In this document: positions 1 to 64,000 of the stretch, one piece after another
Numbering within the stretch: the first letter of the stretch is position 1
Layout: each line of letters begins with the position of its first letter
Assembly: GCA_951813255.1 (NCBI GenBank)
Contig: OX638353.1
Coordinates: forward strand, 1,178,001 to 1,242,000
Direction: 5' to 3'
DNA length: 64,000 nt
DNA from: an uncultured Dehalococcoidia bacterium
GTDB lineage: Bacteria > Chloroflexota > Dehalococcoidia > Lucifugimonadales > JAAXIE01
Translations under genes and position numbers: made by a program
The notes under the pieces: generated by a model
Seen by the model: only the letters and a program-made list of their open reading frames with translations
What the model was told of the DNA's origin: nothing
Databases searched by the model: none

Positions 1-1038
1 GCCCCACCCAAGAGCAACTACGGCAGCCATTCGGGCCTCTCCTCTGTGGCACTCTCAGGCTCCCGCATTGCCGATTCCGGCAGGCTGGACTTCGCTATCA
101 AGCGCGACTACGACGCCGAAGCTCAGGTCATGGCCTTCGACATGGAGGGCATTGACATCGCCGTCCTGTTCCCCACCACGGGCTTGAGCTTGGTGGCCCG
201 CGACGGTATGGACCCTGAGCTGTCCCTAGGTCTGTGCCAAGCCTACAACAACTGGATTTCCGAGTTCTGCCAGTACAGCCCCAACCAGTTGAAGTTCGCC
301 GCCATGCTGCCTCCCCAAGACGTGAACCTCGCATGCCAGGAACTCGTACGCGCCGTCAAGGACCTAGGGGCCGTTGGCTCCTTCATGCGCCCCAACCTTT
401 GCAATGGCAACTACTGGCACTCCAACCAGTGGGACCCCCTCTACTCCCTGCACGAGGAGATGGACGTAACGTGGGGCTTCCACGAGGGCACCGGCGCCTG
501 GTACTCCCACATGAACACCATCTATGGCGAGAACCGCTTCTACCGCCACGTTGCCAGCCACTGGATCGAGATGCAGCAGGCCCTGGTGGCCATGATCATC
601 GGTGGCGTGTTCGAGTTCCATCCCAACCTGCGCGTCGGCTTCCTCGAGGCCCAGAACTCTTGGGTTCCGGGGCTCTTGACCCGCATCGAGTGGGACTATC
701 CCCAGTACCGCGATTCCCACGCCCCTTACCTCTCCCTCACTCCCAAGGAGTACTTCCGCCGCAACTGCTGGGCAGCAGTGGAAGGCAGCGAGCCCGAGAT
801 CGAGGCCACGGCCTCCCTCATCGGCGCCGACCGTATGTGCATCTCCACCGACTACCCTCACTTCGACTCCAACTTCCCCAACGTGACCAGCAACTTGGTG
901 AGCGTCACATCACGGGAAACGGCCGAGCAGATACTGTCCGGAGGAGCCACGTTGTGGGACTTCACCGACGTGGACTTCCAGAAGGCCGAGGCCGCAGCAG
1001 GCGAGCATCGCAAAGAAGCAGTGGCTGCCGACGATTAG
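1..1038 (+). CDS. amidohydrolase family protein (5' end outside window)
   Basis: Metal-dependent hydrolase of the amidohydrolase_2 type (ACMSD/decarboxylase-like TIM barrel). The frame is open from base 1, so the N-terminal metal-binding DxDxH segment lies upstream of the window; a GTG at 46 is only an internal codon. Visible family features are the segment with QAYNNW, the stretch from FEFHPNLRVGFLEA, and the C-terminal STDYPHFD, whose Asp is the usual metal ligand or catalytic acid. It resembles the complete homologue at 38801-39817 (shared DMAILYPS/DIAVLFPT and LGAVG blocks). Such enzymes hydrolyse or decarboxylate ring-cleavage or cyclic acids. Substrate is unknown. A Rieske oxygenase alpha gene follows on the same strand, separated by a strong hairpin, so they are neighbours but probably not one transcript. 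Confidence 0.85.
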   Translation, partial: APPKSNYGSHSGLSSVALSGSRIADSGRLDFAIKRDYDAEAQVMAFDMEGIDIAVLFPTTGLSLVARDGMDPELSLGLCQAYNNWISEFCQYSPNQLKFAAMLPPQDVNLACQELVRAVKDLGAVGSFMRPNLCNGNYWHSNQWDPLYSLHEEMDVTWGFHEGTGAWYSHMNTIYGENRFYRHVASHWIEMQQALVAMIIGGVFEFHPNLRVGFLEAQNSWVPGLLTRIEWDYPQYRDSHAPYLSLTPKEYFRRNCWAAVEGSEPEIEATASLIGADRMCISTDYPHFDSNFPNVTSNLVSVTSRETAEQILSGGATLWDFTDVDFQKAEAAAGEHRKEAVAADD

Positions 1039-1100
1039 AGATCGCAGACCAAGGGCAACCACAAGGGTTGGTTCCAAGATGGTCGACGGGAACGTATTAG

Positions 1101-1125
1101 AGGGGCGCCCCTTGTGGGCGCCCCT
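1101..1125 (+). terminator. terminator-like hairpin after the amidohydrolase
   Basis: Perfect 10-bp inverted repeat AGGGGCGCCC / GGGCGCCCCT with a 5-nt loop (1111-1115), 62 bp after the amidohydrolase stop. It is followed by TATATTT rather than a clean T-run, so termination efficiency is uncertain. It separates the amidohydrolase from the Rieske gene. Confidence 0.6.
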
Positions 1126-1200
1126 TATATTTGGGACAGACAAGGTCTCTCTGGTACGGCACACCGGCTCATGCACTACAATGGCCAGAGGAGGTGCGAG

Positions 1201-2505
1201 ATGGCAACTGACGTTAGGGAACTGGTCGACTCGAATCAGGGCGTGGTCAGCAGGCGCATCTTCATCGAAGACGAGATTTACCAGCAGGAACTGGAACGCA
1301 TCTTCGCCCGCTGCTGGCTCTTCCTCTGCCACGAAAGCCAGATACCTCACCCGGGCGACTTCTTCAGCACCTATATGGGAGAGGACCCCGTCCTCGTGAC
1401 TCGTGATTCCAATGGGAAAATAGGCGCTTTCCTGAACGTGTGCCGCCACAGGGGCAACCGCGTCTGCCGCGCTGATTCTGGCAACGCCTCCGCCTTCGTG
1501 TGCGCCTACCATGGCTGGACCTACGGCAGCGACGGCAGGCTCATCGCCGTGCCCAGCCTCAAGGAGGCCTACTACGACGAACTCGACACCTCCAAGTGGG
1601 GCTTGATGCCTGTGGCTCAAATCGAGAGCTATAAGGGTCTGGTCTTTGCCACCTTTGATGCCTCCGCACCACCCCTCCGGGAATACCTCGGAGAGATGAC
1701 TTGGTACTTGGACTGCTTCTTCGACCGGCGCGAGGGAGGCGTGGAAGTATTCCAGGGAATGCACAAGTCCGTCGTCCCCTGCAATTGGAAGCTCCCTGTC
1801 GAGAACTTCGGCGGTGACAACTATCACGTGCCCTGGACTCACCTGTCTGCCCTCCGCAGCGGCTTCATATCCGTGTCGCGACAGAAGGAAGCCCAAGGAG
1901 GTGCCTTTCAAGGCAGAATGGTGGCATCAGGCACGGGCCATTCCATCATCTGCCGGGGTGGAGACCTAGCCAACGAGAGCGTGATCCCCGAAGTCCAAGC
2001 CTACGAGGATGAGGTGAGGGCCGAGATACGCGAACGCTTGGGACCGCGCCTCGACATGGTTCAGCCCATCGTAGGCAGCATCTTTCCCAATTTCAGCTTC
2101 ATAAGGGCCAGCACCACCCAGGAATTCCGCGTCTGGCAGCCCCGCGGTCCAGGCAAAGTCGAAATATGGTCGTGCGCCTTTACCGACAAGAGCGCTCACC
2201 AGCACATCAAGACGATTTACCGGCGCACAGCCCAGCGCACCTTCGGCCCGGCAGGCAGTTTCGAGCAGGACGACATGGACAACTGGGAAGAGTGCACCCA
2301 TACGGCCCGCGGCCCCATGTCTCGGCGTATCCCCGTCAATAATCAGATGGGCATGGGACGCGAAACATTCAACGAAGACCTCATGGCATGGGCCAATGAT
2401 ATCCCTGTCTCCGAACACACCCATCGCTCCTTCTATGGTCACTGGGCCAAGGTTATGTCTGCCGAGACATGGGACTATATCCCCTTGCCTCCGCGAATAC
2501 CCTGA
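1201..2505 (+). CDS. Rieske non-heme iron oxygenase, alpha subunit
   Basis: Large subunit of an aromatic-ring-hydroxylating dioxygenase, 434 aa. The Rieske [2Fe-2S] ligands are visible as C81-R-H83 and C101-A-Y-H104; the mononuclear iron site is D206-N-Y-H209...H214, where D206 would bridge electrons between adjacent subunits. I chose the ATG at 1201 because AGGAGG lies just upstream and the product begins like its paralogues (short acidic N-terminus, then RRIFxxxEIYxQELExIFARxWLFLCHESQ). An upstream in-frame ATG at 1114 would start inside the hairpin. No beta subunit, ferredoxin or reductase gene adjoins it. Closest relative in the window is 47233-48513, with long identical blocks (GNRVCRADSGNASAF, SLKEAYYDELDTSKWGL). 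Substrate unknown. Confidence 0.9.
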   Translation: MATDVRELVDSNQGVVSRRIFIEDEIYQQELERIFARCWLFLCHESQIPHPGDFFSTYMGEDPVLVTRDSNGKIGAFLNVCRHRGNRVCRADSGNASAFVCAYHGWTYGSDGRLIAVPSLKEAYYDELDTSKWGLMPVAQIESYKGLVFATFDASAPPLREYLGEMTWYLDCFFDRREGGVEVFQGMHKSVVPCNWKLPVENFGGDNYHVPWTHLSALRSGFISVSRQKEAQGGAFQGRMVASGTGHSIICRGGDLANESVIPEVQAYEDEVRAEIRERLGPRLDMVQPIVGSIFPNFSFIRASTTQEFRVWQPRGPGKVEIWSCAFTDKSAHQHIKTIYRRTAQRTFGPAGSFEQDDMDNWEECTHTARGPMSRRIPVNNQMGMGRETFNEDLMAWANDIPVSEHTHRSFYGHWAKVMSAETWDYIPLPPRIP

Positions 2506-2635
2506 CTCATTGACAGTCCCCGCCATGACATTTTGCCATCGAGAAATCGACCCCCAACCATTACAATGGGGCAGTTGCGATGGAGTAAAGGTGTAGAGAA
2601 CACAGGGAAGCCGCTCAGTGGAGTTTGATTGAAAA

Positions 2636-2724
2636 TGCGGACAAATTCCCCAAGCTATTCAGATAGGCAAATGCGGACAGTTTCAGATATAGAAAGTCTC
2701 TCCCCAGCTACGAAAGTGTCCGCA
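2636..2724. repeat. intergenic inverted repeat with conserved inter-arm sequence, copy A
   Basis: The 269-bp gap before the CoA-transferase holds TGCGGACA at 2636-2643 and again at 2672-2679, and its reverse complement TGTCCGCA at 2717-2724. The 37 nt between the last two arms contain TTTCAGATATAGAAA and CCCCAGCTACGA. The same two motifs, at the same 37-nt arm spacing but with different arms, occur at 18229-18283. I do not recognise a named family. Confidence 0.7.
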
Positions 2725-2774
2725 ATTCGGGTACGAAATCGCGCACACCCAGAAACCGGACTGAGGAGTAAGTC

Positions 2775-3977
2775 ATGACCAAGGCTTTGGATGGTGTCCG
2801 AGTTATAGACCTCACTCAGTTCGAGGCAGGTACCTCCTGCACCGAAGTACTGGCTTGGATGGGTGCCGACGTAATCAAGGTTGAAGAACCCAACCGCGGC
2901 GACCCCGGCCGCGGACTCTGGTCCCAGGACGGAGACATCGACAGCTACTACTTCATCCTGCTCAACCTCAATAAGCGCAGCGTCACCCTCGACCTCAAAA
3001 GTGAGACGGGCAAGTCCATGTTCCTCGAGATGGTGCGCCAAGGCGACATCGTTGCCGAGAACATGGCCCCCGGCGCCATGGAGCGTCTCGGTCTGGGCTA
3101 CGATGTCCTCAAGCAGATTAACCCTAGAATCATCATGGCCCGCATCAAGGGTTTCGGCACCTATGGCCCCTACAGCGACTACAAGTCCTTCGACATGATC
3201 GCCCAAGCCACCGGCGGCGCCATGACCACCACCGGCTACGCCGACAGCGTCCCCCTCAAACCCGGCCCCACCATCGGCGACACCGGCACCGGCGTCCACG
3301 CAGCAATTGGCATAATGGCCGCCCTGTGGCAGCGTGAGCGAACCGGCGAAGGCCAGGTGGTCGAGGTCTCAATGCAGGACGCCGTGATGAACTACTGCCG
3401 CGTACGGATGGTGGACTACTACCGTACCGGCGAGGTCCCTCCGCGCACAGGGAACCCCCGCAACAGCGTCCCCGGAGGCATCTACAAGTGCCACCCAGGC
3501 GGCCCTGACGACTACTGCTACATCTTCGCCCAGCCGGTCCGCTCCCACATGTGGGACGCTGTCCTCACCGTCATCGGCCGTGAAGACCTGATTGGCCATC
3601 CAGACTACTCCGACCCAAACTGGCGGTTGGAACACGCAGACGAAGTCAACGGGATGCTAGAAGAGTGGACATCACAACGCAGCAAGCACGAGGTCATGCG
3701 CCTCATGGGCGAAGCCGGCGTGCCGGCAGGGGCCACCCTGAACGCCGCCGACCTCAACTCGGACCCTCAACTGCTGGCACGGGAGATGATCACGCAGATC
3801 GAGCACCAGCATCGTGGTACCCTGACCCTCCCAGGATGCCCCATCAAACTGGAGAACTCCCCCGTAGAGGTCACCACATCGCCCTTGCTGGGCGAGCACA
3901 ACGCGGAAGTATACGGAGAGATCTTCGGCTACGGCCCCGAGGAGATCGCCCGCCTTAAGGAAGAGCGAGTAATCTAG
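2775..3977 (+). CDS. class III CoA-transferase (CaiB/BaiF family)
   Basis: 400-aa protein of the family III CoA-transferases, which move CoA from a donor ester to a carboxylic acid through an aspartyl-CoA anhydride, activating acids for catabolism without ATP. Family signatures seen: N-terminal LDGVRVIDLTQFEAGTSC, the ADVIKVE strand, the KRSVTLDLK segment, FDMIAQATGG, and GDTGTG carrying the likely catalytic Asp. Start ATG has GAGGAG about 9 nt upstream. It is transcribed alone; its stop overlaps by three bases the stop of the convergent sulfotransferase-like gene. Paralogue: 20547-21764. Substrate acid cannot be told from sequence. Confidence 0.92.
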   Translation: MTKALDGVRVIDLTQFEAGTSCTEVLAWMGADVIKVEEPNRGDPGRGLWSQDGDIDSYYFILLNLNKRSVTLDLKSETGKSMFLEMVRQGDIVAENMAPGAMERLGLGYDVLKQINPRIIMARIKGFGTYGPYSDYKSFDMIAQATGGAMTTTGYADSVPLKPGPTIGDTGTGVHAAIGIMAALWQRERTGEGQVVEVSMQDAVMNYCRVRMVDYYRTGEVPPRTGNPRNSVPGGIYKCHPGGPDDYCYIFAQPVRSHMWDAVLTVIGREDLIGHPDYSDPNWRLEHADEVNGMLEEWTSQRSKHEVMRLMGEAGVPAGATLNAADLNSDPQLLAREMITQIEHQHRGTLTLPGCPIKLENSPVEVTTSPLLGEHNAEVYGEIFGYGPEEIARLKEERVI

Positions 3978-5077
3978 CCGCTGGAATACACCCTGTTCAG
4001 GTTGGCATACTGGTCAGGGTCCAAATCTTTGCCCTTTAAGGCAGGATGGTCCGGCCCATAACGGTGTGTGCGGAAGACACGATTAGCATACCCGTCAGGT
4101 TCATTGCGAAAGAACGGACTGACATACTCCCACACCACCTGCCCCTTCGGCGTCACCTCGAACAGCCTTCCGTCGTACCCCTCGCAAATCAGCGTATTGC
4201 CGTTGGGCAGCCTCTCGCAACCCCCCGTGAAATGGGTGAAGAAGGACGACGCAGGGTCGCCACGATACTCCCACACAATATTGTCAGTGCCGGGGTCCAC
4301 CTCTACGGCCCGCGAGAAGCTCAGGCCACGCCGGTGGCAGCCGTTGTCCAACAGCAGCACGTTGCCGTTCGCCAAGGGCCGCGGGTTATGTTGATGAGAT
4401 ATCTCACCCTTCCCCCACTTCCACAAAAACGGCCCACCTCCGCCCGGCACCTTCGCCACCGTATCCAAAATACGGAAACTGATGAGAAAGCTCCCATCCT
4501 CCAGTGCCGTAAGGTCGTTGGCCCCGCCACGAGCGTCCCGCGGCTCTAACGGGCATATAACGTCTTCCTCGTCATTCAGATAGTCGATGGAATGCCACTC
4601 CCAGATCGTAGACCCATCCTGCGCAACCTCGCGCACCAAGTCACCCAGCATTCTCTGTTGTCCGTCCCCAGAACTGAATCCGCCTCGCGCACCTTGACCT
4701 CGCCCCTCGGCAAGCTGCTCCCATAAGAGCATCACCGTATTGCCGTTGGGCAGCCGGCTGAACCGCTTGACGGTGGGATCACGATACTCCCACACCACCT
4801 CCCCATCCCAGGAAAGCTCCTGAACTCGGTCCGACGCAGGGGCGCCTGGGAACCCACCCGACCCGGGCACAGGAGGCGTACGCAACAGCAGATTGCCAGT
4901 CGGAAGCAGGTATGCCTGCGCCACCCCTATAGGGCATCGCCAGCTATGAACGAACCTGCCATCCATATCTATCAGGTAGGTGAAATCGCCAGCGTTGGGG
5001 GCCAGCAGAGTATAGCCGGCACAGGCGCGATTGGGCTCGTGCAGGGTCACCCCGGTAGGTCGGCTAGCCCATCCCAT
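3974..5077 (-). CDS. arylsulfotransferase-like beta-propeller protein
   Basis: 367-aa protein resembling the arylsulfate sulfotransferase (ASST) superfamily: repeated propeller-blade motifs of the form LPNGNT or LxNGNVLLLD preceded by EVVWEYRDP, TIWEWHSIDYLN and NIVWEYRGD. Classical ASSTs transfer sulfate between phenols in the periplasm, but I see no signal peptide, and the assignment rests on the repeat pattern, so a non-enzymatic propeller is possible. The start at 5077 is preferred over an in-frame GTG at 5092 because AAGGAGG lies 5-6 nt before this ATG and overlaps the earlier codon. Convergent with the CoA-transferase. No obvious operon partner. Confidence 0.7.
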   Translation of the reverse strand: MGWASRPTGVTLHEPNRACAGYTLLAPNAGDFTYLIDMDGRFVHSWRCPIGVAQAYLLPTGNLLLRTPPVPGSGGFPGAPASDRVQELSWDGEVVWEYRDPTVKRFSRLPNGNTVMLLWEQLAEGRGQGARGGFSSGDGQQRMLGDLVREVAQDGSTIWEWHSIDYLNDEEDVICPLEPRDARGGANDLTALEDGSFLISFRILDTVAKVPGGGGPFLWKWGKGEISHQHNPRPLANGNVLLLDNGCHRRGLSFSRAVEVDPGTDNIVWEYRGDPASSFFTHFTGGCERLPNGNTLICEGYDGRLFEVTPKGQVVWEYVSPFFRNEPDGYANRVFRTHRYGPDHPALKGKDLDPDQYANLNRVYSSG

Positions 5078-5255
5078 GGCGGCCTCCTTCACACGTTATG
5101 TGCGGTACTTCGGGCAAGTATATGGCAGGCAATAGAACTAAGCCACTAACTCCGCGCTGGGCAAAGCAACTATGCGGTCGTGAATTAGGAGTCAATTAGC
5201 CGAGGTAAGCCTAGTTGTCCGGGGTAGCGCCTGAGTATGTTGGATATACTCTTTA

Positions 5256-6389
5256 CTACCACTGCACGAACATGGGCATCACCACGTGCACATAGTCGTC
5301 CGTGGCAGTGGGCTTAAAGACCCCCGGGCTCGAGGGTGACGTGGCTTCGAGGGCAACTTTGCCTCGCTCCAACACGCCTAGCACGTCCAACAGATAGCGG
5401 TTACTGAAAGCGATCTTGGCCTCTTCGCCCTCTATCTCTATGTCGATCTCGTCCGTGTGCTCGCCAACCTCTTCTGCCCGTGCCGAGATGATTATCTTGC
5501 CCTGACCGCCATCGCTGCCAGGCACCATCTGCAGGCGAACGATGCCACTGCCGTCGCGAGCGAATATCGAGGCGGTGCGGGCAGCTCGTTGGAACTCCTG
5601 CAAATCGAAGACCGCCCGTGTCTGGAAGTTCTGAGGTATTAGTTGACCGTAATTCGGGAACGCGCCTTGAATTAGTTGGGACACAACTTCAATGCTCTTC
5701 AACTGGAACATGGCCTGTCCCTTGGCCGAAGACATCATCATCTCCACCGGCTCGTCCTGATCACCGAGGAACCGGCTGATTTCGTTCAATGTCCTAGCCG
5801 GAATGATCACGCTGGCAGACTCGGCCACCGGCTCCACCAGCTTCTCTTTGTGCACAGCCAGCCGGAAGCCATCTGCAGCCGCCATGGTGAACTCGTCGCC
5901 TTCCATCTCCAGCTTTACCCCAGTGAGCACTGGGCGGGACTCCTCGGTAGCAGCAGCGAAGGCCACTTGAGCAATGGCCGTGCGCAGCTTACGAACGTCC
6001 AGCTTGGCCGTGAGCCCATCTTCCACCGTAGGTATCGGAGGGAACTCCTCGGCGTCGGTGCCGTTGATGGTGGCCTCGGAGCGGGCGCAACTGAGATGCA
6101 CCGCCTTGGGACGCTGGGTGGCGTTGAGCTCAATCGTCTCGGAAGGAAGGGAGTCCACAAGGTCGCTCAGCAGCCTCGCGGGCACGGTGATGGCCCCCTC
6201 CTCTTCGATCATGGCTCCCACCCATGTGGTGATGCCGATCTCCAGGTTGGTTGCCGAAAGCTTGAGCATGGACCGGTCGGTGGAAAGAAGCACGTTCTGT
6301 GTGATGGGAAGGGTGCTCCTCGTAGCTACAGCACGACCCACAATCCCCAGCCCACGCTTCAAGTTCTCTTGCAGCACCGACAGCCTCAT
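5256..6389 (-). CDS. dnaN: DNA polymerase III beta sliding clamp
   Basis: 377 aa, the usual length for the ring-shaped clamp that tethers DNA polymerase III to DNA. It begins with MRLSVLQENLKRGL, carries the three tandem clamp domains (about 1-120, 128-245, 246-377), the early LPITQNVLL segment, the KTSEEFPPIP-like FPPIPTVEDG linker region and ends in VVMPMFVQW, matching the normal MPM-x-x terminus. GGGAGGGG sits 5-6 nt before the ATG. Unlike many bacteria the gene is not beside dnaA, recF or gyrB; it stands alone behind its own promoter (6416-6444). No sign of degeneration, so it is probably the genome's clamp or a genuine second one. Confidence 0.97.
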   Translation of the reverse strand: MRLSVLQENLKRGLGIVGRAVATRSTLPITQNVLLSTDRSMLKLSATNLEIGITTWVGAMIEEEGAITVPARLLSDLVDSLPSETIELNATQRPKAVHLSCARSEATINGTDAEEFPPIPTVEDGLTAKLDVRKLRTAIAQVAFAAATEESRPVLTGVKLEMEGDEFTMAAADGFRLAVHKEKLVEPVAESASVIIPARTLNEISRFLGDQDEPVEMMMSSAKGQAMFQLKSIEVVSQLIQGAFPNYGQLIPQNFQTRAVFDLQEFQRAARTASIFARDGSGIVRLQMVPGSDGGQGKIIISARAEEVGEHTDEIDIEIEGEEAKIAFSNRYLLDVLGVLERGKVALEATSPSSPGVFKPTATDDYVHVVMPMFVQW

Positions 6390-6415
6390 AGCACCCCTCC
6401 CGGAAAGTGGGCTGT

Positions 6416-6444
6416 AGTATATGAGCGGGCCTCTATAGCGTCAA
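6416..6444 (-). promoter_or_regulatory. sigma70-type promoter of dnaN
   Basis: On the minus strand TTGACG (6444-6439), a 17-bp spacer and TATACT (6421-6416) lie about 27 bp before the dnaN ATG. Matches to the consensus are 5/6 in each box. Confidence 0.75.
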
Positions 6445-6448
6445 CGCA

Positions 6449-6476
6449 AGCGACGGGCCATCTCAGGCCCGTCGCT
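6449..6476 (-). terminator. hairpin downstream of the cupredoxin gene
   Basis: Perfect 11-bp stem AGCGACGGGCC / GGCCCGTCGCT with a 6-nt loop, placed just after the cupredoxin stop and just before the dnaN promoter. There is no T-run, so it may insulate the two genes rather than act as a classical intrinsic terminator. Confidence 0.5.
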
Positions 6477-6498
6477 CCATCCATCGGCGCCACCGGGA

Positions 6499-7017
6499 TC
6501 AAGGCGTGGAAGTGAAGGTGCCGAACATGGTTATGTTATGTGCAGGGAATGTACAAACGAACTGGTAAATGCCTGCCGGAGGCACGGTGAAGGTCACATT
6601 TCCTGTATCTTTGCCCTCAAGTAGACCGGTCTGCGCTATGACCCGGTCATCGCCCGGGGCTACGTAGTCGTTATCCGCGCCCGATTCAATCCCATCCGCT
6701 GTAACCTCATCCTTGGTCCCATCCTGCACCAGCACCCAGTTATGGGGTTGAGCTTTGGATACATTACGGAACTGGACCGTGACCTCCCGCCCTGCGGGGG
6801 CCGACATTTCACCCTTATCGTACTCCAGGTCCTCGCCGTTAACCGATATATCAAGAAGCAGGTCGTCGGCCGAGGACTCAGGTTGGTCGCCATTGGTAGG
6901 ACTGCTGGCAGACTGCTCTCCGGATACGGTAGAGGTGGAGGACCCTCCCCCACAGGCGATCAGGGCCATAGAGGTGAGTACTAAGACGGATACGACAAGG
7001 GTTACCAGCTTAAGCAA
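6499..7017 (-). CDS. cupredoxin-like lipoprotein
   Basis: 172-aa exported lipoprotein with one cupredoxin domain. A hydrophobic signal segment ends in the lipobox L-I-A-C followed by Gly/Ser and a Thr/Ser/Asp-rich linker, so it should be lipid-anchored outside the membrane. Copper type 1 ligands fit H in QPHNWVLV and C, H, M in FVCTFPAHNITMFG. This is the plastocyanin/azurin/nitrosocyanin fold, so an electron-transfer or copper-handling role is likely; the partner is unknown. I chose a TTG start at 7017 because AGGAGAG lies 4 nt before it and the signal peptide then has normal length. That Shine-Dalgarno lies inside one arm of a 13-bp perfect inverted repeat (7019-7073). Confidence 0.85.
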   Translation of the reverse strand: MLKLVTLVVSVLVLTSMALIACGGGSSTSTVSGEQSASSPTNGDQPESSADDLLLDISVNGEDLEYDKGEMSAPAGREVTVQFRNVSKAQPHNWVLVQDGTKDEVTADGIESGADNDYVAPGDDRVIAQTGLLEGKDTGNVTFTVPPAGIYQFVCTFPAHNITMFGTFTSTP

Positions 7018-7018
7018 T

Positions 7019-7073
7019 ACACTCTCCTGTGAGGCGTAGACGTTACATCTACTATAAGCCCACAGGAGAGTGT
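7019..7073 (-). promoter_or_regulatory. inverted repeat covering the cupredoxin Shine-Dalgarno, with candidate promoter
   Basis: Perfect 13-bp arms CACAGGAGAGTGT (7061-7073, plus strand) and ACACTCTCCTGTG (7019-7031), 29 nt apart, with an inner GTAGA/TCTAC pairing. On the coding strand the arm at 7031-7019 contains the Shine-Dalgarno and the other arm is its complement. A possible promoter, TTGTGG (7079-7074), 17 bp, TATAGT (7056-7051), overlaps the upstream arm, so the repeat could be an operator pair instead of an RNA switch. Confidence 0.6.
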
Positions 7074-7154
7074 CCACAAACTCCCGTTACCGCATTTTGG
7101 CTGTAGCGGCCGGAAGAATACCGGCAGAGCCGGTTAACTGTTACACCTAGTGCA

Positions 7155-7379
7155 TCAACTGGCGCGCTTGACCTCTAACGTCTCTCCGGGAGCCAGTGCC
7201 ACACGCCGGACGTTGATACCCAGCTTGAGGATCCAATACCCCAAGGTCGCCTTGCTTACACCCAGCTCGGATGCAGTAGCCGAGAGGCCCAACTCATTGA
7301 CCTTCTCGGGAACAAGGTACTCCAGTTGCCTCTGGTACCTTTCCTCCACATCCCGCATCAGTCGTGTCTTTCGAGCCAC
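7155..7379 (-). CDS. small helix-turn-helix protein
   Basis: 74 aa. Residues about 30-52 (LSATASELGVSKATLGYWIL) form a recognisable helix-turn-helix of the resolvase/sigma-like type, preceded by a basic, amphipathic N-terminus. GTG start with GAGGAGG about 8 nt upstream. No catalytic domain, so it is likely a small DNA-binding regulator or a transposase-type HTH left on its own. Its operator targets are not visible. Confidence 0.65.
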   Translation of the reverse strand: MARKTRLMRDVEERYQRQLEYLVPEKVNELGLSATASELGVSKATLGYWILKLGINVRRVALAPGETLEVKRAS

Positions 7380-7410
7380 TTTCTGTACCTCCTCTGTTGG
7401 TCACGCTTAC

Positions 7411-7438
7411 ACTATCAGGTTGTTCTAAAGGGTGTCAA
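7411..7438 (-). promoter_or_regulatory. candidate promoter of the HTH gene
   Basis: TTGACA (7438-7433), 16-bp spacer, GATAGT (7416-7411) on the minus strand, about 31 bp before the GTG. The -35 is perfect, the -10 is 4/6. Confidence 0.45.
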
Positions 7439-7615
7439 CGAGTTCTATGTCGTTTTTTAGATATTTTTGGAACAGCACCCAACATTCCTCCAGTGCTTAT
7501 ATTTTCCTAAATCTCATATGTATTTGGTAAAGAACGTACTCTATGGAGCATCGTTATCTAGTGTAGAACATCACATGCACCAGCGCATGTTAATGTTGAG
7601 CGCGAGGTTTGAGTA

Positions 7616-8074
7616 TTATCCTATAAGATGGAGCCCCAGCGCTGTCAGGGCCGTCACTACACCTCCAGCGATCGCCGCCCCGAGGGCGATACACAAGAGC
7701 GCGGGGCGAAATGGTATCTCGAAGACCCACGCAGCCAGCGTACCGGACCAGACACCAGTGAAGGGTAATGGCACTGCCACCAGCAGAATCAGCGCCAGGT
7801 TGCGGTGGCGCCGGAACCGCTCGCCCTGCAGGCGCCTGAGTCTTTCGCTGCGCCACATGAGTAGGCAGCCAGCGGGGTTGGGGAAGGACACCAGGTAACT
7901 ACCGAGGCGCGGTAAAGCCAGCAGCCAGAAGAGTGCAGGGACCAGGTTTCCTGCCACCGCAAGAGGTAACACCTCGTACCAGGGAAGTTCATAGGTCTGT
8001 ATGGCCAAGGGAATGGAGGCACGGAGCTCGCCTATGGGAGTCATACTTACCAAGAAGGTGATCAGGTAGTCCAT
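7616..8074 (-). CDS. small multidrug-export family membrane protein
   Basis: 152 aa, mostly hydrophobic, with about four predicted membrane segments (ITFLVSM, VLPLAVAGNLVPALFWLLAL, LALILLVAVPLPFTGVW, LLCIALGAAIAGGVVTAL). The N-terminal PIGELRASIPLAI and the PLPFTGVWSGTLAAW motif are typical of the COG2426 small multi-drug export family. The transport role in that family is itself only putative. I place the start at the ATG at 8074 (MDYLITFL), which matches the family; a longer frame reaches 8113 but adds polar residues. Ribosome site is weak. Single-gene unit. Confidence 0.75.
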   Translation of the reverse strand: MDYLITFLVSMTPIGELRASIPLAIQTYELPWYEVLPLAVAGNLVPALFWLLALPRLGSYLVSFPNPAGCLLMWRSERLRRLQGERFRRHRNLALILLVAVPLPFTGVWSGTLAAWVFEIPFRPALLCIALGAAIAGGVVTALTALGLHLIG

Positions 8075-8288
8075 GTATCGTCCATTTACAAATGCACTCC
8101 GGCCCCGGGCCACATCGGAGACTACAACAAATCTCTCTCTGTTTCACGAAGACGACGTGTAGCCACGACTCCCCTCCAAGCCGTGCTCTTGTCCGCAATT
8201 GGCCTCGCCTTCGTGATAGACTGCTACCTGCTGCATCCACTACACCCGCCGCATCCGGCCCCATTCGGCCTCATCTGGATAAATCGCT

Positions 8289-9314
8289 ATGCAACTGGGC
8301 AAAGTACCACACTACCTGTTACGGGAGCTCCTCGGCGCCATCAAGGACGCAGACCCAAGTGTACTGGTAGGCGCCCAGGTGGGTGTTGATGCTGCGGTCC
8401 TCGACCTCGGCGACCAACTCCTGGTGGCCTCCAGTGACCCCATTACATTTCCTAACGACTCTCCCGGCTGGTATGCAGTACAGGTAAACGCCAACGATGT
8501 AGCAGCCATGGGGGCCACACCGCGCTGGTTCCTTTCCACCATACTGTTACCCCTGGGTACACTTCCGGAAACTGCAAAGGAAATCTTCAATCAGGTACTG
8601 CACGCCTGCGATGAACTACATGTAGCTTTGATCGGCGGCCATACCGAGGTCACTCAGGGCATAGACCATCCGGTCGTATCCGGGTGCATGCTGGGAACCG
8701 TAGCTAGGGACAACCTGGTAACAGCAAGTAATGCACAGCCAGGAGATAGTGTACTAGTGACCAAAGGCCTCGCCATCGAGGGCACAGCGATCCTAGCCCG
8801 GAACTTCCCCGAGAGACTCGGTACCGCTGGCGTAGACGCCGTTACCCTTCAGCAGGCAGCGGGTCTATTACACTCTCTTGGTATCAGCGTAGTGCATGAT
8901 TCCGCGGTGATTGCCAATGTGGCGCGCGTGCACTGCATGCATGACGCAACTGAAGGGGGATTGGCCACAGCCTTGCATGAGGTGGCGCAAGCCTCCAAAG
9001 TCGGTGTCGTGATCGAGCAGGGCTCAGTACCTGTGCTACCTCAGTGCGACGAAATTTGCCAAGCCATCGGCATCGACCCACTGGGACTGCTGGCCTCTGG
9101 CTGCTTGGTTGTTACCCTGCCCCCTGAGGATGTACCCGCGGCCCTTTCTGCGCTGGAGCGTGAAGGTATCGATGCTTATGAGATCGGCCAGGTAACGGAT
9201 CCCGAAGAAGGGGTCATGATGATTGGCGCCAGCCACGAGCCGGACCCACTGCCGGTCTTCAGCCGGGACGAACTGGCGCGCTTCATTGAAGAGGGCGAAC
9301 CAGGTAAGGACTAG
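8289..9314 (+). CDS. AIR-synthase-like (PurM/HypE superfamily) protein
   Basis: 341 aa with the two-domain PurM-like ATP-binding fold: N-terminal DAAVLDLGDQLLVASSDPITF, NANDVAAMGATPRWFLSTILLP, the GGHTEVTQG loop, and C-terminal HDATEGGLATALHEVA. This is the arrangement of HypE and archaeal AIR-synthase-related proteins. It lacks the C-terminal Cys that HypE needs for cyanide ligand synthesis and the N-terminal Cys/Sec-containing glycine loop of SelD, so neither hydrogenase maturation nor selenophosphate synthesis should be assigned. No hypABCDF genes nearby. ATG start without a clear ribosome site. Function unknown beyond nucleotide-dependent chemistry. Confidence 0.75.
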   Translation: MQLGKVPHYLLRELLGAIKDADPSVLVGAQVGVDAAVLDLGDQLLVASSDPITFPNDSPGWYAVQVNANDVAAMGATPRWFLSTILLPLGTLPETAKEIFNQVLHACDELHVALIGGHTEVTQGIDHPVVSGCMLGTVARDNLVTASNAQPGDSVLVTKGLAIEGTAILARNFPERLGTAGVDAVTLQQAAGLLHSLGISVVHDSAVIANVARVHCMHDATEGGLATALHEVAQASKVGVVIEQGSVPVLPQCDEICQAIGIDPLGLLASGCLVVTLPPEDVPAALSALEREGIDAYEIGQVTDPEEGVMMIGASHEPDPLPVFSRDELARFIEEGEPGKD

Positions 9315-9721
9315 TCAGACCTACATCAGCGCGGCCAGAGCACCGTGGCGCCACCTCCCCTGGATGATGTGCCAGAATGCTGGCCTACCTTGCGCGGTAG
9401 CCGGAATTCCCCCAGCTATTCCAGTTCAGATTCTTCAGCCAGACATTATGTCGACCGCTTTTTCGGCGGGTGTCTCTCCAATTGCGAAAAACGCGCACAG
9501 CTATTCACGAGGCGCGTAATCCGGGGCAGGTGAGTTGATCAATCGCAGGCTGGAACAGCCGGTGGCCGAGAAGGTATCGTAATCCACGGCTGGAATCAGA
9601 TGAACGGAAGGTTTGTGTTGGCATCCTCTGAGGCCACCCTGCCACTCTTGGTCCCCTTCAGAAGCGCCACCAACACCGCTCTTTATCCTGGTCCGCCAGC
9701 GCTTCTAACTGCATGGCACAC
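9315..9721. other. 407-bp gene-free stretch
   Basis: Between convergent genes. No convincing coding frame, tRNA or terminator-like hairpin seen; base composition is similar to the flanks. Confidence 0.5.
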
Positions 9722-10690
9722 TCAGTCTCCCAGCAGACCCCTTAGCTGTGATGGAGTTATGTTGCCTCCGGAAACAATGACAGCCACCCGCATCCCTTGC
9801 AATTGGTCAGCCAGCTTGATCGCTCCTGCCGTAGCCGCAGCCCCAGCGCCCTCTGCCAGCGTATGGGCCTTCTCCAAGAGTACCCGTATGGCATCATCGA
9901 TTTCGTCGTCGCTCACTAAAATGAAATCGTCCAGTAACTCCCACAAGATCGACTGCGTAAGTTCATACGCAGTCGCCGTAGCTAACCCCTCAGCCCGGGT
10001 CCTCATGGGCGATTCCACGATGCGCCGCTCTCTCCACGAAAGATAGCCTGCGGGGGCCTGTGCCGATTGTACGGCGATGACCTTCACGTCGGGCGCCATG
10101 GCCTTGGCTACTATGCAGGCCCCCGACGCCCCACTGCCTCCACCCAGAGGGACCAGGATGACATCCACCTCTGGAAAGTCCTCGATAATCTCCAAGCTTG
10201 CGGTTGCCACGCCTGCCACCAGCCGAGGCTCATTTGCAGGGTGGACGAACAGGTAGCCCTCCTCTTGGGCCAACCTCTCCGCATGGGCCTTCGCCACGTC
10301 GAACTCACTCCCGTGAAACACCACCTCTGCCCCTAGGTTACCCATGGACTCCACCTTGAGAGGGTTGGCCCCTTCAGGCAGGCAGATGACCGCCTTGGCG
10401 CCAAACACCGAGCACGCGTAGGCGATCGACTGCCCATGATTACCGCTGGAGGCAGTCACCAGTCCACGGCTCCGTTCCTCCTCGCTGAGCTGCGACAGCA
10501 GGTTGATCCCTCCCCGCACCTTGAAGGCGCCCAAGGCGTGGTGGTTCTCATGCTTCAAGCGCACTTCGTACCCCAAGAGCTTGCTGAGGGCCGCATAGTG
10601 GTGCAGCGGAGTGCGTGGCACATATGCGGATATTCGCCGGCGGGCAGCTAGCACGTCTCTGAAGGTTGGGACGGGAGGAATCTCTGCCAT
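9722..10690 (-). CDS. threonine/serine dehydratase-like PLP enzyme
   Basis: 322 aa, fold type II pyridoxal-phosphate enzyme of the threonine dehydratase/serine racemase family, catalysing deamination of L-Thr or L-Ser (or racemisation). The PLP lysine is in GAFKVRGG, the substrate loop is SSGNHGQ, and the phosphate-binding loop is GGGSGASG. A C-terminal SGGNITPSQL closes the domain as in catabolic TdcB-type enzymes; no ACT regulatory domain, so it should not be feedback-inhibited like IlvA. Single gene, reading away from the oxidoreductase operon upstream. Product 2-oxobutyrate could feed the adjacent 2-oxoacid:ferredoxin oxidoreductase, an inference from position. Confidence 0.88.
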   Translation of the reverse strand: MAEIPPVPTFRDVLAARRRISAYVPRTPLHHYAALSKLLGYEVRLKHENHHALGAFKVRGGINLLSQLSEEERSRGLVTASSGNHGQSIAYACSVFGAKAVICLPEGANPLKVESMGNLGAEVVFHGSEFDVAKAHAERLAQEEGYLFVHPANEPRLVAGVATASLEIIEDFPEVDVILVPLGGGSGASGACIVAKAMAPDVKVIAVQSAQAPAGYLSWRERRIVESPMRTRAEGLATATAYELTQSILWELLDDFILVSDDEIDDAIRVLLEKAHTLAEGAGAAATAGAIKLADQLQGMRVAVIVSGGNITPSQLRGLLGD

Positions 10691-10801
10691 CTTATGTAAG
10701 CTCCTTACTATGTGGACTACCTATCGCTGTTTCTACTAGTCCTAGCTGGGGAAGACCCTGGACTCTGCCGACCGTGACCATCGGACCTTAGGCACAAAAG
10801 A

Positions 10802-10831
10802 ACAGGGCCCCTGAATCATCAGGGACCCTGT
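10802..10831 (-). terminator. intrinsic terminator of the first 2-oxoacid oxidoreductase operon
   Basis: Stem ACAGGG-C-CCCTGA / TCAGGG-A-CCCTGT with one internal mismatch and a 4-nt loop, followed on the minus strand by TTCTTTTGTG. It lies 34 bp past the beta-subunit stop. Confidence 0.8.
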
Positions 10832-10864
10832 CATTGTACCTAACCTTTAGCGGTCCGCGCGGGG

Positions 10865-11857
10865 CTAGTCGTCCAGTTGGGGATGGACGGGCAGCACACC
10901 GGGCAGGTACCACTCTTCCCAGCTCCGGTCCACCTTCTCCTGGAAGTACTTGTGGTCTTCTTCGGTGAAGTGGGCGAACCGGCCTTGCCTCTCCAGATAC
11001 TCGCGCACGGGCCTGCGCTTCTTCATCCCCTTGGCTATTGCCCGGGACGGACCATTGAGGATGAGTTCGCCATCAATGATCTCGTAGAGCACCCAGAGAC
11101 CCGTCTCGATGGAGAGCATACCCAGCTCGTGGGAGTACTTGGGATCATAGTCCCAACCCTTGGGGCAAGGGTCAATGCTGTGGATGAAGGTGGGCCCGCC
11201 GATAGTGAGAGCCCGCCTGATCTTGTTGGTCATGTCCAAACCGTAGGAACCGCAGGAAGTAGCCACGTAGCGGCAGTCGGGATGACCAGTTGCCAGCATC
11301 GGAGCGGTGTTCTTCTTCCAGCGCCGGTTCATGATGTGCTTCGACTTGCCCGGAGGGCTGAAAGTGGAGTTGGCGCCCCAAGGCGAGCTACCAGACACCT
11401 GGATGTCGGTGTTGGCATAGGACTCGTTGTCATACAGAAGGATCATCATGTTGTAATCGGTCGTAAGAGCAGCCGACAGGGCCGAAAGACCCATATCCAC
11501 ACCACCGCCATCGCCACAGAACGCAATCACGTTGATGGGCTCGTCCTTGATCTTGCCTTTGCGCATCAGGGCCCTGAGACCAGCAGCCGTGCCCGTAGCA
11601 GCGGAGCCGGAGGAACCCAGCTGGGTATGCATCCAAGGCACGACCCAAGGCGTGCTGTAATAGGTGGTATTGGCCACGTACATGCAGCCAGTGCTGCCCA
11701 CCACTATGCTCCGGGGGCCAGCGGCCTTGATCATCAGGCGCATGGAGAGGGCCGACTCACATCCTTGGCAGGTCCGGTGACCCGATGTGAACAACTCTTG
11801 GATCGGGATATTCTTTACCCCTTTTACTTGGGGCAGCTCAACCATCGTCGTCATCAC
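10865..11857 (-). CDS. porB: 2-oxoacid:ferredoxin oxidoreductase, beta (TPP) subunit
   Basis: 330 aa, thiamine-diphosphate-binding subunit of a pyruvate/2-oxoacid:ferredoxin oxidoreductase, which decarboxylates a 2-oxoacid to acyl-CoA and reduces ferredoxin in the cytoplasm. Visible are the early CQGCES cysteine pair, the GSTGCMY segment, the TPP/Mg motif GDGGGVDMGLSAL...YDNESYANTDIQ, and a C-terminal third Cys region. It is the last gene of a three-gene operon (gamma-delta fusion, alpha, beta), directly after the alpha gene with no gap. PorB type is favoured by the Cys pattern, but substrate (pyruvate versus other 2-oxoacids) cannot be decided. Confidence 0.88.
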   Translation of the reverse strand: MMTTMVELPQVKGVKNIPIQELFTSGHRTCQGCESALSMRLMIKAAGPRSIVVGSTGCMYVANTTYYSTPWVVPWMHTQLGSSGSAATGTAAGLRALMRKGKIKDEPINVIAFCGDGGGVDMGLSALSAALTTDYNMMILLYDNESYANTDIQVSGSSPWGANSTFSPPGKSKHIMNRRWKKNTAPMLATGHPDCRYVATSCGSYGLDMTNKIRRALTIGGPTFIHSIDPCPKGWDYDPKYSHELGMLSIETGLWVLYEIIDGELILNGPSRAIAKGMKKRRPVREYLERQGRFAHFTEEDHKYFQEKVDRSWEEWYLPGVLPVHPQLDD

Positions 11858-13078
11858 TTACCTCCTTACGCCTATCCACTCGGTCTGCTGGTCCATCTTG
11901 CCACTGGCCAGCCCCTGCTGCACCATGTCAATCATTTCAACGACATCGCCTTGGTGGATCTCACGTCCGCCCAGCCCGCAAATGAAGGGGAAGAGCATCG
12001 GCCTCTTCTCCAGCGGATAAAGGGCAGACCGCACCTCGTTGAACAAGACCCCGGCATTGCCCGGTGAGCCATAGGAGTAGTCCCTGTCAATCACTGCCAC
12101 TGCCTGGAAGCGGGACAAGGCCTCCCTGACTTCCTCCGTCGCAAAGGGTCGGAACCATTTTAGACGGATGAACCCCATTTTGATACCCCTGTCGCGGGCA
12201 CGTCGCACGGCCACCCGCAACGGCAGGGACATGGTCCCCAGACCGATGAAGCAAATCTCGGCATCGTCAGTCATATACTCCTCGAACCAGGGAGACTCCG
12301 TGCCCCGGCCGAAGATACGCCGGAACTCCTCATGGGTCTCCTCAACGACGCCCTTGGCGCGCTTCATACCCTCGTCCGTCTGCTTCCGCATCTCCATCAG
12401 CCAGTCCTCGTTCACCTGAGGGGCCACCGTGATGGGGTTGTCGGGGTGCAGCACCAGATTGCCCCGGTTGTACATCGGCAGGAATTCATCAACCATTTTC
12501 TGCGGCGGGACCTTCACCAGCGACTGGGAGTGCGTCAGGAACGCCCCGTCACAACTGATCGCGCAGGGCAGGAACACCCGTGAGTCCTCAGCAATGCGCC
12601 AAGCCATCATGCAGGTGTCGTAGGCCTCCTGAGGCGTCGCCACCCAGTTCAGCAGCCAACCCAGGTCCCGCACGGCAAGTGCATCGTTATGTTCGGTCCC
12701 GAACGCGCCGGGATCATCAAGAGCCCGGTTGCCCACCATCGCCACCACCGGCAGCCTCAGGCCCGCGGTCACCGTGATGGCCTCGAAGGCATAGAACCAG
12801 CCCACACCGCTGGAGCCCACAAACGTCCGGGCCCCCACCGAGCTGGCGTGCTTCACGATCTCAAACTGGGAGTGCTCACTCTCGGCAACGATGAATTCGC
12901 AATCGAAGTCGCCGTTCGCGATCAGGCGCGACACATACTGCATCACCGTGTCATAGGGCCGGATGGGATATGCGGTGATCGTATCCACGTCCGCCATGGA
13001 GCAGGCGATAGCAATGGCCTCGCTGCCGCTGATCAGCTCCTCACGTTCCTGTTGCTGGGTAGCAGGACTAGTCGTCAC
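11858..13078 (-). CDS. porA: 2-oxoacid:ferredoxin oxidoreductase, alpha subunit
   Basis: 406 aa. Carries the pyrimidine-binding and transketolase C-terminal domains: SGSEAIAIACSMADVDTITAYPIRPYDTVM at the N-terminus, FIVAESEHSQFEIVKHASSVGARTFVGSSGVGW (the core that contacts CoA and TPP), and a C-terminal FRLKWFRPF-like IRLKWFRPFATEEV block. The start is a GTG at 13078 that overlaps the end of the preceding gene by 11 nt, with GGAGG 8 nt upstream; a longer in-frame reading to 13126 would run inside that gene and lacks a ribosome site. Translational coupling with its neighbour is likely. Paralogue: 26578-27828. Confidence 0.88.
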   Translation of the reverse strand: MTTSPATQQQEREELISGSEAIAIACSMADVDTITAYPIRPYDTVMQYVSRLIANGDFDCEFIVAESEHSQFEIVKHASSVGARTFVGSSGVGWFYAFEAITVTAGLRLPVVAMVGNRALDDPGAFGTEHNDALAVRDLGWLLNWVATPQEAYDTCMMAWRIAEDSRVFLPCAISCDGAFLTHSQSLVKVPPQKMVDEFLPMYNRGNLVLHPDNPITVAPQVNEDWLMEMRKQTDEGMKRAKGVVEETHEEFRRIFGRGTESPWFEEYMTDDAEICFIGLGTMSLPLRVAVRRARDRGIKMGFIRLKWFRPFATEEVREALSRFQAVAVIDRDYSYGSPGNAGVLFNEVRSALYPLEKRPMLFPFICGLGGREIHQGDVVEMIDMVQQGLASGKMDQQTEWIGVRR

Positions 13079-14273
13079 TGGCCACCTCCTCCATCTCAGC
13101 AATGTCTTCAGCGTACCCACCGACATGGTGGAACCCGTGGGACCTCTTCTCGGCCTTGGCCTGGTCCACCAAGCCCGTCATCCACTGGTTGTAGCCTTCC
13201 TTGTCGCGCTGCCAGAATTCCCACTGGCCAGCGTTGTCGTTGAACTCAGCCTCGTTCACCATGACGACGCAGTCGGGAACAGGGCAGACATCGTCGCACA
13301 CGCCACACCCGCAGCACGCCTCTAGGTTGGCGTCATACAGGCCGTCCGGAGTCACATCGAAGCATGAGTCCGGGCAGTGCAGCCAGCACAGGGTGCACTT
13401 GATGCACGTGTCGAAGTTCACCATCGGACGCATCGAACGCGTGCTGAACTTCTTGAACAGCTGGTTCCGGTCCGGCTCGTAGCCCGCGCCACCCAACTGG
13501 TTGTGATGGGGGTCGAATTCGCCCACAGGCTCGGCCCCACGGAAGCCAGTGCCCTGGCCATGCCCCTGCACCACCAAGGCCTCTTCCATCTCTGTCCAGC
13601 CCGGCAATACGAAGCTATAGGGTGTCTCAGGGTTGCCCTGACCGGGCTCCACTACGCGGGTCTCAGTGCGCTCGTACGACTTGCGGGTGGAGGCGATCTT
13701 CAGGTTGTCGTCCCACTGGTCCCGTATCGCAGCCTCCATCGACTCGATGCTCACCAGCTCAGGGCACACCTTTGCCAGAGCCCCCAGCACCCTCACGTCA
13801 GTGTGGTCTTCCTTATACACCCACAGACCCGAGAAGCTGACGCTGCCCCGGACCACGCCTAGGCTGTAAGGCTCGGACCGTGCGTGAATGTCTTGAATCA
13901 GGTCAGTGCGTCCCTGCTGCGAGGTAACCAGCAGGGTCCCGCCCGCCTTGGTCGGCTTGTTGATTGGCTGCAGCCCATACCACGCCCACGACTCCACGCC
14001 CTTGCACAGCGTGTCGTCCACGGCGATGGTCACATCCACATCCTTGGGCTCGTACTGGGCCAGATGCTCTTCCAGTTCCAACTCGTCATCCGCCACCACT
14101 GCGAACTGCTTGGCGGGGATGCCATTGCGCTCCGGGGAGTCCCCGTACCGCCCGAACGCAGTGCCCACCTTGCCTTCTTTCTTGGCGGCGAACACGATCG
14201 TGCGGGTAATCCGTTGGGCCAGGTTCTTCTGGAATATCCCCCGGTACACCACTTCCACGGCAACTCGAGCCAT
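13068..14273 (-). CDS. 2-oxoacid:ferredoxin oxidoreductase, fused gamma-delta subunit
   Basis: 401 aa. Residues about 1-185 are the PorG-type gamma domain (RGIFQKNLAQRI, AVVADDELEL, GTLLVTS). Residues about 290-360 are a bacterial-type ferredoxin domain with two complete [4Fe-4S] sets, CIKCTLCWLHCPDSC and CCGCGVCDDVCPVPDC. So the electron-exit delta subunit is joined to gamma in one chain. A strong GGGAGG precedes the ATG. First gene of the operon, about 140 bp downstream of a FadR-type regulator on the same strand. Start matches the homologues' N-terminus. Confidence 0.88.
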   Translation of the reverse strand: MARVAVEVVYRGIFQKNLAQRITRTIVFAAKKEGKVGTAFGRYGDSPERNGIPAKQFAVVADDELELEEHLAQYEPKDVDVTIAVDDTLCKGVESWAWYGLQPINKPTKAGGTLLVTSQQGRTDLIQDIHARSEPYSLGVVRGSVSFSGLWVYKEDHTDVRVLGALAKVCPELVSIESMEAAIRDQWDDNLKIASTRKSYERTETRVVEPGQGNPETPYSFVLPGWTEMEEALVVQGHGQGTGFRGAEPVGEFDPHHNQLGGAGYEPDRNQLFKKFSTRSMRPMVNFDTCIKCTLCWLHCPDSCFDVTPDGLYDANLEACCGCGVCDDVCPVPDCVVMVNEAEFNDNAGQWEFWQRDKEGYNQWMTGLVDQAKAEKRSHGFHHVGGYAEDIAEMEEVASDD

Positions 14274-14411
14274 GCTTTGCCTCCCGTGTACAGATTTATT
14301 TCGTCCTGAATTCCTTAGACCACCGCATCTGCTTTGTCATTCCGGCCCCTTTTCGGTCGGGCCTTCCGGCATCTAGCCATATGCGGCCTGATTGACTTCA
14401 CCTACAGCCAT

Positions 14412-15125
14412 TTATGCAGCGCTCTCCACCTCCGTATGGCTGGTCTCAATGACCGAGATGTGGTGCTCCATAGCCTGACGCGCACCCTCGCAATCGTGGG
14501 CGCGCACCAACTCCAACATAGCTTTGTGAGATGCCAGCGACCGCCGCGCTCTCCCTTGAGTCTGAAGCGAGCGGTCTCTCGACTGGTGCAAGGCATCGGC
14601 CACAGCCATGACCACCTTGAGCAGGGCCGCGTTGTAGGTCGCTTTGGCTAGGGCAAAATGAAAAGCCGTGTCCCCGGCAACGCCACTCTCTCCACGCTCA
14701 ACCTGCTCCCGTTGCTCATCTAGGGCTGCTTCCATGTGGCTTATGTCTTCTTCCGTGGCCCGTTCAGCAGCCAGCGAGGCGATGCCCGGTTCCAAAATCC
14801 GGCGCATCTCAAACACCCCTTGCACCGTATGCTCAGAGTCAGACAAGCAGGCGGCAATGACCGACGCCATGGCATCGAACTGTCCCGTGTTGATGAAAGT
14901 GCCCGCCCCAGGCCGGCTCTCCACCATACCCTGCAGCTCCAGAGCGCACATGGCCTCGCGCAGCGAACTCCGGCTCACCCGCAACCGCTCCGCCATCTCC
15001 CTCTCTGGAGGCAGGCGGTCCCCATGCTTCAGGCTTCCATCCCGGACCAAATCCCGGATTTGCTCCACGATATCCTCATGGACCCGCCGCCTCTTGATAA
15101 CCTTCAACTGCTCTTGCGTCGCCAT
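14412..15125 (-). CDS. FadR-subfamily GntR transcriptional regulator
   Basis: 237 aa. N-terminal winged HTH (about 10-80: VHEDIVEQIRDLVRDGSLKHGDRLPPEREMAERLRVSRSSLREAM) and a C-terminal FCD ligand-binding domain with the metal-ligand Asp/His pattern (RRILEPGIAS, FHFALAKATYN, SHKAMLELVRAHD, HHISVIETSH). Such regulators bind carboxylates such as lactate, pyruvate or acyl acids. It sits upstream of and in the same direction as the 2-oxoacid oxidoreductase operon, so it probably controls it and itself. A perfect palindrome of the FadR-family operator type overlaps its own promoter (15157-15196). Confidence 0.92.
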   Translation of the reverse strand: MATQEQLKVIKRRRVHEDIVEQIRDLVRDGSLKHGDRLPPEREMAERLRVSRSSLREAMCALELQGMVESRPGAGTFINTGQFDAMASVIAACLSDSEHTVQGVFEMRRILEPGIASLAAERATEEDISHMEAALDEQREQVERGESGVAGDTAFHFALAKATYNAALLKVVMAVADALHQSRDRSLQTQGRARRSLASHKAMLELVRAHDCEGARQAMEHHISVIETSHTEVESAA

Positions 15126-15156
15126 CCACCCACTTCAGCACAGGCCCAGTGGCCTG

Positions 15157-15196
15157 TTGGTCAGACCAATTTAGTACCACTCATATGGGTTGTCAA
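15157..15196 (-). promoter_or_regulatory. promoter and FadR-type operator of the GntR regulator
   Basis: Minus strand: TTGACA (15196-15191), 17-bp spacer, TAAATT (15173-15168). The perfect palindrome TTGGTC-A-GACCAA (15157-15169) overlaps the end of the -10 and the expected start site, where a bound repressor would block transcription. It matches the TGGTnnnACCA logic known for FadR/PdhR/LldR-type operators. A second inverted repeat CAGGCC/GGCCTG (15141-15156) abuts it. Confidence 0.8.
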
Positions 15197-15290
15197 GAGG
15201 AAAGCCATGGTTCAGCAAAATCTCCGCAACAAAATGCCCGTGGAATCCTTGCCATGAGCATTCATGCCACCAGCATCGTGTCCATGGGAG

Positions 15291-15319
15291 TTGATGCAGC
15301 GGTGCATCATAGTTGTGAT
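15291..15319 (+). promoter_or_regulatory. candidate promoter/operator of the orphan antitoxin gene
   Basis: TTGATG (15291-15296), 17-bp spacer, TGTGAT (15314-15319), with a perfect palindrome GATGCA-GCGG-TGCATC (15293-15308) inside. The -10 ends 8 nt before the ATG, so the mRNA may be leaderless, in line with the absence of a ribosome site. Confidence 0.45.
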
Positions 15320-15327
15320 TCTACCTC

Positions 15328-15585
15328 ATGAGAACGACCATCTCCCTAAACGACCAACTTGCCAAACGTGTGCGCCGGGAGGCCGAAGCCCGCGGCATCA
15401 GCATGAGCGCCTTTATCGCCCGGACGTTGGACGATGCTCTGAAGCGCCCCGAGACTTCCGAGCCTCCACCCTTTCGGCTGGTGACCGTCCGTGGCGTTCA
15501 TGCCCGGCCCGGCGTCAACCTCGACCAGCCGAGGGCCCTTGATCTCCGGGATCACGAGGCCGGGTTCAAGCACGGAAACCCCTAA
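15328..15585 (+). CDS. orphan ribbon-helix-helix antitoxin (VapB-like)
   Basis: 85 aa. The N-terminal MRTTISLNDQLAKRVRREAEARGISMSAFIARTLDDAL is a ribbon-helix-helix DNA-binding domain; the tail with VHARPGVNLDQPRALDL is the toxin-wrapping segment common in VapB antitoxins of VapBC modules. No PIN-domain toxin follows: the next 300 bp carry no coding frame and end in a REP-like palindrome. It therefore looks like an antitoxin left after loss of its toxin, or an RHH regulator. Compare the intact pair at 54111-54793, whose antitoxin starts with the same MRTT. Confidence 0.7.
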   Translation: MRTTISLNDQLAKRVRREAEARGISMSAFIARTLDDALKRPETSEPPPFRLVTVRGVHARPGVNLDQPRALDLRDHEAGFKHGNP

Positions 15586-15673
15586 GCCAAACCACCATTC
15601 CGTCATTCCTGAGTTGCTATTCAGACACCTCCACGCCCCCAAGCCATCCCACCACCATCTTACTCCTACCCCC

Positions 15674-15754
15674 GTTCGTCCTGAGCGAAGGGAGGGGGTT
15701 GTACATCCGACCGCCTAAGGTTGGATGTACAACCCCCTCCCGAAGTCGAAGGAC
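15674..15754. repeat. REP-like palindrome, copy 1
   Basis: Outer GTTCGTCCTGAGCGA / TCGAAGGAC, the common bacterial extragenic palindrome type, wraps a long inner hairpin: 15690-15712 pairs with 15719-15741 (23 bp, one G-T), core GTTGTACATCC. A second copy lies at 18392-18473. It fills the gap between the orphan antitoxin and the RCC1-like gene; the rest of 15586-15897 shows nothing coding. Confidence 0.8.
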
Positions 15755-15897
15755 CCCGCCATACCCCTTTCGTCCTCATCCGTGGCGGGAACCCACGGCC
15801 ACACTCACTCCATCCCGTCTCAGCGCCACTCGAGCCCTGCACCCCGCTACCCCAGCAGTCAAAAACCGCCCACCCTCACACCGCAGGCGACGCGCCC

Positions 15898-17751
15898 TCA
15901 CCTCGCAGGTATGACTATATTGCGAGAGCCCCAGCAGACTACGAAACCGTCCACCCGCACCCCGCAGGTGTAGTCCACCGCCGCGCCGACGGAGGCGAAT
16001 TCCCCCTTCGGCGGCGTGGCCTGGCCAGCCCGGTCCTCCCCCCAGCAAGCGACGGAGCCGTCCGCCCGCACCCCGCAGGTGTGATATCTGCCGGAGCTAA
16101 CTGAGGTGAACTCCCCCTCCGGCGGCGTGCCTTGGCCACGGCTATCATTCCCCCAGCAGGAAACGGAGCCGTCCGACCTTACCCCACAGGTGTGGTCACC
16201 CCCGGTGCTCACGGAGGTGAACTCCCCATCCGGCGGATCAGTCCCACCAGAGCTATAAGCTCCCCAGCAGGCTACGGAGCCGTCTGCCCGCACCCCACAG
16301 GTGTGATGAGCCCCGGGGCTAACTGAGGTGAACTCCCCATCCGGCGGCGTGGCCTGACCATGGGGATCGTACCCCCAGCAGGCGACGGAGCCGTCATCCC
16401 TCACCCCGCAGGTGTAGCTATTCCCGGCCTTCACGGAGGCGAATTCCCCATCCGGCGGCGTGGCCTGGCCATCGCCATCATACCCCCAGCAGGCGACGGA
16501 GCCGTCCACCCTTACCCCACAGTTGTGGCCCGTCCCCATGCTGACCGAGAAGAACTCCCCCTCCGGCGGAGTGCCACCGTCCCCCCAGCAGGCAACGAAC
16601 CCGTCCACCCTCACCCCGCAGGCGCTATGAACTGCCCCTCCCGCGCTAACCAAGGCGAACTCCCCCTCCGGCGGCAGGGCCTCGCCATATTGATTACTGC
16701 CCCAACAATCGATGGAGTCGTCCGCCCTCAACCCGCAGGTGTGGGACTCCCCGGTAGTGATCGAGACAAACTCCCCCTCAGGGGGCATGTGCTGGCCATA
16801 ATCATCGCTCCCCCAGCAGGCGACCGTGCCGTCCGGCCTCAAACCGCAGGTGTGATTCCGACCGGCACTAACTGAGGTGAACTCTGACTCCGGCGGAGTG
16901 GTCTGACCATATTCATTGTGTCCCCAACAGGCGACGGTGCCGTCCGGCCTCAAACCGCAGGTGTGATTCCGACCGGCGCTAACTGAGGCGAACTCCCCCT
17001 CTGGCAGCGTGGTCTGACCATATTCATTGTCCCCCCAGCAGGCGACGGTGCCGTCCGTCCTCACTCCGCATGTGTGACTACCTCCCGCGCTAGCGGAGGC
17101 GAACTCCCCCTCGGCAGGCGTGGTCTGGCCATATTCATTGTCCCCCCAACAATCGACGGAACCGTCCTCTCTCAACCCACAGGTGTGCTCACCCCCCGCG
17201 CTGACCCAGGTGAACTCGCCATCCGGCGGCGTGCCTTGGCCATATTCATTGTCCCCCCAACAGGCGACAAAGCCGTCCGCCCCCACTCCGCACGTGTGGT
17301 CCCCTCCGGCGCTGACCGAGGCGAACTCCCCATCCGGCGGCGTGGCCTCGCCATAATAATTGCTGCCCCAACAGGCGACTGTGCCGTCCGCCCTCACCCA
17401 GCAGGTGTGGTCATCTCCTGCACTGAGGAAGGCAGACTCTTCCTTCACTACCTGTCCGCCAATATCCTCAACAACGCCACCTCCGGAAGCGTCGCTGACC
17501 TCGCCGGTCTCTGTTGGCGCTGCTCCTCCCGCGTCCTCTCTACCTCCGTCGCCAGTGCCCGCAGCCTCCGTAGGCGCTGCTCCTCCCGCGTCCCCTCCAC
17601 CATCGTCCCTCGGCCCCGCAGCCTCCGTAGACGGCGACTCCACCGCAGCGGCGGAACCAGCCGACTCATCTCCCCCGCACGCTAGAACCAGAGCCGGAAG
17701 GCACATCGCCAGAATCCCGATTAGAAGAATGAATGGGGAGCGGGTTCGCAT
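15898..17751 (-). CDS. RCC1-like 14-repeat lipoprotein
   Basis: 617 aa surface lipoprotein. Signal segment FILLIGILAMCLPALVLAC gives a lipobox L-V-L-A-C; a low-complexity Gly/Ala/Thr/Asp-rich linker with a duplicated DAGGAAPTE follows. Then come 14 tandem repeats of about 37 aa of the form GEFxSVSAGxxHTCGVRxDGxVACWGxxxxGQxTPP, the RCC1/BLIP-II-like beta-propeller repeat. Fourteen blades could make two seven-bladed propellers. Nearly every repeat keeps two cysteines (HTC and ACW). The DNA shows the same 111-bp periodicity. ATG at 17751 has GAGGAGG upstream and begins the signal peptide directly; a longer frame to 17937 adds nonsense residues. Likely a secreted binding or adhesion protein. Repeat 8 is shortened. 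Confidence 0.85.
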   Translation of the reverse strand: MRTRSPFILLIGILAMCLPALVLACGGDESAGSAAAVESPSTEAAGPRDDGGGDAGGAAPTEAAGTGDGGREDAGGAAPTETGEVSDASGGGVVEDIGGQVVKEESAFLSAGDDHTCWVRADGTVACWGSNYYGEATPPDGEFASVSAGGDHTCGVGADGFVACWGDNEYGQGTPPDGEFTWVSAGGEHTCGLREDGSVDCWGDNEYGQTTPAEGEFASASAGGSHTCGVRTDGTVACWGDNEYGQTTLPEGEFASVSAGRNHTCGLRPDGTVACWGHNEYGQTTPPESEFTSVSAGRNHTCGLRPDGTVACWGSDDYGQHMPPEGEFVSITTGESHTCGLRADDSIDCWGSNQYGEALPPEGEFALVSAGGAVHSACGVRVDGFVACWGDGGTPPEGEFFSVSMGTGHNCGVRVDGSVACWGYDGDGQATPPDGEFASVKAGNSYTCGVRDDGSVACWGYDPHGQATPPDGEFTSVSPGAHHTCGVRADGSVACWGAYSSGGTDPPDGEFTSVSTGGDHTCGVRSDGSVSCWGNDSRGQGTPPEGEFTSVSSGRYHTCGVRADGSVACWGEDRAGQATPPKGEFASVGAAVDYTCGVRVDGFVVCWGSRNIVIPAR

Positions 17752-18161
17752 TCTTCGTTCCTCCTCAATATAGGACGGCCGCCATAGCAGTCCCATCCAC
17801 AGGCTCAGGTTCGCTCTCTCCAATCCGCAGGAAACGGGGGGAGCCGGCCGCGCACTGCCCAGTAACGCGCCCCTCCAGCGGTCCACCAGAAGCAAACCAT
17901 ACCGCCAGCTTTCGCAGAGGGTAGTCCAAGCCAGCAAAGAGGGTCAACAAGAACGGCACATCGTCCATCCCACTGACCCTAACGCCATCCACTCCTTGAC
18001 AACACCCACACATTAGTTCTAAACTAACCTCATTGAGCGTGCAGGGGCTGCCTGCCCCGCACCCCGATCCAGGGACCCCAGAGGTCATCCCCGCGCGCCA
18101 TTTCCCCCCCTACATTTTCTGGGAGGCAATAACACACATGGTGACCCAGCCCAACCCGGAA

Positions 18162-18283
18162 ATTCGACACTGTCGAATGGCCTCCTCAGATACAGCCCCA
18201 AAGCTGGACGGACGTACCGGTTCGACAGATTCGACACCCTCCAGATACAAAAAAACACTTCCCAGCTACGACCAGTGTCGAAT
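18162..18283. repeat. intergenic inverted repeat with conserved inter-arm sequence, copy B
   Basis: Arms ATTCGACAC (18229-18237) and GTGTCGAAT (18275-18283) are 37 nt apart; a further palindromic pair sits at 18162-18178. Between the arms are TCCAGATACAAAAA and CCCAGCTACGA, aligned without gaps to copy A at 2680-2716 (25 of 37 positions equal by my count). Arms differ completely from copy A. The wider gap 17752-18617 also holds a REP-like element but no gene I can support. Confidence 0.7.
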
Positions 18284-18391
18284 GGACCGCCAACGGAAGT
18301 CCGCCTCCCACCTCCGGTCCCGTGTGCCCGCCACTGACGCTCCTGCCCCAGTGCCTCCGCTCCCGCCTCCGTCCGTCCCGCCCTCCAATCC

Positions 18392-18473
18392 GTTCGTCCT
18401 GAGCGACTGGAGGGGGTTGTACATCCGGCTGACCGAGGTCGGATGTACAACACCCATCCTGAAATCGAAGGAC
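18392..18473. repeat. REP-like palindrome, copy 2
   Basis: Same architecture as 15674-15754: GTTCGTCCTGAGCGA at one end, TCGAAGGAC at the other, and inner arms GTTGTACATCCG (18416-18427) and CGGATGTACAAC (18440-18451). More diverged than copy 1. The two copies bracket the RCC1-like gene. Confidence 0.8.
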
Positions 18474-18617
18474 TCCAGCCCATCATTCAGTGCCCCCCAT
18501 TCCCTGCCAGTTCTGTGCCATGGCCAAATGGCAAAATGAACGGAAATAGGGCGGATTTCCAGTTTTCCCGCCCCTGGATCACAGGCCCTGTCCAACGATA
18601 TATAGGGAGCTAACACC

Positions 18618-18896
18618 ATGACACTGTCCCAGATCCGCAACCGCATCCACGCCCTCCAGCGCCGCTTCGGCCTGCCCCTCACCGTCATACGCCTCCGCCC
18701 CTACGCCACCCAGTTCTGCGACCAATGGGCCATAGCTCAAGACAGAAATGAGCCCCTGCCCGAGACCCACGTCTTCATCAGGAAACTGGCCTCCGCTGGC
18801 TTCAGCCTCACCACCTTCTCCTACCTCCTCCCTCGCCTCGGGAGGCACCGCGAGGACAACACGATCCCCCACCCCTTGCCAACCCTCTCGAACTAA
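18618..18896 (+). CDS. hypothetical small protein
   Basis: 92 aa, not recognised. AGGGAG lies about 9 nt before the ATG. The product is basic at the start (IRNRIHALQRRFGLPLTVIRLRPYA) with an aromatic/Cys middle (QFCDQWAIAQ) and no membrane segment or motif I can name. It stands alone between two repeat-rich stretches, and third-codon positions are strongly C-biased as in neighbouring real genes, which is the main support for coding. Confidence 0.5.
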   Translation: MTLSQIRNRIHALQRRFGLPLTVIRLRPYATQFCDQWAIAQDRNEPLPETHVFIRKLASAGFSLTTFSYLLPRLGRHREDNTIPHPLPTLSN

Positions 18897-19085
18897 TGTA
18901 CCATACCCCCATGATCAACGCACCACACATCCCCTACACCAACCACCCCCGCCGTGAACTCGGTGCCGACCGCCTCGGTCCTAGCCGCTCACGCCATTCA
19001 CATGCTCATCGGACCAAAAATAAAATTCCCCCAGCATCCTCTGTTGCTGCCTCAAAGCTGGCTCCTGCTGCCCAGCTACCATTCC

Positions 19086-19190
19086 CGTTGCACCGGGATT
19101 GCCACCGGAATGCACCCGGATTGCCACGGGAGTTGCACCGGTATGCCACGGGAGTTGCACCGTTTGTATACCGGAATGCCACGAGAATGC
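19086..19190 (+). repeat. degenerate 11-12 bp tandem repeat
   Basis: About nine imperfect units alternating TTGCACCGGxA and TTGCCACGGGA. No frame looks like a gene; lies in the 524-bp gap 18897-19420. Confidence 0.6.
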
Positions 19191-19208
19191 TACAAATGGG
19201 ACCACATT

Positions 19209-19404
19209 GTCTCACCGCTAGCTACGAACGTGAGACCATGGCCTTCCCTTTTGTCTCACCCTCAGCTACGAACGTGAGACCATTGGTCTCACCCCTCAGC
19301 TACGAACGTGAGACCACTGTCTCGCCTTGGTCTCACCTCTCAGCTACGAACGCGCGACCACTGTCTCACCTTGGTCTCTCCCCTCAGCTACGAACGCCCC
19401 ACCA
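19209..19404. repeat. array of five hairpins with AGCTACGAAC loops
   Basis: Five units with AGCTACGAAC at 19220, 19264, 19298, 19342 and 19386 (spacing 44, 34, 44, 44). In the first three the loop is flanked by perfect arms GTCTCAC/GTGAGAC, extending to TGGTCTCAC/GTGAGACCA in unit 3; in units 4 and 5 the right arm decays to GCGCGACCA and GCCCCACCA. The loop core is shared with the larger elements at 2.7, 18.2 and 34.4 kb. Confidence 0.75.
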
Positions 19405-19420
19405 CTGTCTCGCCTTGGTC

Positions 19421-20467
19421 CTAAGGTACTGTCTTGAACTCAGGCAGCACCTTCTCCGCAAACAGTTTCAGGGAGTTCAGGGTCTGTTCTTCGGTTAGGT
19501 CTCCGAAGAAGAAGGAGCTTACGAAGTAGTTGGTGCCTGTGGTGTCGATGTGATGGCGCACCTGTTCGGCTACCGAATCGGGCGAGCCGACGACGTGCAG
19601 GCCGTCGGCCATGCGGGCCTCGAAGTCGCCTAGGAACGCGGTGCGACCGGGATCGCCTCTCACGGTCCGGAGATGGTTGAAGTTGTCGTTGAAGTGGGCG
19701 AAGGCAGCTTTGGCCTCGCTCAGGGCCTCCTGGTCCGTCTCGCCAACATATACATGGCGCACGATGCCGTACTTCGGGTCCGGTTCGTGGGCGTTCAGGC
19801 GACCTTCATCTCCTTGATGTTCCTCCCATACCTGCTTGTAGAGGTCGAACAGTTCCCGCATCTTCTCCATGGTTGGGTAATGTGTGATGGTGTTGAACCC
19901 CTCCCTTGCCAGCCATTCGGTACGGTCGACGCTGTCGGTTGGGTACCAGAGCGGTGGGTATGGACGTTGGAAGGGCTCCACGTGCAACTGTACGTTGTCG
20001 AATGAGAAATGCTCGCCTTGGTAGTCGAGCACGCCGTTGGTGAGGGCTTGGGTGATTATGTTCAACGCCTCTTGAAACATTGGTCGCGACTGCTCGTTAG
20101 ATACGTCGTAGAAGGAGAGTTCGATGGGAGAGATGCCCCGGCCAACGCCGAGTTCCAACCGCCCCCGGGACAGTTGGTCCAGCATGCATATTTCCTGGGC
20201 CAGCCTGAGGGGGTTGTATATGGGCAACAGGTAGACCAAGGGGCCTAGACGAATGCGCTTCGTCCGCTGGGCGGCGGCCGCCAGAAAAAGGCCGGGAGAC
20301 GGGGCCATCCCCAAGGGCGCACACTGATGTTCCGCCAAGTGATAGCAGTAGAACCCGGCCTCGTCGGCATATTCCAGCATGCGCAGGCGCATGTCGTAGT
20401 TGTCGGCGATGCTAAGGCCGTTGCGGTCGATCCAGTCGAAAATACCGAAGTGAACGGGTGACGCCAT
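19421..20467 (-). CDS. LLM-class flavin-dependent oxidoreductase
   Basis: 348 aa, luciferase-like TIM-barrel monooxygenase (bacterial luciferase alpha/alkanal monooxygenase type), using FMNH2 or F420. Typical blocks: YADEAGFYCYHLAEHQCAP, RTKRIRLGPLVYLLPIYNPLRLAQEICMLDQLSRGRLELGVGRG, and a C-terminal VGSPDSVAEQVRHHIDTTGTNYFVSSF. The ATG has GAGG 8-9 nt upstream. It is followed after about 80 bp upstream on the same strand by a CoA-transferase gene, which may be cotranscribed, so the substrate may be a CoA-activated or to-be-activated acid (inference). Cofactor choice cannot be decided from sequence alone. Confidence 0.88.
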   Translation of the reverse strand: MASPVHFGIFDWIDRNGLSIADNYDMRLRMLEYADEAGFYCYHLAEHQCAPLGMAPSPGLFLAAAAQRTKRIRLGPLVYLLPIYNPLRLAQEICMLDQLSRGRLELGVGRGISPIELSFYDVSNEQSRPMFQEALNIITQALTNGVLDYQGEHFSFDNVQLHVEPFQRPYPPLWYPTDSVDRTEWLAREGFNTITHYPTMEKMRELFDLYKQVWEEHQGDEGRLNAHEPDPKYGIVRHVYVGETDQEALSEAKAAFAHFNDNFNHLRTVRGDPGRTAFLGDFEARMADGLHVVGSPDSVAEQVRHHIDTTGTNYFVSSFFFGDLTEEQTLNSLKLFAEKVLPEFKTVP

Positions 20468-20546
20468 CTAGAGGCCTCCCAGCCGGGTCAGATTACCGAA
20501 TTCTGTCCTGATAAGTCGCTTACGGGTTGGGTGGGTCCGCGAGTTT

Positions 20547-21764
20547 CTAGACGATTGTGCCCTGGCTGCGCAACTCGTCAACCTCTTCCTGGGTAAGCCC
20601 GCCCAAGGTAGTGAATATCTCATCGGAATGCTGGCTGAAGAGAGGCGCGGGCGAGACCTCCACAGGGGAGTCCGACAGCCGCACTGGGCAGCCAATGATG
20701 GAAACACGACCACGGGTGGGATGGTCGATTTCGGTAACCATCCCGCGCTCGCGCAGGTGGGGGTTGGCAAGAACCTCAGAGGTGTCGAACACTGCTCCGC
20801 AAGGCACACCTTCTCCGGCAAATGCGGCCATCACCTCTTCCTTATTGCGCGTGGATGTCCAGTCCTGAATGATGGCCGCTAGTTCAGCCCCGTGTTGATC
20901 ACGGATATTCCGGTCGGAGAACCGGGGGTCTTCCAGCAACTCTTCACGGCCCATGGCGCGGACGGCGGCGTTGAACATACCCGGTATGTCGGAGGGCACT
21001 AGGAGAAAGACGTATTCGTTTTCGCCTGCTGGGGCGCACTTGAAAAGGCCACGCACCTCTCCTCCGGCCCCGCCAAGATGGCTCTCGGCCCGGGGCACTG
21101 GCACCCCGCTGGAAAGGGTGCTGGTGAACTGCACTCTAGTGAGGTTGAGGACTGCCTCCTGCATGGCCACTTCCACCTTTTGTCCTTTGCCGGTGGACTC
21201 GCGCTGGACCACGGCGGCCAGGATGCCTATCACCATGTGCATACCAGTGCCGGAGTCGCCCACATTTACGCCCGATGGCGTGGGCGGGCTGTCAGCATAG
21301 CCGGTAATGCTCATAGCTCCACTTGTCGCCTGAGCCACAGGCTCGAAGCACTTGTACTCGGCGTAAGGGCCGTAGGAGCCGAACCCCTTGACCGACGCGT
21401 AGATCAGACCGGGGTTAATGGCGCTTAGGTCGTCGTAGCCCAAGCCTAGGCGGTCCATCGCACCGGGACCACGATTTTCCACCATGATGTCCGCTTGGGT
21501 TACCAAGGTCTTGAACAGCTCCTTGGCCTTGGGATTGCGCAAGTCGAGGGTGGTGCTCTTCTTGTTGTTGTTGAGCAGCAGGAAGAAAAAACTGTCCTTG
21601 TCAGGATCATCCCTGCGCAGCCAGCGGGCGCGATCGCCACGGCCATCAGGTATCTCGACCTTGATGACCTCAGCTCCCAGCCAAGCCAGCATCTGAGTGC
21701 ACGAAGGCCCGGCTTGGTCATGGGTCATATCGATCACCCGTATACCATCCAACGCCTTACTCAT
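20547..21764 (-). CDS. class III CoA-transferase (CaiB/BaiF family)
   Basis: 405 aa family III CoA-transferase. LDGIRVIDMTHDQAGPSCTQMLAWLGAEVIKVE at the N-terminus, KKSTTLDLRNPKAKELF, FEPVAQATSGAMSITG and VGDSGTGMH with the probable catalytic Asp. Close in pattern to 2775-3977 but clearly a separate paralogue, with an SDRNIRDQHG middle region. TAGGAGG precedes the ATG. Leads a probable two-gene unit with the LLM oxidoreductase at 19421-20467. Confidence 0.92.
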   Translation of the reverse strand: MSKALDGIRVIDMTHDQAGPSCTQMLAWLGAEVIKVEIPDGRGDRARWLRRDDPDKDSFFFLLLNNNKKSTTLDLRNPKAKELFKTLVTQADIMVENRGPGAMDRLGLGYDDLSAINPGLIYASVKGFGSYGPYAEYKCFEPVAQATSGAMSITGYADSPPTPSGVNVGDSGTGMHMVIGILAAVVQRESTGKGQKVEVAMQEAVLNLTRVQFTSTLSSGVPVPRAESHLGGAGGEVRGLFKCAPAGENEYVFLLVPSDIPGMFNAAVRAMGREELLEDPRFSDRNIRDQHGAELAAIIQDWTSTRNKEEVMAAFAGEGVPCGAVFDTSEVLANPHLRERGMVTEIDHPTRGRVSIIGCPVRLSDSPVEVSPAPLFSQHSDEIFTTLGGLTQEEVDELRSQGTIV

Positions 21765-21906
21765 ACGTAATTCCTCCTAGCCATGCCTACCTAGCACACT
21801 TGGCCGATTCTAGGTGGGGCGTATGAGAGCGTCAAGCTGAAGGTGCGGACTACAGGGTTGTCGACGTCGATCCTTCCGCTTATGGACGGGTGGCTTGCGT
21901 GGTAGT

Positions 21907-22107
21907 ATGGGCCGTGTGCCGGAAACAAGAACACAGCGCATCAGAGAGCGGTTAGAGCATGAAGGCTGGTACATGCAGAGGCACGGTGCAAACCATGACA
22001 TCTATCGACACCCAGATATACGAGGCATCATAACGCTGCCTCGACACCGTAATGTCAAACTGGGGGTGGCCCGATCCATAGCCAAGCAAGCGGGCTGGGA
22101 GGACTGA
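21907..22107 (+). CDS. hicA: HicA-type mRNA interferase toxin
   Basis: 66 aa. A dsRBD-like HicA fold: EHEGWYMQRHGANHDIYRHPD carries the catalytic His region, and ITLPRHRNVKLGVARSIAKQAGW matches the C-terminal helix of HicA toxins, which cleave mRNA. It is followed after 1 nt by hicB. ATG at 21907 is chosen; an alternative ATG at 21895 is also in frame and neither has a good ribosome site. Confidence 0.82.
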   Translation: MGRVPETRTQRIRERLEHEGWYMQRHGANHDIYRHPDIRGIITLPRHRNVKLGVARSIAKQAGWED

Positions 22108-22108
22108 C

Positions 22109-22378
22109 ATGAGATATCCTGCGATTATTGAGGGAGGCGGGGATGACTATGGCATTTGGTTCCCAGACCTGCCGGGAATCGTGGCGATGGGAGGTACGTT
22201 AGACGAAGCCATCTGCAACGCCCAGGAGGCATTGGACGACTACGCTATCGAGGCCAAGCGAGACGGCATCGGCCTCATAACTCCCAGTTCGCCAACAACC
22301 ATTGAAGTTCCGCCCGGATGCACTCTAACGACTATACAGACGGTCCGAGAAACTCCAGAAAGGTCGGCACTGCCATGA
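22109..22378 (+). CDS. hicB: HicB-type antitoxin
   Basis: 89 aa. Degraded RNase-H-like HicB domain: YPAIIEGGGDDYGIWFPDLPGIVAMGGTLDEAICNAQEAL. The C-terminus lacks an obvious RHH or HTH DNA-binding domain, so autoregulation may rely on other factors. Its stop overlaps the start of the next small gene as ATGA, linking the toxin-antitoxin pair to the amidase genes downstream. Confidence 0.85.
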   Translation: MRYPAIIEGGGDDYGIWFPDLPGIVAMGGTLDEAICNAQEALDDYAIEAKRDGIGLITPSSPTTIEVPPGCTLTTIQTVRETPERSALP

Positions 22379-22587
22379 CGCGACTCACCGATGACGAGTT
22401 CCGATTTCTGGTGCGCCGTGCCGGGCTGTCGATGCCCGACGACGAGTTGCACGAACTCAAACGCCTCTACGATGCCTTGATGGAGCGTATGCAGCCCCTC
22501 CAAGAGGCCGATCTCTCGGAGGAAGAGGTGGCCGGCATCTTCCTCCCGCGAGCGGGGAATACCGCACTGGGGGAGGTGTCCTCATGA
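22375..22587 (+). CDS. GatC/AtzG-like small amidase partner
   Basis: 70 aa, mostly helical (LTDDEFRFLVRRAGLSMPDDELHELKRLYDALMERMQPLQEA). Size, helicity, and position immediately before an amidase-signature enzyme with an ATGA overlap resemble the small subunits GatC or AtzG that stabilise GatA/AtzE-type amidases. The start is set by the ATGA overlap with hicB. Family membership is inferred from context rather than strong motifs. Confidence 0.6.
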   Translation: MTRLTDDEFRFLVRRAGLSMPDDELHELKRLYDALMERMQPLQEADLSEEEVAGIFLPRAGNTALGEVSS

Positions 22588-23984
22588 CCACATCCAGCCA
22601 AGACTTGTACCTACTCACAATCCACGAAGCCGCCGAACTCATCCGCAGCCGTCAACTGTCGCCTGTTGAGCTGACACAAGCCTTCCTGGACCGCATTGAG
22701 GCCGTGGATGACCGGCTGAAGTCCTACATCACCCTATTGCCTGAGACGGCCATGGAAGCAGCACGGGAGGCCGAAACGGAAATCTCCAAGGGCAACTATC
22801 GCGGCCCGCTGCACGGCATACCCATAGCCCTGAAGGACCTGTACGACACTGCCGGAGTGCCTACCATGGCCCAATCCAAAGTACTGGAGCACCGTGTGCC
22901 CGATAGCGACGCCACGGTAGTGACCCGCTTGCGGGATGCAGGGACTGTACTGCTGGGCAAGCTGACCATGCACGAGTTCGCCCTTGGCTTCCCTGCCAGC
23001 CTGTACGAGTCGCCAAGAAATCCATGGAACCTGGACCATGTGACAGGGGGTTCCAGCAGCGGGTCGGGGGCGGGCATCGCTGCGGGCACCTGCATGGGGA
23101 CGCTGGGGTCGTGCACGGGTGGCTCCATACGCGGGCCTGCTTCCTATTGTGGAATTGTGGGGTTGAAGCCTACCTACGGTCGCGTCAGCCGCCATGGCGT
23201 ACTGCCTCTCAGTTGGTCGCTCGATCACGTCGGACCGATGACATGGATAGTTGAGGACACTGCACATATGATGCAGGCCATCGCCGGCCGTGACCCTAAT
23301 GACCCGACCAGCTGCACAGAACCCGTCCCTGACTACGCGGCGTCGCTGCGGGAGGACGTCAGCGGGCTGGTTATCGGGGTTCCACGTCACTACTTCTTCG
23401 ACTCGAGCGCTGGCGCCGACGAGGAGATGCTGGCAGCGGTGGACAAGGCCCTGACCGAGTTGGAAGGCTTGGGGGCGCGGGTCGAGGAGGTCACCATCCC
23501 AAGTCTGGACCTAGCGGGGCCAGCCAACTGGCTAATCATGATGAGCGAGGCCTACGCATACCACAAGGCCAACCTAGCTGCGCAGCCGGAGAACTTCGGT
23601 CCTGTGGTGCGCCACCGGTTCTACATTGGAGGACTGTTCAGCTCCGGAGAGTACGTCATGGCGCAGCAGGCCCGCACCCGCATTCGGAGAGAGTTCGCCG
23701 AGGTGATGCAACGAGTGGACCTCATCGGATGTCCCACGATGCTGGGGCCGGCGCCCGTGTTCGACACCTTCGACCCCTCAAGTGTGGTGCTGGGACGCAG
23801 CTTCACCGCGCCTTTCAACGAGACGGGAATGCCCGCCATCTCTGTCCCTTGCGGCTTCACCGAGAGCGGATTGCCTCTGGGCCTGCAGCTCGCTGGCCGA
23901 CCTTTCGAAGAGGAGACGGTCATCCGGGCCGGGTACACCTATCAGCAGCACGCCGGATGGTACAAGCAGAGACCAGTGCTTTAG
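22584..23984 (+). CDS. amidase-signature family hydrolase
   Basis: 466 aa Ser-cisSer-Lys amidase: Lys84 in ALKDLYDT, Ser157 in GGSSSGSG and nucleophile Ser181 in TGGSIRGPA; the 24-residue spacing between the two serines matches the family. The usual acidic residue in GTDxGGS is replaced by Cys (GSCTGGS). C-terminal PAISVPCGFTESGLPLGLQLAGRPFEEETV is typical. It hydrolyses an amide or acts as a transamidase with the small gene before it; GatB is absent here, so tRNA amidation is less likely than a catabolic amidase. The GGAGG site lies in the preceding gene's end. Confidence 0.9.
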   Translation: MTTSSQDLYLLTIHEAAELIRSRQLSPVELTQAFLDRIEAVDDRLKSYITLLPETAMEAAREAETEISKGNYRGPLHGIPIALKDLYDTAGVPTMAQSKVLEHRVPDSDATVVTRLRDAGTVLLGKLTMHEFALGFPASLYESPRNPWNLDHVTGGSSSGSGAGIAAGTCMGTLGSCTGGSIRGPASYCGIVGLKPTYGRVSRHGVLPLSWSLDHVGPMTWIVEDTAHMMQAIAGRDPNDPTSCTEPVPDYAASLREDVSGLVIGVPRHYFFDSSAGADEEMLAAVDKALTELEGLGARVEEVTIPSLDLAGPANWLIMMSEAYAYHKANLAAQPENFGPVVRHRFYIGGLFSSGEYVMAQQARTRIRREFAEVMQRVDLIGCPTMLGPAPVFDTFDPSSVVLGRSFTAPFNETGMPAISVPCGFTESGLPLGLQLAGRPFEEETVIRAGYTYQQHAGWYKQRPVL

Positions 23985-23992
23985 GGTGGGCC

Positions 23993-25609
23993 TTACCGAA
24001 GCTCCCGGCGCAGTACCTTGCCCGCGGAACTGACGGGCAGGCTGTCGCGGAACTCGATGATGCGAGGCACCTTATAAGCCGCCAGTTGGCTGCGGCAGTA
24101 GTCGTTCAGGGCATCGCGGACGGTCTCTTCGGTCTCGGCCACATCGTCTCTGAGGACTATCGTGGCTTTGACGGTCTCCCCACGGTAGGGATCGGCTGTG
24201 CCCGCAACTGCTGCCATGTGGACCATGGGGTGGCGGTACAGCACCTCCTCAACCTCCCGTGGCCACACCTTGAAACCAGCAGCGTTGATCACGTCCTTGA
24301 TGCGGTCGACGATATAGAAGTAGCCATCCTCGTCCATGCGGGCGAGGTCTCCGGTGTGGAACCAGCCCTCTGACATCACCTCTGCGGTGGCGTCCGGCCT
24401 GTTCCAGTAGCCCTTCATCACTTGAGGGCCTTGCAGCGCGAGCTCACCGACTTCTCCTACTGGCAGCACCTTCGCGCGGTCTTCGGGGTCCACAACCCGA
24501 GCATCGGTATCCGGCAACGGGACTCCGATGGAACCCAGGCGCGCTCGGGCGGGCGGGTTCACGTGGGTGAGGGGCGCGGTCTCCGTAAGGCCGTAACCTT
24601 CGATAAGCACCTCCCGACCCACCAGCTTGTCGAAAGCCTCCTTCACTGCTTCGGGTAAGGGTGCTGCGCTGGTACGGCTGGGGCCCATGGACGAAAGATC
24701 GTAATAGGCGGAGTCTGGTTGACTGAGCAGGTTGATGTACATGGTAGGCACACCAAGGAACCTGGTGGCGCGATAGTCCTGAATGGCCTGCAGGACGCCC
24801 TGGCGGTGGAAGCGTGGGAAAAGGATTATGGTCCCTCCGACGGTGATGGGCACACTCATCACTCCGGCGATACCGCCAATATGTGAGAGAGGCAGGGTGG
24901 CTATGAACACCTCCTGGCCATCCTGGTAGTCGAACCACCGTCCGAACTGGATGGCGTTGGCCACCATGTTCGCGTGGGTGAGCATTGCGCCCTTGGGCAC
25001 GCCAGTGGTACCGCCGGTGTAGGGCAGCAACGCAAGGTCTTCCTCGGGCGTTATGCCGGGCAGTGGGTCGAGGGGCGCATGCTGGGCGAGCAACTCGTTG
25101 AGGGCACAGGCATAGGGTGGTATGTCGGCCGCGTCAGCCACTATTACTCGCTGCAGGTGTGTGTGGGGCCTGACCTGCTCCGCCACTGTGAGCGACTGCC
25201 GGTCGCAGATGATGGTGGTTGCACCCGAGTCGTTCAGTTGGTGGGAAAGCTCGTCGGCTTGGTACATGGGGTTGCATGGAACGGGAACAGCGCCAGCCTT
25301 CAGGATGCCGTAGAAGCTGACGACCAACGATGGCGAGTTCTGCAGGTAGTAGGCAACCCGGTCGCCCTTGCTCACACCCAAGCCAGCCAAGCCAGCGGCC
25401 AGACGTGAGGACTCGTCATCCAAGGAGCGGTAGCTCTTGGCAGCAGTCTCCCGCCCAGACTCCCCGTCAAAGGAGATGATTGCAGCCCTTGAAGGGAAAC
25501 GGCAGGCAGACTCCTGCAACAACCGGTATAAGGGAATAGAGGGGTAATCGAGGCTGGCTTCAAGGCCGGCAGGGTAGTGGCGAAGCCAAGGCTGGATCAT
25601 TGGTGTCAT
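23993..25609 (-). CDS. acyl-CoA synthetase (AMP-binding family)
   Basis: 538 aa ATP-dependent acid:CoA ligase. Motifs in order: P-loop YTGGTTGVPKGAMLTHANM, YGLTETAPLTH, GWFHTGDLARMDEDGYFYIVDRIKDVI, GFKVWPREVEEVLYRHP, and the catalytic lysine motif SSAGKVLRREL at the C-terminus. Pattern is closest to long-chain or aromatic acyl-CoA ligases. Convergent with the amidase, whose stop is 8 bp away, and about 65 bp downstream of (but in the same direction as) the next gene cluster in reverse order. Activated acid unknown. Confidence 0.92.
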   Translation of the reverse strand: MTPMIQPWLRHYPAGLEASLDYPSIPLYRLLQESACRFPSRAAIISFDGESGRETAAKSYRSLDDESSRLAAGLAGLGVSKGDRVAYYLQNSPSLVVSFYGILKAGAVPVPCNPMYQADELSHQLNDSGATTIICDRQSLTVAEQVRPHTHLQRVIVADAADIPPYACALNELLAQHAPLDPLPGITPEEDLALLPYTGGTTGVPKGAMLTHANMVANAIQFGRWFDYQDGQEVFIATLPLSHIGGIAGVMSVPITVGGTIILFPRFHRQGVLQAIQDYRATRFLGVPTMYINLLSQPDSAYYDLSSMGPSRTSAAPLPEAVKEAFDKLVGREVLIEGYGLTETAPLTHVNPPARARLGSIGVPLPDTDARVVDPEDRAKVLPVGEVGELALQGPQVMKGYWNRPDATAEVMSEGWFHTGDLARMDEDGYFYIVDRIKDVINAAGFKVWPREVEEVLYRHPMVHMAAVAGTADPYRGETVKATIVLRDDVAETEETVRDALNDYCRSQLAAYKVPRIIEFRDSLPVSSAGKVLRRELR

Positions 25610-25674
25610 ATCCGTAGGCCACAGGCGTCATCCGGCGCCCACTCAGCCAGCGAGCGTCGCAGCGAGACCCTTAT

Positions 25675-26538
25675 TCAGCCAGAGAAACCCTTCTGTAGCT
25701 TACCAAGGGTGGAATCGAGGTCCCCGACGTACCCTTCCATCAGTTTCAGGTCGTCCTCGGTGAGGTGGGCATAGCGTCGCTGGGAGGCGGCGTACTCCTT
25801 TACTGTCGCCTTGCGGGGGATGTTCTGGCGGGCGAATACGCCGTCTTTCCACTCGTATAGAGGCCACATGCCCGACTCTACAGCCAGCCTCGAGACTTCC
25901 ACGCCCTTGTGGTCGTCGTAGCCCCATGAGGGGTTGCAGGGTGTGAGTATCTGAATGAAGGCAGGCAGTCTGTCGCAAGCTGCCTTGATCTTACGCTCGA
26001 GATCCTGAGGGTGGGAGGTGGAGGCAGTGGCCACGTATTCGGCGCCACTGTGCATCAGCATCAAGGGGAAGTGCTTGGGGTGTCGCAGCTTACCCGCGGG
26101 GCGGACGCTGGTGCGAGCGAGGGGCTGGGTGCTGCCCGTCGCATGACTGCCACTAGCAGCGTGGGCTTGGTTGTCACACACCACGTGTAGGTACTTGTAA
26201 CCCTGTTGGAAGGCGGTGGCGAGGTCCTCCAAGCCAATGTCCACCTGCCCGTCACCATCAATCACGACGATGGGGCGGTCTATGTCGCGCACCTGCATGG
26301 CGGTGAGGAGGCCGACAATACCACTATCATGGGTGCCCAAGCCACTGCGTTGCAGGAAGTCGCGCCCTATGCCACAGCCCTGCCCAAAGATGATGGGGTC
26401 CTGCTTGGCCAGATGGTCGAACGCAATGTGCATCACCAGTCTGGTGGCAAGATTCTCAGGGCAGCCTGGGCACTGGTTGGCGGTCACATTCATGAAGACA
26501 CGCTTGGGCTCGGTCTCCATCACCATCTTGATGGGCAT
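25675..26538 (-). CDS. 2-oxoacid:ferredoxin oxidoreductase, beta (TPP) subunit, second cluster
   Basis: 287 aa TPP-binding subunit: CPGCPENLATRLV with the CxxC near the N-terminus, FGQGCGIGRDF, and the TPP/Mg motif GDGQVDIGLEDLATAF...CDNQAHAASGSHATGSTQ. The substrate loop differs from 10865-11857, so the two operons likely prefer different 2-oxoacids. GGGAG precedes the ATG. Third gene of an operon in the order gamma-ferredoxin, alpha, beta, 39 bp after alpha. Confidence 0.85.
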   Translation of the reverse strand: MPIKMVMETEPKRVFMNVTANQCPGCPENLATRLVMHIAFDHLAKQDPIIFGQGCGIGRDFLQRSGLGTHDSGIVGLLTAMQVRDIDRPIVVIDGDGQVDIGLEDLATAFQQGYKYLHVVCDNQAHAASGSHATGSTQPLARTSVRPAGKLRHPKHFPLMLMHSGAEYVATASTSHPQDLERKIKAACDRLPAFIQILTPCNPSWGYDDHKGVEVSRLAVESGMWPLYEWKDGVFARQNIPRKATVKEYAASQRRYAHLTEDDLKLMEGYVGDLDSTLGKLQKGFSG

Positions 26539-26577
26539 TGTCGTCTCCCTCTCTGGTTACGTATCAGGGGGTGGAGA

Positions 26578-27828
26578 TTACCGGGCCAGTGCTCGGGCCA
26601 ACATGGTCTCGTCCTCAATGGTTTCGAAGTGCCACGCATGCTGTCGCTGGGCGTAGCCGCGACGGGTGGCCTCAAAAGCCTCTTCTGCCATGTACATCAC
26701 GTCGTAGAAGGTGACGTCCCGTCCACCCAGACCTGCGATACGGCCCAAAACAATGGGGGCGTCAACCTGCCCGAACATGGCGCTGCGCAGGTCGTGGTAC
26801 ACCGCGGCTACCGGGTTGCGGTCGAGCACTACGACGGCTTTCACACCCTTGAGGGCCGTGACAAGCTCGTCGCCGGGGAAGGGGCGGAAAGCGCGCACCT
26901 TGACCAAGGCCACCCGCTTGCCCTGTTCCTGCAGAAGCTGGGCGGCGTAGCGGGAAGTAGCTGCTAGAGAACCCATAGATACTACAGCCACATCCGCATC
27001 CTCCAACCCCTCAGCCTCGATGAGGCCACCATAGCCGCGCCCGTTCAAGCGCCGGTAGTCGGCGTGAGCGCTCTCGATGGCCTGCTTGGCGGTCACATTG
27101 AGGGCTTGGTCAAGCTGGAACCGCCGCTCCATGTACTCACGCTCGACGTCGATGTAGCCATAGCCGCTCATACGTGGGCCCGAGTAGTACTGGGCGAAGT
27201 CCAGGTTTTTCACGAAGTCGATGTCTGCCGGGAGTTGGAAGCCGGGAAGAAAGGCGTCGACGGCTTCCTGGGTCGGCAGCTCCACTGGATAGCTGTTGTG
27301 GGATACCTCCCACCCGTCGTACGTCATGAAGGTGGGCAGCAGCACGTTGGGGTCTTCCCCCACACGATAAGCCTGAATCAGGGTATCCACGACATCCTGC
27401 GCGTTTTCGCAGTGATAGTGAATCCAGTGGATGTCACGGTACATCACGGTATCGTGGTCGTCGGTGCGCACTACGGCAGGTGGCTCGAGAGCGCGATGGG
27501 CCACTACCAACACAATGGGTATGCGGGCGTATGAGGCAAATATGAGTTGCTGAGCAGCTATGAGCAGGCCCTCGGAGTTGGTGGCGAAGGCGCACCGCAC
27601 ACCTCCTTGGGTAGCGGTGATCTGGGCGTTCATAGTGCTGCGCTCGTGCTCCAGCTCAATGAGCTTAGCATCGAGATCGCCACGCTGAATCATTCGCGCC
27701 GTCTCCTCGCCGACCTCGTCGGAGGGACCAATGGGGAAGGAGCAGAGCACCTGAATGCGGGCCAGCTTGAGGGCATGGGCGGCTGCCTTATTGCCGGTGA
27801 GGGCAACTCGATTCACGGCTTGGGTCAT
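26578..27828 (-). CDS. 2-oxoacid:ferredoxin oxidoreductase, alpha subunit, second cluster
   Basis: 416 aa. TGNKAAAHALKLARIQVLCSFPIGPSDEVGEE is the N-terminal pyrimidine domain; LIELEHERSTMNAQITATQGGVRCAFATNSEGL is the conserved CoA/TPP-contact segment; VRAFRPFPGDELVTALKGVKAVVVLDRN is the C-terminal transketolase-like domain. The ATG shares one base with the stop of the preceding gene (TAATG), implying coupled translation. Paralogous to 11858-13078 with clear divergence. Confidence 0.86.
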   Translation of the reverse strand: MTQAVNRVALTGNKAAAHALKLARIQVLCSFPIGPSDEVGEETARMIQRGDLDAKLIELEHERSTMNAQITATQGGVRCAFATNSEGLLIAAQQLIFASYARIPIVLVVAHRALEPPAVVRTDDHDTVMYRDIHWIHYHCENAQDVVDTLIQAYRVGEDPNVLLPTFMTYDGWEVSHNSYPVELPTQEAVDAFLPGFQLPADIDFVKNLDFAQYYSGPRMSGYGYIDVEREYMERRFQLDQALNVTAKQAIESAHADYRRLNGRGYGGLIEAEGLEDADVAVVSMGSLAATSRYAAQLLQEQGKRVALVKVRAFRPFPGDELVTALKGVKAVVVLDRNPVAAVYHDLRSAMFGQVDAPIVLGRIAGLGGRDVTFYDVMYMAEEAFEATRRGYAQRQHAWHFETIEDETMLARALAR

Positions 27829-28901
27829 TAGTCCGCCCCTCCCGGCGCATCGCCCTCCTGGCGCAGACGCAGCGGTATGAGCGCCTCCATGCCTGCCCTC
27901 TGGTGGGCCGACACCTCAGGCCAGTGGGGTTCCACCGTCACGTCATCGTAGGCTGGGCGCTCCTTCCTCAACTGGTCTTCGTCCACCATGGTGAGCGCAG
28001 TCCCGACGCACACCTCGACGCAGATGCCACACCCACGGCAGAACTCCACGTCAATGCGGTAGCCCTGATGCTGGAGACCCTCGCGCACAATGAAGCCGGT
28101 GCCATCGGGGCACATCACCTCGCTGATACAACTATTGGGGCAGATGCACTGAGCGTCGTTGCACACTGGCACTTTGTCCCGCCAGACGAAGGGACTGCCC
28201 TGCCGAAAGCCCGGCAGCTTGTCGTAGCGATCGAAGCTGTAGTACTGGGGCAGACTGGAAATCTCGGCGTGCTGTATGCGGGAAGGGCTCCGCTCCGTGC
28301 TGAATTGCACGCCGCCCAGCGCCTGCACCTTGTCGTAGGCCTCCAAGGCTGCCTGCGCATTCAGCTCGCCCAGTCTGCCGGAGAAGTTGTCACGTATGCA
28401 CTCACTGAGGGCTGCCATATCCACGGCCTCGGTGATGCGGGCATAAGCGCCAAGCATGGTGATGCCCACTGGCGGGGGTGTACGCCCCAACAGCCGCTCC
28501 GCGATTTCGGTGGCGTCCACCGTAGCCACGACTCCTTCAAAATCGAAGGGCAGGTCCAGTTCGCTGGGATGCTTGGGGCTGTTCACCAGCAGGACTCCGC
28601 GCTTCATGCGCCCGATGGCGTCCGCAACCAACTCGTGGCTGTTCTCCTTGGCAGTGAGAAGAAGCTCCTCCTGGAATACGACCACCTCTTCGGGGCGGTA
28701 GTTGGCGCAACTGGCCAACCCAGGGGAATCGGATATCTTGACGTAGTTGATGACCGGGGAGCTACGCGCCCGTGTGCCAGGGTAGACGTTGACCGATACG
28801 TAACGCCCTTGGTCGGAATAGAGCTTGGCCAACACCTCGCCCGACTGCACGGAGCCCTGTCCCGACATGCATAGCAGGTTCAACTCTTTCGTAGTGGGCA
28901 T
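27828..28901 (-). CDS. 2-oxoacid:ferredoxin oxidoreductase, fused gamma-ferredoxin subunit, second cluster
   Basis: 357 aa. Residues about 8-180 are a PorG-like gamma domain (MSGQGSVQSGEVLAKL, VYPGTRARSSPV, GVLLVNS). The C-terminal part holds two Cys groups: CNDAQCICPNSCISEVMCP, which is irregular, and CRGCGICVEVC, a canonical [4Fe-4S] set. Compared with the first operon's fusion the first cluster is atypically spaced. The ATG at 28901 is preferred because GGAGGG precedes it; an in-frame ATG at 28922 lacks one. First gene of the operon. Confidence 0.82.
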   Translation of the reverse strand: MPTTKELNLLCMSGQGSVQSGEVLAKLYSDQGRYVSVNVYPGTRARSSPVINYVKISDSPGLASCANYRPEEVVVFQEELLLTAKENSHELVADAIGRMKRGVLLVNSPKHPSELDLPFDFEGVVATVDATEIAERLLGRTPPPVGITMLGAYARITEAVDMAALSECIRDNFSGRLGELNAQAALEAYDKVQALGGVQFSTERSPSRIQHAEISSLPQYYSFDRYDKLPGFRQGSPFVWRDKVPVCNDAQCICPNSCISEVMCPDGTGFIVREGLQHQGYRIDVEFCRGCGICVEVCVGTALTMVDEDQLRKERPAYDDVTVEPHWPEVSAHQRAGMEALIPLRLRQEGDAPGGAD

Positions 28902-29009
28902 ATTGCCCTCCATGGCCGGCACACCCGAATAGCTCCATATTTGCCGGCATTCAGTGTCCGATTATAGCACTTGAAAGACAGACCCACGGGAAGGAGTGAC
29001 ACCAGTTCT

Positions 29010-29043
29010 TTGACATTGCAGGTAGTTAGTGGTTAAACTGCAA
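29010..29043 (+). promoter_or_regulatory. candidate promoter/operator upstream of the helicase
   Basis: TTGACA (29010-29015), 17-bp spacer, TTAAAC. Within it TTGCAG (29016-29021) and CTGCAA (29038-29043) form an inverted repeat. The -10 is poor (3/6). The divergent gap 28902-29180 otherwise shows nothing recognisable. Confidence 0.35.
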
Positions 29044-29180
29044 ATACGAAATGATTTCTACAACATTCTTGCGCTTCGCCGCGACTACCGCGACCTTGAG
29101 AACTGGACTCCCCTCACTTTGCGTCCTTCCGCGATAGCCTCGCTAGCCCTGCCTACGGAGGTCTCTCGATTTTCCCCTCA

Positions 29181-30617
29181 TTGTTCACCAAGCTACTAGG
29201 TATATTCGGAAACAAGACTTCCCCGCCTCCAATAGATGAGGCTACTAAAGCAATAGAGGCCACTGATACCGGTGTAGCCACCGCAAGGCCCCAACCCCCA
29301 CAGCAAGCGCCGCGCCGCCGAGACGAGAGATGCGCCACCCCCGTCGCCTCTACTGCGCCATCTACAAAGCCCGCCTCAAGGCCCACCACCCGCCCAAAGC
29401 GCCGCTCGGGTGGAGTTGCCCAAGGCAGCGCACCCTCTTTCGCCACTGATGGCGTCTTCGGGACTCTGCCAGTACAGGGAGCCGTAGCCCGCGCCCTTGA
29501 TGAGATGGGCTATTCGGAACCGACGCCCATACAAGAGCAGGTGGTACCCCTAGTCCGCAACGGGCGCGACTTGGTGGGGCAGGCACAGACGGGCACCGGC
29601 AAGACTGCCGCTTTCGGCATTCCCTTGATTGAGAAGGTAGACCCCAGCATCGGGTTGCCCCAAGCCTTGGTACTTACTCCTACCCGGGAGTTGGCCAAAC
29701 AGGTCCATGGCGAGATTGCCCGCCTTGGCAAGTACCGGAACATCCAGGCGGTGACGGTCTATGGCGGCCAAGCCATGAGCCGTCAATTAACGGCCTTGGA
29801 GCGCGGTGTTCAGGTCATCGTGGCCACTCCAGGGCGCCTCATGGACCACATGTATCGTGGCACCGTTGACTTGAACAGTGTCTCCATCGTAGTTCTGGAT
29901 GAGGCAGACCAGATGCTGGACATCGGGTTTGCAGAGGATATCGAATACATCCTGAAGTACGTGCCAAAGCCGCGCCAAACCCTGCTCTTCTCCGCCACCA
30001 TGCCGGGCCCCATCCGCAGCCTAGCCCATCGTTACCTGCGAAACCCGGAGTGGATACGCACCGGGGGTGACGCCGAGCCTGTGGAGCAGGTGGCACAGGT
30101 CTACTACGAGGTGGCCACTGAGGACCGTACACCGCTACTGTATGAGCTTATCCAAGACCCAAACGAGGTCGCCCAGTGCCTCATATTCCGGCGTACCAAG
30201 ATAGGCGTCGACCGTTTGGTGTCCGAATTACGGCGTCGCCGACTGGCCGCGGAAGCTATACACGGAGACATGAGCCAAGGACAGCGCGAGGCGGTCATGA
30301 ACAGCTTCCGATCGGGCAAGCTGCGAATCTTGGTGGCCACCAACGTGGCAGCCCGTGGACTGGATATACCGGCAGTGTCCCATGTTGTGAACTACGATAT
30401 GCCCAGCAACCTGGAAGAGTACGTGCATCGCATTGGACGCACCGCGCGCATGGGACGTACCGGCACCGCAGTTACCTTCGTGTCCGAGTGGGACTTCGAC
30501 ATGTTGGACGCGATTCACGCCCATACCGGCGGCGACTTGCAGCCTGGCCGCTGGCCTCACGAGCGGGACGCGGAGGGCGTGGAACCTGTTACGGAGACGC
30601 AGGTCGCAGCGGTTTAG
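29181..30617 (+). CDS. DEAD-box RNA helicase
   Basis: 478 aa ATP-dependent RNA helicase. Motifs in order: Q motif (GYSEPTPIQEQ), AQTGTGKT, PTRELA, TPGR, DEAD, SAT, then RGLDIPAVSHVVNYD and HRIGRTARMGRTG. Before the core is an 80-residue basic, Pro/Thr-rich, disordered extension (ATARPQPPQQAPRRR), where longer DEAD-box proteins normally place it at the C-terminus. The TTG at 29181 has no near ribosome site; GGAGG (29157-29161) sits 7 nt before an in-frame ATT at 29169, which would give an N-terminus MFPSLFTKLL. Probably works in ribosome assembly or mRNA turnover at low temperature. Confidence 0.9.
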   Translation: MFTKLLGIFGNKTSPPPIDEATKAIEATDTGVATARPQPPQQAPRRRDERCATPVASTAPSTKPASRPTTRPKRRSGGVAQGSAPSFATDGVFGTLPVQGAVARALDEMGYSEPTPIQEQVVPLVRNGRDLVGQAQTGTGKTAAFGIPLIEKVDPSIGLPQALVLTPTRELAKQVHGEIARLGKYRNIQAVTVYGGQAMSRQLTALERGVQVIVATPGRLMDHMYRGTVDLNSVSIVVLDEADQMLDIGFAEDIEYILKYVPKPRQTLLFSATMPGPIRSLAHRYLRNPEWIRTGGDAEPVEQVAQVYYEVATEDRTPLLYELIQDPNEVAQCLIFRRTKIGVDRLVSELRRRRLAAEAIHGDMSQGQREAVMNSFRSGKLRILVATNVAARGLDIPAVSHVVNYDMPSNLEEYVHRIGRTARMGRTGTAVTFVSEWDFDMLDAIHAHTGGDLQPGRWPHERDAEGVEPVTETQVAAV

Positions 30618-31615
30618 GTCCCAGGGGCACAGGCCCTGATTACCCGCTTGGCGTCCTCCAAGGCGGTGGGCCCTTCCACACGGGGCGTTACGATGGGGAG
30701 CTTCAGTCCTGCAGCATGATACTCCGCGATTCGGCTGCGACATTCCTCGGCAGTGCCTACGAGAGATATTTCATCGATTAGCCCGGCCGGCACCAACTGA
30801 CGCGCCCGTTCATGCTCCCCTGCCTGCCAAGCCAGCTTCACTTGTTCAATCTCGTCGGGATATCCAGCATCGGACATTAGCTTGCGGTATCGGGGCCAGA
30901 ACCCGCAGTAGGTGGCCATGGGGCCCCGCATTTTATCGCGGGCTTCGTCTTTATCGTCGGAGACGAAGCAGTTAACCAAGCTGGTCACGTCCACGGTGGC
31001 GGGATCTTTGCCAGCCTGCTCTGCTCCCAAGGCCACGTTCTCGGCAGCAACTCTGGCGTGCTCCGGGGTGCACCATGTGAGGATGGTGCCGTCCGATATT
31101 TCGCCGCATATCTGAAGCATCCTGGGGCGGACGGCGGCTACGTAGATGGGCATTTCTTTCCGCTGCGTCTGGAACCAGAAGTCGAATTGTTGGATGTTGG
31201 TGACCTCGCCGGGGTAGGAGATGCGCCCGTCACGTAGCAGCCCGCGTACGATATCTATGCACTCCCGCACCCGCTGCACCGGGTGGTCAAACACCAAGCC
31301 GTGTTCCGGCTCCACCTGCACTTTGTGGCTGGAGCCAAGGCCGAGGATGAAGCGGCCGTGGGAGTAGAGATCCACGGTGGCTGCTGCCATCGCGACTGTT
31401 GGAGCAGTACGGGCGAAGACGCTGCTGATGGCGGTGCCCAGTTGAATTTTGTTTGTGCGCATGGCGATGGCAGTGAGAATAGCGAACTGGTCCCCCGCGT
31501 GGCCCTCGGCCACCCACGCCGACTCGTAACCTAGCTCCTCTGCCAGCACGGCGCACTCGACGATCTCCAAGGGTTCGAGCCCTCTCGAAAAGCCTACACC
31601 TACGCGTCCGGTCAT
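30614..31615 (-). CDS. LLM-class F420-dependent oxidoreductase
   Basis: 333 aa, luciferase-like family of the methylenetetrahydromethanopterin-reductase type, commonly F420-dependent. Blocks seen: VECAVLAEELGYESAWVAEGHAGDQF, TNKIQLGTAISSVFARTAPTVAMAAATVDLYSHGRFILGLGSSH, YVAAVRPRMLQICGEISDGTILTW. Start ATG follows GAGG at about 6 nt. It lies 52 bp downstream of the selenoprotein gene grdB on the same strand and may be the last gene of that cluster, so it could use or make a substrate or product of the reductase. The 3' end overlaps the helicase stop by four bases. Confidence 0.87.
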   Translation of the reverse strand: MTGRVGVGFSRGLEPLEIVECAVLAEELGYESAWVAEGHAGDQFAILTAIAMRTNKIQLGTAISSVFARTAPTVAMAAATVDLYSHGRFILGLGSSHKVQVEPEHGLVFDHPVQRVRECIDIVRGLLRDGRISYPGEVTNIQQFDFWFQTQRKEMPIYVAAVRPRMLQICGEISDGTILTWCTPEHARVAAENVALGAEQAGKDPATVDVTSLVNCFVSDDKDEARDKMRGPMATYCGFWPRYRKLMSDAGYPDEIEQVKLAWQAGEHERARQLVPAGLIDEISLVGTAEECRSRIAEYHAAGLKLPIVTPRVEGPTALEDAKRVIRACAPGT

Positions 31616-31667
31616 AGCTGCCTCACAATCTTCCCGCGTCCGGTTACACGGCGGTCAGGAAACCTGC

Positions 31668-32939
31668 CTATTTTTGCAGGGCCTCCAGGGCTTGGGTGAC
31701 TAGCTGGCGGCGCAGTTCCTTTTCCTCTTGGGGGGAGACGCTGGCGTCGCCTAGGACGTGGACTATGCCGTGGCCTAGGACTACTCGATTGGCGCCGACC
31801 ATGCGGGCCACGGGGGCTACGGAGGTTACCTGGGCTACGGGGATGCCGGCTTTTTCCAGTTCGGTTGCGATCGCAGCGCCGCTGCGAGTGGATGTCCCTC
31901 AAGCGGAGGTGAGGACGACAGCATCAACCCCGGATTCCTTGAGTTTCTGAGCCATCTCACGGCCTAGTCGACGGCTATTGGCCAAGGGGTTGGCAAGACC
32001 GGATGTGGAGAGGAACTCGTCGAAGACTTTGCCGATGATGCCTGCCTCCTCCATTTCGCGGAGGACGTCGACGGGGACCAAGCGGTCGGGGTCCTGCTGT
32101 ACGTAGCGGGTGTCGTAGCCGCGGTGGGCCACCTCGTAGTCCTCGCCACGCAGGTCGGCGACCTCGGAGATGTCGTAGGAACCCCAGATGTGGGCAGCGT
32201 AATTGGGGATGCGGTCGGGGTTACCTTTGGGCACGAGACCACCGTCGGTGACGACCGCAATGGTAGCGCCGGAGAGGTCCTGGATGGGGGCGGGAGCTTC
32301 CACGGGTTCGAAGGTTGTGACGACCAGTTCCGAGTCGAAGGCGTCGCCAGCGCCCTTGGCCAGAGCCATGGCTACGAGGCGCTGGGCACTGGTCTCGCTC
32401 ACCATCTCATCGCGCAGGATTCCACGGGGGAAGTAGCCGTCGTCGATGGGGCGTCCCACAGGCTCGCGTGCGATCAGCTTGTGGGCTAGGGCGGACGTGC
32501 GGGCCATGACATCCTGCATGGCGGTGGCATTGGCTCCGGAGTCGACGATGCAGAGGTCTTGGCGGTAGAGATCGACGCCGGGGTTCTCCTCGGCCATGGC
32601 CGTGACGGCAGGTATGCCAAGTTCGTCCTGGACGGCAGCGCAGAGGTGGCCGGCAACAATGCCGTAGCGACCTGCCTCGAAGCATGGGCCCGCGACGAAG
32701 ATGTCGACCTCGGCGGCTTTGACGGCGTTAAGCACCTGTTCGGTGACTTCTTCTATGTTCTCTGCGCCGTAGTTGTCGCCACAGACGAAGGTAGTGACCA
32801 CGGTGGCGTCGGGGCCCATGGTCTGCTGGAGGAGGCGTCCGGGCCCGACGGGGCCATCGCGTTGCTCAAGGGGTGCGCCCGCGTGCTCCTCTCCGCCTAG
32901 TCCGCCGAAGAACTGGTTGAGGTAGTGGGCTATGTGCAT
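31668..32939 (-). CDS. grdB: glycine-reductase-type selenoprotein B (GrdB-like), internal TGA read as selenocysteine
   Basis: 423 aa when the TGA at 31901-31899 is read as Sec347; the frame stays open for 76 more codons to a TAG. The flanking residues VVLTSA-U-GTSTRSGAAIATELEKAGIP align with the GrdB active-site block known as VILTST-U-GTCTRCGATMVKEIERAGIP. GrdB is the substrate-binding selenoprotein of glycine/sarcosine/betaine reductase, passing a carboxymethyl group to GrdA. Here both downstream Cys are Ser. N-terminal MHIAHYLNQFFGGLGGEE is typical. ATG at 32939 is preceded by AAGGAGGG; a longer frame to 33011 has no ribosome site. A SECIS-like hairpin lies at 31872-31886. Located after grdE. 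Confidence 0.9.
31872..31886 (-). promoter_or_regulatory. bacterial SECIS-like hairpin of grdB
   Basis: Perfect 6-bp stem CGCAGC/GCTGCG with loop GGC. Twelve nt separate the TGA from the stem and 18 nt separate it from the loop; the loop starts with G. This fits the published bacterial SECIS consensus (loop 16-37 nt past the UGA, G in the first two loop positions). Confidence 0.75.
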
Positions 32940-33026
32940 GTGGCTCCCTCCTTTATTGCTGGCACGTCTCATTCGTTGTCGATGAGACATGACCGGGGTT
33001 GAACTTGGCATCAGTTGAATCGGGCA

Positions 33027-34289
33027 TCAATAGACGAAAGACCTGATGCGGGATGCGCCCTGCTGGTTGGTGGCTCCGCAGATGTTGGCGGCGTTGATTT
33101 CGCGCAGTTCGCCCAAGCCAGCCGCGGTGGCGGGGCTTCCAGCGACGATGCGGTCGGGTTCGGGCATGGACCACTTGGTGTCCATCCCTCCGCAGTAGAC
33201 GATGGCGTCGATCTCGGGGAAGTTGAAGAGCAGAGCCGACTCGGCGCGACGGTCTTGGGACATGTCGGTCACCTGGACGGCAGTGCGCATGCCGAGGGCT
33301 TCGCAGAGGCGGGCGGTCTCGGCCATGTCGGCGTGGGGTGCGCCGCCGCCGTACTTGGTGAGCACGACGATGTCGGCACCCAAGTTCCACTTGGCGAGTT
33401 GGGAGGCCATCATGCAGTTGCGGTTGCGGTCGTCGCCGTCAGAGGCGGCCATGGTGGCGATGGTTCCGACGAAGTTGATTTCGCCTGCTGTGTGACGCCG
33501 ATAAAGCTCGAGAACAACAGGGTGGTTCTGGTAGAAGTAGCTTTCGACCTGCATGTTCTGGTAGGCGCAGACGAGGGCCCCGTCGAGCCATTCATTGGGG
33601 TGTAAGGGCACGGGCACCATGCCAGCGGTGTTGTTGCCGTAGAGGACCTGCTCGTCGACCTCGGCTACCCGCTGCCGGGACTGAATCTGGGCGATGTAGG
33701 CCACGCGTGGGAGGGTATTACGGGCAGGGGCGGCGGGACCTTCGAGATCGAACACCTCCCTATGTGCGGGCTCGTGGCCCTCGGCGGCCAAGGCGAGGTG
33801 AACGGCTGCTTTGACCGACGCGCCACGCAGGGCGTGAAGGCGGGCACGGCGGGGGAGGTCGGGTATTATGTGGGGAGCGATGACGACGTGATGCAGGCCA
33901 CTGAAGTCGGTGGTCTCGGCTGGAGGGCCATTCATCTCGAGCATCTTGCCTGCAGCGACCGGGGCTGATTCGTCGAGCACCGTGACGGCCGCTCCACGGA
34001 GGACGTGGGTCTCACCCTGGCCGGCGACGGCGTAGGGACCGAGGATGCCGGGGAAATCTGAGCCTGATCCCGATTCCTTGGCGCGAGGCTCGAGGATGTC
34101 GAAGACAATACCAAGTCGGCAGGACTCGCCGGGGGAGACGAGTTCGATATCGACGCTCTCCAGACGGCGGTCTTCGAGCAGGAGGCGGGTCAGGGCCTGC
34201 TTGCTGACCTCAAGGCGTTGGCCGTCGAGGGCGGTGTGGTCGCCGAAGGATATATCAGAGACGGGGTGGATGGAGAGGGTCAGGTGCAT
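33027..34289 (-). CDS. grdE: glycine-reductase-type proprotein (GrdE-like)
   Basis: 420 aa. GrdE is the proprotein of reductase component B; it is cleaved at a Cys that becomes a pyruvoyl group holding the substrate amine. Matching blocks: FGDHTALDGQRLEVSKQAL, PGESCRLGIVFDILEPRAK, FPGILGPYAVAGQGETHVLRGAAV, and NEWLDGALVCAY followed by NFVGTIAT. Cys241 in DGALVCAY is the only Cys near the expected cleavage site, which I recall as Cys242 in the clostridial enzyme; the surrounding SGNC motif is not kept. AGGAGCG precedes the ATG. It lies 87 bp before grdB. Confidence 0.85.
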   Translation of the reverse strand: MHLTLSIHPVSDISFGDHTALDGQRLEVSKQALTRLLLEDRRLESVDIELVSPGESCRLGIVFDILEPRAKESGSGSDFPGILGPYAVAGQGETHVLRGAAVTVLDESAPVAAGKMLEMNGPPAETTDFSGLHHVVIAPHIIPDLPRRARLHALRGASVKAAVHLALAAEGHEPAHREVFDLEGPAAPARNTLPRVAYIAQIQSRQRVAEVDEQVLYGNNTAGMVPVPLHPNEWLDGALVCAYQNMQVESYFYQNHPVVLELYRRHTAGEINFVGTIATMAASDGDDRNRNCMMASQLAKWNLGADIVVLTKYGGGAPHADMAETARLCEALGMRTAVQVTDMSQDRRAESALLFNFPEIDAIVYCGGMDTKWSMPEPDRIVAGSPATAAGLGELREINAANICGATNQQGASRIRSFVY

Positions 34290-34391
34290 GGGCGCTCCTG
34301 TTGGGAGATCTGAAGAATCACAGTATCACGCTGCATAATTTTAGCCCGTATGTAGGCAGTCCTAGCTGGAATGGGTGGGGAGTACGCAACA

Positions 34392-34467
34392 TTCGTAGCT
34401 AACATTGCAGTCCAACCATATCTGAAACAAATATTTTTGTATCTGGATCTCCTGCAATTTCTGCAAT
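34392..34467 (-). repeat. intergenic element with conserved inter-arm sequence, copy C
   Basis: In the 418-bp grdA-grdE gap. On the minus strand ATTGCAG occurs twice (34467-34461, 34458-34452), then TCCAGATACAAAAA and TTTCAGATATGG, then CTGCAAT (34410-34404) and TAGCTACGAA. The motifs are those of copies A and B, with another arm sequence; here the last arm precedes the AGCTACGAA core. No gene supported in this gap. Confidence 0.6.
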
Positions 34468-34707
34468 TTGGTCGCTGCTCACATACGATTCGGGGCTGAA
34501 ATGATTGCGGACTTCTCTGCCAATCGGTATCACGATTCGCGATAGGTGAGGGGCGCAGAGAAAGCTGCTTGTGGGCTGGGTTGTTGGGTCAGCACGATGA
34601 GGGTACATGTCCCCCATGATAGCGACGACGGGGGGCGGGCGTCGATAGGTAAATGTCAGGGTTGGTGGGTGGTGGATGGGCTGGCAGTGAAGGGGAAGTT
34701 GGAGGGG

Positions 34708-35184
34708 CTATTGGCCAGCTTCTGAGCGGACTTGGCGAAGGGCGTCGGCTATGGAGTCCACATCCATGGCCAGTTCGGCCAAGCCGATGTGCTCATCGTA
34801 GACTTGAGGATCGACCTGCTCTTTGATCTCGGCTTCGGTGACGTGGTAGACAGGCAGGTTGAGACCAATGCCGGCTAGGGAGCCCGCCCATGAAGGGTCA
34901 CCTTGGGTTACGGTAATGCCGTAGAGACGGCTACTTTCGGGGTTAGGCGTACCGAGGAGGACCACCAAGTCCGCCTCTTTTCCCGACTGGGTCATGGACT
35001 CGACGACTCTCTTGATTTCTTCCTGACCGTCCAGGTCAAGGGCACCAGCGGATGTTCAAACGAAGCAGTGGGTGGCCTCCAAGACCACTTGAGCGCCAGC
35101 ACTCTGGGCGCAGAGGGCGAGAGATGCGCCCTGCACGCCGTCGCGTTCTCCCAGGGCGATAGCCCACTTGCCTTTCAAATCCAC
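34708..35184 (-). CDS. grdA: glycine-reductase-type selenoprotein A (GrdA), internal TGA read as selenocysteine
   Basis: 158 aa, the usual GrdA length. The GTG at 35184 follows GAGG, and the TGA at 35058-35056 is residue 43, in the signature THCFV-U-TSAGALDLDGQEEIK (GrdA has CFVU with Sec at about 44). The rest (VVLLGTPNPESSRLYGITVTQGDPSWAGSLAGIGLNLPVYHVTEAEIKEQVD) matches GrdA to the end. GrdA is the small thiol-selenol carrier that accepts the carboxymethyl group from GrdB, releases it as a ketene-like thioester to component C, and is re-reduced by thioredoxin. If the TGA were a stop only a 42-residue fragment would be made. SECIS-like hairpin at 35022-35040. Confidence 0.93.
35022..35040 (-). 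promoter_or_regulatory. bacterial SECIS-like hairpin of grdA
   Basis: Stem CTTGACC/GGTCAGG (7 bp, one U-G) with loop TGGAC, beginning 15 nt after the TGA so that the loop lies 22 nt past it; G is the second loop base. Confidence 0.75.
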
Positions 35185-35211
35185 GTCTTTACCTCACTCA
35201 GCCGGACTGCG

Positions 35212-36633
35212 TTACGCAGATGGATTGCGTTCCAGGATGAAGGACATGCCGTCGGACATGTGGGTCATGCGTCCGAGGAAGAGGCTGCCCTTGGCCAAGA
35301 ACATGGCCCGCTGCATCCCGCCAGCCATGATACCGTCGATTGCATGGGCGAGGAAGGGCACTGCAGAGGCGATGTGACCTTGGGTGGGCGAGAAGCCGGG
35401 CATCCCGTGCTGGCGGACGAAAGCAGGAATGTCCTCGCGTCCGATCTGTTTGTCCAAGGCTGCCATGGCGGCGATGAGGCGGTAGTTCTGGGCAGGCACG
35501 TCCCCGGATGCTGCGGGCTCGGTTATTTCGGGGTTGTGCAACTCGGTGGCGTATTTGTCCACATCGTCGAGGTGCAGGCCTAGGCGCACCAGGGGTTCGC
35601 GCACCAAGCTCCCGAGGATAGCCTGCTGGGAGGAACCGGCACCTACGGTATGGCGACCAACGGAATCGAGGCGCAGGACAGGGTGGACGCCGTCGTCGGC
35701 TGAGACGAGGACAGCCACGCCGACGAGGATGTCCTCCAGGACGGGCATCTCTGCTTCAAGGTGGCCTTGGAACTTCATGCCGAGCTTGGCTAGGGAGCAA
35801 CCTCCTACCACGGCCACGTGGTCGTAGAGCCCGGAATTCACGAAGGCAGCGGCCATCACGAGACCATGGACCGGGCCGCAGCAGAAGGCCTTTACGTCGG
35901 CTCCGGTGGCGTTGTCGCAACCGCAAGCCTCGGCGACTGCCTTGGCTAGATTTCCTCCACCCCGCTGGTACCGGTCGCCAACGGCTTCCTCGCCGCAGTT
36001 GATGACGTAGTCGATGGTAGTGGGCTCCACCTGTTCACCCTGCAACAGGGCTCGGAGAGCGGATACGGCGGTGGCCTTGCAGGCTAGGTTCTCGAGGAGA
36101 ATGTCGGCGGTCAGGGAGGCGTCTTCGTTATGGCCGGATGCGATGCAGCCTACGAGACGGCCATCTATCAAGTGCAGAGGCAAGGCCTCGGCAGTGGAGT
36201 CATCGAGCAGGTTCTGGATGTGGGCCAGGGTATGGTGTGAGTTGTCCAGGGACTGCATATCCTGAGCGAACCCCTCTTCCAATGAGACCAGGTTGAAGGA
36301 ATCACATCCTTTGAGTAGGGCGTAGAAATGCTCCTCAGACATGATTTGTCCGTGAGGACCGGAAGGGGACGCATCGCCCGTCACGTCGAACCAAGGGCGA
36401 TCAATGTCCCATAGCGCGTCGGGGCTGAGATCGCCCAGCAACACGCGGTGGGGCGGATAAGAGACTGCGTCTTCGAAGCTGCGAAGGCGGGCACGGATGG
36501 CGAGCCGCAGACTGGGATCTTTGGCCAGTTCGCGGCTGGGCTTGGAGCCGTGTTCCACCAAGCCGGGGGTATGGGCTAGGGAGAAGCGAGCGCCACGCAA
36601 TACAGCGCGCCGGATGGTGTTTGGCGCTGTCAT
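35212..36633 (-). CDS. grdC: glycine-reductase-type protein C, beta subunit (GrdC)
   Basis: 473 aa thiolase-fold (KAS III-like) protein of the GrdC family, which in glycine reductase takes the acetyl unit from GrdA as a thioester before release as acetyl phosphate. N-terminal GARFSLAHTPGLVEHG and LRSFEDAVSYPPHRVLLGDLSPDAL match GrdC; the core has VINCGEEAVGDRYQRGGGNLAKAVAEACGC and FCCGPVHGLVMAAAFV with the likely active-site Cys, and HTVGAGSSQQAI. No GrdD (alpha subunit of protein C, PlsX-like, with phosphotransacylase role) is present nearby, so the thioester may go to another acceptor such as CoA. Twenty-seven bp upstream of grdA. Confidence 0.86.
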   Translation of the reverse strand: MTAPNTIRRAVLRGARFSLAHTPGLVEHGSKPSRELAKDPSLRLAIRARLRSFEDAVSYPPHRVLLGDLSPDALWDIDRPWFDVTGDASPSGPHGQIMSEEHFYALLKGCDSFNLVSLEEGFAQDMQSLDNSHHTLAHIQNLLDDSTAEALPLHLIDGRLVGCIASGHNEDASLTADILLENLACKATAVSALRALLQGEQVEPTTIDYVINCGEEAVGDRYQRGGGNLAKAVAEACGCDNATGADVKAFCCGPVHGLVMAAAFVNSGLYDHVAVVGGCSLAKLGMKFQGHLEAEMPVLEDILVGVAVLVSADDGVHPVLRLDSVGRHTVGAGSSQQAILGSLVREPLVRLGLHLDDVDKYATELHNPEITEPAASGDVPAQNYRLIAAMAALDKQIGREDIPAFVRQHGMPGFSPTQGHIASAVPFLAHAIDGIMAGGMQRAMFLAKGSLFLGRMTHMSDGMSFILERNPSA

Positions 36634-36681
36634 GGAACTCGCGGCGTCATCACGTAGGATTCGGGCCTGCGTAATGGGCCT

Positions 36682-37875
36682 CTATCGCGACAGCCCGAAA
36701 GCAGTGCCCTTCACCTCGGGGTCTTCGGAGGCATTCATGTGGTTTCCGAGGTCGACTATAAGGCTGCCCATGGCGGTCTCTCCCCAGAACCAGCCATGCA
36801 ACTCGTCCTCACCGGCACTGGGACGCTGCTCCATGCGCGCCTCGTAGTAAAAGGCCTTGAGGTCGTCAATGCACCAGCGAATGTACAAGGGATCGGAAAC
36901 ACCTTCCGGTTTTTCGGGGGCCTCGCGTCCGTTGCCTTGGGAATAGTCCTGGAGGTAGCGCACGATGCCACGGAAGCGCCGCTGGGGTACGCCGGTCAGG
37001 CCCACGAGGGTACGGCCGCCTTGGTTGTCGACCCAGCGCTCGTAGTATTCGCGCAATGAGGTCAACTCGTCGGCGGGGTCGGAGAGGGACTTGGCACTGT
37101 CACCCTGGACGGCAGACGCTTGGAGCAGGTTGACCGGTCCCTCGCCATTTTCGGGGAATTCACCCAAGACTGGTGTATCGTCCTTCTGCAGCAGACCGAG
37201 GGCGGCCGCGATGACCTTGTGCTGGAAGTCAGCGTCGTTGGCCCGGCCCAAGGCGGAACCGTAGGGGAAGGGAACGGCCAAGGCCCGGGGGGCCTTTACG
37301 CGAGCAGCGTGCTCCTTGACCAGAGCTATGCAGGTGGTGCTGAGGCCGGCCTCTTCGAAGACTCTGGCGATCACACAGACTGTGTGAGTGCAGAGGGGTC
37401 AAGTGGGTGTCAGGATGACGGCATCGACGCCTTCGGCCCGCAGGAGCTGGGCGACCTCGGGCGCGCCGTCAGTCAATATCTTGCTGGGGTCGCGCTGGGC
37501 GCCCATGAAGGAGTAGAAGTTCTGGGAGATGCTGCCGACCTGGCCCCGGTCTCGGATCTCTCTCATGCGGTCAACGGGGAATGTTATGTTGACATCCTTA
37601 TAGAGGGGCACGTGGTCGAAGCCGATGCTGCTGCTGCTGTGGCTCATGAGGACGTCCTTGCCATCTGCATCAGCGGGGATCGCACGGAAACCCGAGTCGC
37701 CACGACCGAAAGGCTTGTCGCTGCGCAGGTGGAGCCCGGCGCTGGTCACAAGGGCCAGCTTGGCTTCGGAGAGAGGTTTGCGCATGGGAGTGACAGGGGA
37801 GTCGTCATGTTCCATGCAAGGGAACATGATGGCAGAGTTGCGCTGGGCTTCGCTGAGTTCTTCGAGCCTTGGCAT
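36682..37875 (-). CDS. D-proline-reductase-like selenoprotein (PrdB-like), internal TGA read as selenocysteine
   Basis: 397 aa if the TGA at 37401-37399 is Sec159. Residues 30-200 match PrdB-type proteins: LALVTSAGLHLRSDKPF, GFRAIP, DVNITFPVDRMREI, SFMG, then VDAVILTPT-U-PLCTHTVCVIARVFEEAGL. Here the Sec motif is U-x-x-C, keeping one Cys. The C-terminal 150 residues are not part of short PrdB and hold a Trp/Arg-rich domain of unknown role. Both halves join without frame change through the TGA. GGAGGAG precedes the ATG. First gene of the cluster; no PrdA-type partner is present, so GrdE may serve it. Substrate unknown. Confidence 0.85.
37371..37387 (-). promoter_or_regulatory. bacterial SECIS-like hairpin of the prdB-like gene
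   Basis: Perfect 7-bp stem TCACACA/TGTGTGA with loop GTC, 11 nt after the TGA, so the loop is 18 nt past it and starts with G. Confidence 0.75.
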
Positions 37876-37932
37876 GGTGTCTCCTCCTACCGTGAGGCGC
37901 TGTAATTCTATTGGAACGCAGGCCGTGACGAC

Positions 37933-38166
37933 CTACAGGCGAGGCTTGTAGCCCAAGACAACCTCCAGCTCGCCTGGCTCTAGCAGGACCTGGATCTCGG
38001 TCGCATACTCTACTTTACCGTCCTTCCAGATTGGAAAAGAGCCGACTGTCGTAATGGCCTCGTACTGGGCCTTGATGGCGGCCCTACGCAGGGCGGCCGC
38101 GGCAGCAAGGGTGTCGGGGCTCCAGGCCTGGGATGTCACCTCGTGCGTGCCGTTGTCATCGCGCAT
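37933..38166 (-). CDS. small protein downstream of zeta-like kinase
   Basis: 77 aa, charged and soluble, with a helical TLAAAAALRRAAIKAQYEAI segment and a C-terminal strand-rich part. It overlaps the end of the zeta-like gene by 11 nt, so they are translated together. Unrecognised; by position it may be the antidote or partner of that kinase, which is inference only. Confidence 0.6.
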   Translation of the reverse strand: MRDDNGTHEVTSQAWSPDTLAAAAALRRAAIKAQYEAITTVGSFPIWKDGKVEYATEIQVLLEPGELEVVLGYKPRL

Positions 38167-38698
38167 CGATCAGTCTCCCTTGTTCAACAGGTCTCGGTGG
38201 ACTCACTGTAGCATCGTACATTACCCACTCGTCAACCAAGCCTTTGTATATCAGGTCAAAGTTGCGCAGGCCGGAATCGAATCTGCGCCTAATGTCCTCT
38301 TCCGGCACGTGATGACCACCCCTGCGCACGCGGTGTTGCACCCGGTCTACGGCGATGTGGGCCGATGGAAGGCGCAGATAGTGGAGCGCCACCCAATAGC
38401 CCTGTTCCTGCCACTTGGGAATCATGCGGGCAAACCCACGCCCGCTTAGGGTAACTTCGAAGGCGAAGCTGTCACCCCGGCTGACGTAGTTATCAATCAT
38501 TTCCAGCATGAGACGCCCCGCCCGAACGGCAGGTACTTCCGGTTGGAATGGGTTAAGGCCAGCAGCGATGAGGTCGGCGTTGATGAAAATAGGGCAGCCG
38601 GCCTCGTTGGGAAGGAATTCGGTGGCAAATGTGGTCTTGCCTGCGCCGTTTGGGCCAGCGATGATCAGAATCTTCTTGGCTGAGGTCATGGAGCGCAT
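38156..38698 (-). CDS. zeta-toxin-like P-loop kinase
   Basis: 180 aa ABC-type ATPase/zeta-toxin family. Walker A GPNGAGKTT at about 15-23, then FINADLIAAGLNPF, the DxxxxE-like FEVTLSGRG (zeta toxins use a similar FEGT segment to hold UDP-GlcNAc) and RRGGHHVPEEDIRRRF with basic phosphate-binding residues. Zeta toxins phosphorylate peptidoglycan precursors, but many chromosomal relatives have unknown targets. No epsilon antitoxin precedes it; the small gene after it overlaps. ATG at 38698 or 38689 both possible. Confidence 0.78.
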   Translation of the reverse strand: MRSMTSAKKILIIAGPNGAGKTTFATEFLPNEAGCPIFINADLIAAGLNPFQPEVPAVRAGRLMLEMIDNYVSRGDSFAFEVTLSGRGFARMIPKWQEQGYWVALHYLRLPSAHIAVDRVQHRVRRGGHHVPEEDIRRRFDSGLRNFDLIYKGLVDEWVMYDATVSPPRPVEQGRLIDAR

Positions 38699-38800
38699 CT
38701 TACGCCTGACCGCGTCAACTTGCTGTAGGAACCCAGCGCGGCTTATACTCGGAGCGATTCAAGCCTTCTGACCCAAGGACGAATTTCGAGGAGGACGGCA

Positions 38801-39817
38801 GTGGCAGACTATAAGGTTCTCGATTCTGACGGACACATCATCGAGTCGGTGGAGGGCATACGCAAGTACATAGACCCCAAGTTCGACCGACCCCGGCTGT
38901 TCGGCGGCGACACTTGGGACCGCAACCTTCACGACAAACTGGGGGCGAACCCGCAATCTCCGCAAGAGCAGCTGGACGCCATGGACCAGGACGGTGTGGA
39001 TATGGCCATACTTTATCCCAGCGCATTGCTGTCACTGGCTTTCTACAAGGAACCCGGATACGCGCTGGCACTATCGCAGGCCTATAACAGTTGGCTGCAC
39101 AACTTCTGCCAGACCAACCCCGATCGGCTGAAGTTCTCGGCCGTTCTTGCTCCGCAGGACTCAGAGGGCGCCGCCAAGGAGTTGCGCAGGTCCATTACCG
39201 AGTTAGGCGCGGTGGGCGGTATGGTGCCCATCAATGTGCCACAGCGCCCTGACTGGAGCCACACCTACTACGACCCCATCTACGCTGAGGCCCAGGACTT
39301 GGATGTGGCCCTTTCCTACCATCCGGGCACTGGCGTGTTTTCCATCGGCAACTCACGGTTCGACAACTTCATCAATGTGCACACCATCGACTTCCCGGTG
39401 GAGAACATGATTGCCTTGTGCAGCGCGGTGGTCGGTGGAGTGCTGGAGCGGTTCCCGGCCATCCGATTGGCCTTCCTGGAGTCGGGAATTGGCTGGGTGC
39501 CCTACATGATGGACCGGCTGGATGAGGAGGTGGAGAAGCGGGGCGAGGACGAAGCTCCGTGGCTGACGATGAAGCCCAGCGAGTACATCACCAGCGGGCG
39601 TTGCTACTTCGGCGTTGAGTGTGGCGAGAAGACGATCCCCGACGCCATCCGGACCACGGGTGACGACTGCGTGATATTCGCCTCGGACTACCCTCACTGG
39701 GATGCCGACTGGCCTCACACCGTGAGCACGGCCCAAGGCCGGCAGGACCTGATGCAGACCACGAAGCGCAAGTGGATGCACGACAACATCAAGAAGTTGT
39801 ACAAGCTCGAAGTGTAG
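38801..39817 (+). CDS. amidohydrolase family protein
   Basis: 338 aa, complete relative of the gene at 1-1038. N-terminal metal motif DSDGHIIE, then DMAILYPSALLSL, LSYHPGTGVF with a metal-ligand His, and FASDYPHWD with the C-terminal Asp, as in ACMSD-type decarboxylases and hydrolases. GTG start preceded by GAGGAGG at 5-6 nt. Single gene ending at a strong terminator. Likely a decarboxylase or hydrolase of cyclic acids; substrate unknown. Confidence 0.9.
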   Translation: MADYKVLDSDGHIIESVEGIRKYIDPKFDRPRLFGGDTWDRNLHDKLGANPQSPQEQLDAMDQDGVDMAILYPSALLSLAFYKEPGYALALSQAYNSWLHNFCQTNPDRLKFSAVLAPQDSEGAAKELRRSITELGAVGGMVPINVPQRPDWSHTYYDPIYAEAQDLDVALSYHPGTGVFSIGNSRFDNFINVHTIDFPVENMIALCSAVVGGVLERFPAIRLAFLESGIGWVPYMMDRLDEEVEKRGEDEAPWLTMKPSEYITSGRCYFGVECGEKTIPDAIRTTGDDCVIFASDYPHWDADWPHTVSTAQGRQDLMQTTKRKWMHDNIKKLYKLEV

Positions 39818-39843
39818 TCCACCGAAGCACTGCGGGATTAAAC

Positions 39844-39879
39844 AAGAGAGCGGGGAGGCCATGGCCTCCCCGCTCTCTT
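39844..39879. terminator. bidirectional terminator between convergent genes
   Basis: 17-bp perfect inverted repeat, 39844-39860 and 39863-39879 (GAGAGCGGGGAGGCC core), flanked by AAAC on one side and TTTTG on the other, so both strands get a T-rich tail. Separates the amidohydrolase and the convergent SDR. Confidence 0.9.
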
Positions 39880-39901
39880 TTGTGCAATCGGTTTGGTTGC
39901 A

Positions 39902-40738
39902 CTATGTCATGTTGGAGCCTCCGGCTACGCTGATGGAGAGGCCTGTCAGGTAGTCGGACTGGTCGGAGGCTAGGTAGGCGGCGGTGCGGGCGATGTCGTC
40001 GGCTTGGGCGACGCGGCCTAAGGGGACACGCTGGTCGCCCTCGCGGAGCATAAGGGCGTGCTGTTCACGGCCAGAGACACCTTCGGAGGCCAGCGCGGCG
40101 GCGATGTATTCAGGGCGCTCGGTGTCGACGAGGCCGGGGCAGATGGCGTTTACGTTGATGTTGTGCGGGGCCAGTTCCAAGGCCAGGGCTTGGGTAAAGC
40201 CGACCAAGGCGAACTTGGAGGCGCAATAGGCTGCGTAGCGGGCCACTCCACGCTTGCCAGCCACTGACGAGATGATGATGATCTTGCCTCCCTGTCCACG
40301 CGAGATCATCTCGCGGGCCACGGCTTGGGAGCAGAGGAAGGTGCCCTTGACGTTTACGCGTTGCACCTCGTCGAAGGCTTCCTCCTCCAGGTCCACGACG
40401 GGAACACGGTCCTTGCCGGGGCGGGAGCCGGCGTTGTTGACGAGAATGTCGATGTGGCCGAAACGAGACAGGGCCTGCTGCACCATCTCGGTTACTTGGG
40501 AGGCGTCGGAGATGTCGGCTGTTATGGGTACGGCCTGCCTGCCCAGCGCTTCTATCTCCTGCACCACTTGGGCGATGCCTCCCCAGTCGGCGGCGCGCTC
40601 GGCGTAGGGGTTGGGGGCGATGTCATTGACGACCACGTCGGCGCCCTCCTGCGCCAGCCGGGTGGCGATAGCCCTGCCCATCCCTCGCTGACCTCCAGCA
40701 CCAGTGACCAGAGCGACTTTTCCTTCAAGGTTGTACAT
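39902..40738 (-). CDS. short-chain dehydrogenase/reductase
   Basis: 278 aa classical SDR. NAD(P)-binding TGAGGQRGMGRAIA, NNAG, catalytic S-x13-YAAYCASK, and a C-terminal SDYLTGLSISVAGG. The Asp after the second strand (VVVNDI) suggests NAD preference. AAGGAGC precedes the ATG. It is a single gene; no neighbour fixes the substrate, though an alcohol or 3-hydroxyacyl dehydrogenase role is plausible. Confidence 0.92.
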   Translation of the reverse strand: MYNLEGKVALVTGAGGQRGMGRAIATRLAQEGADVVVNDIAPNPYAERAADWGGIAQVVQEIEALGRQAVPITADISDASQVTEMVQQALSRFGHIDILVNNAGSRPGKDRVPVVDLEEEAFDEVQRVNVKGTFLCSQAVAREMISRGQGGKIIIISSVAGKRGVARYAAYCASKFALVGFTQALALELAPHNINVNAICPGLVDTERPEYIAAALASEGVSGREQHALMLREGDQRVPLGRVAQADDIARTAAYLASDQSDYLTGLSISVAGGSNMT

Positions 40739-40932
40739 GGCGGGCTCCTTCTCCGGCGCGAGGCCAGCATAGAACTACGTTGTCAGCTATGGGCTACCCG
40801 ACATTATAGTCTCAACGCCCTAGCAGGATACCCGATTCTCTCAGTGCGCCGAATCCCGGCTATTCCGTAAACCGTCATCTAGTGATTCACTATCGAAGAT
40901 GGAATGGAACCTCTCTTTCATGCAGAACTATG

Positions 40933-40963
40933 TTGACAAACGATTCTTTGTTTATCATATTAT
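40933..40963 (+). promoter_or_regulatory. promoter of the Liv transporter operon
   Basis: TTGACA (40933-40938) and TATTAT (40958-40963) 19 bp apart, in an AT-rich stretch 35 bp before the solute-binding-protein start. The spacing is long; CATATT at 17 bp is a weaker alternative. Confidence 0.55.
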
Positions 40964-40997
40964 GCGGCCAGCGTCGGAACCTTGCAGGAGGTGAACC

Positions 40998-42296
40998 GTG
41001 CTCATTAATACTCGTTATTGGATTTTGGGATTTCTGATAGTGGGCCTTATGGTGTGGGTTGGCTGCGGCGGTGACGGCGACGCTGCTGATACCCCAGCAC
41101 CTGCGGACGAGGCCGCAGCAACCGCCCAAGACGCCGCTCCCCCCGCAGTCTCCAGCGAGCCAATCAAGATCGGGTTGCTCCATCCTCACACCGGCGCACT
41201 GGCTGGTTTGGGCTTGGACATGACGAGCGGGTACGAGCATTACTTCGAACAAGAGGGAATGGTAGTCGCTGGTCGGCCCATAGAGATAATCGTGGAGGAC
41301 AGCGAAGGCAACCCCAGCGTGGGTTTGGACAAGGTGAAGAAGCTCGTGGAGCGCGAGAATGTCGATATAGTCGCTGGGCCTGTGAGCAGCGGAGTGGCCT
41401 ATGGCATAGCCGACTATATCAGGCAGTCCGGCGTGCCAATCTTTATCACCCAGGCGACTGCTAACGGGCTGACGCAGGGTGACCGGGCACCAAATATCTT
41501 CCGTACGGCCTTCTCCAGCGACCAGTTGCACTTGCCGATGGGTGAGTATTACGTCAACGAGTTAGGTTACAGCAAGGTCACGGGCTTGGCGTTGGACTAC
41601 GCGGCAGGCCACGAGCATCTGACCGCCTTTAAGAATTCTCTGAACCGGGCGGGCGGGGAAATGGTCCAGGAGTTGTACCCCCGCTTGGGAGAGACTGAGA
41701 CATCAACTTACATCACCTCCATCAAGACCGATGAGATTGATGCTGTCAACGCCATCCTCTGGGGCGCGACTGCCGTACCCTTCGTGAACCAGCAGCACGA
41801 ATTTGGTCTTCGCGACAAGGTGCCACTCACCAGTCTTGGCAGCACGGTTGAAGACCAACTGGAGTTGCCGAACCAGCTACCCGCGGCAGCTGAAGGCATA
41901 ATCTCGTACTTGGCTTACTGTCTCTGCTTGGACACACCTGCCAATAACGCATTCAAGACCTCGTACGAAGCGTCTGAGGGGAAGCTGCCCAATTACTACA
42001 CTGCCATTGCCTTTACCGGAGCAAAGGCTCTGGGAGAGGCAATCAAGGCAGTCAACGGGGACTTGGAAGACCAGGATGCTTTCCTAGCAGCAGCCGGAGA
42101 GGTCGCTTTCGATGGGCCGATGGGGCCGTTCAGGTACGACGAGTACCAGAACCCAATCCTGAACGTGTATGTCCGAGAAGTGAAGATCGGGGCTGATGGA
42201 GAGGCGTACAACGAGCTGGTCGACACCATTGAGAACGTGGACCAGTTCTGGGGAATGACCGCAGAGGAGAAAGACGCTCTGCTGAACCCCAGCTAG
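40998..42296 (+). CDS. Liv-type ABC transporter, substrate-binding lipoprotein
   Basis: 432 aa periplasmic-binding-type lipoprotein of the branched-chain amino-acid/amide family. Signal segment IVGLMVWVGC gives lipobox V-G-C, followed by an Ala/Asp/Pro-rich tether. Mature part starts EPIKIGLLHPHTGALAGLGLDM and has the GPVSSGVAYGIADYIRQSGVPIF fold. GTG start with GGAGG 6 nt before. First gene of a five-gene unit with two permeases and two ATPases. The ligand could be an amino acid, amide, urea or aromatic acid; LivK homologues vary widely. Confidence 0.92.
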   Translation: MLINTRYWILGFLIVGLMVWVGCGGDGDAADTPAPADEAAATAQDAAPPAVSSEPIKIGLLHPHTGALAGLGLDMTSGYEHYFEQEGMVVAGRPIEIIVEDSEGNPSVGLDKVKKLVERENVDIVAGPVSSGVAYGIADYIRQSGVPIFITQATANGLTQGDRAPNIFRTAFSSDQLHLPMGEYYVNELGYSKVTGLALDYAAGHEHLTAFKNSLNRAGGEMVQELYPRLGETETSTYITSIKTDEIDAVNAILWGATAVPFVNQQHEFGLRDKVPLTSLGSTVEDQLELPNQLPAAAEGIISYLAYCLCLDTPANNAFKTSYEASEGKLPNYYTAIAFTGAKALGEAIKAVNGDLEDQDAFLAAAGEVAFDGPMGPFRYDEYQNPILNVYVREVKIGADGEAYNELVDTIENVDQFWGMTAEEKDALLNPS

Positions 42297-42311
42297 GAGA
42301 ATGAATCCCGA

Positions 42312-42341
42312 TCGGCCCCGAAGGTACGCCTCCGGGGCCGA
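42312..42341 (+). promoter_or_regulatory. intra-operon hairpin after the binding-protein gene
   Basis: Stem TCGGCCCCG / CGGGGCCGA with a 12-nt loop and no T-run, between the binding-protein and permease genes. Probably protects or partly attenuates mRNA so that binding protein outnumbers the membrane parts. Confidence 0.6.
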
Positions 42342-42396
42342 CGTATGGAAAACCACCGCTAGGCGCTAAGCTGACTTAGTAGAGGGCTGTCCATAA

Positions 42397-43278
42397 GTGG
42401 ATATCTGGTTCACACACACACTGAACGGGCTCTCCTTCGGGATGCTGCTATTCCTAGTGGCTGCCGGGTTGTCTCTCATCTTCGGGTTGATGAGGGTGCT
42501 CAACCTAGCCCACGGCTCCTACTACTTGCTGGGCGCCTATGTGGGAATTACCGTCTCACGCGAGACGGATATGTTCTGGCTGGGCCTACTGGCAGGCATG
42601 GCATCGATCTGTGTACTGGGCATCCTCATGCAGAAGCTGCTCCTGGACAGGTACATGCATGATGAGATGGCCCAGATACTGGTTACCTTCGGGTTCCTCT
42701 TTATCATCGCCGATGTTGCCCTATGGATATGGGGTGGCCATCCGCAGTCGATCACAAAGCCAGCGCTGTTCGACGGCTCTGTCCACATTGGCTCCATACA
42801 ATACCCGATCTACAAGCTTTTCCTCTTGGGCTTGGGGGTAGCCCTAGCCGTCGGTATGGGACTCCTCCAAGAGAAGACCCGGGTGGGCGCAGTAGTGCGG
42901 GCTGGAGTGGACGATGAGGAGATGACCCGTGGCTTGGGGATTAACGTGCCCCTCGTATTCACGGCTGTATTTGGTTTGGGTGCGCTGTTGGCAGGAGCGG
43001 CCGGAGTGCTGGGGACAGCCAACACCGCTGTTGGGCCAGCATACGACTTCGAGATACTGGTTTTCGCCTTTGTGGTGGTCATAGTAGGAGGCTTGGGCAG
43101 CCTGCGCGGCGCACTGGTAGGGGCCATATTCATAGGCCTCGTTGACAGCTACGCCAAGGCCGTGATTGCGGAGTTCCCCGGTACCTTGTCGCCTACTTTG
43201 GCCCAAGTGACCATTTATGCACCTATGGCCATCGTCCTAGCTCTTCGACCCAACGGCTTGTTTGGAAGGGCGTCGTGA
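42397..43278 (+). CDS. livH: Liv-type ABC transporter permease (LivH-like)
   Basis: 293 aa, about eight membrane segments. Early LNGLSFGMLLFLVAAGLSLIFGLMRVLNLAHGSYYLLGAY is the LivH hallmark; the EAA-like loop is VGGLGSLRGALVGA. GTG start with AGAGGG about 10 nt upstream. Its stop overlaps the next start (GTGA). Forms the channel with the following LivM-like gene. Confidence 0.92.
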   Translation: MDIWFTHTLNGLSFGMLLFLVAAGLSLIFGLMRVLNLAHGSYYLLGAYVGITVSRETDMFWLGLLAGMASICVLGILMQKLLLDRYMHDEMAQILVTFGFLFIIADVALWIWGGHPQSITKPALFDGSVHIGSIQYPIYKLFLLGLGVALAVGMGLLQEKTRVGAVVRAGVDDEEMTRGLGINVPLVFTAVFGLGALLAGAAGVLGTANTAVGPAYDFEILVFAFVVVIVGGLGSLRGALVGAIFIGLVDSYAKAVIAEFPGTLSPTLAQVTIYAPMAIVLALRPNGLFGRAS

Positions 43279-44414
43279 GCGCCCCTCCAACCGGCCGTAA
43301 CTCGCGCCCTTGGAGCCTCTCGCCTGGGAGCCCCTTGGGTGATGCCATAAGCAGCCTGAGGGGGCGCCGCAGGGTTTTCCTTTGGGCAGTGATAGGCGCC
43401 GTGATTGCCCTGGTGATTCTTCCCCAGCTTCCCTTCGTGGACACTTACTGGACGGGCATCCTGAGCAGGATGCTCATCTTCGCTATCTTCGCCATGAGCT
43501 TGGACCTGCTCATCGGATATACGGGACTGCCGTCCCTGGGCCATGCGGCGTTCTTCGGGGCCGGGGCCTACAGCTCGGCCATCTTCTATAAAGACATCCT
43601 GTGCCCAGAAAGAGGGGAGTGCGTTGCCATCGTAGGCAACTTCTGGTTCGCACTGCTACTGGGCATAGCGGTCAGCGGGATCATAGCAGCCCTCTTCGGC
43701 TTGCTGGTGCTGAGGACCCGTGGGGCCTACTTCATCATGATCACACTGGCGTTGGCGCAAATGCTCTGGGCCATCACATGGGGCTGGCGGTCCAAGACCA
43801 ACGGAGACGATGGCTTGTCGGTGCTATTCGAAGCAGGGGCCGCTCTGCCCTCGTCATTCAATGCCGAGGCGTTCTTCTACGTGGTGCTGGGCTTCTTCGT
43901 CGCCTCGACGGCCCTTATGTACCTGATAGTGCGCTCGCCCTTCGGTCAAGCATTACAGGGTATCCGCGAGAGCGAGTCCCGCATGCTGGTGCTGGGGTAT
44001 AACGTATGGCTGTACAAGTACCTCGCGTTCATCCTTGCGGGCATCTTTGCAGGCGTGGCGGGCAGCCTGTTCGTGTACCTGAACAACTTTGTCAGCCCGC
44101 TGGACATTTGGATCCTCCCATCGGCGGAAGCTTTCCTGATGGTGGTGCTCGGTGGGCCGGGAACCCTGTTCGGGCCAGCGATAGGAGCAGGGGCCATAGT
44201 TTTCCTGGAGAACTTCCTGAGCGACTACACGGAACGCTGGCTGCTGATCCTCGGCACGATCTATGTCGTCGTGGTGCTGTTCGCGCCACAAGGCATCTTT
44301 GGCATAGCCCGGTCCGAATGGGTGCGCAAGATAATGCGGGACACCTTCGGCGGACGACGGACAGTGGCAGCAGCTCCCGACAGGCCATTGACGAAAGATG
44401 AGACCAAGGAATGA
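43275..44414 (+). CDS. livM: Liv-type ABC transporter permease (LivM-like)
   Basis: 379 aa, about nine membrane segments. DLLIGYTGLPSLGHAAFFGAGAY is typical of LivM, and VLGGPGTLFGPAIGA is the cytoplasmic coupling loop. It has a 30-residue polar N-terminus and a charged C-terminal tail (VAAAPDRPLTKDETKE). GTG start overlaps the LivH stop; the end overlaps livG by ATGA. Confidence 0.92.
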   Translation: MSAPPTGRNSRPWSLSPGSPLGDAISSLRGRRRVFLWAVIGAVIALVILPQLPFVDTYWTGILSRMLIFAIFAMSLDLLIGYTGLPSLGHAAFFGAGAYSSAIFYKDILCPERGECVAIVGNFWFALLLGIAVSGIIAALFGLLVLRTRGAYFIMITLALAQMLWAITWGWRSKTNGDDGLSVLFEAGAALPSSFNAEAFFYVVLGFFVASTALMYLIVRSPFGQALQGIRESESRMLVLGYNVWLYKYLAFILAGIFAGVAGSLFVYLNNFVSPLDIWILPSAEAFLMVVLGGPGTLFGPAIGAGAIVFLENFLSDYTERWLLILGTIYVVVVLFAPQGIFGIARSEWVRKIMRDTFGGRRTVAAAPDRPLTKDETKE

Positions 44415-45178
44415 GTTCCGCACCGTCACTCAGGGTGGAAGAGGTGTCCCGCAGCTTCGGATCGTTACAGGCGTTGCAGGGCATCAACCTGTTGGTAGAA
44501 CCTGGAGAGCGTCGCGCCATCATCGGGCCCAACGGGGCAGGCAAGACCACCCTGTTTCATATCATCAGCGGCACCACGCCACCCTCCACGGGGCGAGTCC
44601 ATCTGTTCGGACGAGACATCACCCACGTGCCCGCACATCGCCGGTCGCTGCTGGGTATGTCCCGCACGTATCAGGTAACCAACCTGTTCCCCAACCTTTC
44701 GGTACTGGACAACGTGCTGCTGGGGATCCAAGCCCATCGACCCATGAAGCTGGCGATGCACCGGCCACGCACGTCGTACCGGTCCCTGTACAGCAAGGCC
44801 GATGAATTGCTGGAGACGTGGGGACTCTCTGAGGCGCGGGACTCCATTGTGCGGAATCTCTCCTACGGTGAGCAGCGCCAAGTGGAGATCCTGCTGGCCT
44901 TGGCAGGTGATCCAAAGGTGCTGCTGCTGGATGAGCCTACCGCCGGCCTCTCCACGGCTGAGACGCAGACGGTAAGCCACTTGATACGGAACCTGCCGGC
45001 GGACATGTCCATACTGCTGATTGAGCATGATATGGATGTGGTCTTCGACTTGGTGGACAACATCACGGTGTTGCACATGGGACAGTTTCTAGCGGAAGGA
45101 ACACCCCGGGAGATTCAGGCCGACCAGAGCGTGACGGACATATACCTGGGTACGGCCGGAGAAGAGCTTTTCACCTGA
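44411..45178 (+). CDS. livG: Liv-type ABC transporter ATPase (LivG-like)
   Basis: 255 aa ATPase. Walker A GPNGAGKTT, Q-loop MSRTYQ, signature LSYGEQRQVE, Walker B VLLLDEPTAGLS, switch His in IEHDMDV. LivG-type C-terminus. Overlaps livM by ATGA and livF by TGATG, so the four membrane and ATPase genes are coupled. Confidence 0.93.
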   Translation: MSSAPSLRVEEVSRSFGSLQALQGINLLVEPGERRAIIGPNGAGKTTLFHIISGTTPPSTGRVHLFGRDITHVPAHRRSLLGMSRTYQVTNLFPNLSVLDNVLLGIQAHRPMKLAMHRPRTSYRSLYSKADELLETWGLSEARDSIVRNLSYGEQRQVEILLALAGDPKVLLLDEPTAGLSTAETQTVSHLIRNLPADMSILLIEHDMDVVFDLVDNITVLHMGQFLAEGTPREIQADQSVTDIYLGTAGEELFT

Positions 45179-45870
45179 TGCTGGAAATCGACGACGTCCA
45201 CACCTACTACGGCGATAGCTACGTGCTGCAGGGTATGTCTCTGAAGGTTGAGAAGGGTTCCGTGGTGGCCCTGTTGGGCAGGAACGGCGTGGGGAAGACG
45301 ACGCTGATACGCTCCATCATGGGATTCACTCCGCCCCGAAGGGGCACCATCAAGTTCAAAGACCAGGACATCACAGGTCTCCCAGCCCAGAAGGTCGCCC
45401 AGATGGGCATGGGACTGGTGCCACAAGGCAGGCGCATCTTTCCATCCCTGGATGTCCGGGAGAACCTTGGCATCGCTTCCCAACCAAAGAGCGGAGGCTG
45501 GGATATGCAGCGGGTGTTCTCCGTGTTCCCGCGGCTTCAAGAACGAATACGGCACCGGGGTAACCGCCTCAGTGGCGGAGAGCAGCAGATGCTTGCCAGC
45601 GCGCGGGCACTGGTGCGCAATCCCGATTTCCTGCTGATGGACGAACCCACCGAGGGACTGGCACCCCTGCTGGTGCAGGAGCTTGGACGTACCGTGCAGC
45701 AGTTGAAGGACGAGGGCCTGTCCATTCTACTTGTGGAGCAGAACCTGCCCTTTGCCCTCAGGCTGGCGGACCACGTTTACGTGATGACCAAGGGCAGGAT
45801 AGTATACGAGTCGTCTCCTCGCGAGCTATGGGAGAATGAGGAGATCAAGCGCAGCTATCTGGGCGTCTAG
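45178..45870 (+). CDS. livF: Liv-type ABC transporter ATPase (LivF-like)
   Basis: 230 aa ATPase, partner of LivG. Walker A GRNGVGKTT, LVPQGRRIFPSLDVRENL (LivF hallmark), signature LSGGEQQML, Walker B LLMDEPTEGLAP, switch VEQN. The ATG shares a base with the livG stop. Confidence 0.93.
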   Translation: MLEIDDVHTYYGDSYVLQGMSLKVEKGSVVALLGRNGVGKTTLIRSIMGFTPPRRGTIKFKDQDITGLPAQKVAQMGMGLVPQGRRIFPSLDVRENLGIASQPKSGGWDMQRVFSVFPRLQERIRHRGNRLSGGEQQMLASARALVRNPDFLLMDEPTEGLAPLLVQELGRTVQQLKDEGLSILLVEQNLPFALRLADHVYVMTKGRIVYESSPRELWENEEIKRSYLGV

Positions 45871-45936
45871 ACCACTTCCTTCCGTACCGTGGTGAAGCCC
45901 TCTAGCGCGACTTTCCTACGAGGTAAGCACTCAACC

Positions 45937-46584
45937 ATGCGCGTCGTCATGATTCACGCCATCGCCGAGTCCATCCCGCCAGTGAACACGGCTTTCGGCG
46001 AGGTGTTCCCTGAAACTGAGGTTGTTAATTTGCTGGACGAGGGCCTGTTCCTCGATTTCGATGACCACATCACCCCAGCGTTGAGAAGGCGCATGAGCGG
46101 GCTGATTTGCTACGGCGCCGAGCACGGGGCCAACGCCGTCGGGCTGGCCTGCTCCGTCTATGCGCCAGTGGTGGATTCGGCCTGCGATCTGGTGGACGTG
46201 CCGGTGGTGTCTTCTTATGGCCCGGTAGTGGAGGAGGCACTGGACAGAGGCCGGCGTGTGGGCGTGATTGCTTCAGTGCCAGCCACCATCAGGGATGCGG
46301 AGTATTACCTGAGGCGATCTGCCACAGCGCGGAACGTCGATTTGGAGGTGTATCCCGCGCTGGCGGAAGACCTCATTCCTGTGATACGCACCGAGGGAAT
46401 AACGGGCTTGGAGAGACGGTTGGTGGAAGAAGTGGAGAAGCTGGCCCCGGAAGTGGACTTGGTGGTGCTGGGGCAGTTTTCCTTCGCCGCGGCCTATTCA
46501 CAGGTGGCAGCGAAGGCACCAGTGCCGGTGCTGTCGGCACCGCACAGCAGTGCGAGGTTACTGAAGAAGCTGATCGCACAGTAG
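45937..46584 (+). CDS. Asp/Glu racemase-superfamily protein
   Basis: 215 aa, aspartate/glutamate/hydantoin racemase and arylmalonate-decarboxylase superfamily. First catalytic Cys in GLACSVYAP. The second catalytic Cys, normally in a LGC motif, is replaced (VVLGQFSFA), as in single-Cys members like arylmalonate decarboxylase, so true racemase activity is doubtful. Start ATG at 45937 fits the family (MRVVMIHAI); an in-frame GTG at 45889 is possible and neither has a strong ribosome site. It follows livF by 66 bp on the same strand and may process the imported solute. Confidence 0.75.
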   Translation: MRVVMIHAIAESIPPVNTAFGEVFPETEVVNLLDEGLFLDFDDHITPALRRRMSGLICYGAEHGANAVGLACSVYAPVVDSACDLVDVPVVSSYGPVVEEALDRGRRVGVIASVPATIRDAEYYLRRSATARNVDLEVYPALAEDLIPVIRTEGITGLERRLVEEVEKLAPEVDLVVLGQFSFAAAYSQVAAKAPVPVLSAPHSSARLLKKLIAQ

Positions 46585-46610
46585 GGGCAGTTCGCGAACC
46601 GCCCCTACTG
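46579..46610. repeat. REP-like hairpin overlapping the racemase-like stop
   Basis: CAGTAGGGGC (46579-46588) pairs perfectly with GCCCCTACTG (46601-46610), and the interior TTCG/CGAA extends the stem. No T-run follows. The motif GTAGGGGCxGTTCGCGAACCGCCCCTAC is a common extragenic repeat type in Chloroflexota, by my memory. It sits between convergent genes and may act as a 3' mRNA stabiliser. Confidence 0.65.
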
Positions 46611-46641
46611 TGGTCTCCAACCCTTATGAGGTGGACGTCCC

Positions 46642-47184
46642 CTAGAAGAAGTTGCTGACGTTCTTGGCCAGCAGCACGTTCTGGTCCAGAACAGCCTTGC
46701 GGCGGGAGATCTTCCACGAGTCGCCGTTCCTGCGAAGGGTGTCTTCCCGGCAACCCACGTAGAAGTCCTGCTCGGTCTCGCCACGAGTGCGGTACATGAG
46801 GAAGTTGGAGAATACCTGCACCTCGTCGCTCTTATCGGTTTCGTGCACCTCGATGTTGGTGATCAGGTGCCGGGTGCGGGAGGGTGGGTCCTCGGCCCAC
46901 GCCATGCCGGTATCCAAGCGGGCTACACGGCGCTCCAAGCTGTCCTTGTCCTCATCGAGGATGGCGAGTTCGTCTTCCTTGGAGATCTCGTCCTCGACGT
47001 AGCGCTCCTGGTCAGCGATGGAGATGGCCTTGCTGATTCGCGGGTAGCGGGTGGTTCGCACGGGCACCCAGTAGTGGGCATCCTCAGTCCAGAGTTCCAG
47101 CCACTCATGCAGACGCCGGTTGTCCAGAAGGCGCGCCTCCTGGTACATGAACTGCTCTATCTCGCGTACGGTGTCCTGGTCCAT
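46642..47184 (-). CDS. ring-hydroxylating dioxygenase, beta subunit
   Basis: 180 aa, NTF2-like small subunit of Rieske dioxygenases. Typical N-terminus IEQFMYQEARLLDNRRLHEWLELWTEDAHYWVPV, then RHLITNIEVHETDKSDEVQVFSNFLMYRTR and the C-terminal RKAVLDQNVL. It gives structural support to the alpha3beta3 hexamer. It follows its alpha gene after 48 bp on the same strand; a GGGAGG site is near the start. Paralogue: 58768-59283. Confidence 0.92.
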   Translation of the reverse strand: MDQDTVREIEQFMYQEARLLDNRRLHEWLELWTEDAHYWVPVRTTRYPRISKAISIADQERYVEDEISKEDELAILDEDKDSLERRVARLDTGMAWAEDPPSRTRHLITNIEVHETDKSDEVQVFSNFLMYRTRGETEQDFYVGCREDTLRRNGDSWKISRRKAVLDQNVLLAKNVSNFF

Positions 47185-47232
47185 GGCAACAGCCTCCCTT
47201 TGGTCGAGTCTCCTAGCGAAATCCTTGGATGA

Positions 47233-48513
47233 TCAGGGCGTGTTCGTCTCTATGTCGGCCCAGCTGTTGGCCTCCATGAATCGTGCCCACCGGGCATAGA
47301 ACCGGCGGTGGGTGTTCTCACTCATGCGGTAGTCGCTTGTCCACGACATCAGGTCTTCGTTGAATGAGTCGTGGCCTATGCCCATCTGGTTGTTGAGGGG
47401 GATGCGCCGGGACACAGGCCCCTTGGCGGTGACGGTGCACTCCTGCCAGTTGTCCATGTCGTCCTGCTCGAAGGTGCCCGAGGGGCTAAAGCCGCGGATA
47501 GAGCCCAAGCGGATGTGTTCCTTGACCTCGGCCGGAGCAGCTTTATCGCAGAAGGCCCACGCCGTCACCTCTACCTTGTCCGGGCCCTTGGGGTGCCACA
47601 CCCGGAAGCTTCGCGAGCCAGCACGAATCATGGAGAAGTTGGGAAACAGCGTACCCACAAAGGGATTGAACAGGTCGCGCCGCGGCCCCAGCCGGTCCCT
47701 GATTTCCTGTTTCACGTCCGCCTCGTACTGCCGTAGCACCGGGATGGGGGGAGTCGGATCATCGTCGGCGCCGAAGCAGATAATATTCACGGGCCCTGCC
47801 GCCACAATGGAGCCTCCCGTCTGGGGATCAATGGCAGTTGAGGCGGCGAAGGAGTTCCTGATAGCAGACAGATGGCTCCAGCCCACATGATAGGCGTCCC
47901 CGCCGAAGTTCTCTGCCGCCAACTTCCAGTTGCAGGGGATAGTCCACTTGAACATCCCGCCGAACACCTCTACTCCGCCCTCGCGCCGGTCGAAGAAGTT
48001 GTCGAGGTACCAAGTCGCCTCACCCAAGTAGTCCAGCAGGGGTGGGGCGTCGGCATCGAAGGTTGCGAACACCAGCCCTTTGTACATCTCCAGCTTTGCC
48101 ACGGGGACAAGCCCCCACTTGGAGGTGTCCAACTCGTCGTAGTAGGCCTCCTTCAGGCTAGGCACGGCGATGAGCTTGCCATCGGTGCCATAGGTCCAGC
48201 CGTGATAGGCGCAAATGAAGGCTGATGCGTTACCGGAGTCGGCCCGGCACACCCTGTTGCCTCTATGGCGACAGACGTTGAGGAAGGCGCCAATCTTGCC
48301 AGAAGAGTCGCGCACTACCAGCACCGGGTCCTCTCCCATATATGTAGAGAAGAAGTCCCCCGGCTGGGCCACCTGGCTTTCATGACAGAGAAAGAGCCAC
48401 GAGCGGGCAAAAATCTGCTCCAGCTCCTGCCTGTAAATCTCCTCGTCGTTAAAGATGCGCCGGTCTAGCAGCCCATCCTCCGAATTGACCAGTCCCCTGA
48501 CTTCGGTAGCCAC
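47233..48513 (-). CDS. ring-hydroxylating dioxygenase, alpha subunit
   Basis: 426 aa. Rieske ligands C-R-H and C-A-Y-H in CRHRGNRVCRADSGN and FICAYHGW; iron site in NFGGDAYHVGWSH. The GTG at 48513 has GGAGG 7 nt before it and gives the same N-terminus as the 1201-2505 paralogue; a longer frame to 48687 lacks a site and adds unlike residues. Forms an alpha-beta pair with 46642-47184. About 75% of the N-terminal third looks identical to 1201-2505, so the two derive from a duplication and only this one kept a beta gene. No ferredoxin or reductase nearby. Confidence 0.93.
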   Translation of the reverse strand: MATEVRGLVNSEDGLLDRRIFNDEEIYRQELEQIFARSWLFLCHESQVAQPGDFFSTYMGEDPVLVVRDSSGKIGAFLNVCRHRGNRVCRADSGNASAFICAYHGWTYGTDGKLIAVPSLKEAYYDELDTSKWGLVPVAKLEMYKGLVFATFDADAPPLLDYLGEATWYLDNFFDRREGGVEVFGGMFKWTIPCNWKLAAENFGGDAYHVGWSHLSAIRNSFAASTAIDPQTGGSIVAAGPVNIICFGADDDPTPPIPVLRQYEADVKQEIRDRLGPRRDLFNPFVGTLFPNFSMIRAGSRSFRVWHPKGPDKVEVTAWAFCDKAAPAEVKEHIRLGSIRGFSPSGTFEQDDMDNWQECTVTAKGPVSRRIPLNNQMGIGHDSFNEDLMSWTSDYRMSENTHRRFYARWARFMEANSWADIETNTP

Positions 48514-48720
48514 AATCCCACCTCCGCCATATGTGCTGGGAGCCCGGAAACAGCCCTGCGCACTACATCGCGCCGTATCAAGGGGTGTAGCATGCGCCCT
48601 TGGGGTTGTCAAGTTGCTCGGCCGGGAACTGGGATTGTGTCGGCCTAAACCCAGCCAATTTAACGCTGGGCTGAGCCATACCCCCACACGTCCCGACGCG
48701 ACAAGGTTTGTCGAGTTCTA

Positions 48721-49926
48721 CTAAGCACTAATCATTTTGTCGTTGATTCCGCGTAGGCGGACGAACGGTACGAGTTGTGGATTAGCGAAATGCCATCGGT
48801 AGTTCTTTCGCCTTCCTGTTTTGACCAAAACTGGTCCATGCTCTGGTTCGCAAAACAGGGCCAAATGCCTTTGATACGATGAGCGGGCAACTCTATAACG
48901 ATGCAGGACTCTCTGGAGGGGCTCGTGTATGTCCGCTAGCGAGAATCTGCCCCGAACATCCTTGTCGGCCAGCGCGCAGGCCAGCAAGACTTCTTTGAAC
49001 AAGTTATTGGGCTGGGTTGAATCGGTCGCTTTATCGTACTCGACGCGGACACCGCCAGCGGCGGTCTCAATTGACTGCGGGATTGCTGCTTCCAGGTCAG
49101 AGTCGGTGACATGGTTGGTCCCCCTTTCCAAAGCACGTCTGCCAGCCCATTGCCCTAACAAATGTGTGTAGTGGGGATATCCTTGGGAAAGGTGAGCAAT
49201 CCGAAAATCAATACCATCGTCGAATGTGATGCCAGCTTTCCCCATGCCTTTTTGGATAATCTGTGCTAACTCCGTAGCCTCGAGAGGGTCAACTGGGACA
49301 TAGTCTATATTGCGCGAGACAGACTCGTGTGCCGTGATAAGTTGTTCAATAGATTGTCCCACCCCGACTAGGACAATCGAGCAAGGGGTCATGCTATCCG
49401 AGAACAGCTTGATGGTGTCAGTCATAAGTCGGCTCGCGTCACCACCAGCTTCTATCCTATCGTACTCGTCTATGATAATAGTCGTAGGATTCGGCAGCCC
49501 TCCTAACAATAGCCTGATGTCATTTGGCACGTTGATCACTTCGTTGGGATCCCATCGGCCTACTAGTTTCCTGTCGCGATATCCCTCGAACCCAAGCTGG
49601 CGCTCTGCCAACAAGACTTCTTGAAGAATCTTGCGCCATATGGACCCGTAAGTGTCATTGGAGTCGCAAGAGACGACTATGGATCGCCTCCCCCGGGGGT
49701 CGTCAGCCTGTTGAGAAAGAACCGCCAGAACGCGCGCTATAGAAGTCTTGCCCACCCCTCTGTCACCGTAAAGCAGCACGTGCTGTGATGGAGTCGCGAT
49801 GTCGTCTAGAATTCGGTACAGGAGGTTCAGCCTCCCCGACAGGAGGTCAGGCAGCGAGATAGGCCGGGTTGGCGTGAAAGACGAAGATAGGCGCTCTATC
49901 GCCAAATAGTCAGGACTCCTTACCAT
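48721..49926 (-). CDS. AAA ATPase with C-terminal winged helix (Orc1/Cdc6-like)
   Basis: 401 aa. Walker A GDRGVGKTSIARVL, Walker B TTIIIDEYDRIE, sensor-1 VLVGVG, followed by lid helices and a C-terminal winged-helix-like part ending in YRWHFANPQLVPFVRLRG. This is the layout of bacterial Orc1/Cdc6-like AAA proteins with unclear function, often in accessory regions. Its codon use is less C-biased at third positions than neighbours (more A/T), which may mean recent acquisition. No partner gene. The ATG lacks a good ribosome site. Confidence 0.75.
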   Translation of the reverse strand: MVRSPDYLAIERLSSSFTPTRPISLPDLLSGRLNLLYRILDDIATPSQHVLLYGDRGVGKTSIARVLAVLSQQADDPRGRRSIVVSCDSNDTYGSIWRKILQEVLLAERQLGFEGYRDRKLVGRWDPNEVINVPNDIRLLLGGLPNPTTIIIDEYDRIEAGGDASRLMTDTIKLFSDSMTPCSIVLVGVGQSIEQLITAHESVSRNIDYVPVDPLEATELAQIIQKGMGKAGITFDDGIDFRIAHLSQGYPHYTHLLGQWAGRRALERGTNHVTDSDLEAAIPQSIETAAGGVRVEYDKATDSTQPNNLFKEVLLACALADKDVRGRFSLADIHEPLQRVLHRYRVARSSYQRHLALFCEPEHGPVLVKTGRRKNYRWHFANPQLVPFVRLRGINDKMISA

Positions 49927-50037
49927 TGCTTAAGCACCACCGATCATATGATGAGCATATAACACCACATGCTGAGCGCATAGCTGTCAATGCAGTGTAA
50001 AACAAACATCTGGCCGAGAGTAGACATCTATCCAAAT

Positions 50038-50262
50038 AGTCGGCACTGGCCTACTCACGCGGAGAGAACTCCCCGAGTCATTGAGAACCGTAGAGCCGGG
50101 GATATGGCCGGAGAGCTCTTTGCAGGCTAGTAAGAGGTAGGAGCCGACGATGTCGTAGGGGTAGCGGACTTACTGCTTGGGGGGTTGACACTGATGCGCT
50201 CCACGATTTCGGGGCGGTAAGAGTGAGCGGTGGAGTGCTGGACCAGCGTATTCAAGCAAGGC
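50038..50262 (-). pseudogene. truncated, frameshifted copy of the adjacent SDR 3' end
   Basis: Decoding 50262 down to about 50130 gives LNTLVQHSTAHSYRPEIVERISVN, matching LETLDQHLSSHSSRPENVERVRAN of the intact gene 50415-51221. After one frameshift, YPYDIVGSYLLLACKELSG and STVLNDSGSSLRV follow, matching YPDDLVGSYLFLACKELSG and TTVLNDSGSSLRV. There is no start or N-terminal half. It lies 152 bp past the intact gene's stop, on the same strand, so it is a leftover of a tandem duplication. Confidence 0.85.
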
Positions 50263-50414
50263 CTTTGGGTTATCAAGGTGTGGCCTCTATATGAGCCGCC
50301 TTCCCTAATCACGCAAACATCTCCCGTATCACAGTTTGGCCTGTTCCACGTCGGGTACCGACCTGAGTTCCGGTTGAGCGGTGCGGGCAACCCACAGCGT
50401 TCTCAACCTCGGTA

Positions 50415-51221
50415 TCAGGTGGTGGGCGCTGGCCTCCGCACCCGCAGCGAACTCCCCGAATCATTCAGAACCGTCGTCCCCGTGATGGTGCCCGAGAGCT
50501 CCTTGCAGGCTAGGAAGAGGTAGGAGCCAACCAGGTCGTCGGGGTAGAGGGCCCTCTGCATCGGCGCGTTGGCGCGGACGCGCTCCACGTTCTCCGGGCG
50601 GGAGGAGTGGGAGGAAAGGTGCTGGTCCAGCGTCTCCAAGCCCCGCAGGTCAGTGGCCACACCACCGGGGGCTACACCGTTGACACGAACATCGGGCGCA
50701 AGCTCGGACGCCAACTGGCGTATCATCCCCAGCACGGCGTGCTTGGACGCTGTGTACAGCACACCACCACCGCCCGAGTTGAAGCTGGCAACCGATGCGG
50801 TGAACACCATGCAGCCTTGGGTCTTGGCCAGCTCCTCGTGGGCCGCCTTGGCCCCGAACAGGATTCCCTTGGCATTGACCGCCATCTGCTCGTCGAAGGC
50901 GTCGCCTAGCTTGTCTTCCGGAAAGTCCGCAAGGGTGATGAACTGGTCGAAGATGCCAGCGTTGCCGACGAAGATGTCCAGTTGCCCGAAAACGCGAATC
51001 GCCTCGGCCACGGCGGCCTTGTTGTCCTCCAGCCGGGAGACATCGCCATGGAAGACCGCTACTTCTTCACCGAACTCACCGCGGAGCTGGTCCACGCGGT
51101 CAGCCATGCGTTCAACCACCACGGCGCGGGAGCCTTCCTCCACGAACCGTTGCAGCACGCCCTTGCCGATGCCTGAACCTGCTCCGGTGATCAGTGCAAC
51201 TCTTCCTTCGAGTACACCCAT
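50415..51221 (-). CDS. cis-2,3-dihydrodiol dehydrogenase-like SDR (BphB type)
   Basis: 268 aa SDR. TGAGSGIGKGV nucleotide loop, VGNAGIFD, catalytic S and YTASK, PGGVATDLRG. The order and residues LITGAGSGIGKGVLQRF, IFVGNAGIFDQFIT, GGGGVLYTASKHAVLGMIRQLASELAPDVRVNGVAPGG follow BphB/TodD-like cis-dihydrodiol dehydrogenases, which oxidise the cis-diol made by ring-hydroxylating dioxygenases to a catechol. This fits the Rieske genes on both sides, though they are not in one operon. GGAGG precedes the ATG. Exact diol unknown. Confidence 0.82.
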   Translation of the reverse strand: MGVLEGRVALITGAGSGIGKGVLQRFVEEGSRAVVVERMADRVDQLRGEFGEEVAVFHGDVSRLEDNKAAVAEAIRVFGQLDIFVGNAGIFDQFITLADFPEDKLGDAFDEQMAVNAKGILFGAKAAHEELAKTQGCMVFTASVASFNSGGGGVLYTASKHAVLGMIRQLASELAPDVRVNGVAPGGVATDLRGLETLDQHLSSHSSRPENVERVRANAPMQRALYPDDLVGSYLFLACKELSGTITGTTVLNDSGSSLRVRRPAPTT

Positions 51222-51287
51222 GCTAGTACCTCCATGGTCCTGATTGATGTCTTGCTGGAATCCGGATCACCGGGGTGGGGAGTGCGC

Positions 51288-52358
51288 CTACTTGAAGTAG
51301 GGGATGATGTACTTTCCGTACAGTTTGATGGAGTCCATGACCCTCGAGTGGGGCAGGTTGCCCATCTGCATGAAGCAGAGTATCTGGTCCACGCCCGCAG
51401 CCTCGTAGCCCTTGAGCACCTTTATGACAGTGTCGGGATCACCCATGGCGAAAGCGCCCGAGTCCAAGTGGTCTTGGGCTGTTTTCTGGGCCCGCTCATC
51501 GTGCACGGCATCCACCGCGAACTTGTACGAGTCCGGCACGTTCCGGCCCTGCCAAGGTCCGTACAACTCCAGTGCCTTGTGGACGAACCACGCTCCCTCG
51601 GGACCGGCCACACGCCTCGCCTCCTCGTTGTCCTCACCACAGTGAGTGACACACAGGGCAGCCACCTGGGGGTTGATGAACGCCCCCACGGGGTTGGCGT
51701 TCTTAAGCCCTTGGCGATACATGCCGACCCGCTCCTCCATCTGCTCGTAACCACCTAGGTTGAAGCAGAGCACGCCCAGCCCCATTTCCCCTGCCGACCG
51801 GAAGCTGTCAGGCTGACTGCACGCCACCCACATAGGTGGATGAGGTTTCTGCACCGGCTTGGGGATCACCGAGCGGGGCGGAATGCTGTAGTACTGGCCC
51901 TCATGGGAGAAGGGGTCCTCCGTCCACATACGCGGGATCATGCCAATGGCTTCCCGCCACTGCCCCCTGGTGTCCTCGGGGTCCACTTCGAAGCCATCCA
52001 TCTCTATGAGAGTCGTGGAGCGTCCTGTGCCCAGGTCCATGCGCCCGTCGCTCACAATATCGAGGACCGCTGCCCGCTCTGCCACACGCACAGGGTGGTT
52101 GTATCGCCCCGGCAGCAGGGCAACCGCGTGTCCGATACGCATCCGCTTGGTACGCTGGGAGATGGCTCCGTACAACACCTCCGGCGCTGAACAGTGGGAG
52201 AACTCCCGCAGGAAATGGTGCTCAACGGTCCAGAAGTAATCGAAGCCCACCTCGTCGGCCAGCTCAGCTTGCGCCAGCACTTGGTGATATCGCTCGTACT
52301 CAATGCCCGGATAGTGGGGCTCCGGTATCTGAATCTCGTACATCATGCCGAACTTCAT
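51288..52358 (-). CDS. LLM-class flavin-dependent oxidoreductase
   Basis: 356 aa luciferase-like monooxygenase: FGMMYEIQIPEP, ADEVGFDYFWTVEHHFLREFSHCSAPEVLYGAISQRTKRMRIGHAVALLPGRYNHPVRVAERAAVLDIVSDGRMDLGTGRST, and C-terminal MGDPDTVIKVLKGYEAAGVDQI. GGAGG lies 8 nt before the ATG. It lies 66 bp upstream of the SDR start on the same strand, so the two may be cotranscribed and act in one oxidative pathway. The next LLM gene (52579-53805) is divergent from it and of a different subgroup. Confidence 0.9.
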   Translation of the reverse strand: MKFGMMYEIQIPEPHYPGIEYERYHQVLAQAELADEVGFDYFWTVEHHFLREFSHCSAPEVLYGAISQRTKRMRIGHAVALLPGRYNHPVRVAERAAVLDIVSDGRMDLGTGRSTTLIEMDGFEVDPEDTRGQWREAIGMIPRMWTEDPFSHEGQYYSIPPRSVIPKPVQKPHPPMWVACSQPDSFRSAGEMGLGVLCFNLGGYEQMEERVGMYRQGLKNANPVGAFINPQVAALCVTHCGEDNEEARRVAGPEGAWFVHKALELYGPWQGRNVPDSYKFAVDAVHDERAQKTAQDHLDSGAFAMGDPDTVIKVLKGYEAAGVDQILCFMQMGNLPHSRVMDSIKLYGKYIIPYFK

Positions 52359-52578
52359 GGTGATGCCTCCGGCTATGAGTGTGGGCTTACGTGGATATGG
52401 GGCTGACCCCCGTAAAATAACCCATTTAGCCTAGTATGGGTAGGGCCAACCTGCTGGGCAATCCCGTCCATATTGGGGTGCATTGGGGGCGACCAGTGCC
52501 GCGTTGACGGCCGCCAGTGATTGGAGTAGGTTACGCAAAACTCCCGCCTTGGTGGATAACGGTCAGGAGGTCTGAGTC

Positions 52579-53805
52579 ATGTTCATTATGCGTTTCACCG
52601 AACGGGCCTACACCAACTACACCGAGGAGGACGTCAAGAACAGCCCCAACAGCGCCTCCCGAGTAACCTTCTCCAACACCCACTTCAACCCCAGCATAGG
52701 CTCGCAGATCTATAACGAGCACCTCGACGAATGGGAGTTCTGCGAAGACATCGGCTTCGACGGCCTGATGCTAAACGAGCACCACAACACCCCGACATGT
52801 CTTGGCGCTGCCATGAACCTCGAAGCCGCCATCCTTGCTCGCATCACCAAGGACCCCAAGATTGTGCTGATGGGCAACATCCTGCCCATCCACGAGAACC
52901 CCGTGCGGTTGGCCGAGGAACTGGCGGAAATCGACATGATTTCGGGTGGCCGGCTGGTATCCGGCTTCGTCCGGGGTGTTGGCACCGAGACTTGGGCCAC
53001 CAACATCAATCCCGTTCACAACCGGGAGCGGTTCGAGGAGGCCCACGACCTCATCCTGAAGATTTGGACCACCCCAGGCCCCTTCCGCTGGGAGGGCAAG
53101 CACTACCAGTTCCGCGTGGTCAACCCCTTCCAGCGCCCATTGCAAGAGCCTCACCCGCCAGTATGGGCCCCCGGCACCGGCAGCGAGGACACGGTGCTGT
53201 GGTGCGCCGAGCGCCACTACCCCTACTTCTACCTAGGCCTCGTTCCCTCGTCTTTCGCCAAAATGCAGGAAATATACAAGGATGCAGCCCGCGACCAAGG
53301 CTATGAGGCTGGCCCTGAGCACTTCGGTTACATGCTGCCAGTGTTCGTGCAGGACACCGACGAGCAGGCCAAGGAGAATGGCCGAGGCTTCCTGGAAGCC
53401 TTGGTGGGCGTTGGGCGTGTGCCCCTGCCCAAGGAGTACCAAGCGCCTCCCGGATACATGACCTTCCGCAAGGCCGCTGAAGGCGTCGACTCACGGGCCG
53501 CTGCGGTGCGGGCCGCTCGTGGTGGCGACCTGCTGCGCTACGGCCCCATCAGCGACGAAGACTACCAAGCCATGATCGACGACAACCGCTTGGTCATGGG
53601 CAGCCCCGAAACGGTCATTCGCAAGATGCGTGAGGTGCTGAGCGAGGTGCAACCGGGCGTCCTCTGCATGTGGACCAACGACGGCTCCATCACCCACGAC
53701 AACGCCATGCGCTGCCTGCAACTAATCGATCAAGAGGTCCTGCCAGCCACCCGCGAAATAGCCAAAGAGTTCGAGCTGGCCAGCCCCTTCGAGCGCGCGC
53801 CGTAG
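52579..53805 (+). CDS. LLM-class flavin-dependent oxidoreductase
   Basis: 408 aa. Typical blocks: WEFCEDIGFDGLMLNEHHNTPTCLGAAMNLEAAILARITKDPKIVLMGNILPIHENPVRLAEELAEIDMISGGRLVSGFVRGVGTE, and C-terminal MGSPETVIRKMREVLSEV. AGGAGG lies 9 nt before the ATG. Longer than the other three LLM enzymes because of an extra middle segment before and after HFGYMLPVFVQDTDEQAKENG. Divergent from 51288-52358 across a 220-bp intergenic region. Confidence 0.9.
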   Translation: MFIMRFTERAYTNYTEEDVKNSPNSASRVTFSNTHFNPSIGSQIYNEHLDEWEFCEDIGFDGLMLNEHHNTPTCLGAAMNLEAAILARITKDPKIVLMGNILPIHENPVRLAEELAEIDMISGGRLVSGFVRGVGTETWATNINPVHNRERFEEAHDLILKIWTTPGPFRWEGKHYQFRVVNPFQRPLQEPHPPVWAPGTGSEDTVLWCAERHYPYFYLGLVPSSFAKMQEIYKDAARDQGYEAGPEHFGYMLPVFVQDTDEQAKENGRGFLEALVGVGRVPLPKEYQAPPGYMTFRKAAEGVDSRAAAVRAARGGDLLRYGPISDEDYQAMIDDNRLVMGSPETVIRKMREVLSEVQPGVLCMWTNDGSITHDNAMRCLQLIDQEVLPATREIAKEFELASPFERAP

Positions 53806-54064
53806 GGTACTGGCCTCCAAACCAAGCTCACTGCTGGACGCTCGCGATTGAAATTGCTGGGGAGTCACCTTGGCGGTCTCGGCAGGCATGCGATGGCCGG
53901 AGAGAATCTTATTGCCACCGCGTTTATCGGGGGGCACGCAGAGGGTCCGGCTCATCAAGAATGTGGCGGTGGTAGGGCTTGCTCATTGCTAGCCCTTCTC
54001 GCCTACTCGCACGGTCTAAGCTTTCTCGCTTGAAGTCAGCTGCACACCGCGAGCGGGTCCGAAT

Positions 54065-54106
54065 CTATAGACATCTTGACATCATTTATTACAGACATCA
54101 TGATGT
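54065..54106 (+). promoter_or_regulatory. vapBC promoter and operator
   Basis: TTGACA (54076-54081), 17-bp spacer, CATGAT (54099-54104). GACATCAT occurs twice (54078-54085, 54094-54101) and ACATCATGATGT (54095-54106) is a perfect palindrome, as expected for VapB autoregulation. The predicted start falls on the ATG at 54111, so the mRNA is likely leaderless. The rest of 53806-54110 holds no gene. Confidence 0.6.
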
Positions 54107-54110
54107 ATAG

Positions 54111-54371
54111 ATGAGAACCACACTCACCCTCGACGACGACGTAGCCAACTACCTCAAGGAGCAGTGCCGCCTGCTGGACCGGCCCTTCAAGCAGGTGGTG
54201 AACGATACTCTGCGCCGGGGCATGTCGCCTGCCGGGACGGGCGAGCGCCCTAAGTTCAAGGTCAAGCCCTTCAGCAGCGGCTTCAATCCTGGCGTAGACC
54301 CCACCAAGCTCAATCAGCTTTACGACCAGCTTGAGGTCGAAGAGTTCTTGCGAAAGAACCCCGATTGGTGA
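54111..54371 (+). CDS. vapB: VapB-type antitoxin
   Basis: 86 aa. RHH N-terminus MRTTLTLDDDVANYLKEQCRLLDRPFKQVVNDTLRRGM and a C-terminal toxin-binding tail (GFNPGVDPTKLNQLYDQLEVEEFL). Its last codons overlap the PIN-domain toxin start (GTGA). The ribosome site is absent, consistent with a leaderless transcript. Confidence 0.85.
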   Translation: MRTTLTLDDDVANYLKEQCRLLDRPFKQVVNDTLRRGMSPAGTGERPKFKVKPFSSGFNPGVDPTKLNQLYDQLEVEEFLRKNPDW

Positions 54372-54793
54372 TCCCCGACATCAACCTGCTTGTTTATGCC
54401 TACGACCAAGACTCCCCATTTCATGACGATTCGCGCCGCTGGTGGGAAGGCTTGATGAACGGCTTGGAGAGAGTCGGGCTTCCTTGGGTTGTTGCCACGG
54501 GCTTCATCAGAGTGATAACCAGCGCCAGACCATTACGTCGACCGCCGCCCGTCGGCATCGCCGTCGAAATCGTACAGGAGTGGTTCCGGTTTCCTCATAT
54601 CGTGGCCATCAACCCCGGTGCTGCCCACCTTACTCTCCTTCAACAGAACCTCACCGCAGCAGGCGTCGGAGGGAACTTGGTGACCGACGCCCACATCGCC
54701 GCCCTTGCCATCGAATATCAAGCCGAGGTCCATTCCAACGACCTCGACTTTGGGCGTTTCCCCGGCCTCCGCTGGCGCAACCCACTCCGTTAA
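54368..54793 (+). CDS. vapC: VapC-type PIN-domain ribonuclease toxin
   Basis: 141 aa PIN domain. Acidic residues at PDINLLVYAYD (first Asp), LVTDAHIAALA (third Asp) and NDLDFGRF (fourth). VapC toxins cleave tRNA or rRNA. The GTG at 54368 overlaps the antitoxin stop. Confidence 0.87.
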   Translation: MIPDINLLVYAYDQDSPFHDDSRRWWEGLMNGLERVGLPWVVATGFIRVITSARPLRRPPPVGIAVEIVQEWFRFPHIVAINPGAAHLTLLQQNLTAAGVGGNLVTDAHIAALAIEYQAEVHSNDLDFGRFPGLRWRNPLR

Positions 54794-54930
54794 GCGTCCC
54801 CCCATAGGTATCGAAGCTTCGTTCCCATCCACACCAACCTTGAACGGAATCCGCCCGCAGGTTACAATAACCGCCGATTAGCCGCAGCCGCTGCCTACGA
54901 GAGGCGTCCTGCACCACAGGAGTTACGAAT

Positions 54931-55395
54931 ATGGCCGACCGTCTTACCTTGGATGAAGCGCGCACCCTCATTGACCGCGCCGTGGAGAAGGGCACTGAGG
55001 TGGGCTACAACTCCTGTTGGGCCATCACAGACGAGGGCGGTAACGTCCTCTCCATCTCCCGGATGGACGGCGCCCCCGCAGCAGCCGTGCCCACAGCCCG
55101 CGCCAAGGCTTACCTGGCAGCCGTAATGAAGGGCCCCACCGGCGGCTTCTCCGAGCGGATGCACCGCGTCCCCGAGCGATGGTCGGCATACCAGCAGTTC
55201 CTGCCTCAGCCAGGATTCCCCGGCCCGGGTGGGATGCCCATCCACAAGGACGGCGAGGTGGTGGGAGGCTTCTCCAGCAGCCTGTCGGTGCGCGTGGCCG
55301 ACAAGGAAGTGCCCACCGAAGACGGGCAGGATGTCAACCTGGAGGACTACGTCACCTGCTACGCTCTCGACATACCCTACAAGACCCAGCACTAG
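54931..55395 (+). CDS. HbpS/GlcG-like heme-binding family protein
   Basis: 154 aa, DUF336-type fold (GlcG/HbpS/PduO C-terminal): LTLDEARTLIDRAVEKGTEVGYNSCWAITDEGGNVLSISRMDGAP, GGMPIHKDGEVVGGFSSS. Such proteins bind heme or corrinoid-like ligands or act as accessory subunits. The C-terminal third differs from canonical HbpS in having a YVTCYALDIPYKTQH tail. GGAGTT precedes the ATG. Adjacent paralogue follows after 78 bp. Confidence 0.8.
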   Translation: MADRLTLDEARTLIDRAVEKGTEVGYNSCWAITDEGGNVLSISRMDGAPAAAVPTARAKAYLAAVMKGPTGGFSERMHRVPERWSAYQQFLPQPGFPGPGGMPIHKDGEVVGGFSSSLSVRVADKEVPTEDGQDVNLEDYVTCYALDIPYKTQH

Positions 55396-55473
55396 GCAAG
55401 CGGAGACCAGAAGCTACCCAAGAACTAATAGAGACGAGCGCGGGCGACCGTGCCCGCCAGAGGTTGTGCAGAT

Positions 55474-55863
55474 ATGCCGATGACGTTGGCAGAGGCTCGA
55501 GGACACGCAGACAAGGCGATCGCCAAGGCCCGTGAGATGGGAGTCCAGATATCCTTGGCAGTCGTGGATGAGTTTGGCCAGTTGGTCCAGATGGACCGCA
55601 TGGACGGCGCATCGCTTATGTCGCCTGACATTGCCGAGGCCAAAGCTGTCACCGCCCTCAACTTCCGCCGGCCCACAAGCGCCGTAGCCCAGCAGGTCAA
55701 CCCCGACATCCTGCGCAGCATCCAAGCCTCAGTCCATTTCAACATCCTAGCCGCAGCAGGCGGCGTCCCCATTTACAGGGACGGCGACCTCGCCGGGGCC
55801 ATCGGCGTCAGTGGCGCCACCGGCGAGCAGGACGAGGAAGTCGCAAGCGCAGGCGCGGACTAG
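55474..55863 (+). CDS. HbpS/GlcG-like heme-binding family protein, second copy
   Basis: 129 aa, same family: MTLAEARGHADKAIAKAREMGVQISLAVVDEFGQLVQMDRMDGA, GGVPIYRDGDLAGAIGVSGATGEQDEEVA, closer to typical HbpS/GlcG than the first copy. Start at MPMTLAEA (55474), the family start; an earlier ATG at 55450 adds eight residues. Tandem pair with 54931-55395 suggests a heteromer or a duplication. Confidence 0.8.
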   Translation: MPMTLAEARGHADKAIAKAREMGVQISLAVVDEFGQLVQMDRMDGASLMSPDIAEAKAVTALNFRRPTSAVAQQVNPDILRSIQASVHFNILAAAGGVPIYRDGDLAGAIGVSGATGEQDEEVASAGAD

Positions 55864-55890
55864 AGTTCCACATCCAAGCAACAGTGGGAT

Positions 55891-56754
55891 CTACAAAGCC
55901 TGAAACCAGCTAGCATCCACCGTTACGTCTTCAACCATCTGTACGTCGACGCCCAGACGAAACTCTTTTAGTTTATTCAACAATAAATCGCCATCGATTA
56001 GGTCGATAGGTGGAACCCCATCCCTAGTGGCTTCTTTGTGCGCATCTGCGGTGAAGCCGCTTGTTGTCAGTATCATGCCACGATCTGCTCGACCTTGCAT
56101 GGACCCGCGCAGTTCCCTCACCACTGCTGGGCCGACATTGCTGCTATATCGCTTACACTGGAAAATCACTGGAAAGCTTATCAGACCCCCGAATCGGATT
56201 ATTCCTTTCCCATCAATCCCACCATCTCCGGACTTCCCTGTGACCTCGACCTCGATAAAGCCGCTCTCCCTTAACACCCTTTGACACAGACGCTCAAAAG
56301 CATCGGGAGGCATCTCACGGAGCACTTCCGCCAATGTCTCTCGCCACGAGTCGGTGTCAGATGACTCGCCTTCTTCCATGTCACCTATGTCTTGGCCACT
56401 TCCAGCATTCCCTTTGGTACGCACTCCTCGGACATATCTCACGACGTCGGTAGGATCAACCGAGTTGGTTCCCAAACCGGTTGACGTGAACGTCCATACT
56501 CCTCGAGTTGAGTTGTCTATTAGTCCGTATTGCTTGAGGTAATTCCTAGCCCAATACAAGCGATACTCTAACTCAGTAATTCGACCATTCCCGTGGGGCC
56601 ATTGGACGCAAGAATCCGAGAGATTCATATCTTGAGCGACACGCTGGGCAATTTCTTGAACTCTTGCGCTCCCCCCCAAGGCACGAATCGCATACAGTGT
56701 TGGATTGAATAACTCCTCTCGGCCCGGAACTTGATTCGCCCCGACCTCGCTCAA
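55891..56754 (-). CDS. mrr: Mrr-type restriction endonuclease
   Basis: 287 aa. N-terminal winged-helix Mrr_N domain (about 15-100), an acidic linker (DMEEGESSDTDSW), and a PD-(D/E)xK domain with GDGGIDGKG and FQCKRY (QxK), then GMILTTSGFTADAHKEA typical of Mrr. Mrr cuts DNA with foreign methylation (type IV restriction), so it is a defence gene. A TTG start has GGAGG 7 nt upstream. Third codon positions are richer in A/T than in the surrounding genes, hinting at transfer. Confidence 0.9.
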   Translation of the reverse strand: MSEVGANQVPGREELFNPTLYAIRALGGSARVQEIAQRVAQDMNLSDSCVQWPHGNGRITELEYRLYWARNYLKQYGLIDNSTRGVWTFTSTGLGTNSVDPTDVVRYVRGVRTKGNAGSGQDIGDMEEGESSDTDSWRETLAEVLREMPPDAFERLCQRVLRESGFIEVEVTGKSGDGGIDGKGIIRFGGLISFPVIFQCKRYSSNVGPAVVRELRGSMQGRADRGMILTTSGFTADAHKEATRDGVPPIDLIDGDLLLNKLKEFRLGVDVQMVEDVTVDASWFQAL

Positions 56755-56817
56755 GAGAAAACCTCCTCTAGCTAAAGCCTTCTTGACGGACTGAAACCAT
56801 TAAAGCATTAGGCCCAC

Positions 56818-58020
56818 CTACCAGGGTTTGCTACTAAGCCTCAAGTAACGCGCAGCGTTCTCCCACATCATCTTATCCAGCACCTTCTTGCCCAGGATGC
56901 CCTCCCAGCCGATGGCCATATCGGTGTGGTCAGGGTAGATGGTCTCCGGATGAGGGTAGTCCGATTCGTACATCAGCACATGGTCGCCCAGAATATCGGC
57001 TACTGCCTTGGTCATCTCGGCGCCCTCGAACAGGTCGACGCTGCAGAAGACCCTCCCCTGCTCGGTGTACTCCATGGGGCTGTACTTCACCTCGGGCGAC
57101 ACGGACCCTCGCACATAGTCGATCTGCCGGGTGAGGCGCAGCAGCCACTGGGGCAGCCAGCCGTGACCACACTCCATCGTCCCGATGCGCAGGTTGGGGT
57201 AACGGTCCAGCATACCCCCCATCAGCATGAAGGACATGAACCGCTGTCCGCCCCATGTCTGCCCAGCGCAACGCCCCATCGCAGGGTTGTCCCAGATATC
57301 TCTGTATCCAGGGAAGTAGGGTGGCTCAATATGAAAGCCGTGGTACATGATGGGGAAGTTGCCCTCGTTGGACGCCTTCCAGATGGGCTCAAGGTCAGGG
57401 TCATCAATGGGCATATCCGTCGGCAGCAGGGGCCACACGGCAGCAGCCCAGTCCTGGTTGACGTGGTCGCGAATCACCTGGGCCGACCATTCCGGGTCAC
57501 GCCCCGGCACCAGCACCATGCTCTTCAGGCGCCGGCTATCAGCCGAGCAGTAGTCAGCCATGTACTGGTGGTACGCCCGGTAGAGACCCTTCTCCAGCCC
57601 TAAGTCCATGGCAGGAGCGCCATAAGCCCACGGGCCGGGGATGATGAAGTCGATATCCCGTCCCTCGACATCCATGTCCTTCAAACGGCCTGTGGGGTTG
57701 TCTTCCGCGGCGCCGATGGCAATGGGCAACCGGTTGGCCATTTGAGTGCGTCCCGCTAGGTTGTGCGTGCCACTGGTGTCGGTGCCCGTGGGAGGCTTCT
57801 CACCCGCTACCCGCTGGTAACGCACCGGAGCGATGGAGATAACCGATATCTCCTCCCTATCCTCCGCATCTCCCTGCCCTGGCCGCGGTGTCACCACACG
57901 CAGGTACGGCTTCAGGTCGTTCATGCGGTTCCGCATATCCTGGTCAGCATGGTCCAGCAAAACTTCAACGCACGGGTTGACATGGGTATCGATATCAATG
58001 ACCCGGTATCCTTGTCTCAC
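56818..58020 (-). CDS. amidohydrolase family protein
   Basis: 400 aa, third amidohydrolase_2-type enzyme: N-terminal IDIDTHVNP metal motif, IMYHGFHIEPPYFPG with the metal His, FEGAEMTKAV and YESDYPHPE with the C-terminal Asp. It is longer than the other two by an insert near residues 40-110 (PRPGQGDAEDREEIS). GTG start follows GGGGG. Likely a decarboxylase/hydrolase; substrate unknown. Confidence 0.87.
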   Translation of the reverse strand: MRQGYRVIDIDTHVNPCVEVLLDHADQDMRNRMNDLKPYLRVVTPRPGQGDAEDREEISVISIAPVRYQRVAGEKPPTGTDTSGTHNLAGRTQMANRLPIAIGAAEDNPTGRLKDMDVEGRDIDFIIPGPWAYGAPAMDLGLEKGLYRAYHQYMADYCSADSRRLKSMVLVPGRDPEWSAQVIRDHVNQDWAAAVWPLLPTDMPIDDPDLEPIWKASNEGNFPIMYHGFHIEPPYFPGYRDIWDNPAMGRCAGQTWGGQRFMSFMLMGGMLDRYPNLRIGTMECGHGWLPQWLLRLTRQIDYVRGSVSPEVKYSPMEYTEQGRVFCSVDLFEGAEMTKAVADILGDHVLMYESDYPHPETIYPDHTDMAIGWEGILGKKVLDKMMWENAARYLRLSSKPW

Positions 58021-58198
58021 AGGAACCCCCTTAACCGCTTAATGGCCCGGCGCGTATATCCAAGCCAAGTTGTGGGCGATTGTAGTGGCGCAATGGAAAT
58101 GGGGTCAACCAAACCTTCAGTGCCGCACCTCGCCCACGACATGCTTGACTTGGCAACTGCTCCGCGCCGACGTATAACTAACCAGAGGCTGGATAAGA

Positions 58199-58417
58199 AT
58201 GAGCGACGACCAGAAGAAAGACCATTTCGACCAGCACCGCGACGCCGAGGGACGGGTGCTACGGCGCTGGGGCCACTTGGACGTGACTGACGAACAGCGC
58301 GATGCCGTGCAACAGCGGATGGAGGCGTGGCGCGTGTTCAACGAGACAGGCGACAGCAGCCTGCTGCTCAAGCTGGGCATCCTTCCGCCGCCTGCAGGTC
58401 AAAGGCCAAGCGAATAA
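58199..58417 (+). CDS. hypothetical small protein
   Basis: 72 aa, very charged (KKDHFDQHRDAEGRVLRRWG) and helical, ending GILPPPAGQRPSE. No known domain. No clear ribosome site. A frame on the opposite strand overlaps it, so coding is only moderately supported. Confidence 0.4.
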   Translation: MSDDQKKDHFDQHRDAEGRVLRRWGHLDVTDEQRDAVQQRMEAWRVFNETGDSSLLLKLGILPPPAGQRPSE

Positions 58418-58486
58418 GACTCGGCCGACGGCTGTGGGCCAGATCAAACGCGGGTCAGGCCAGCGGTGGGCCAGATCGGCGGTAGG

Positions 58487-58771
58487 CTAGATCAGCGGTG
58501 CCGTAGACCAGGCGTCCTCAGGTGCCCCGTCATGCAGGTCCGGGTCCAGCCAGCGGGCGTAAGCGCTATGAGGCGCCCGGGTGAGGGCCTCCAGCTCCAG
58601 CGGGTCCAGGTAGACTTCCCGCCCCGTTTGCACGTCCCGAATGAGCAGGCGGCTTCCATTAGCCGTGTCGTCCCGCGCCACCTCTATGGTGGCGAACTCA
58701 TTTTTCAGGACCACCCGTTCCTGCTCCATGCTTCCACCTGCAGGCCCTTCGCTCATGGGCCCTTCATTCAT
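58487..58771 (-). CDS. small protein in the dioxygenase operon
   Basis: 94 aa, unrecognised. EQERVVLKNEFATIEVARDDTANGSRLLIRDVQTGREVYLDPLELEALTRAPHS reads like a short beta-rich protein. Its ATG overlaps the beta-subunit stop (ATGA), so it is translated with the dioxygenase subunits; a role in assembly or cofactor supply is inferred from position alone. Confidence 0.65.
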   Translation of the reverse strand: MNEGPMSEGPAGGSMEQERVVLKNEFATIEVARDDTANGSRLLIRDVQTGREVYLDPLELEALTRAPHSAYARWLDPDLHDGAPEDAWSTAPLI

Positions 58772-59283
58772 AGGATGAACGTGAGGTTGTACAAGGGCAT
58801 GTCGCGGTCTATCAGCAGGACCTTCTTGAGCGCAATGCGCCAGCCGCCGTCTTGGGACACCAAGCGGTAGAAACAGCGCCCCGCCAGCGCCCGCTGGTTA
58901 CCAAGCCCCTTCTGGATAGCCTGGTGGTCCCCCGGACGCAACTCCATGATGAGAACATTGCACCGCAGGTGCGCCTCGCCATCAGGAGCAGCCTCCACCT
59001 CTACATTCGACAGGTAGTGAATGGTCCTCGAGGCAGGCAACTGGGAATATCGGGCCCCCTGCCTTAGCTGGTGCACCCGCTTCTCCCGTTGCAGGGGATC
59101 GTCATAAATCACGGAAGCCTGACGCTCAGGATCGTCTTCCTCGTCAATGGGCAGCCAGTAAGTCCCGTCCCCGGTGAAGAGTGCCAGCCACTCTTCCAGC
59201 CGGTCCTCATCCAGTAGACGGGCCTCCATATAAAGGAAGTCCTCGGCCTCCTGACGCGTCATGTTGCGGGTGAGAGTGGCCAT
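58768..59283 (-). CDS. ring-hydroxylating dioxygenase, beta subunit
   Basis: 171 aa NTF2-like small subunit: RQEAEDFLYMEARLLDEDRLEEWLALFTGDGTYWLPIDEEDDPERQ, HYLSNVEVEAAPDGEAHLRCNVLIMELRPGD, ALKKVLLIDRDMPLYN. It sits 3 bp after its alpha gene and overlaps the next small gene. More like the benzoate/anthranilate small subunits than 46642-47184. Confidence 0.9.
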   Translation of the reverse strand: MATLTRNMTRQEAEDFLYMEARLLDEDRLEEWLALFTGDGTYWLPIDEEDDPERQASVIYDDPLQREKRVHQLRQGARYSQLPASRTIHYLSNVEVEAAPDGEAHLRCNVLIMELRPGDHQAIQKGLGNQRALAGRCFYRLVSQDGGWRIALKKVLLIDRDMPLYNLTFIL

Positions 59284-59286
59284 GGA

Positions 59287-60561
59287 CTAGGCCCCGTGGC
59301 CATTGCCCATGATCTTGGACCACGCGCGCCATACTGCCCGCTGCGGTACCTCGTCCGTGCGGTCTCCCACGGTCTCTCCGTCGGGCCGTCGCTCCTCGCG
59401 CATCAGCCCACGGGACAGATGCAGCCAGTCCAGCTTGTTAGCCGCCAGCCCGCTCTGGACCCGGGAGTATATCTCGGCATCGTCGGTATTCACCGCGCCC
59501 GACACGAATGAGCCGGAAGATACGGATATGTCTTGGGCAATGCGACGGAAAATGGCCTTGTTCACCGGGTCCGGCACATCCTCCAGCTCCACGGGGTACT
59601 CGTAGATAATTGTGCGGTCCACGGCCACCGGCTGTATCACGCGGAACTTGAACTCCATCAGATGCAGGTTGGGGAACAGGGCAATGTGGCGCCGCATGTA
59701 TAGCTGCTCCGCCTTGTCCTTCCCATATGTGTCCCGCAGCAGGTCCAGGTGCCTGTCAAACTCCTCGCCAACTTCTGGTGGCACATCGTTCCGCTCCGCC
59801 TCCAGCAGTCCATGCCCTTGAGGGAAACCACGGGTGCAACCGGGCCAGCCCACCGTGCGCCCGCGGGAACCGTACTCCTCAATGGTCTGCAGCGCCGATT
59901 CGTGGACGTATCGCGCATGCCAGCCATCGGTGGAATTCTCTATCTGGCACTTCCAGTTGGCGGGGAAGTAGGCCCGGTACGGCTTGCCCAAGCGGACACG
60001 CCCTACCGGGGAATGGTCGAACCAGTAGTCGATGTAAGTCTTCAGGGCGCCCAGGTGGTTCTCCAGTGTGGGAACGTTTTCGTTGAAGCTGGCAAAAATC
60101 ATGCCCCGGTACGTCTCCACCTTGGGGGCCATCACCAGACCGCCGATTCCCTCTTCCCAACCTTCTGGATATCCGTCGCGGTCAGCCACTCCCACCACTG
60201 CGCCGTCGTTCCGATACACCCAACTGTGGTAGGGACACCGGAAAAAGCGCGAGTTCCCCCGCTCATCGCGACACACCGAGGCGCCACGATGCCGGCAGAT
60301 GTTCAGCAGCACATGCACCTGGTTCTCGGAACTGCGTGTCACGATTACCGGCATGCGTCCTATCGCCGATGTACGGTAGTCGCCCGGCTGCGCAATTTCG
60401 CTCTCATGGGCCACGTACACCCAGTTGTTCTCGAAGATGTTGCGCATCTCCATCTCGAACACATCCGGGTCACTGTAAGCGCGGGTATGCACTCTGAAGT
60501 TGTTGCTTTCCTCCGACACCAGGTGATCGTACGCGGTACCCATGTGGGCGTCTGAAATCAT
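59287..60561 (-). CDS. ring-hydroxylating dioxygenase, alpha subunit
   Basis: 424 aa. CRHRGASVCRDERGN with FFRCPYHSW gives the Rieske C-x-H, C-x2-H set; iron site in NSTDGWHARYVHESAL. Pattern of the benzoate/toluate/anthranilate alpha type. Followed 3 bp later by its beta gene, then a small gene, so alpha-beta-small form one operon. GGAGG is 8 nt before the ATG (60561). Ferredoxin/reductase missing here as for all Rieske genes in the window. Confidence 0.93.
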   Translation of the reverse strand: MISDAHMGTAYDHLVSEESNNFRVHTRAYSDPDVFEMEMRNIFENNWVYVAHESEIAQPGDYRTSAIGRMPVIVTRSSENQVHVLLNICRHRGASVCRDERGNSRFFRCPYHSWVYRNDGAVVGVADRDGYPEGWEEGIGGLVMAPKVETYRGMIFASFNENVPTLENHLGALKTYIDYWFDHSPVGRVRLGKPYRAYFPANWKCQIENSTDGWHARYVHESALQTIEEYGSRGRTVGWPGCTRGFPQGHGLLEAERNDVPPEVGEEFDRHLDLLRDTYGKDKAEQLYMRRHIALFPNLHLMEFKFRVIQPVAVDRTIIYEYPVELEDVPDPVNKAIFRRIAQDISVSSGSFVSGAVNTDDAEIYSRVQSGLAANKLDWLHLSRGLMREERRPDGETVGDRTDEVPQRAVWRAWSKIMGNGHGA

Positions 60562-60642
60562 GCATGGCCTCCGAAGGCGTGACTTGCCAGCGACGATACT
60601 TGCGTCCAGCGAGCCATGTCAAGCAAGGGGAGACTTCGGCCC

Positions 60643-61983
60643 CTAGTCCACCTGACCGGATACCTCAGCCTCTGCAGCCTCGCGCCGCTTCCGCAGACGC
60701 TCCTCTTCCTCCGGTGGCCGTACATTCCGGAACATGGCATACAGGGCTAGGTCGTACCCAATCTTCATGAGGGCCGAACCAACCAGCGGAGTCCACGCTG
60801 CCATAACGTTCCACATGGCCGTGGTTACCGTCGGTCCAACGGCTCCAGCCGCGCTCCTGCCCACTAGGTGAATGCTGGCCATTGCCACCCGTTCTTCCGG
60901 TTTGATCACTGCCATGGTGTAGGACTCCTTGGTTGGAACGTCCATTTGGCCCAGAAAGGCACGGCATTGCCAGAACACTATCGCCAACGCCGCCGTGGGC
61001 GCAAAGGCTGCGGCCAGCAGGAACAGACTCGACGGGATGTGCGTGAATACCATCGTATTCAGCAGCCCAATCCTGTTTGCGATCTTGGCCGCTAACCACA
61101 GGGAGCATGCCGTCAGGAGATGCGACAACGAAAACACCAGCGCCAGGGATTCCAGCGTCAACCCGAACTTCGTGTGGAACCAGTAGGCAACCAGGCTTTG
61201 GATCAGCATGGAAGTCGTGAATGTGTCCAAGCTATACAGCCCGGTTAGCGTGAATATCCTGCGCCGTGAGGGCAGCTTTAGTGGGTTCTGCCACTGCTGG
61301 TTGGTGGAGGCCCCTTCTACATTCGAGGAGACCAAGGCGTACAACGTGGCCCCGGCAACCTGACATACCGCAAAGACCAGAAACATCATCTTGAAAGACG
61401 GCAACACCGACAGACCGAAGGCATCCTGGAACAGCACCGGGAGCCCGGCAGCCAATGCCCCTAGAAAGGTGCCGGTCCTGGCGACGATGGTATAGATAGC
61501 GAAAATATCGGTGCGCCTCTCGGCAGGCCCGGTGTCCGGGAGAATAGCCACCTCCAGAGGTTGTGCCGGGCTCTCTCCCGCACTTCCACCTCCCGACAGG
61601 CTTCCTACAAAGCCGATGATCATTAGAGGAATGAAGGTCTCGGCCCAGTACATCGCCAGCCCACAGCCAGCCGCCAGTAGGGAGAAGATAATCAGGAAAC
61701 GCCTTCGCCCCACCCTCTCGCTCAACAGCCCCACCACAACAGCAAAGGACGAGATGCCGAGAATCCCTGCGGTCAGGACCGCCCCGATCTCAACAAGACC
61801 GAAGCCCAATTCCTCCAGATAGAGCGCCATGATGATGGAAATAAAGCTCTGGGAGAAAGTCCGGGCTCCACGGGCAGAGGTTATCAGCCAGGCATCACGA
61901 CTCATCCACGACAACGACCCATGGAGCCGGGCAATCATGGCAGGACGATGATCCGGACGGTCATCACAAGCTGACGTTAGCAT
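60643..61983 (-). CDS. MFS transporter
   Basis: 446 aa, twelve predicted membrane segments. Motif between TM2 and 3: LSERVGRRRFLIIFSL. Polar C-terminal tail EEEERLRKRREAAEAEVSG. Family assignment is general MFS (drug or acid transporter). It lies directly upstream of the dioxygenase alpha gene on the same strand (about 80 bp), suggesting it imports the substrate of that enzyme (inference). Start may be a later Met in the first 25 residues. Confidence 0.85.
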   Translation of the reverse strand: MLTSACDDRPDHRPAMIARLHGSLSWMSRDAWLITSARGARTFSQSFISIIMALYLEELGFGLVEIGAVLTAGILGISSFAVVVGLLSERVGRRRFLIIFSLLAAGCGLAMYWAETFIPLMIIGFVGSLSGGGSAGESPAQPLEVAILPDTGPAERRTDIFAIYTIVARTGTFLGALAAGLPVLFQDAFGLSVLPSFKMMFLVFAVCQVAGATLYALVSSNVEGASTNQQWQNPLKLPSRRRIFTLTGLYSLDTFTTSMLIQSLVAYWFHTKFGLTLESLALVFSLSHLLTACSLWLAAKIANRIGLLNTMVFTHIPSSLFLLAAAFAPTAALAIVFWQCRAFLGQMDVPTKESYTMAVIKPEERVAMASIHLVGRSAAGAVGPTVTTAMWNVMAAWTPLVGSALMKIGYDLALYAMFRNVRPPEEEERLRKRREAAEAEVSGQVD

Positions 61984-62125
61984 CGCCCCCGAGCCTTGGT
62001 CAACGCGCGACAGTCACAGTGGTGAAGCCAGCCGGACCCGTCTGTCCTAACTCACCTTGACCCCTCCCATACCCATTGATACGATGCGCCCACCTAGAGC
62101 CCACACCGCAAGGAGGGCGCACTCC

Positions 62126-63463
62126 ATGGCGATCCACCCCGGGACCTCTGCCACGGGCAATCTGGTCGACCTTTCCCAAGGCACCATCAGCCGCGAGGTT
62201 TTCGTCAACAGCTCCATTTACCAGCAGGAACAGGAGCAGGTTTTCGCCCGGAGCTGGCTGTTCGTGGGCCACGAGAGCCAGATACCCTCGCCCGGTGACT
62301 ACTTCGTCTCATCCATGGGCGAAGAGTCTGTGATAATGTGCCGCGACCGTCAGGGTCAGATACACGTTTTCCTCAACACCTGCATGCACCGCGGCATGAA
62401 GGTCTGCCGCTACGACGAGGGCAACACCGCCGTCTTCACCTGCCCCTACCACGGTTGGAGCTACGCCACCGACGGCCAACTCGTCGGCGTCCCCTACTTC
62501 AAAGAGGCCTACCGCGAGCAACTCGACAAGTCCCAGTGGGGCCTGATTGAAGTCCCGCAATTGGCCAACTACAAAGGCACCATCTGGGCCAACTGGGACG
62601 CCTCAGCCCCCAGCCTCACCAGCTACCTCGGCGACATGAAGACCTACCTCGACACCGCTTTGGACGCCCGTGACGGCAGCGAGGGCGGCGCCGAAGTCCT
62701 GATGGGCATCCAGAAGTGGATCATACCCAGCAACTGGAAGTTCGCAGCCGAGAACTTCTCCGGCGACGCCTATCACAACATCAGCCACCGCTCCGTCGAC
62801 ATGGTCGGCATCGGCCCCAGCGGCCGCAACCGCCGCGACACCGACGAACGTGACACCGCCTTCCGCATCTGCACCGCAGTACCGGAAGGCGGCCACGGCG
62901 CCCTGTCCTACTGGCAGGCCGAGGACATCCCCTATTCCTCCAGCTACCAGAACCATCCCATTGTCGATGAATACTTCCGTCACTGCTACGAGGAGCGCAA
63001 GCGCCGCATGGGCAAGGATGCCGGACTGCTGGGAAGCGTGGGAACGGTCTTCCCCAACGCCTCCTATCTGGCTCGTCAACCCCGTTCCATCGCCGTCTGG
63101 CATCCCCGGGGAGCCATGAAAACCGAGGCTTGGCGCTGGTTCCTGGTCGACAAGGGCGCCCCCAACGAGGTCAAGGAAATCCTCCGCCATTACTATATGC
63201 GCTACTCCGGCCCCGCGGGCATGACCGAGCAGGACGACATGGAGAACTGGAACTATGCCTCCGCGGCCAGCAAGGGTGTCATCGCCCGGCGCTACCCCTA
63301 CAACTACCAGATGGGCATGGGTCACGAAGGTTCCGACGTTCCCCTCCCCGGCCTAATCACTCCCAACATCACCGAGCAGAACCAGCGCAACTTCTACAAG
63401 CGCTGGGCCGAATACATGGATGCCGATAACTGGGAGGATCTGCTGACTCCCCATGGCAAATAG
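62126..63463 (+). CDS. Rieske non-heme iron oxygenase, alpha subunit
   Basis: 445 aa. Rieske set in CMHRGMKVCRYDEGN and FTCPYHGW; iron site NFSGDAYHNISHRSV. AAGGAGG precedes the ATG at 62126. No beta subunit. Divergent from the MFS gene, next to a 3-hydroxyisobutyrate-dehydrogenase-like gene. Fourth alpha subunit of the window; like 1201-2505 it stands without beta. Confidence 0.9.
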   Translation: MAIHPGTSATGNLVDLSQGTISREVFVNSSIYQQEQEQVFARSWLFVGHESQIPSPGDYFVSSMGEESVIMCRDRQGQIHVFLNTCMHRGMKVCRYDEGNTAVFTCPYHGWSYATDGQLVGVPYFKEAYREQLDKSQWGLIEVPQLANYKGTIWANWDASAPSLTSYLGDMKTYLDTALDARDGSEGGAEVLMGIQKWIIPSNWKFAAENFSGDAYHNISHRSVDMVGIGPSGRNRRDTDERDTAFRICTAVPEGGHGALSYWQAEDIPYSSSYQNHPIVDEYFRHCYEERKRRMGKDAGLLGSVGTVFPNASYLARQPRSIAVWHPRGAMKTEAWRWFLVDKGAPNEVKEILRHYYMRYSGPAGMTEQDDMENWNYASAASKGVIARRYPYNYQMGMGHEGSDVPLPGLITPNITEQNQRNFYKRWAEYMDADNWEDLLTPHGK

Positions 63464-63512
63464 CGGCGGGCCCAATCATCACCCCTCAATTAGCATCTAA
63501 AGGAGCCTCTCC

Positions 63513-64000
63513 ATGCGCGTAGGATTTGTCGGAACCGGCACCATGGGCCACCCCATGGCTGGCTGCCTCCTCGACGCCGGCCACGAACTCACCGTCAACG
63601 ACCTCCGCCGCGAGGCCACCACCGACCTCTGCGAGCGTGGCGCCAACTGGGCTGACACCGCGCGAGAGGTCGCCCAAGCCTGCGAGGTTGTCTTCACCTC
63701 CCTGCCCGGCCCTTATGAGATGGAGAAGGTGGCCCTCGACCCCGACAACGGCATCCTAGCAGGCTTGGCCCCCGGCACCGCCTACTTCGACATGACCACC
63801 AACTCCCCTGGCGTCGTACAGCGCGTGGCCGAGGCCTTCCAAGCCAAGGGCGTCGACCTCATGGACGCCCCCGTCAGCCAGCGCCCCCCCAACATGACCA
63901 TCATGGCCGCCGGTCGCCGTGAGACCTATGACAAATACAAGCCCGTACTGGATGCCATGGGACGCAACGTCTTCTACGTGGGCGAGAGCACCAAGGGCTG
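63513..64000 (+). CDS. 3-hydroxyisobutyrate dehydrogenase family protein (3' end outside window)
   Basis: Open to the window end (162 codons). N-terminal Rossmann motif MRVGFVGTGTMGHPMAGCLLDAGHELTVND, then DAPVSQRPPNMTIMAAGRRETYDKYKPVL, typical of beta-hydroxyacid dehydrogenases (HIBADH, GarR, GLYR). AAAGGAG precedes the ATG. The catalytic Lys region lies beyond the window. Usually the substrate-binding Ser/Gly motif is DAPVSGG; here it is DAPVSQR, so substrate is atypical. Confidence 0.87.
   Translation, partial: MRVGFVGTGTMGHPMAGCLLDAGHELTVNDLRREATTDLCERGANWADTAREVAQACEVVFTSLPGPYEMEKVALDPDNGILAGLAPGTAYFDMTTNSPGVVQRVAEAFQAKGVDLMDAPVSQRPPNMTIMAAGRRETYDKYKPVLDAMGRNVFYVGESTKG

What the first reader, a model, noticed from the sequence alone, without database searches (positions are those of the whole stretch)
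31668..37875. Selenoprotein reductase cluster (PrdB-like, GrdC, GrdA, GrdE, GrdB) in an oxygenase-rich genome segment
Three of the five genes carry in-frame TGA at the known Sec positions of GrdA, GrdB and PrdB-like proteins. The set mixes glycine-reductase parts (GrdA, B, C, E) with a proline-reductase-like selenoprotein, and lacks GrdD and thioredoxin genes found in clostridial operons. The neighbourhood is dominated by oxygenases and flavin monooxygenases, an unusual setting for a system known from Stickland fermenters. It may be a reductase for an unknown amine, ether or N-heterocycle. Same-strand LLM gene (30614-31615) may belong to it.
Basis: partly seen in the sequence, partly recalled or inferred. 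Interest (0 to 1): 0.92.

Follow-up and report, generated by a model that had tools for sequence, protein, structure and literature searches.

The report
Selenoprotein reductase without its phosphate-making subunit
A bacterium that is likely a relative of ocean SAR202 bacteria carries a five-gene set, three genes with in-frame TGA codons that are predicted to be read as selenocysteine, that resembles the glycine-reducing enzyme of fermenting anaerobes but whose genome shows no gene for the acetyl-phosphate-making subunit, so the enzyme is predicted to act on something other than glycine and would pass its product to coenzyme A instead.

Summary
Minus-strand genes at 37875-31668 encode a PrdB-like protein (PrdBL), GrdC, GrdA, GrdE and GrdB; three carry one in-frame TGA at the family's Sec position. 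The genome has tRNA-Sec, SelA, SelB and SelD, and homologues keep TGA or Cys there: most likely real selenoproteins.

It is a variant of the glycine/sarcosine/betaine reductase family. (1) No GrdD above the cut-off in this genome or 12 other genomes with Grd genes; two control records rang. (2) GrdE lacks the NCVxxC pyruvoyl site, as do most class relatives. (3) GrdB has UGTSTRSG, not UGTCTRCG, a loss confined to 6 of 22 class sequences. (4) PrdBL is not PrdB proper and has an extra helical domain.

Best reading: component B displaces a good leaving group from X-CH2-COO-, GrdA carries the carboxymethyl group, and FabH-like GrdC probably delivers acetyl to CoA. Substrate and product are inferred. 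PrdBL's role is open, though it appears to share contigs with GrdC elsewhere.

The parts
36682..37875 (-). PrdB-like selenoprotein (PrdBL), 397 aa: PrdB/GrdB-type Sec domain (about 1-231) plus helical C-terminal domain (about 253-395); motif TPTUPLC
37399..37401 (-). in-frame TGA, predicted Sec159 of PrdBL (Cys in 9, TGA in 26 of 35 aligned)
37371..37387 (-). candidate bSECIS hairpin of PrdBL (7 bp, 3-nt loop GUC)
   Evidence: z -2.95
35212..36633 (-). GrdC (component C, beta subunit), FabH/KAS III-like fold in the model
   Evidence: (606.7 bits)
35881..35883 (-). invariant Cys251 of GrdC (FC in AFCCGP); correspondence to the FabH active-site Cys is recalled
34708..35184 (-). GrdA selenoprotein, 158 aa, GTG start, motif CFVU
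   Evidence: (174.7 bits)
35056..35058 (-). in-frame TGA, predicted Sec43 of GrdA
35022..35040 (-). candidate bSECIS hairpin of GrdA (7 bp, loop UGGAC); not more stable than shuffles
   Evidence: z -0.51
34290..34707 (-). 418-nt gap between grdA and grdE, perhaps a boundary between two transcription units (inferred)
33027..34289 (-). GrdE-type component B alpha subunit, 420 aa, without the NCVxxC pyruvoyl motif
31668..32939 (-). GrdB-type selenoprotein, 423 aa, motif SAUGTSTRSG (no UxxCxxC)
31899..31901 (-). in-frame TGA, predicted Sec347 of GrdB
31871..31887 (-). candidate bSECIS hairpin of GrdB (7 bp, loop GGC); not more stable than shuffles
   Evidence: z -0.90
30614..31615 (-). LLM-family (luciferase-like) oxidoreductase gene, 52 nt after grdB; membership uncertain

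Best explanation
The five genes encode a variant of the glycine/sarcosine/betaine reductase system whose GrdE lacks the pyruvoyl motif, whose GrdB lacks the two cysteines beside its predicted Sec, and whose genome shows no GrdD, so it is predicted to reduce a carboxymethyl compound with a good leaving group rather than glycine and would likely yield acetyl-CoA instead of acetyl phosphate. Predicted cycle: GrdE-GrdB binds X-CH2-COO-; the GrdB selenolate displaces X directly, without Schiff-base activation; because no neighbouring cysteine can cleave the selenoether, the carboxymethyl group is handed to the Sec of GrdA (CxxU); GrdC takes it as an acetyl thioester, presumably on Cys251, while GrdA closes to a selenide-sulphide, which thioredoxin would reopen; GrdC, a FabH-like fold, then passes acetyl to CoA. 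Shown: gene content, TGA sites, Sec machinery genes, motif losses, no GrdD hit, FabH-like fold of the GrdC model. Inferred: Sec insertion, lack of a pyruvoyl group, substrate class, every catalytic step, CoA as acceptor. PrdBL is a separate predicted Sec protein with a UxxC motif that could resolve its own selenoether as proposed for PrdB; whether it feeds GrdA/GrdC is open.
For: GrdD: 0 of 13 genomes with Grd genes above the cut-off, this one included; 5 of the 13 gave only stray matches of 19.5-21.8 bits against a cut-off of 350 (it covers 12 of the 14 GrdA-positive genomes). 0 of 400 phylum genomes at E <= 1e-30. Controls: A. noterae 581 bits and Photobacterium DA100 549 bits, each just after grdC. 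GrdC was seen in stretches from 9 of the other 12. GrdE: references from A. noterae, Photobacterium and P. acidaminophilum (GrdG) carry GNCVxxC; the window clade has a 3-residue gap there, and 0 of 120 closest homologues have Cys at the aligned column. GrdI of a betaine reductase also lacks the NC pair, though it keeps one Cys close by. GrdB: UGTSTRSG in window and 5 relatives, UGTCTRCG in the GrdB, GrdF and GrdH references. The same kinds of loss are described for FarB and FarE of fluoroacetate reductase (PMC10838667, passages). GrdC model: 1014 PDB matches at E <= 1e-3, FabH- and OleA-type on top; Cys251 invariant in 40 of 40. The window's GrdE and GrdB fall in a clade with L077 and the f47 genomes, support 1.000 in both trees.
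Against: The window's GrdE has one Cys (DGALVCAYQ) that could line up with the pyruvoyl Cys if the 3-residue gap were placed elsewhere; 23 of 120 homologues have some Cys in that 13-column stretch. Other pyruvoyl enzymes form the group from serine (PMC3689656, abstract start in a listing), and some homologues have Ser near there. Only 2 of the 20 class GrdE sequences keep NCVxxC, so the loss is common in the class and says little about this clade alone. GrdH keeps UGTCTRCG, so betaine is not specially favoured. The published GrdB and GrdF motifs fail for all 22 class sequences tested, not only for the window, so that failure is weak evidence. A phosphotransacetylase or another acyl acceptor was not searched for. 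itself warned that nothing rang in it. The genome is 94% complete with 7.7% contamination. No transporter lies in the operon to hint at the substrate.
Confidence: 0.48

Rival explanations
1. It is a betaine reductase: GrdE/GrdB act as GrdI/GrdH, releasing trimethylamine from glycine betaine, an abundant marine osmolyte (recalled).
For: GrdI of E. gilvus also lacks the NC pair of the pyruvoyl site; window GrdB and GrdH both fail the GrdB and GrdF motifs; 11 of the 120 listed GrdC homologues carry the JGI name betaine reductase (my count).
Against: GrdH model 411.9 bits against a cut-off of 775; GrdH keeps UGTCTRCG, window has UGTSTRSG; the trees put GrdH/GrdI with the clostridial group, not with the window clade; no BCCT transporter next to the cluster, as there is in E. 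gilvus (window neighbours judged by eye).
Confidence: 0.2
2. It is a halo-acid (fluoroacetate-type) reductase like FarEB: the Sec attacks a C-halogen bond of a haloacetate.
For: The same two losses as FarB/FarE (PMC10838667); FarE is the second-best NCBIfam model for GrdE (175.5 bits); an MFS gene lies beside one related cluster (L079), and far has an MFS transporter.
Against: FarE model far below its cut-off of 675; neither a transporter nor a radical SAM gene among the cluster genes; the supply of haloacetates in the habitat is unknown.
Confidence: 0.15
3. Ordinary glycine or sarcosine reductase that has drifted; the acetyl thioester is released by hydrolysis or by a phosphotransacetylase.
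For: The sarcosine GrdF/GrdG models are among the best NCBIfam hits; glycine reductases are reported in Dehalococcoidia (PMC9751293, passages); motif failure is class-wide, 22 of 22, so it does not single out the window.
Against: GPCFEAGRYG has Glu where the glycine and sarcosine references have Asn; no NCVxxC; no UxxCxxC; GrdF and GrdG models far below their cut-offs.
Confidence: 0.2
4. PrdBL is a substrate-binding part that GrdC-GrdA serve; GrdE-GrdB-LLM is a second, separate transcription unit.
For: PrdBL-GrdC-GrdA are 48 and 27 nt apart, then comes a 418-nt gap; 6 of the 17 PrdBL clusters P0122-P0138 report the same longest-contig length as a GrdC cluster (48813, 21133, 4313, 1492469, 5793, 49946), one of them also as a GrdE cluster (read off by eye).
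Against: PrdBL matches occur in 132 of 393 class genomes at E <= 1e-10 (GrdB cross-hits among them), GrdA in only 14; four named homologues have no Grd genes within 10 kb. Of the other 13 GrdA genomes, 6 have listed matches that stop at residue 229-270, 5 have only weak matches (1e-11 to 1e-14, ranges not listed) and 2 have none.
Confidence: 0.25
5. The TGA codons are real stops and the genes are decaying.
For: Two of the three hairpins are not unusually stable.
Against: TGA or Cys at the site in the homologues aligned, Sec machinery genes present, open coding-like frame after the TGA.
Confidence: 0.03

Closest known systems
Glycine reductase as in Acetoanaerobium noterae (GrdABCDE)
   Same: GrdA CxxU selenoprotein, GrdB Sec at the same site, GrdE-type partner, GrdC with the conserved Cys
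   Different: A. noterae has GrdD directly after GrdC, the NCVSAC site and UGTCTRCG; none of these was found in the window
Fluoroacetate reductase FarEB of Cloacibacillus porcorum MFA1 (PMC10838667, passages read)
   Same: component B described as lacking the CxxC beside Sec and the two GrdE cysteines
   Different: FarE model far below its cut-off; the far operon has an MFS transporter and a radical SAM protein and is thought to use protein A and C from elsewhere
Betaine reductase GrdH/GrdI (Enterococcus gilvus record)
   Same: GrdI lacks the NC pair
   Different: GrdH keeps UGTCTRCG; operon has GrdD and a BCCT transporter; separate clade
D-proline reductase PrdA/PrdB
   Same: PrdBL's N-terminal domain resembles PrdB (TIGR04483, 156.7 bits)
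   Different: below the PrdB cut-off of 300; no PrdA among the cluster genes; extra helical C-terminal domain; UPLC where P. acidaminophilum PrdB has UGTC
Marine PrdB selenoproteins of the Sargasso Sea (42 genes, PMC1088965) and Global Ocean Sampling (235, PMC2398784); passages read
   Same: abundant UxxC PrdB-type selenoproteins in sea water
   Different: the passages read do not link them to GrdA/GrdC or describe the C-terminal domain
Glycine reductases of serpentinite-hosted Dehalococcoidia (PMC9751293, passages read)
   Same: GrdB/GrdE in what is likely the same bacterial class
   Different: window fails that paper's GrdB and GrdF motifs, as do the other 21 class sequences tested; GrdC and GrdD have 0 occurrences in its main text

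Membership tests
Selenoprotein genes | In-frame TGA at a position that is Sec or Cys in homologues | tested here: met
Selenoprotein genes | Sec machinery (tRNA-Sec, SelA, SelB, SelD) in the genome | tested here: met
Selenoprotein genes | bSECIS hairpin just after the TGA | tested here: inconclusive
   hairpins predicted at a fitting spacing, unusually stable only for PrdBL; consensus recalled
Glycine/sarcosine/betaine reductase complex (wide family) | GrdA, GrdC and a GrdB/GrdE pair | tested here: met
Glycine/sarcosine/betaine reductase complex (wide family) | GrdD, the component C alpha subunit | tested here: not met
   controls
Glycine reductase | GrdE pyruvoyl site NCVxxC | tested here: not met
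   gap-placement caveat; 18 of 20 class GrdE sequences lack it too, the window among them
Glycine reductase | published GrdB motif (PMC9751293) | tested here: not met
   the 2 GrdB references match, 22 of 22 class sequences do not
Sarcosine reductase | published GrdF motif; NF040794/NF040793 above cut-off | tested here: not met
   452.5 of 800 and 185.1 of 780 bits
Betaine reductase | NF040795 (GrdH) above cut-off; UxxCxxC as in the GrdH reference | tested here: not met
   411.9 of 775 bits; UGTSTRSG
Fluoroacetate reductase | NF053623 (FarE) above cut-off | tested here: not met
   175.5 of 675 bits
Fluoroacetate reductase | loss of CxxC in B and of the two E cysteines | tested here: met
   with the gap-placement caveat; feature taken from PMC10838667; no Far sequence was at hand to align
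D-proline reductase | TIGR04483 above cut-off | tested here: not met
   156.7 of 300 bits
D-proline reductase | PrdA partner gene | tested here: inconclusive
   none among the six cluster genes (GrdE reaches 18.4 of 700 bits); the rest of the genome was not searched for PrdA
All | enzyme activity and substrate | not testable with these tools
   needs purified protein

The most novel reading that the evidence does not exclude
A third branch of selenium-dependent carboxymethyl chemistry, spread through marine Dehalococcoidia: a direct-displacement reductase that needs neither pyruvoyl activation nor GrdD, turns an onium or halo-acetate into acetyl-CoA in bacteria rich in oxygenases, and in some lineages is fed by PrdBL as an alternative, self-resolving selenoprotein in place of component B.
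Probability: 0.25. Interest if true: 0.82.

Novelty: new variant of a known kind. Interest (0 to 1): 0.62.

Why it matters
Glycine reductase is the textbook selenium route to acetyl phosphate in anaerobic fermenters. If many members of a bacterial class run GrdA-GrdC without GrdD, then either phosphate is not the only acyl acceptor or the pathway serves a different end, carbon assimilation through acetyl-CoA. The missing pyruvoyl and CxxC sites mark a substrate class that can be tested directly and could show how uncultured bacteria open C-N, C-S or C-halogen bonds of small acids.

Tried and rejected

Literature: 'SAR202' with 'selenoprotein', 'glycine reductase' or 'betaine reductase' gave 0 papers. 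Seven other searches listed at most 20 papers each; none of the listed titles or abstract starts describes a GrdD-less Grd system. Only open-licence papers are held. Passages were read in PMC13188914, PMC1088965, PMC10838667, PMC2398784, PMC9751293, PMC3091704 and PMC10298544; no whole paper was read.

Not reached: the contigs behind the protein-database clusters (PrdBL-GrdC linkage rests on equal contig lengths read from tables), phosphotransacetylase, acetate kinase and PrdA in this genome, GrdD in G063 and G176, gene order beyond the contigs fetched. Absence of GrdE on contigs with PrdBL and GrdC was not concluded, since only the top 120 clusters are listed. Tree and motif counts use the loci fetched (19 GrdE and 21 GrdB sequences besides the window), not every genome.


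Full report
What is there. On the - strand of the window, from 37875 down to 31668, lie five genes: PrdB-like (PrdBL), grdC, grdA, grdE and grdB; an LLM gene follows at 31615-30614. Gaps are 48, 27, 418, 87 and 52 nt, so there may be two transcription units, PrdBL-grdC-grdA and grdE-grdB-LLM (inferred). Pfam and NCBIfam name GrdA, GrdC, GrdE and GrdB family members; PrdBL matches the PrdB model below its cut-off.

The TGA codons. PrdBL, GrdA and GrdB each have one in-frame TGA. Homologues keep TGA, or have Cys, at the same column: 26 and 9 of 35 for PrdBL, 14 of 14 GrdA above the cut-off, and each of the 22 long GrdB rows. The genome carries genes for tRNA-Sec, SelA, SelB and SelD; a thioredoxin gene ends 37 nt before tRNA-Sec. 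Hairpins are predicted at a fitting spacing, but only one is unusually stable. Sec insertion is therefore very likely, not shown.

Whose genome. The genome is one unnamed 3.4-Mb contig, 94% complete. The named records with the nearest PrdBL genes are four Dehalococcoidia, SAR202 or Chloroflexi assemblies and one alphaproteobacterium, and some GrdE and GrdC homologues carry Dehalococcoidia and SAR202 names. Membership in that class is inferred; 'class' below is the tool's own grouping.

What is missing. GrdD, the partner of GrdC in acetyl phosphate formation, is not found: 0 of 13 genomes with Grd genes above the cut-off of 350 bits, 5 with stray matches of 19.5-21.8 bits, and 0 of 400 phylum genomes at E <= 1e-30. 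That last answer warned that nothing rang anywhere, so I added controls: A. noterae (581 bits) and Photobacterium DA100 (549 bits), 2 of 2. The 13 include 12 of the 14 GrdA-positive genomes; G063 and G176 were not tested. GrdC was seen in 10 of the 13 (the window's and 9 others, fetched stretches only).

What is changed. Aligned with references, the window's GrdE clade lacks GNCVxxC; 0 of 120 closest homologues have Cys at that column, and 23 of 120 have a Cys somewhere in the 13-column stretch around it. The window's single Cys there could be aligned otherwise, so 'no pyruvoyl' is likely, not proven. The loss is common: of 20 class GrdE sequences only 2 (L083, L084) keep the site. GrdB reads UGTSTRSG in the window and five relatives, 6 of 22 class sequences, against UGTCTRCG in four references; the other 16 keep one or both cysteines. 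The published GrdB and GrdF motifs hit the matching references (2 GrdB, 1 GrdF) but none of the 22 class sequences, so they do not single out the window; GPxF[NF]AGRYG has Glu in the window. Loss of both sites is described for fluoroacetate reductase (PMC10838667, passages).

GrdC. Its model (mean pLDDT 85.3) matches FabH- and OleA-type enzymes, and Cys251 is invariant in 40 of 40 and in the 12, three references included. Such enzymes move acyl groups between Cys and CoA or ACP (established knowledge). With no GrdD, transfer to CoA is the simplest outlet; it is an inference, and GrdC of GrdD-bearing references has the same Cys.

PrdBL. It has a PrdB-like domain with a TPTUPLC motif and a helical C-terminal domain (model pLDDT 89.7). 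For PrdB a cysteine is proposed to cleave the selenoether (PMC3091704, passages); PrdBL has the UxxC to do so, the window's GrdB has not. PrdBL matches occur in 132 of 393 class genomes (GrdB cross-hits among them, match list cut), GrdA in 14. Both facts stand; its role is open.

Neighbourhood. Related grdE-grdB genes sit near SBP_bac_5 or BPD transporter genes (L085, L089, L091), thioredoxin (L085), a pyridine nucleotide-disulphide oxidoreductase that looks like thioredoxin reductase (L084) or an MFS gene (L079). In four genomes of family f47 (L079, L080, L081, L095) grdC-grdA and grdE-grdB are divergent pairs, with no PrdBL in the stretches fetched beyond GrdB cross-matches.

Known or new. 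Dehalococcoidia glycine reductases and marine PrdB selenoproteins are in print (PMC9751293, PMC1088965, PMC2398784). The GrdD-less, motif-altered set linked to a PrdB-like selenoprotein was not seen in the listings of ten searches of an open-licence library. Verdict: real, a new variant of a known kind, substrate unknown.

Noticed in passing
window 37933-38698 (-): Zeta-toxin-like kinase gene (PF06414) with a 77-aa ORF overlapping it, just upstream of PrdBL; looks like a toxin-antitoxin pair.
   Followed up: partly
window 11858-14273 and 25675-28922 (-): Two sets of pyruvate/2-oxoacid:ferredoxin oxidoreductase-type genes, with CoA-transferase, amidase and AMP-binding genes between them.
   Followed up: partly
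window 46642-48687 (-): Rieske ring-hydroxylating dioxygenase alpha and beta genes.
   Followed up: no
G000:C1:15765-16688 and 3386799-3387722: Two SelD genes of near-equal score, each with a TGA, near the two ends of the single contig: perhaps an untrimmed overlap of a circular chromosome.
   Followed up: no
window 8301-9065 (+): SelD-like ORF (95.9 bits, below cut-off); perhaps a HypE or AIR-synthase relative.
   Followed up: no
L016:10690-12944: IS21-type transposase and IstB genes lie inside a PrdBL gene of an alphaproteobacterial assembly.
   Followed up: partly
window 34399-34617 (-): 72-aa ORF in the 418-nt gap between grdA and grdE; no evidence that it is a gene.
   Followed up: no
L132 (Photobacterium sp. 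DA100 plasmid record): Grd genes with GrdD and two tandem grdA genes, each with a TGA, in a gammaproteobacterium.
   Followed up: no
G343 and G021 (class relatives): Four and three full-length GrdB paralogues in one genome, each with one TGA; two of the G343 copies have ABC transporter genes nearby (L089, L091).
   Followed up: partly
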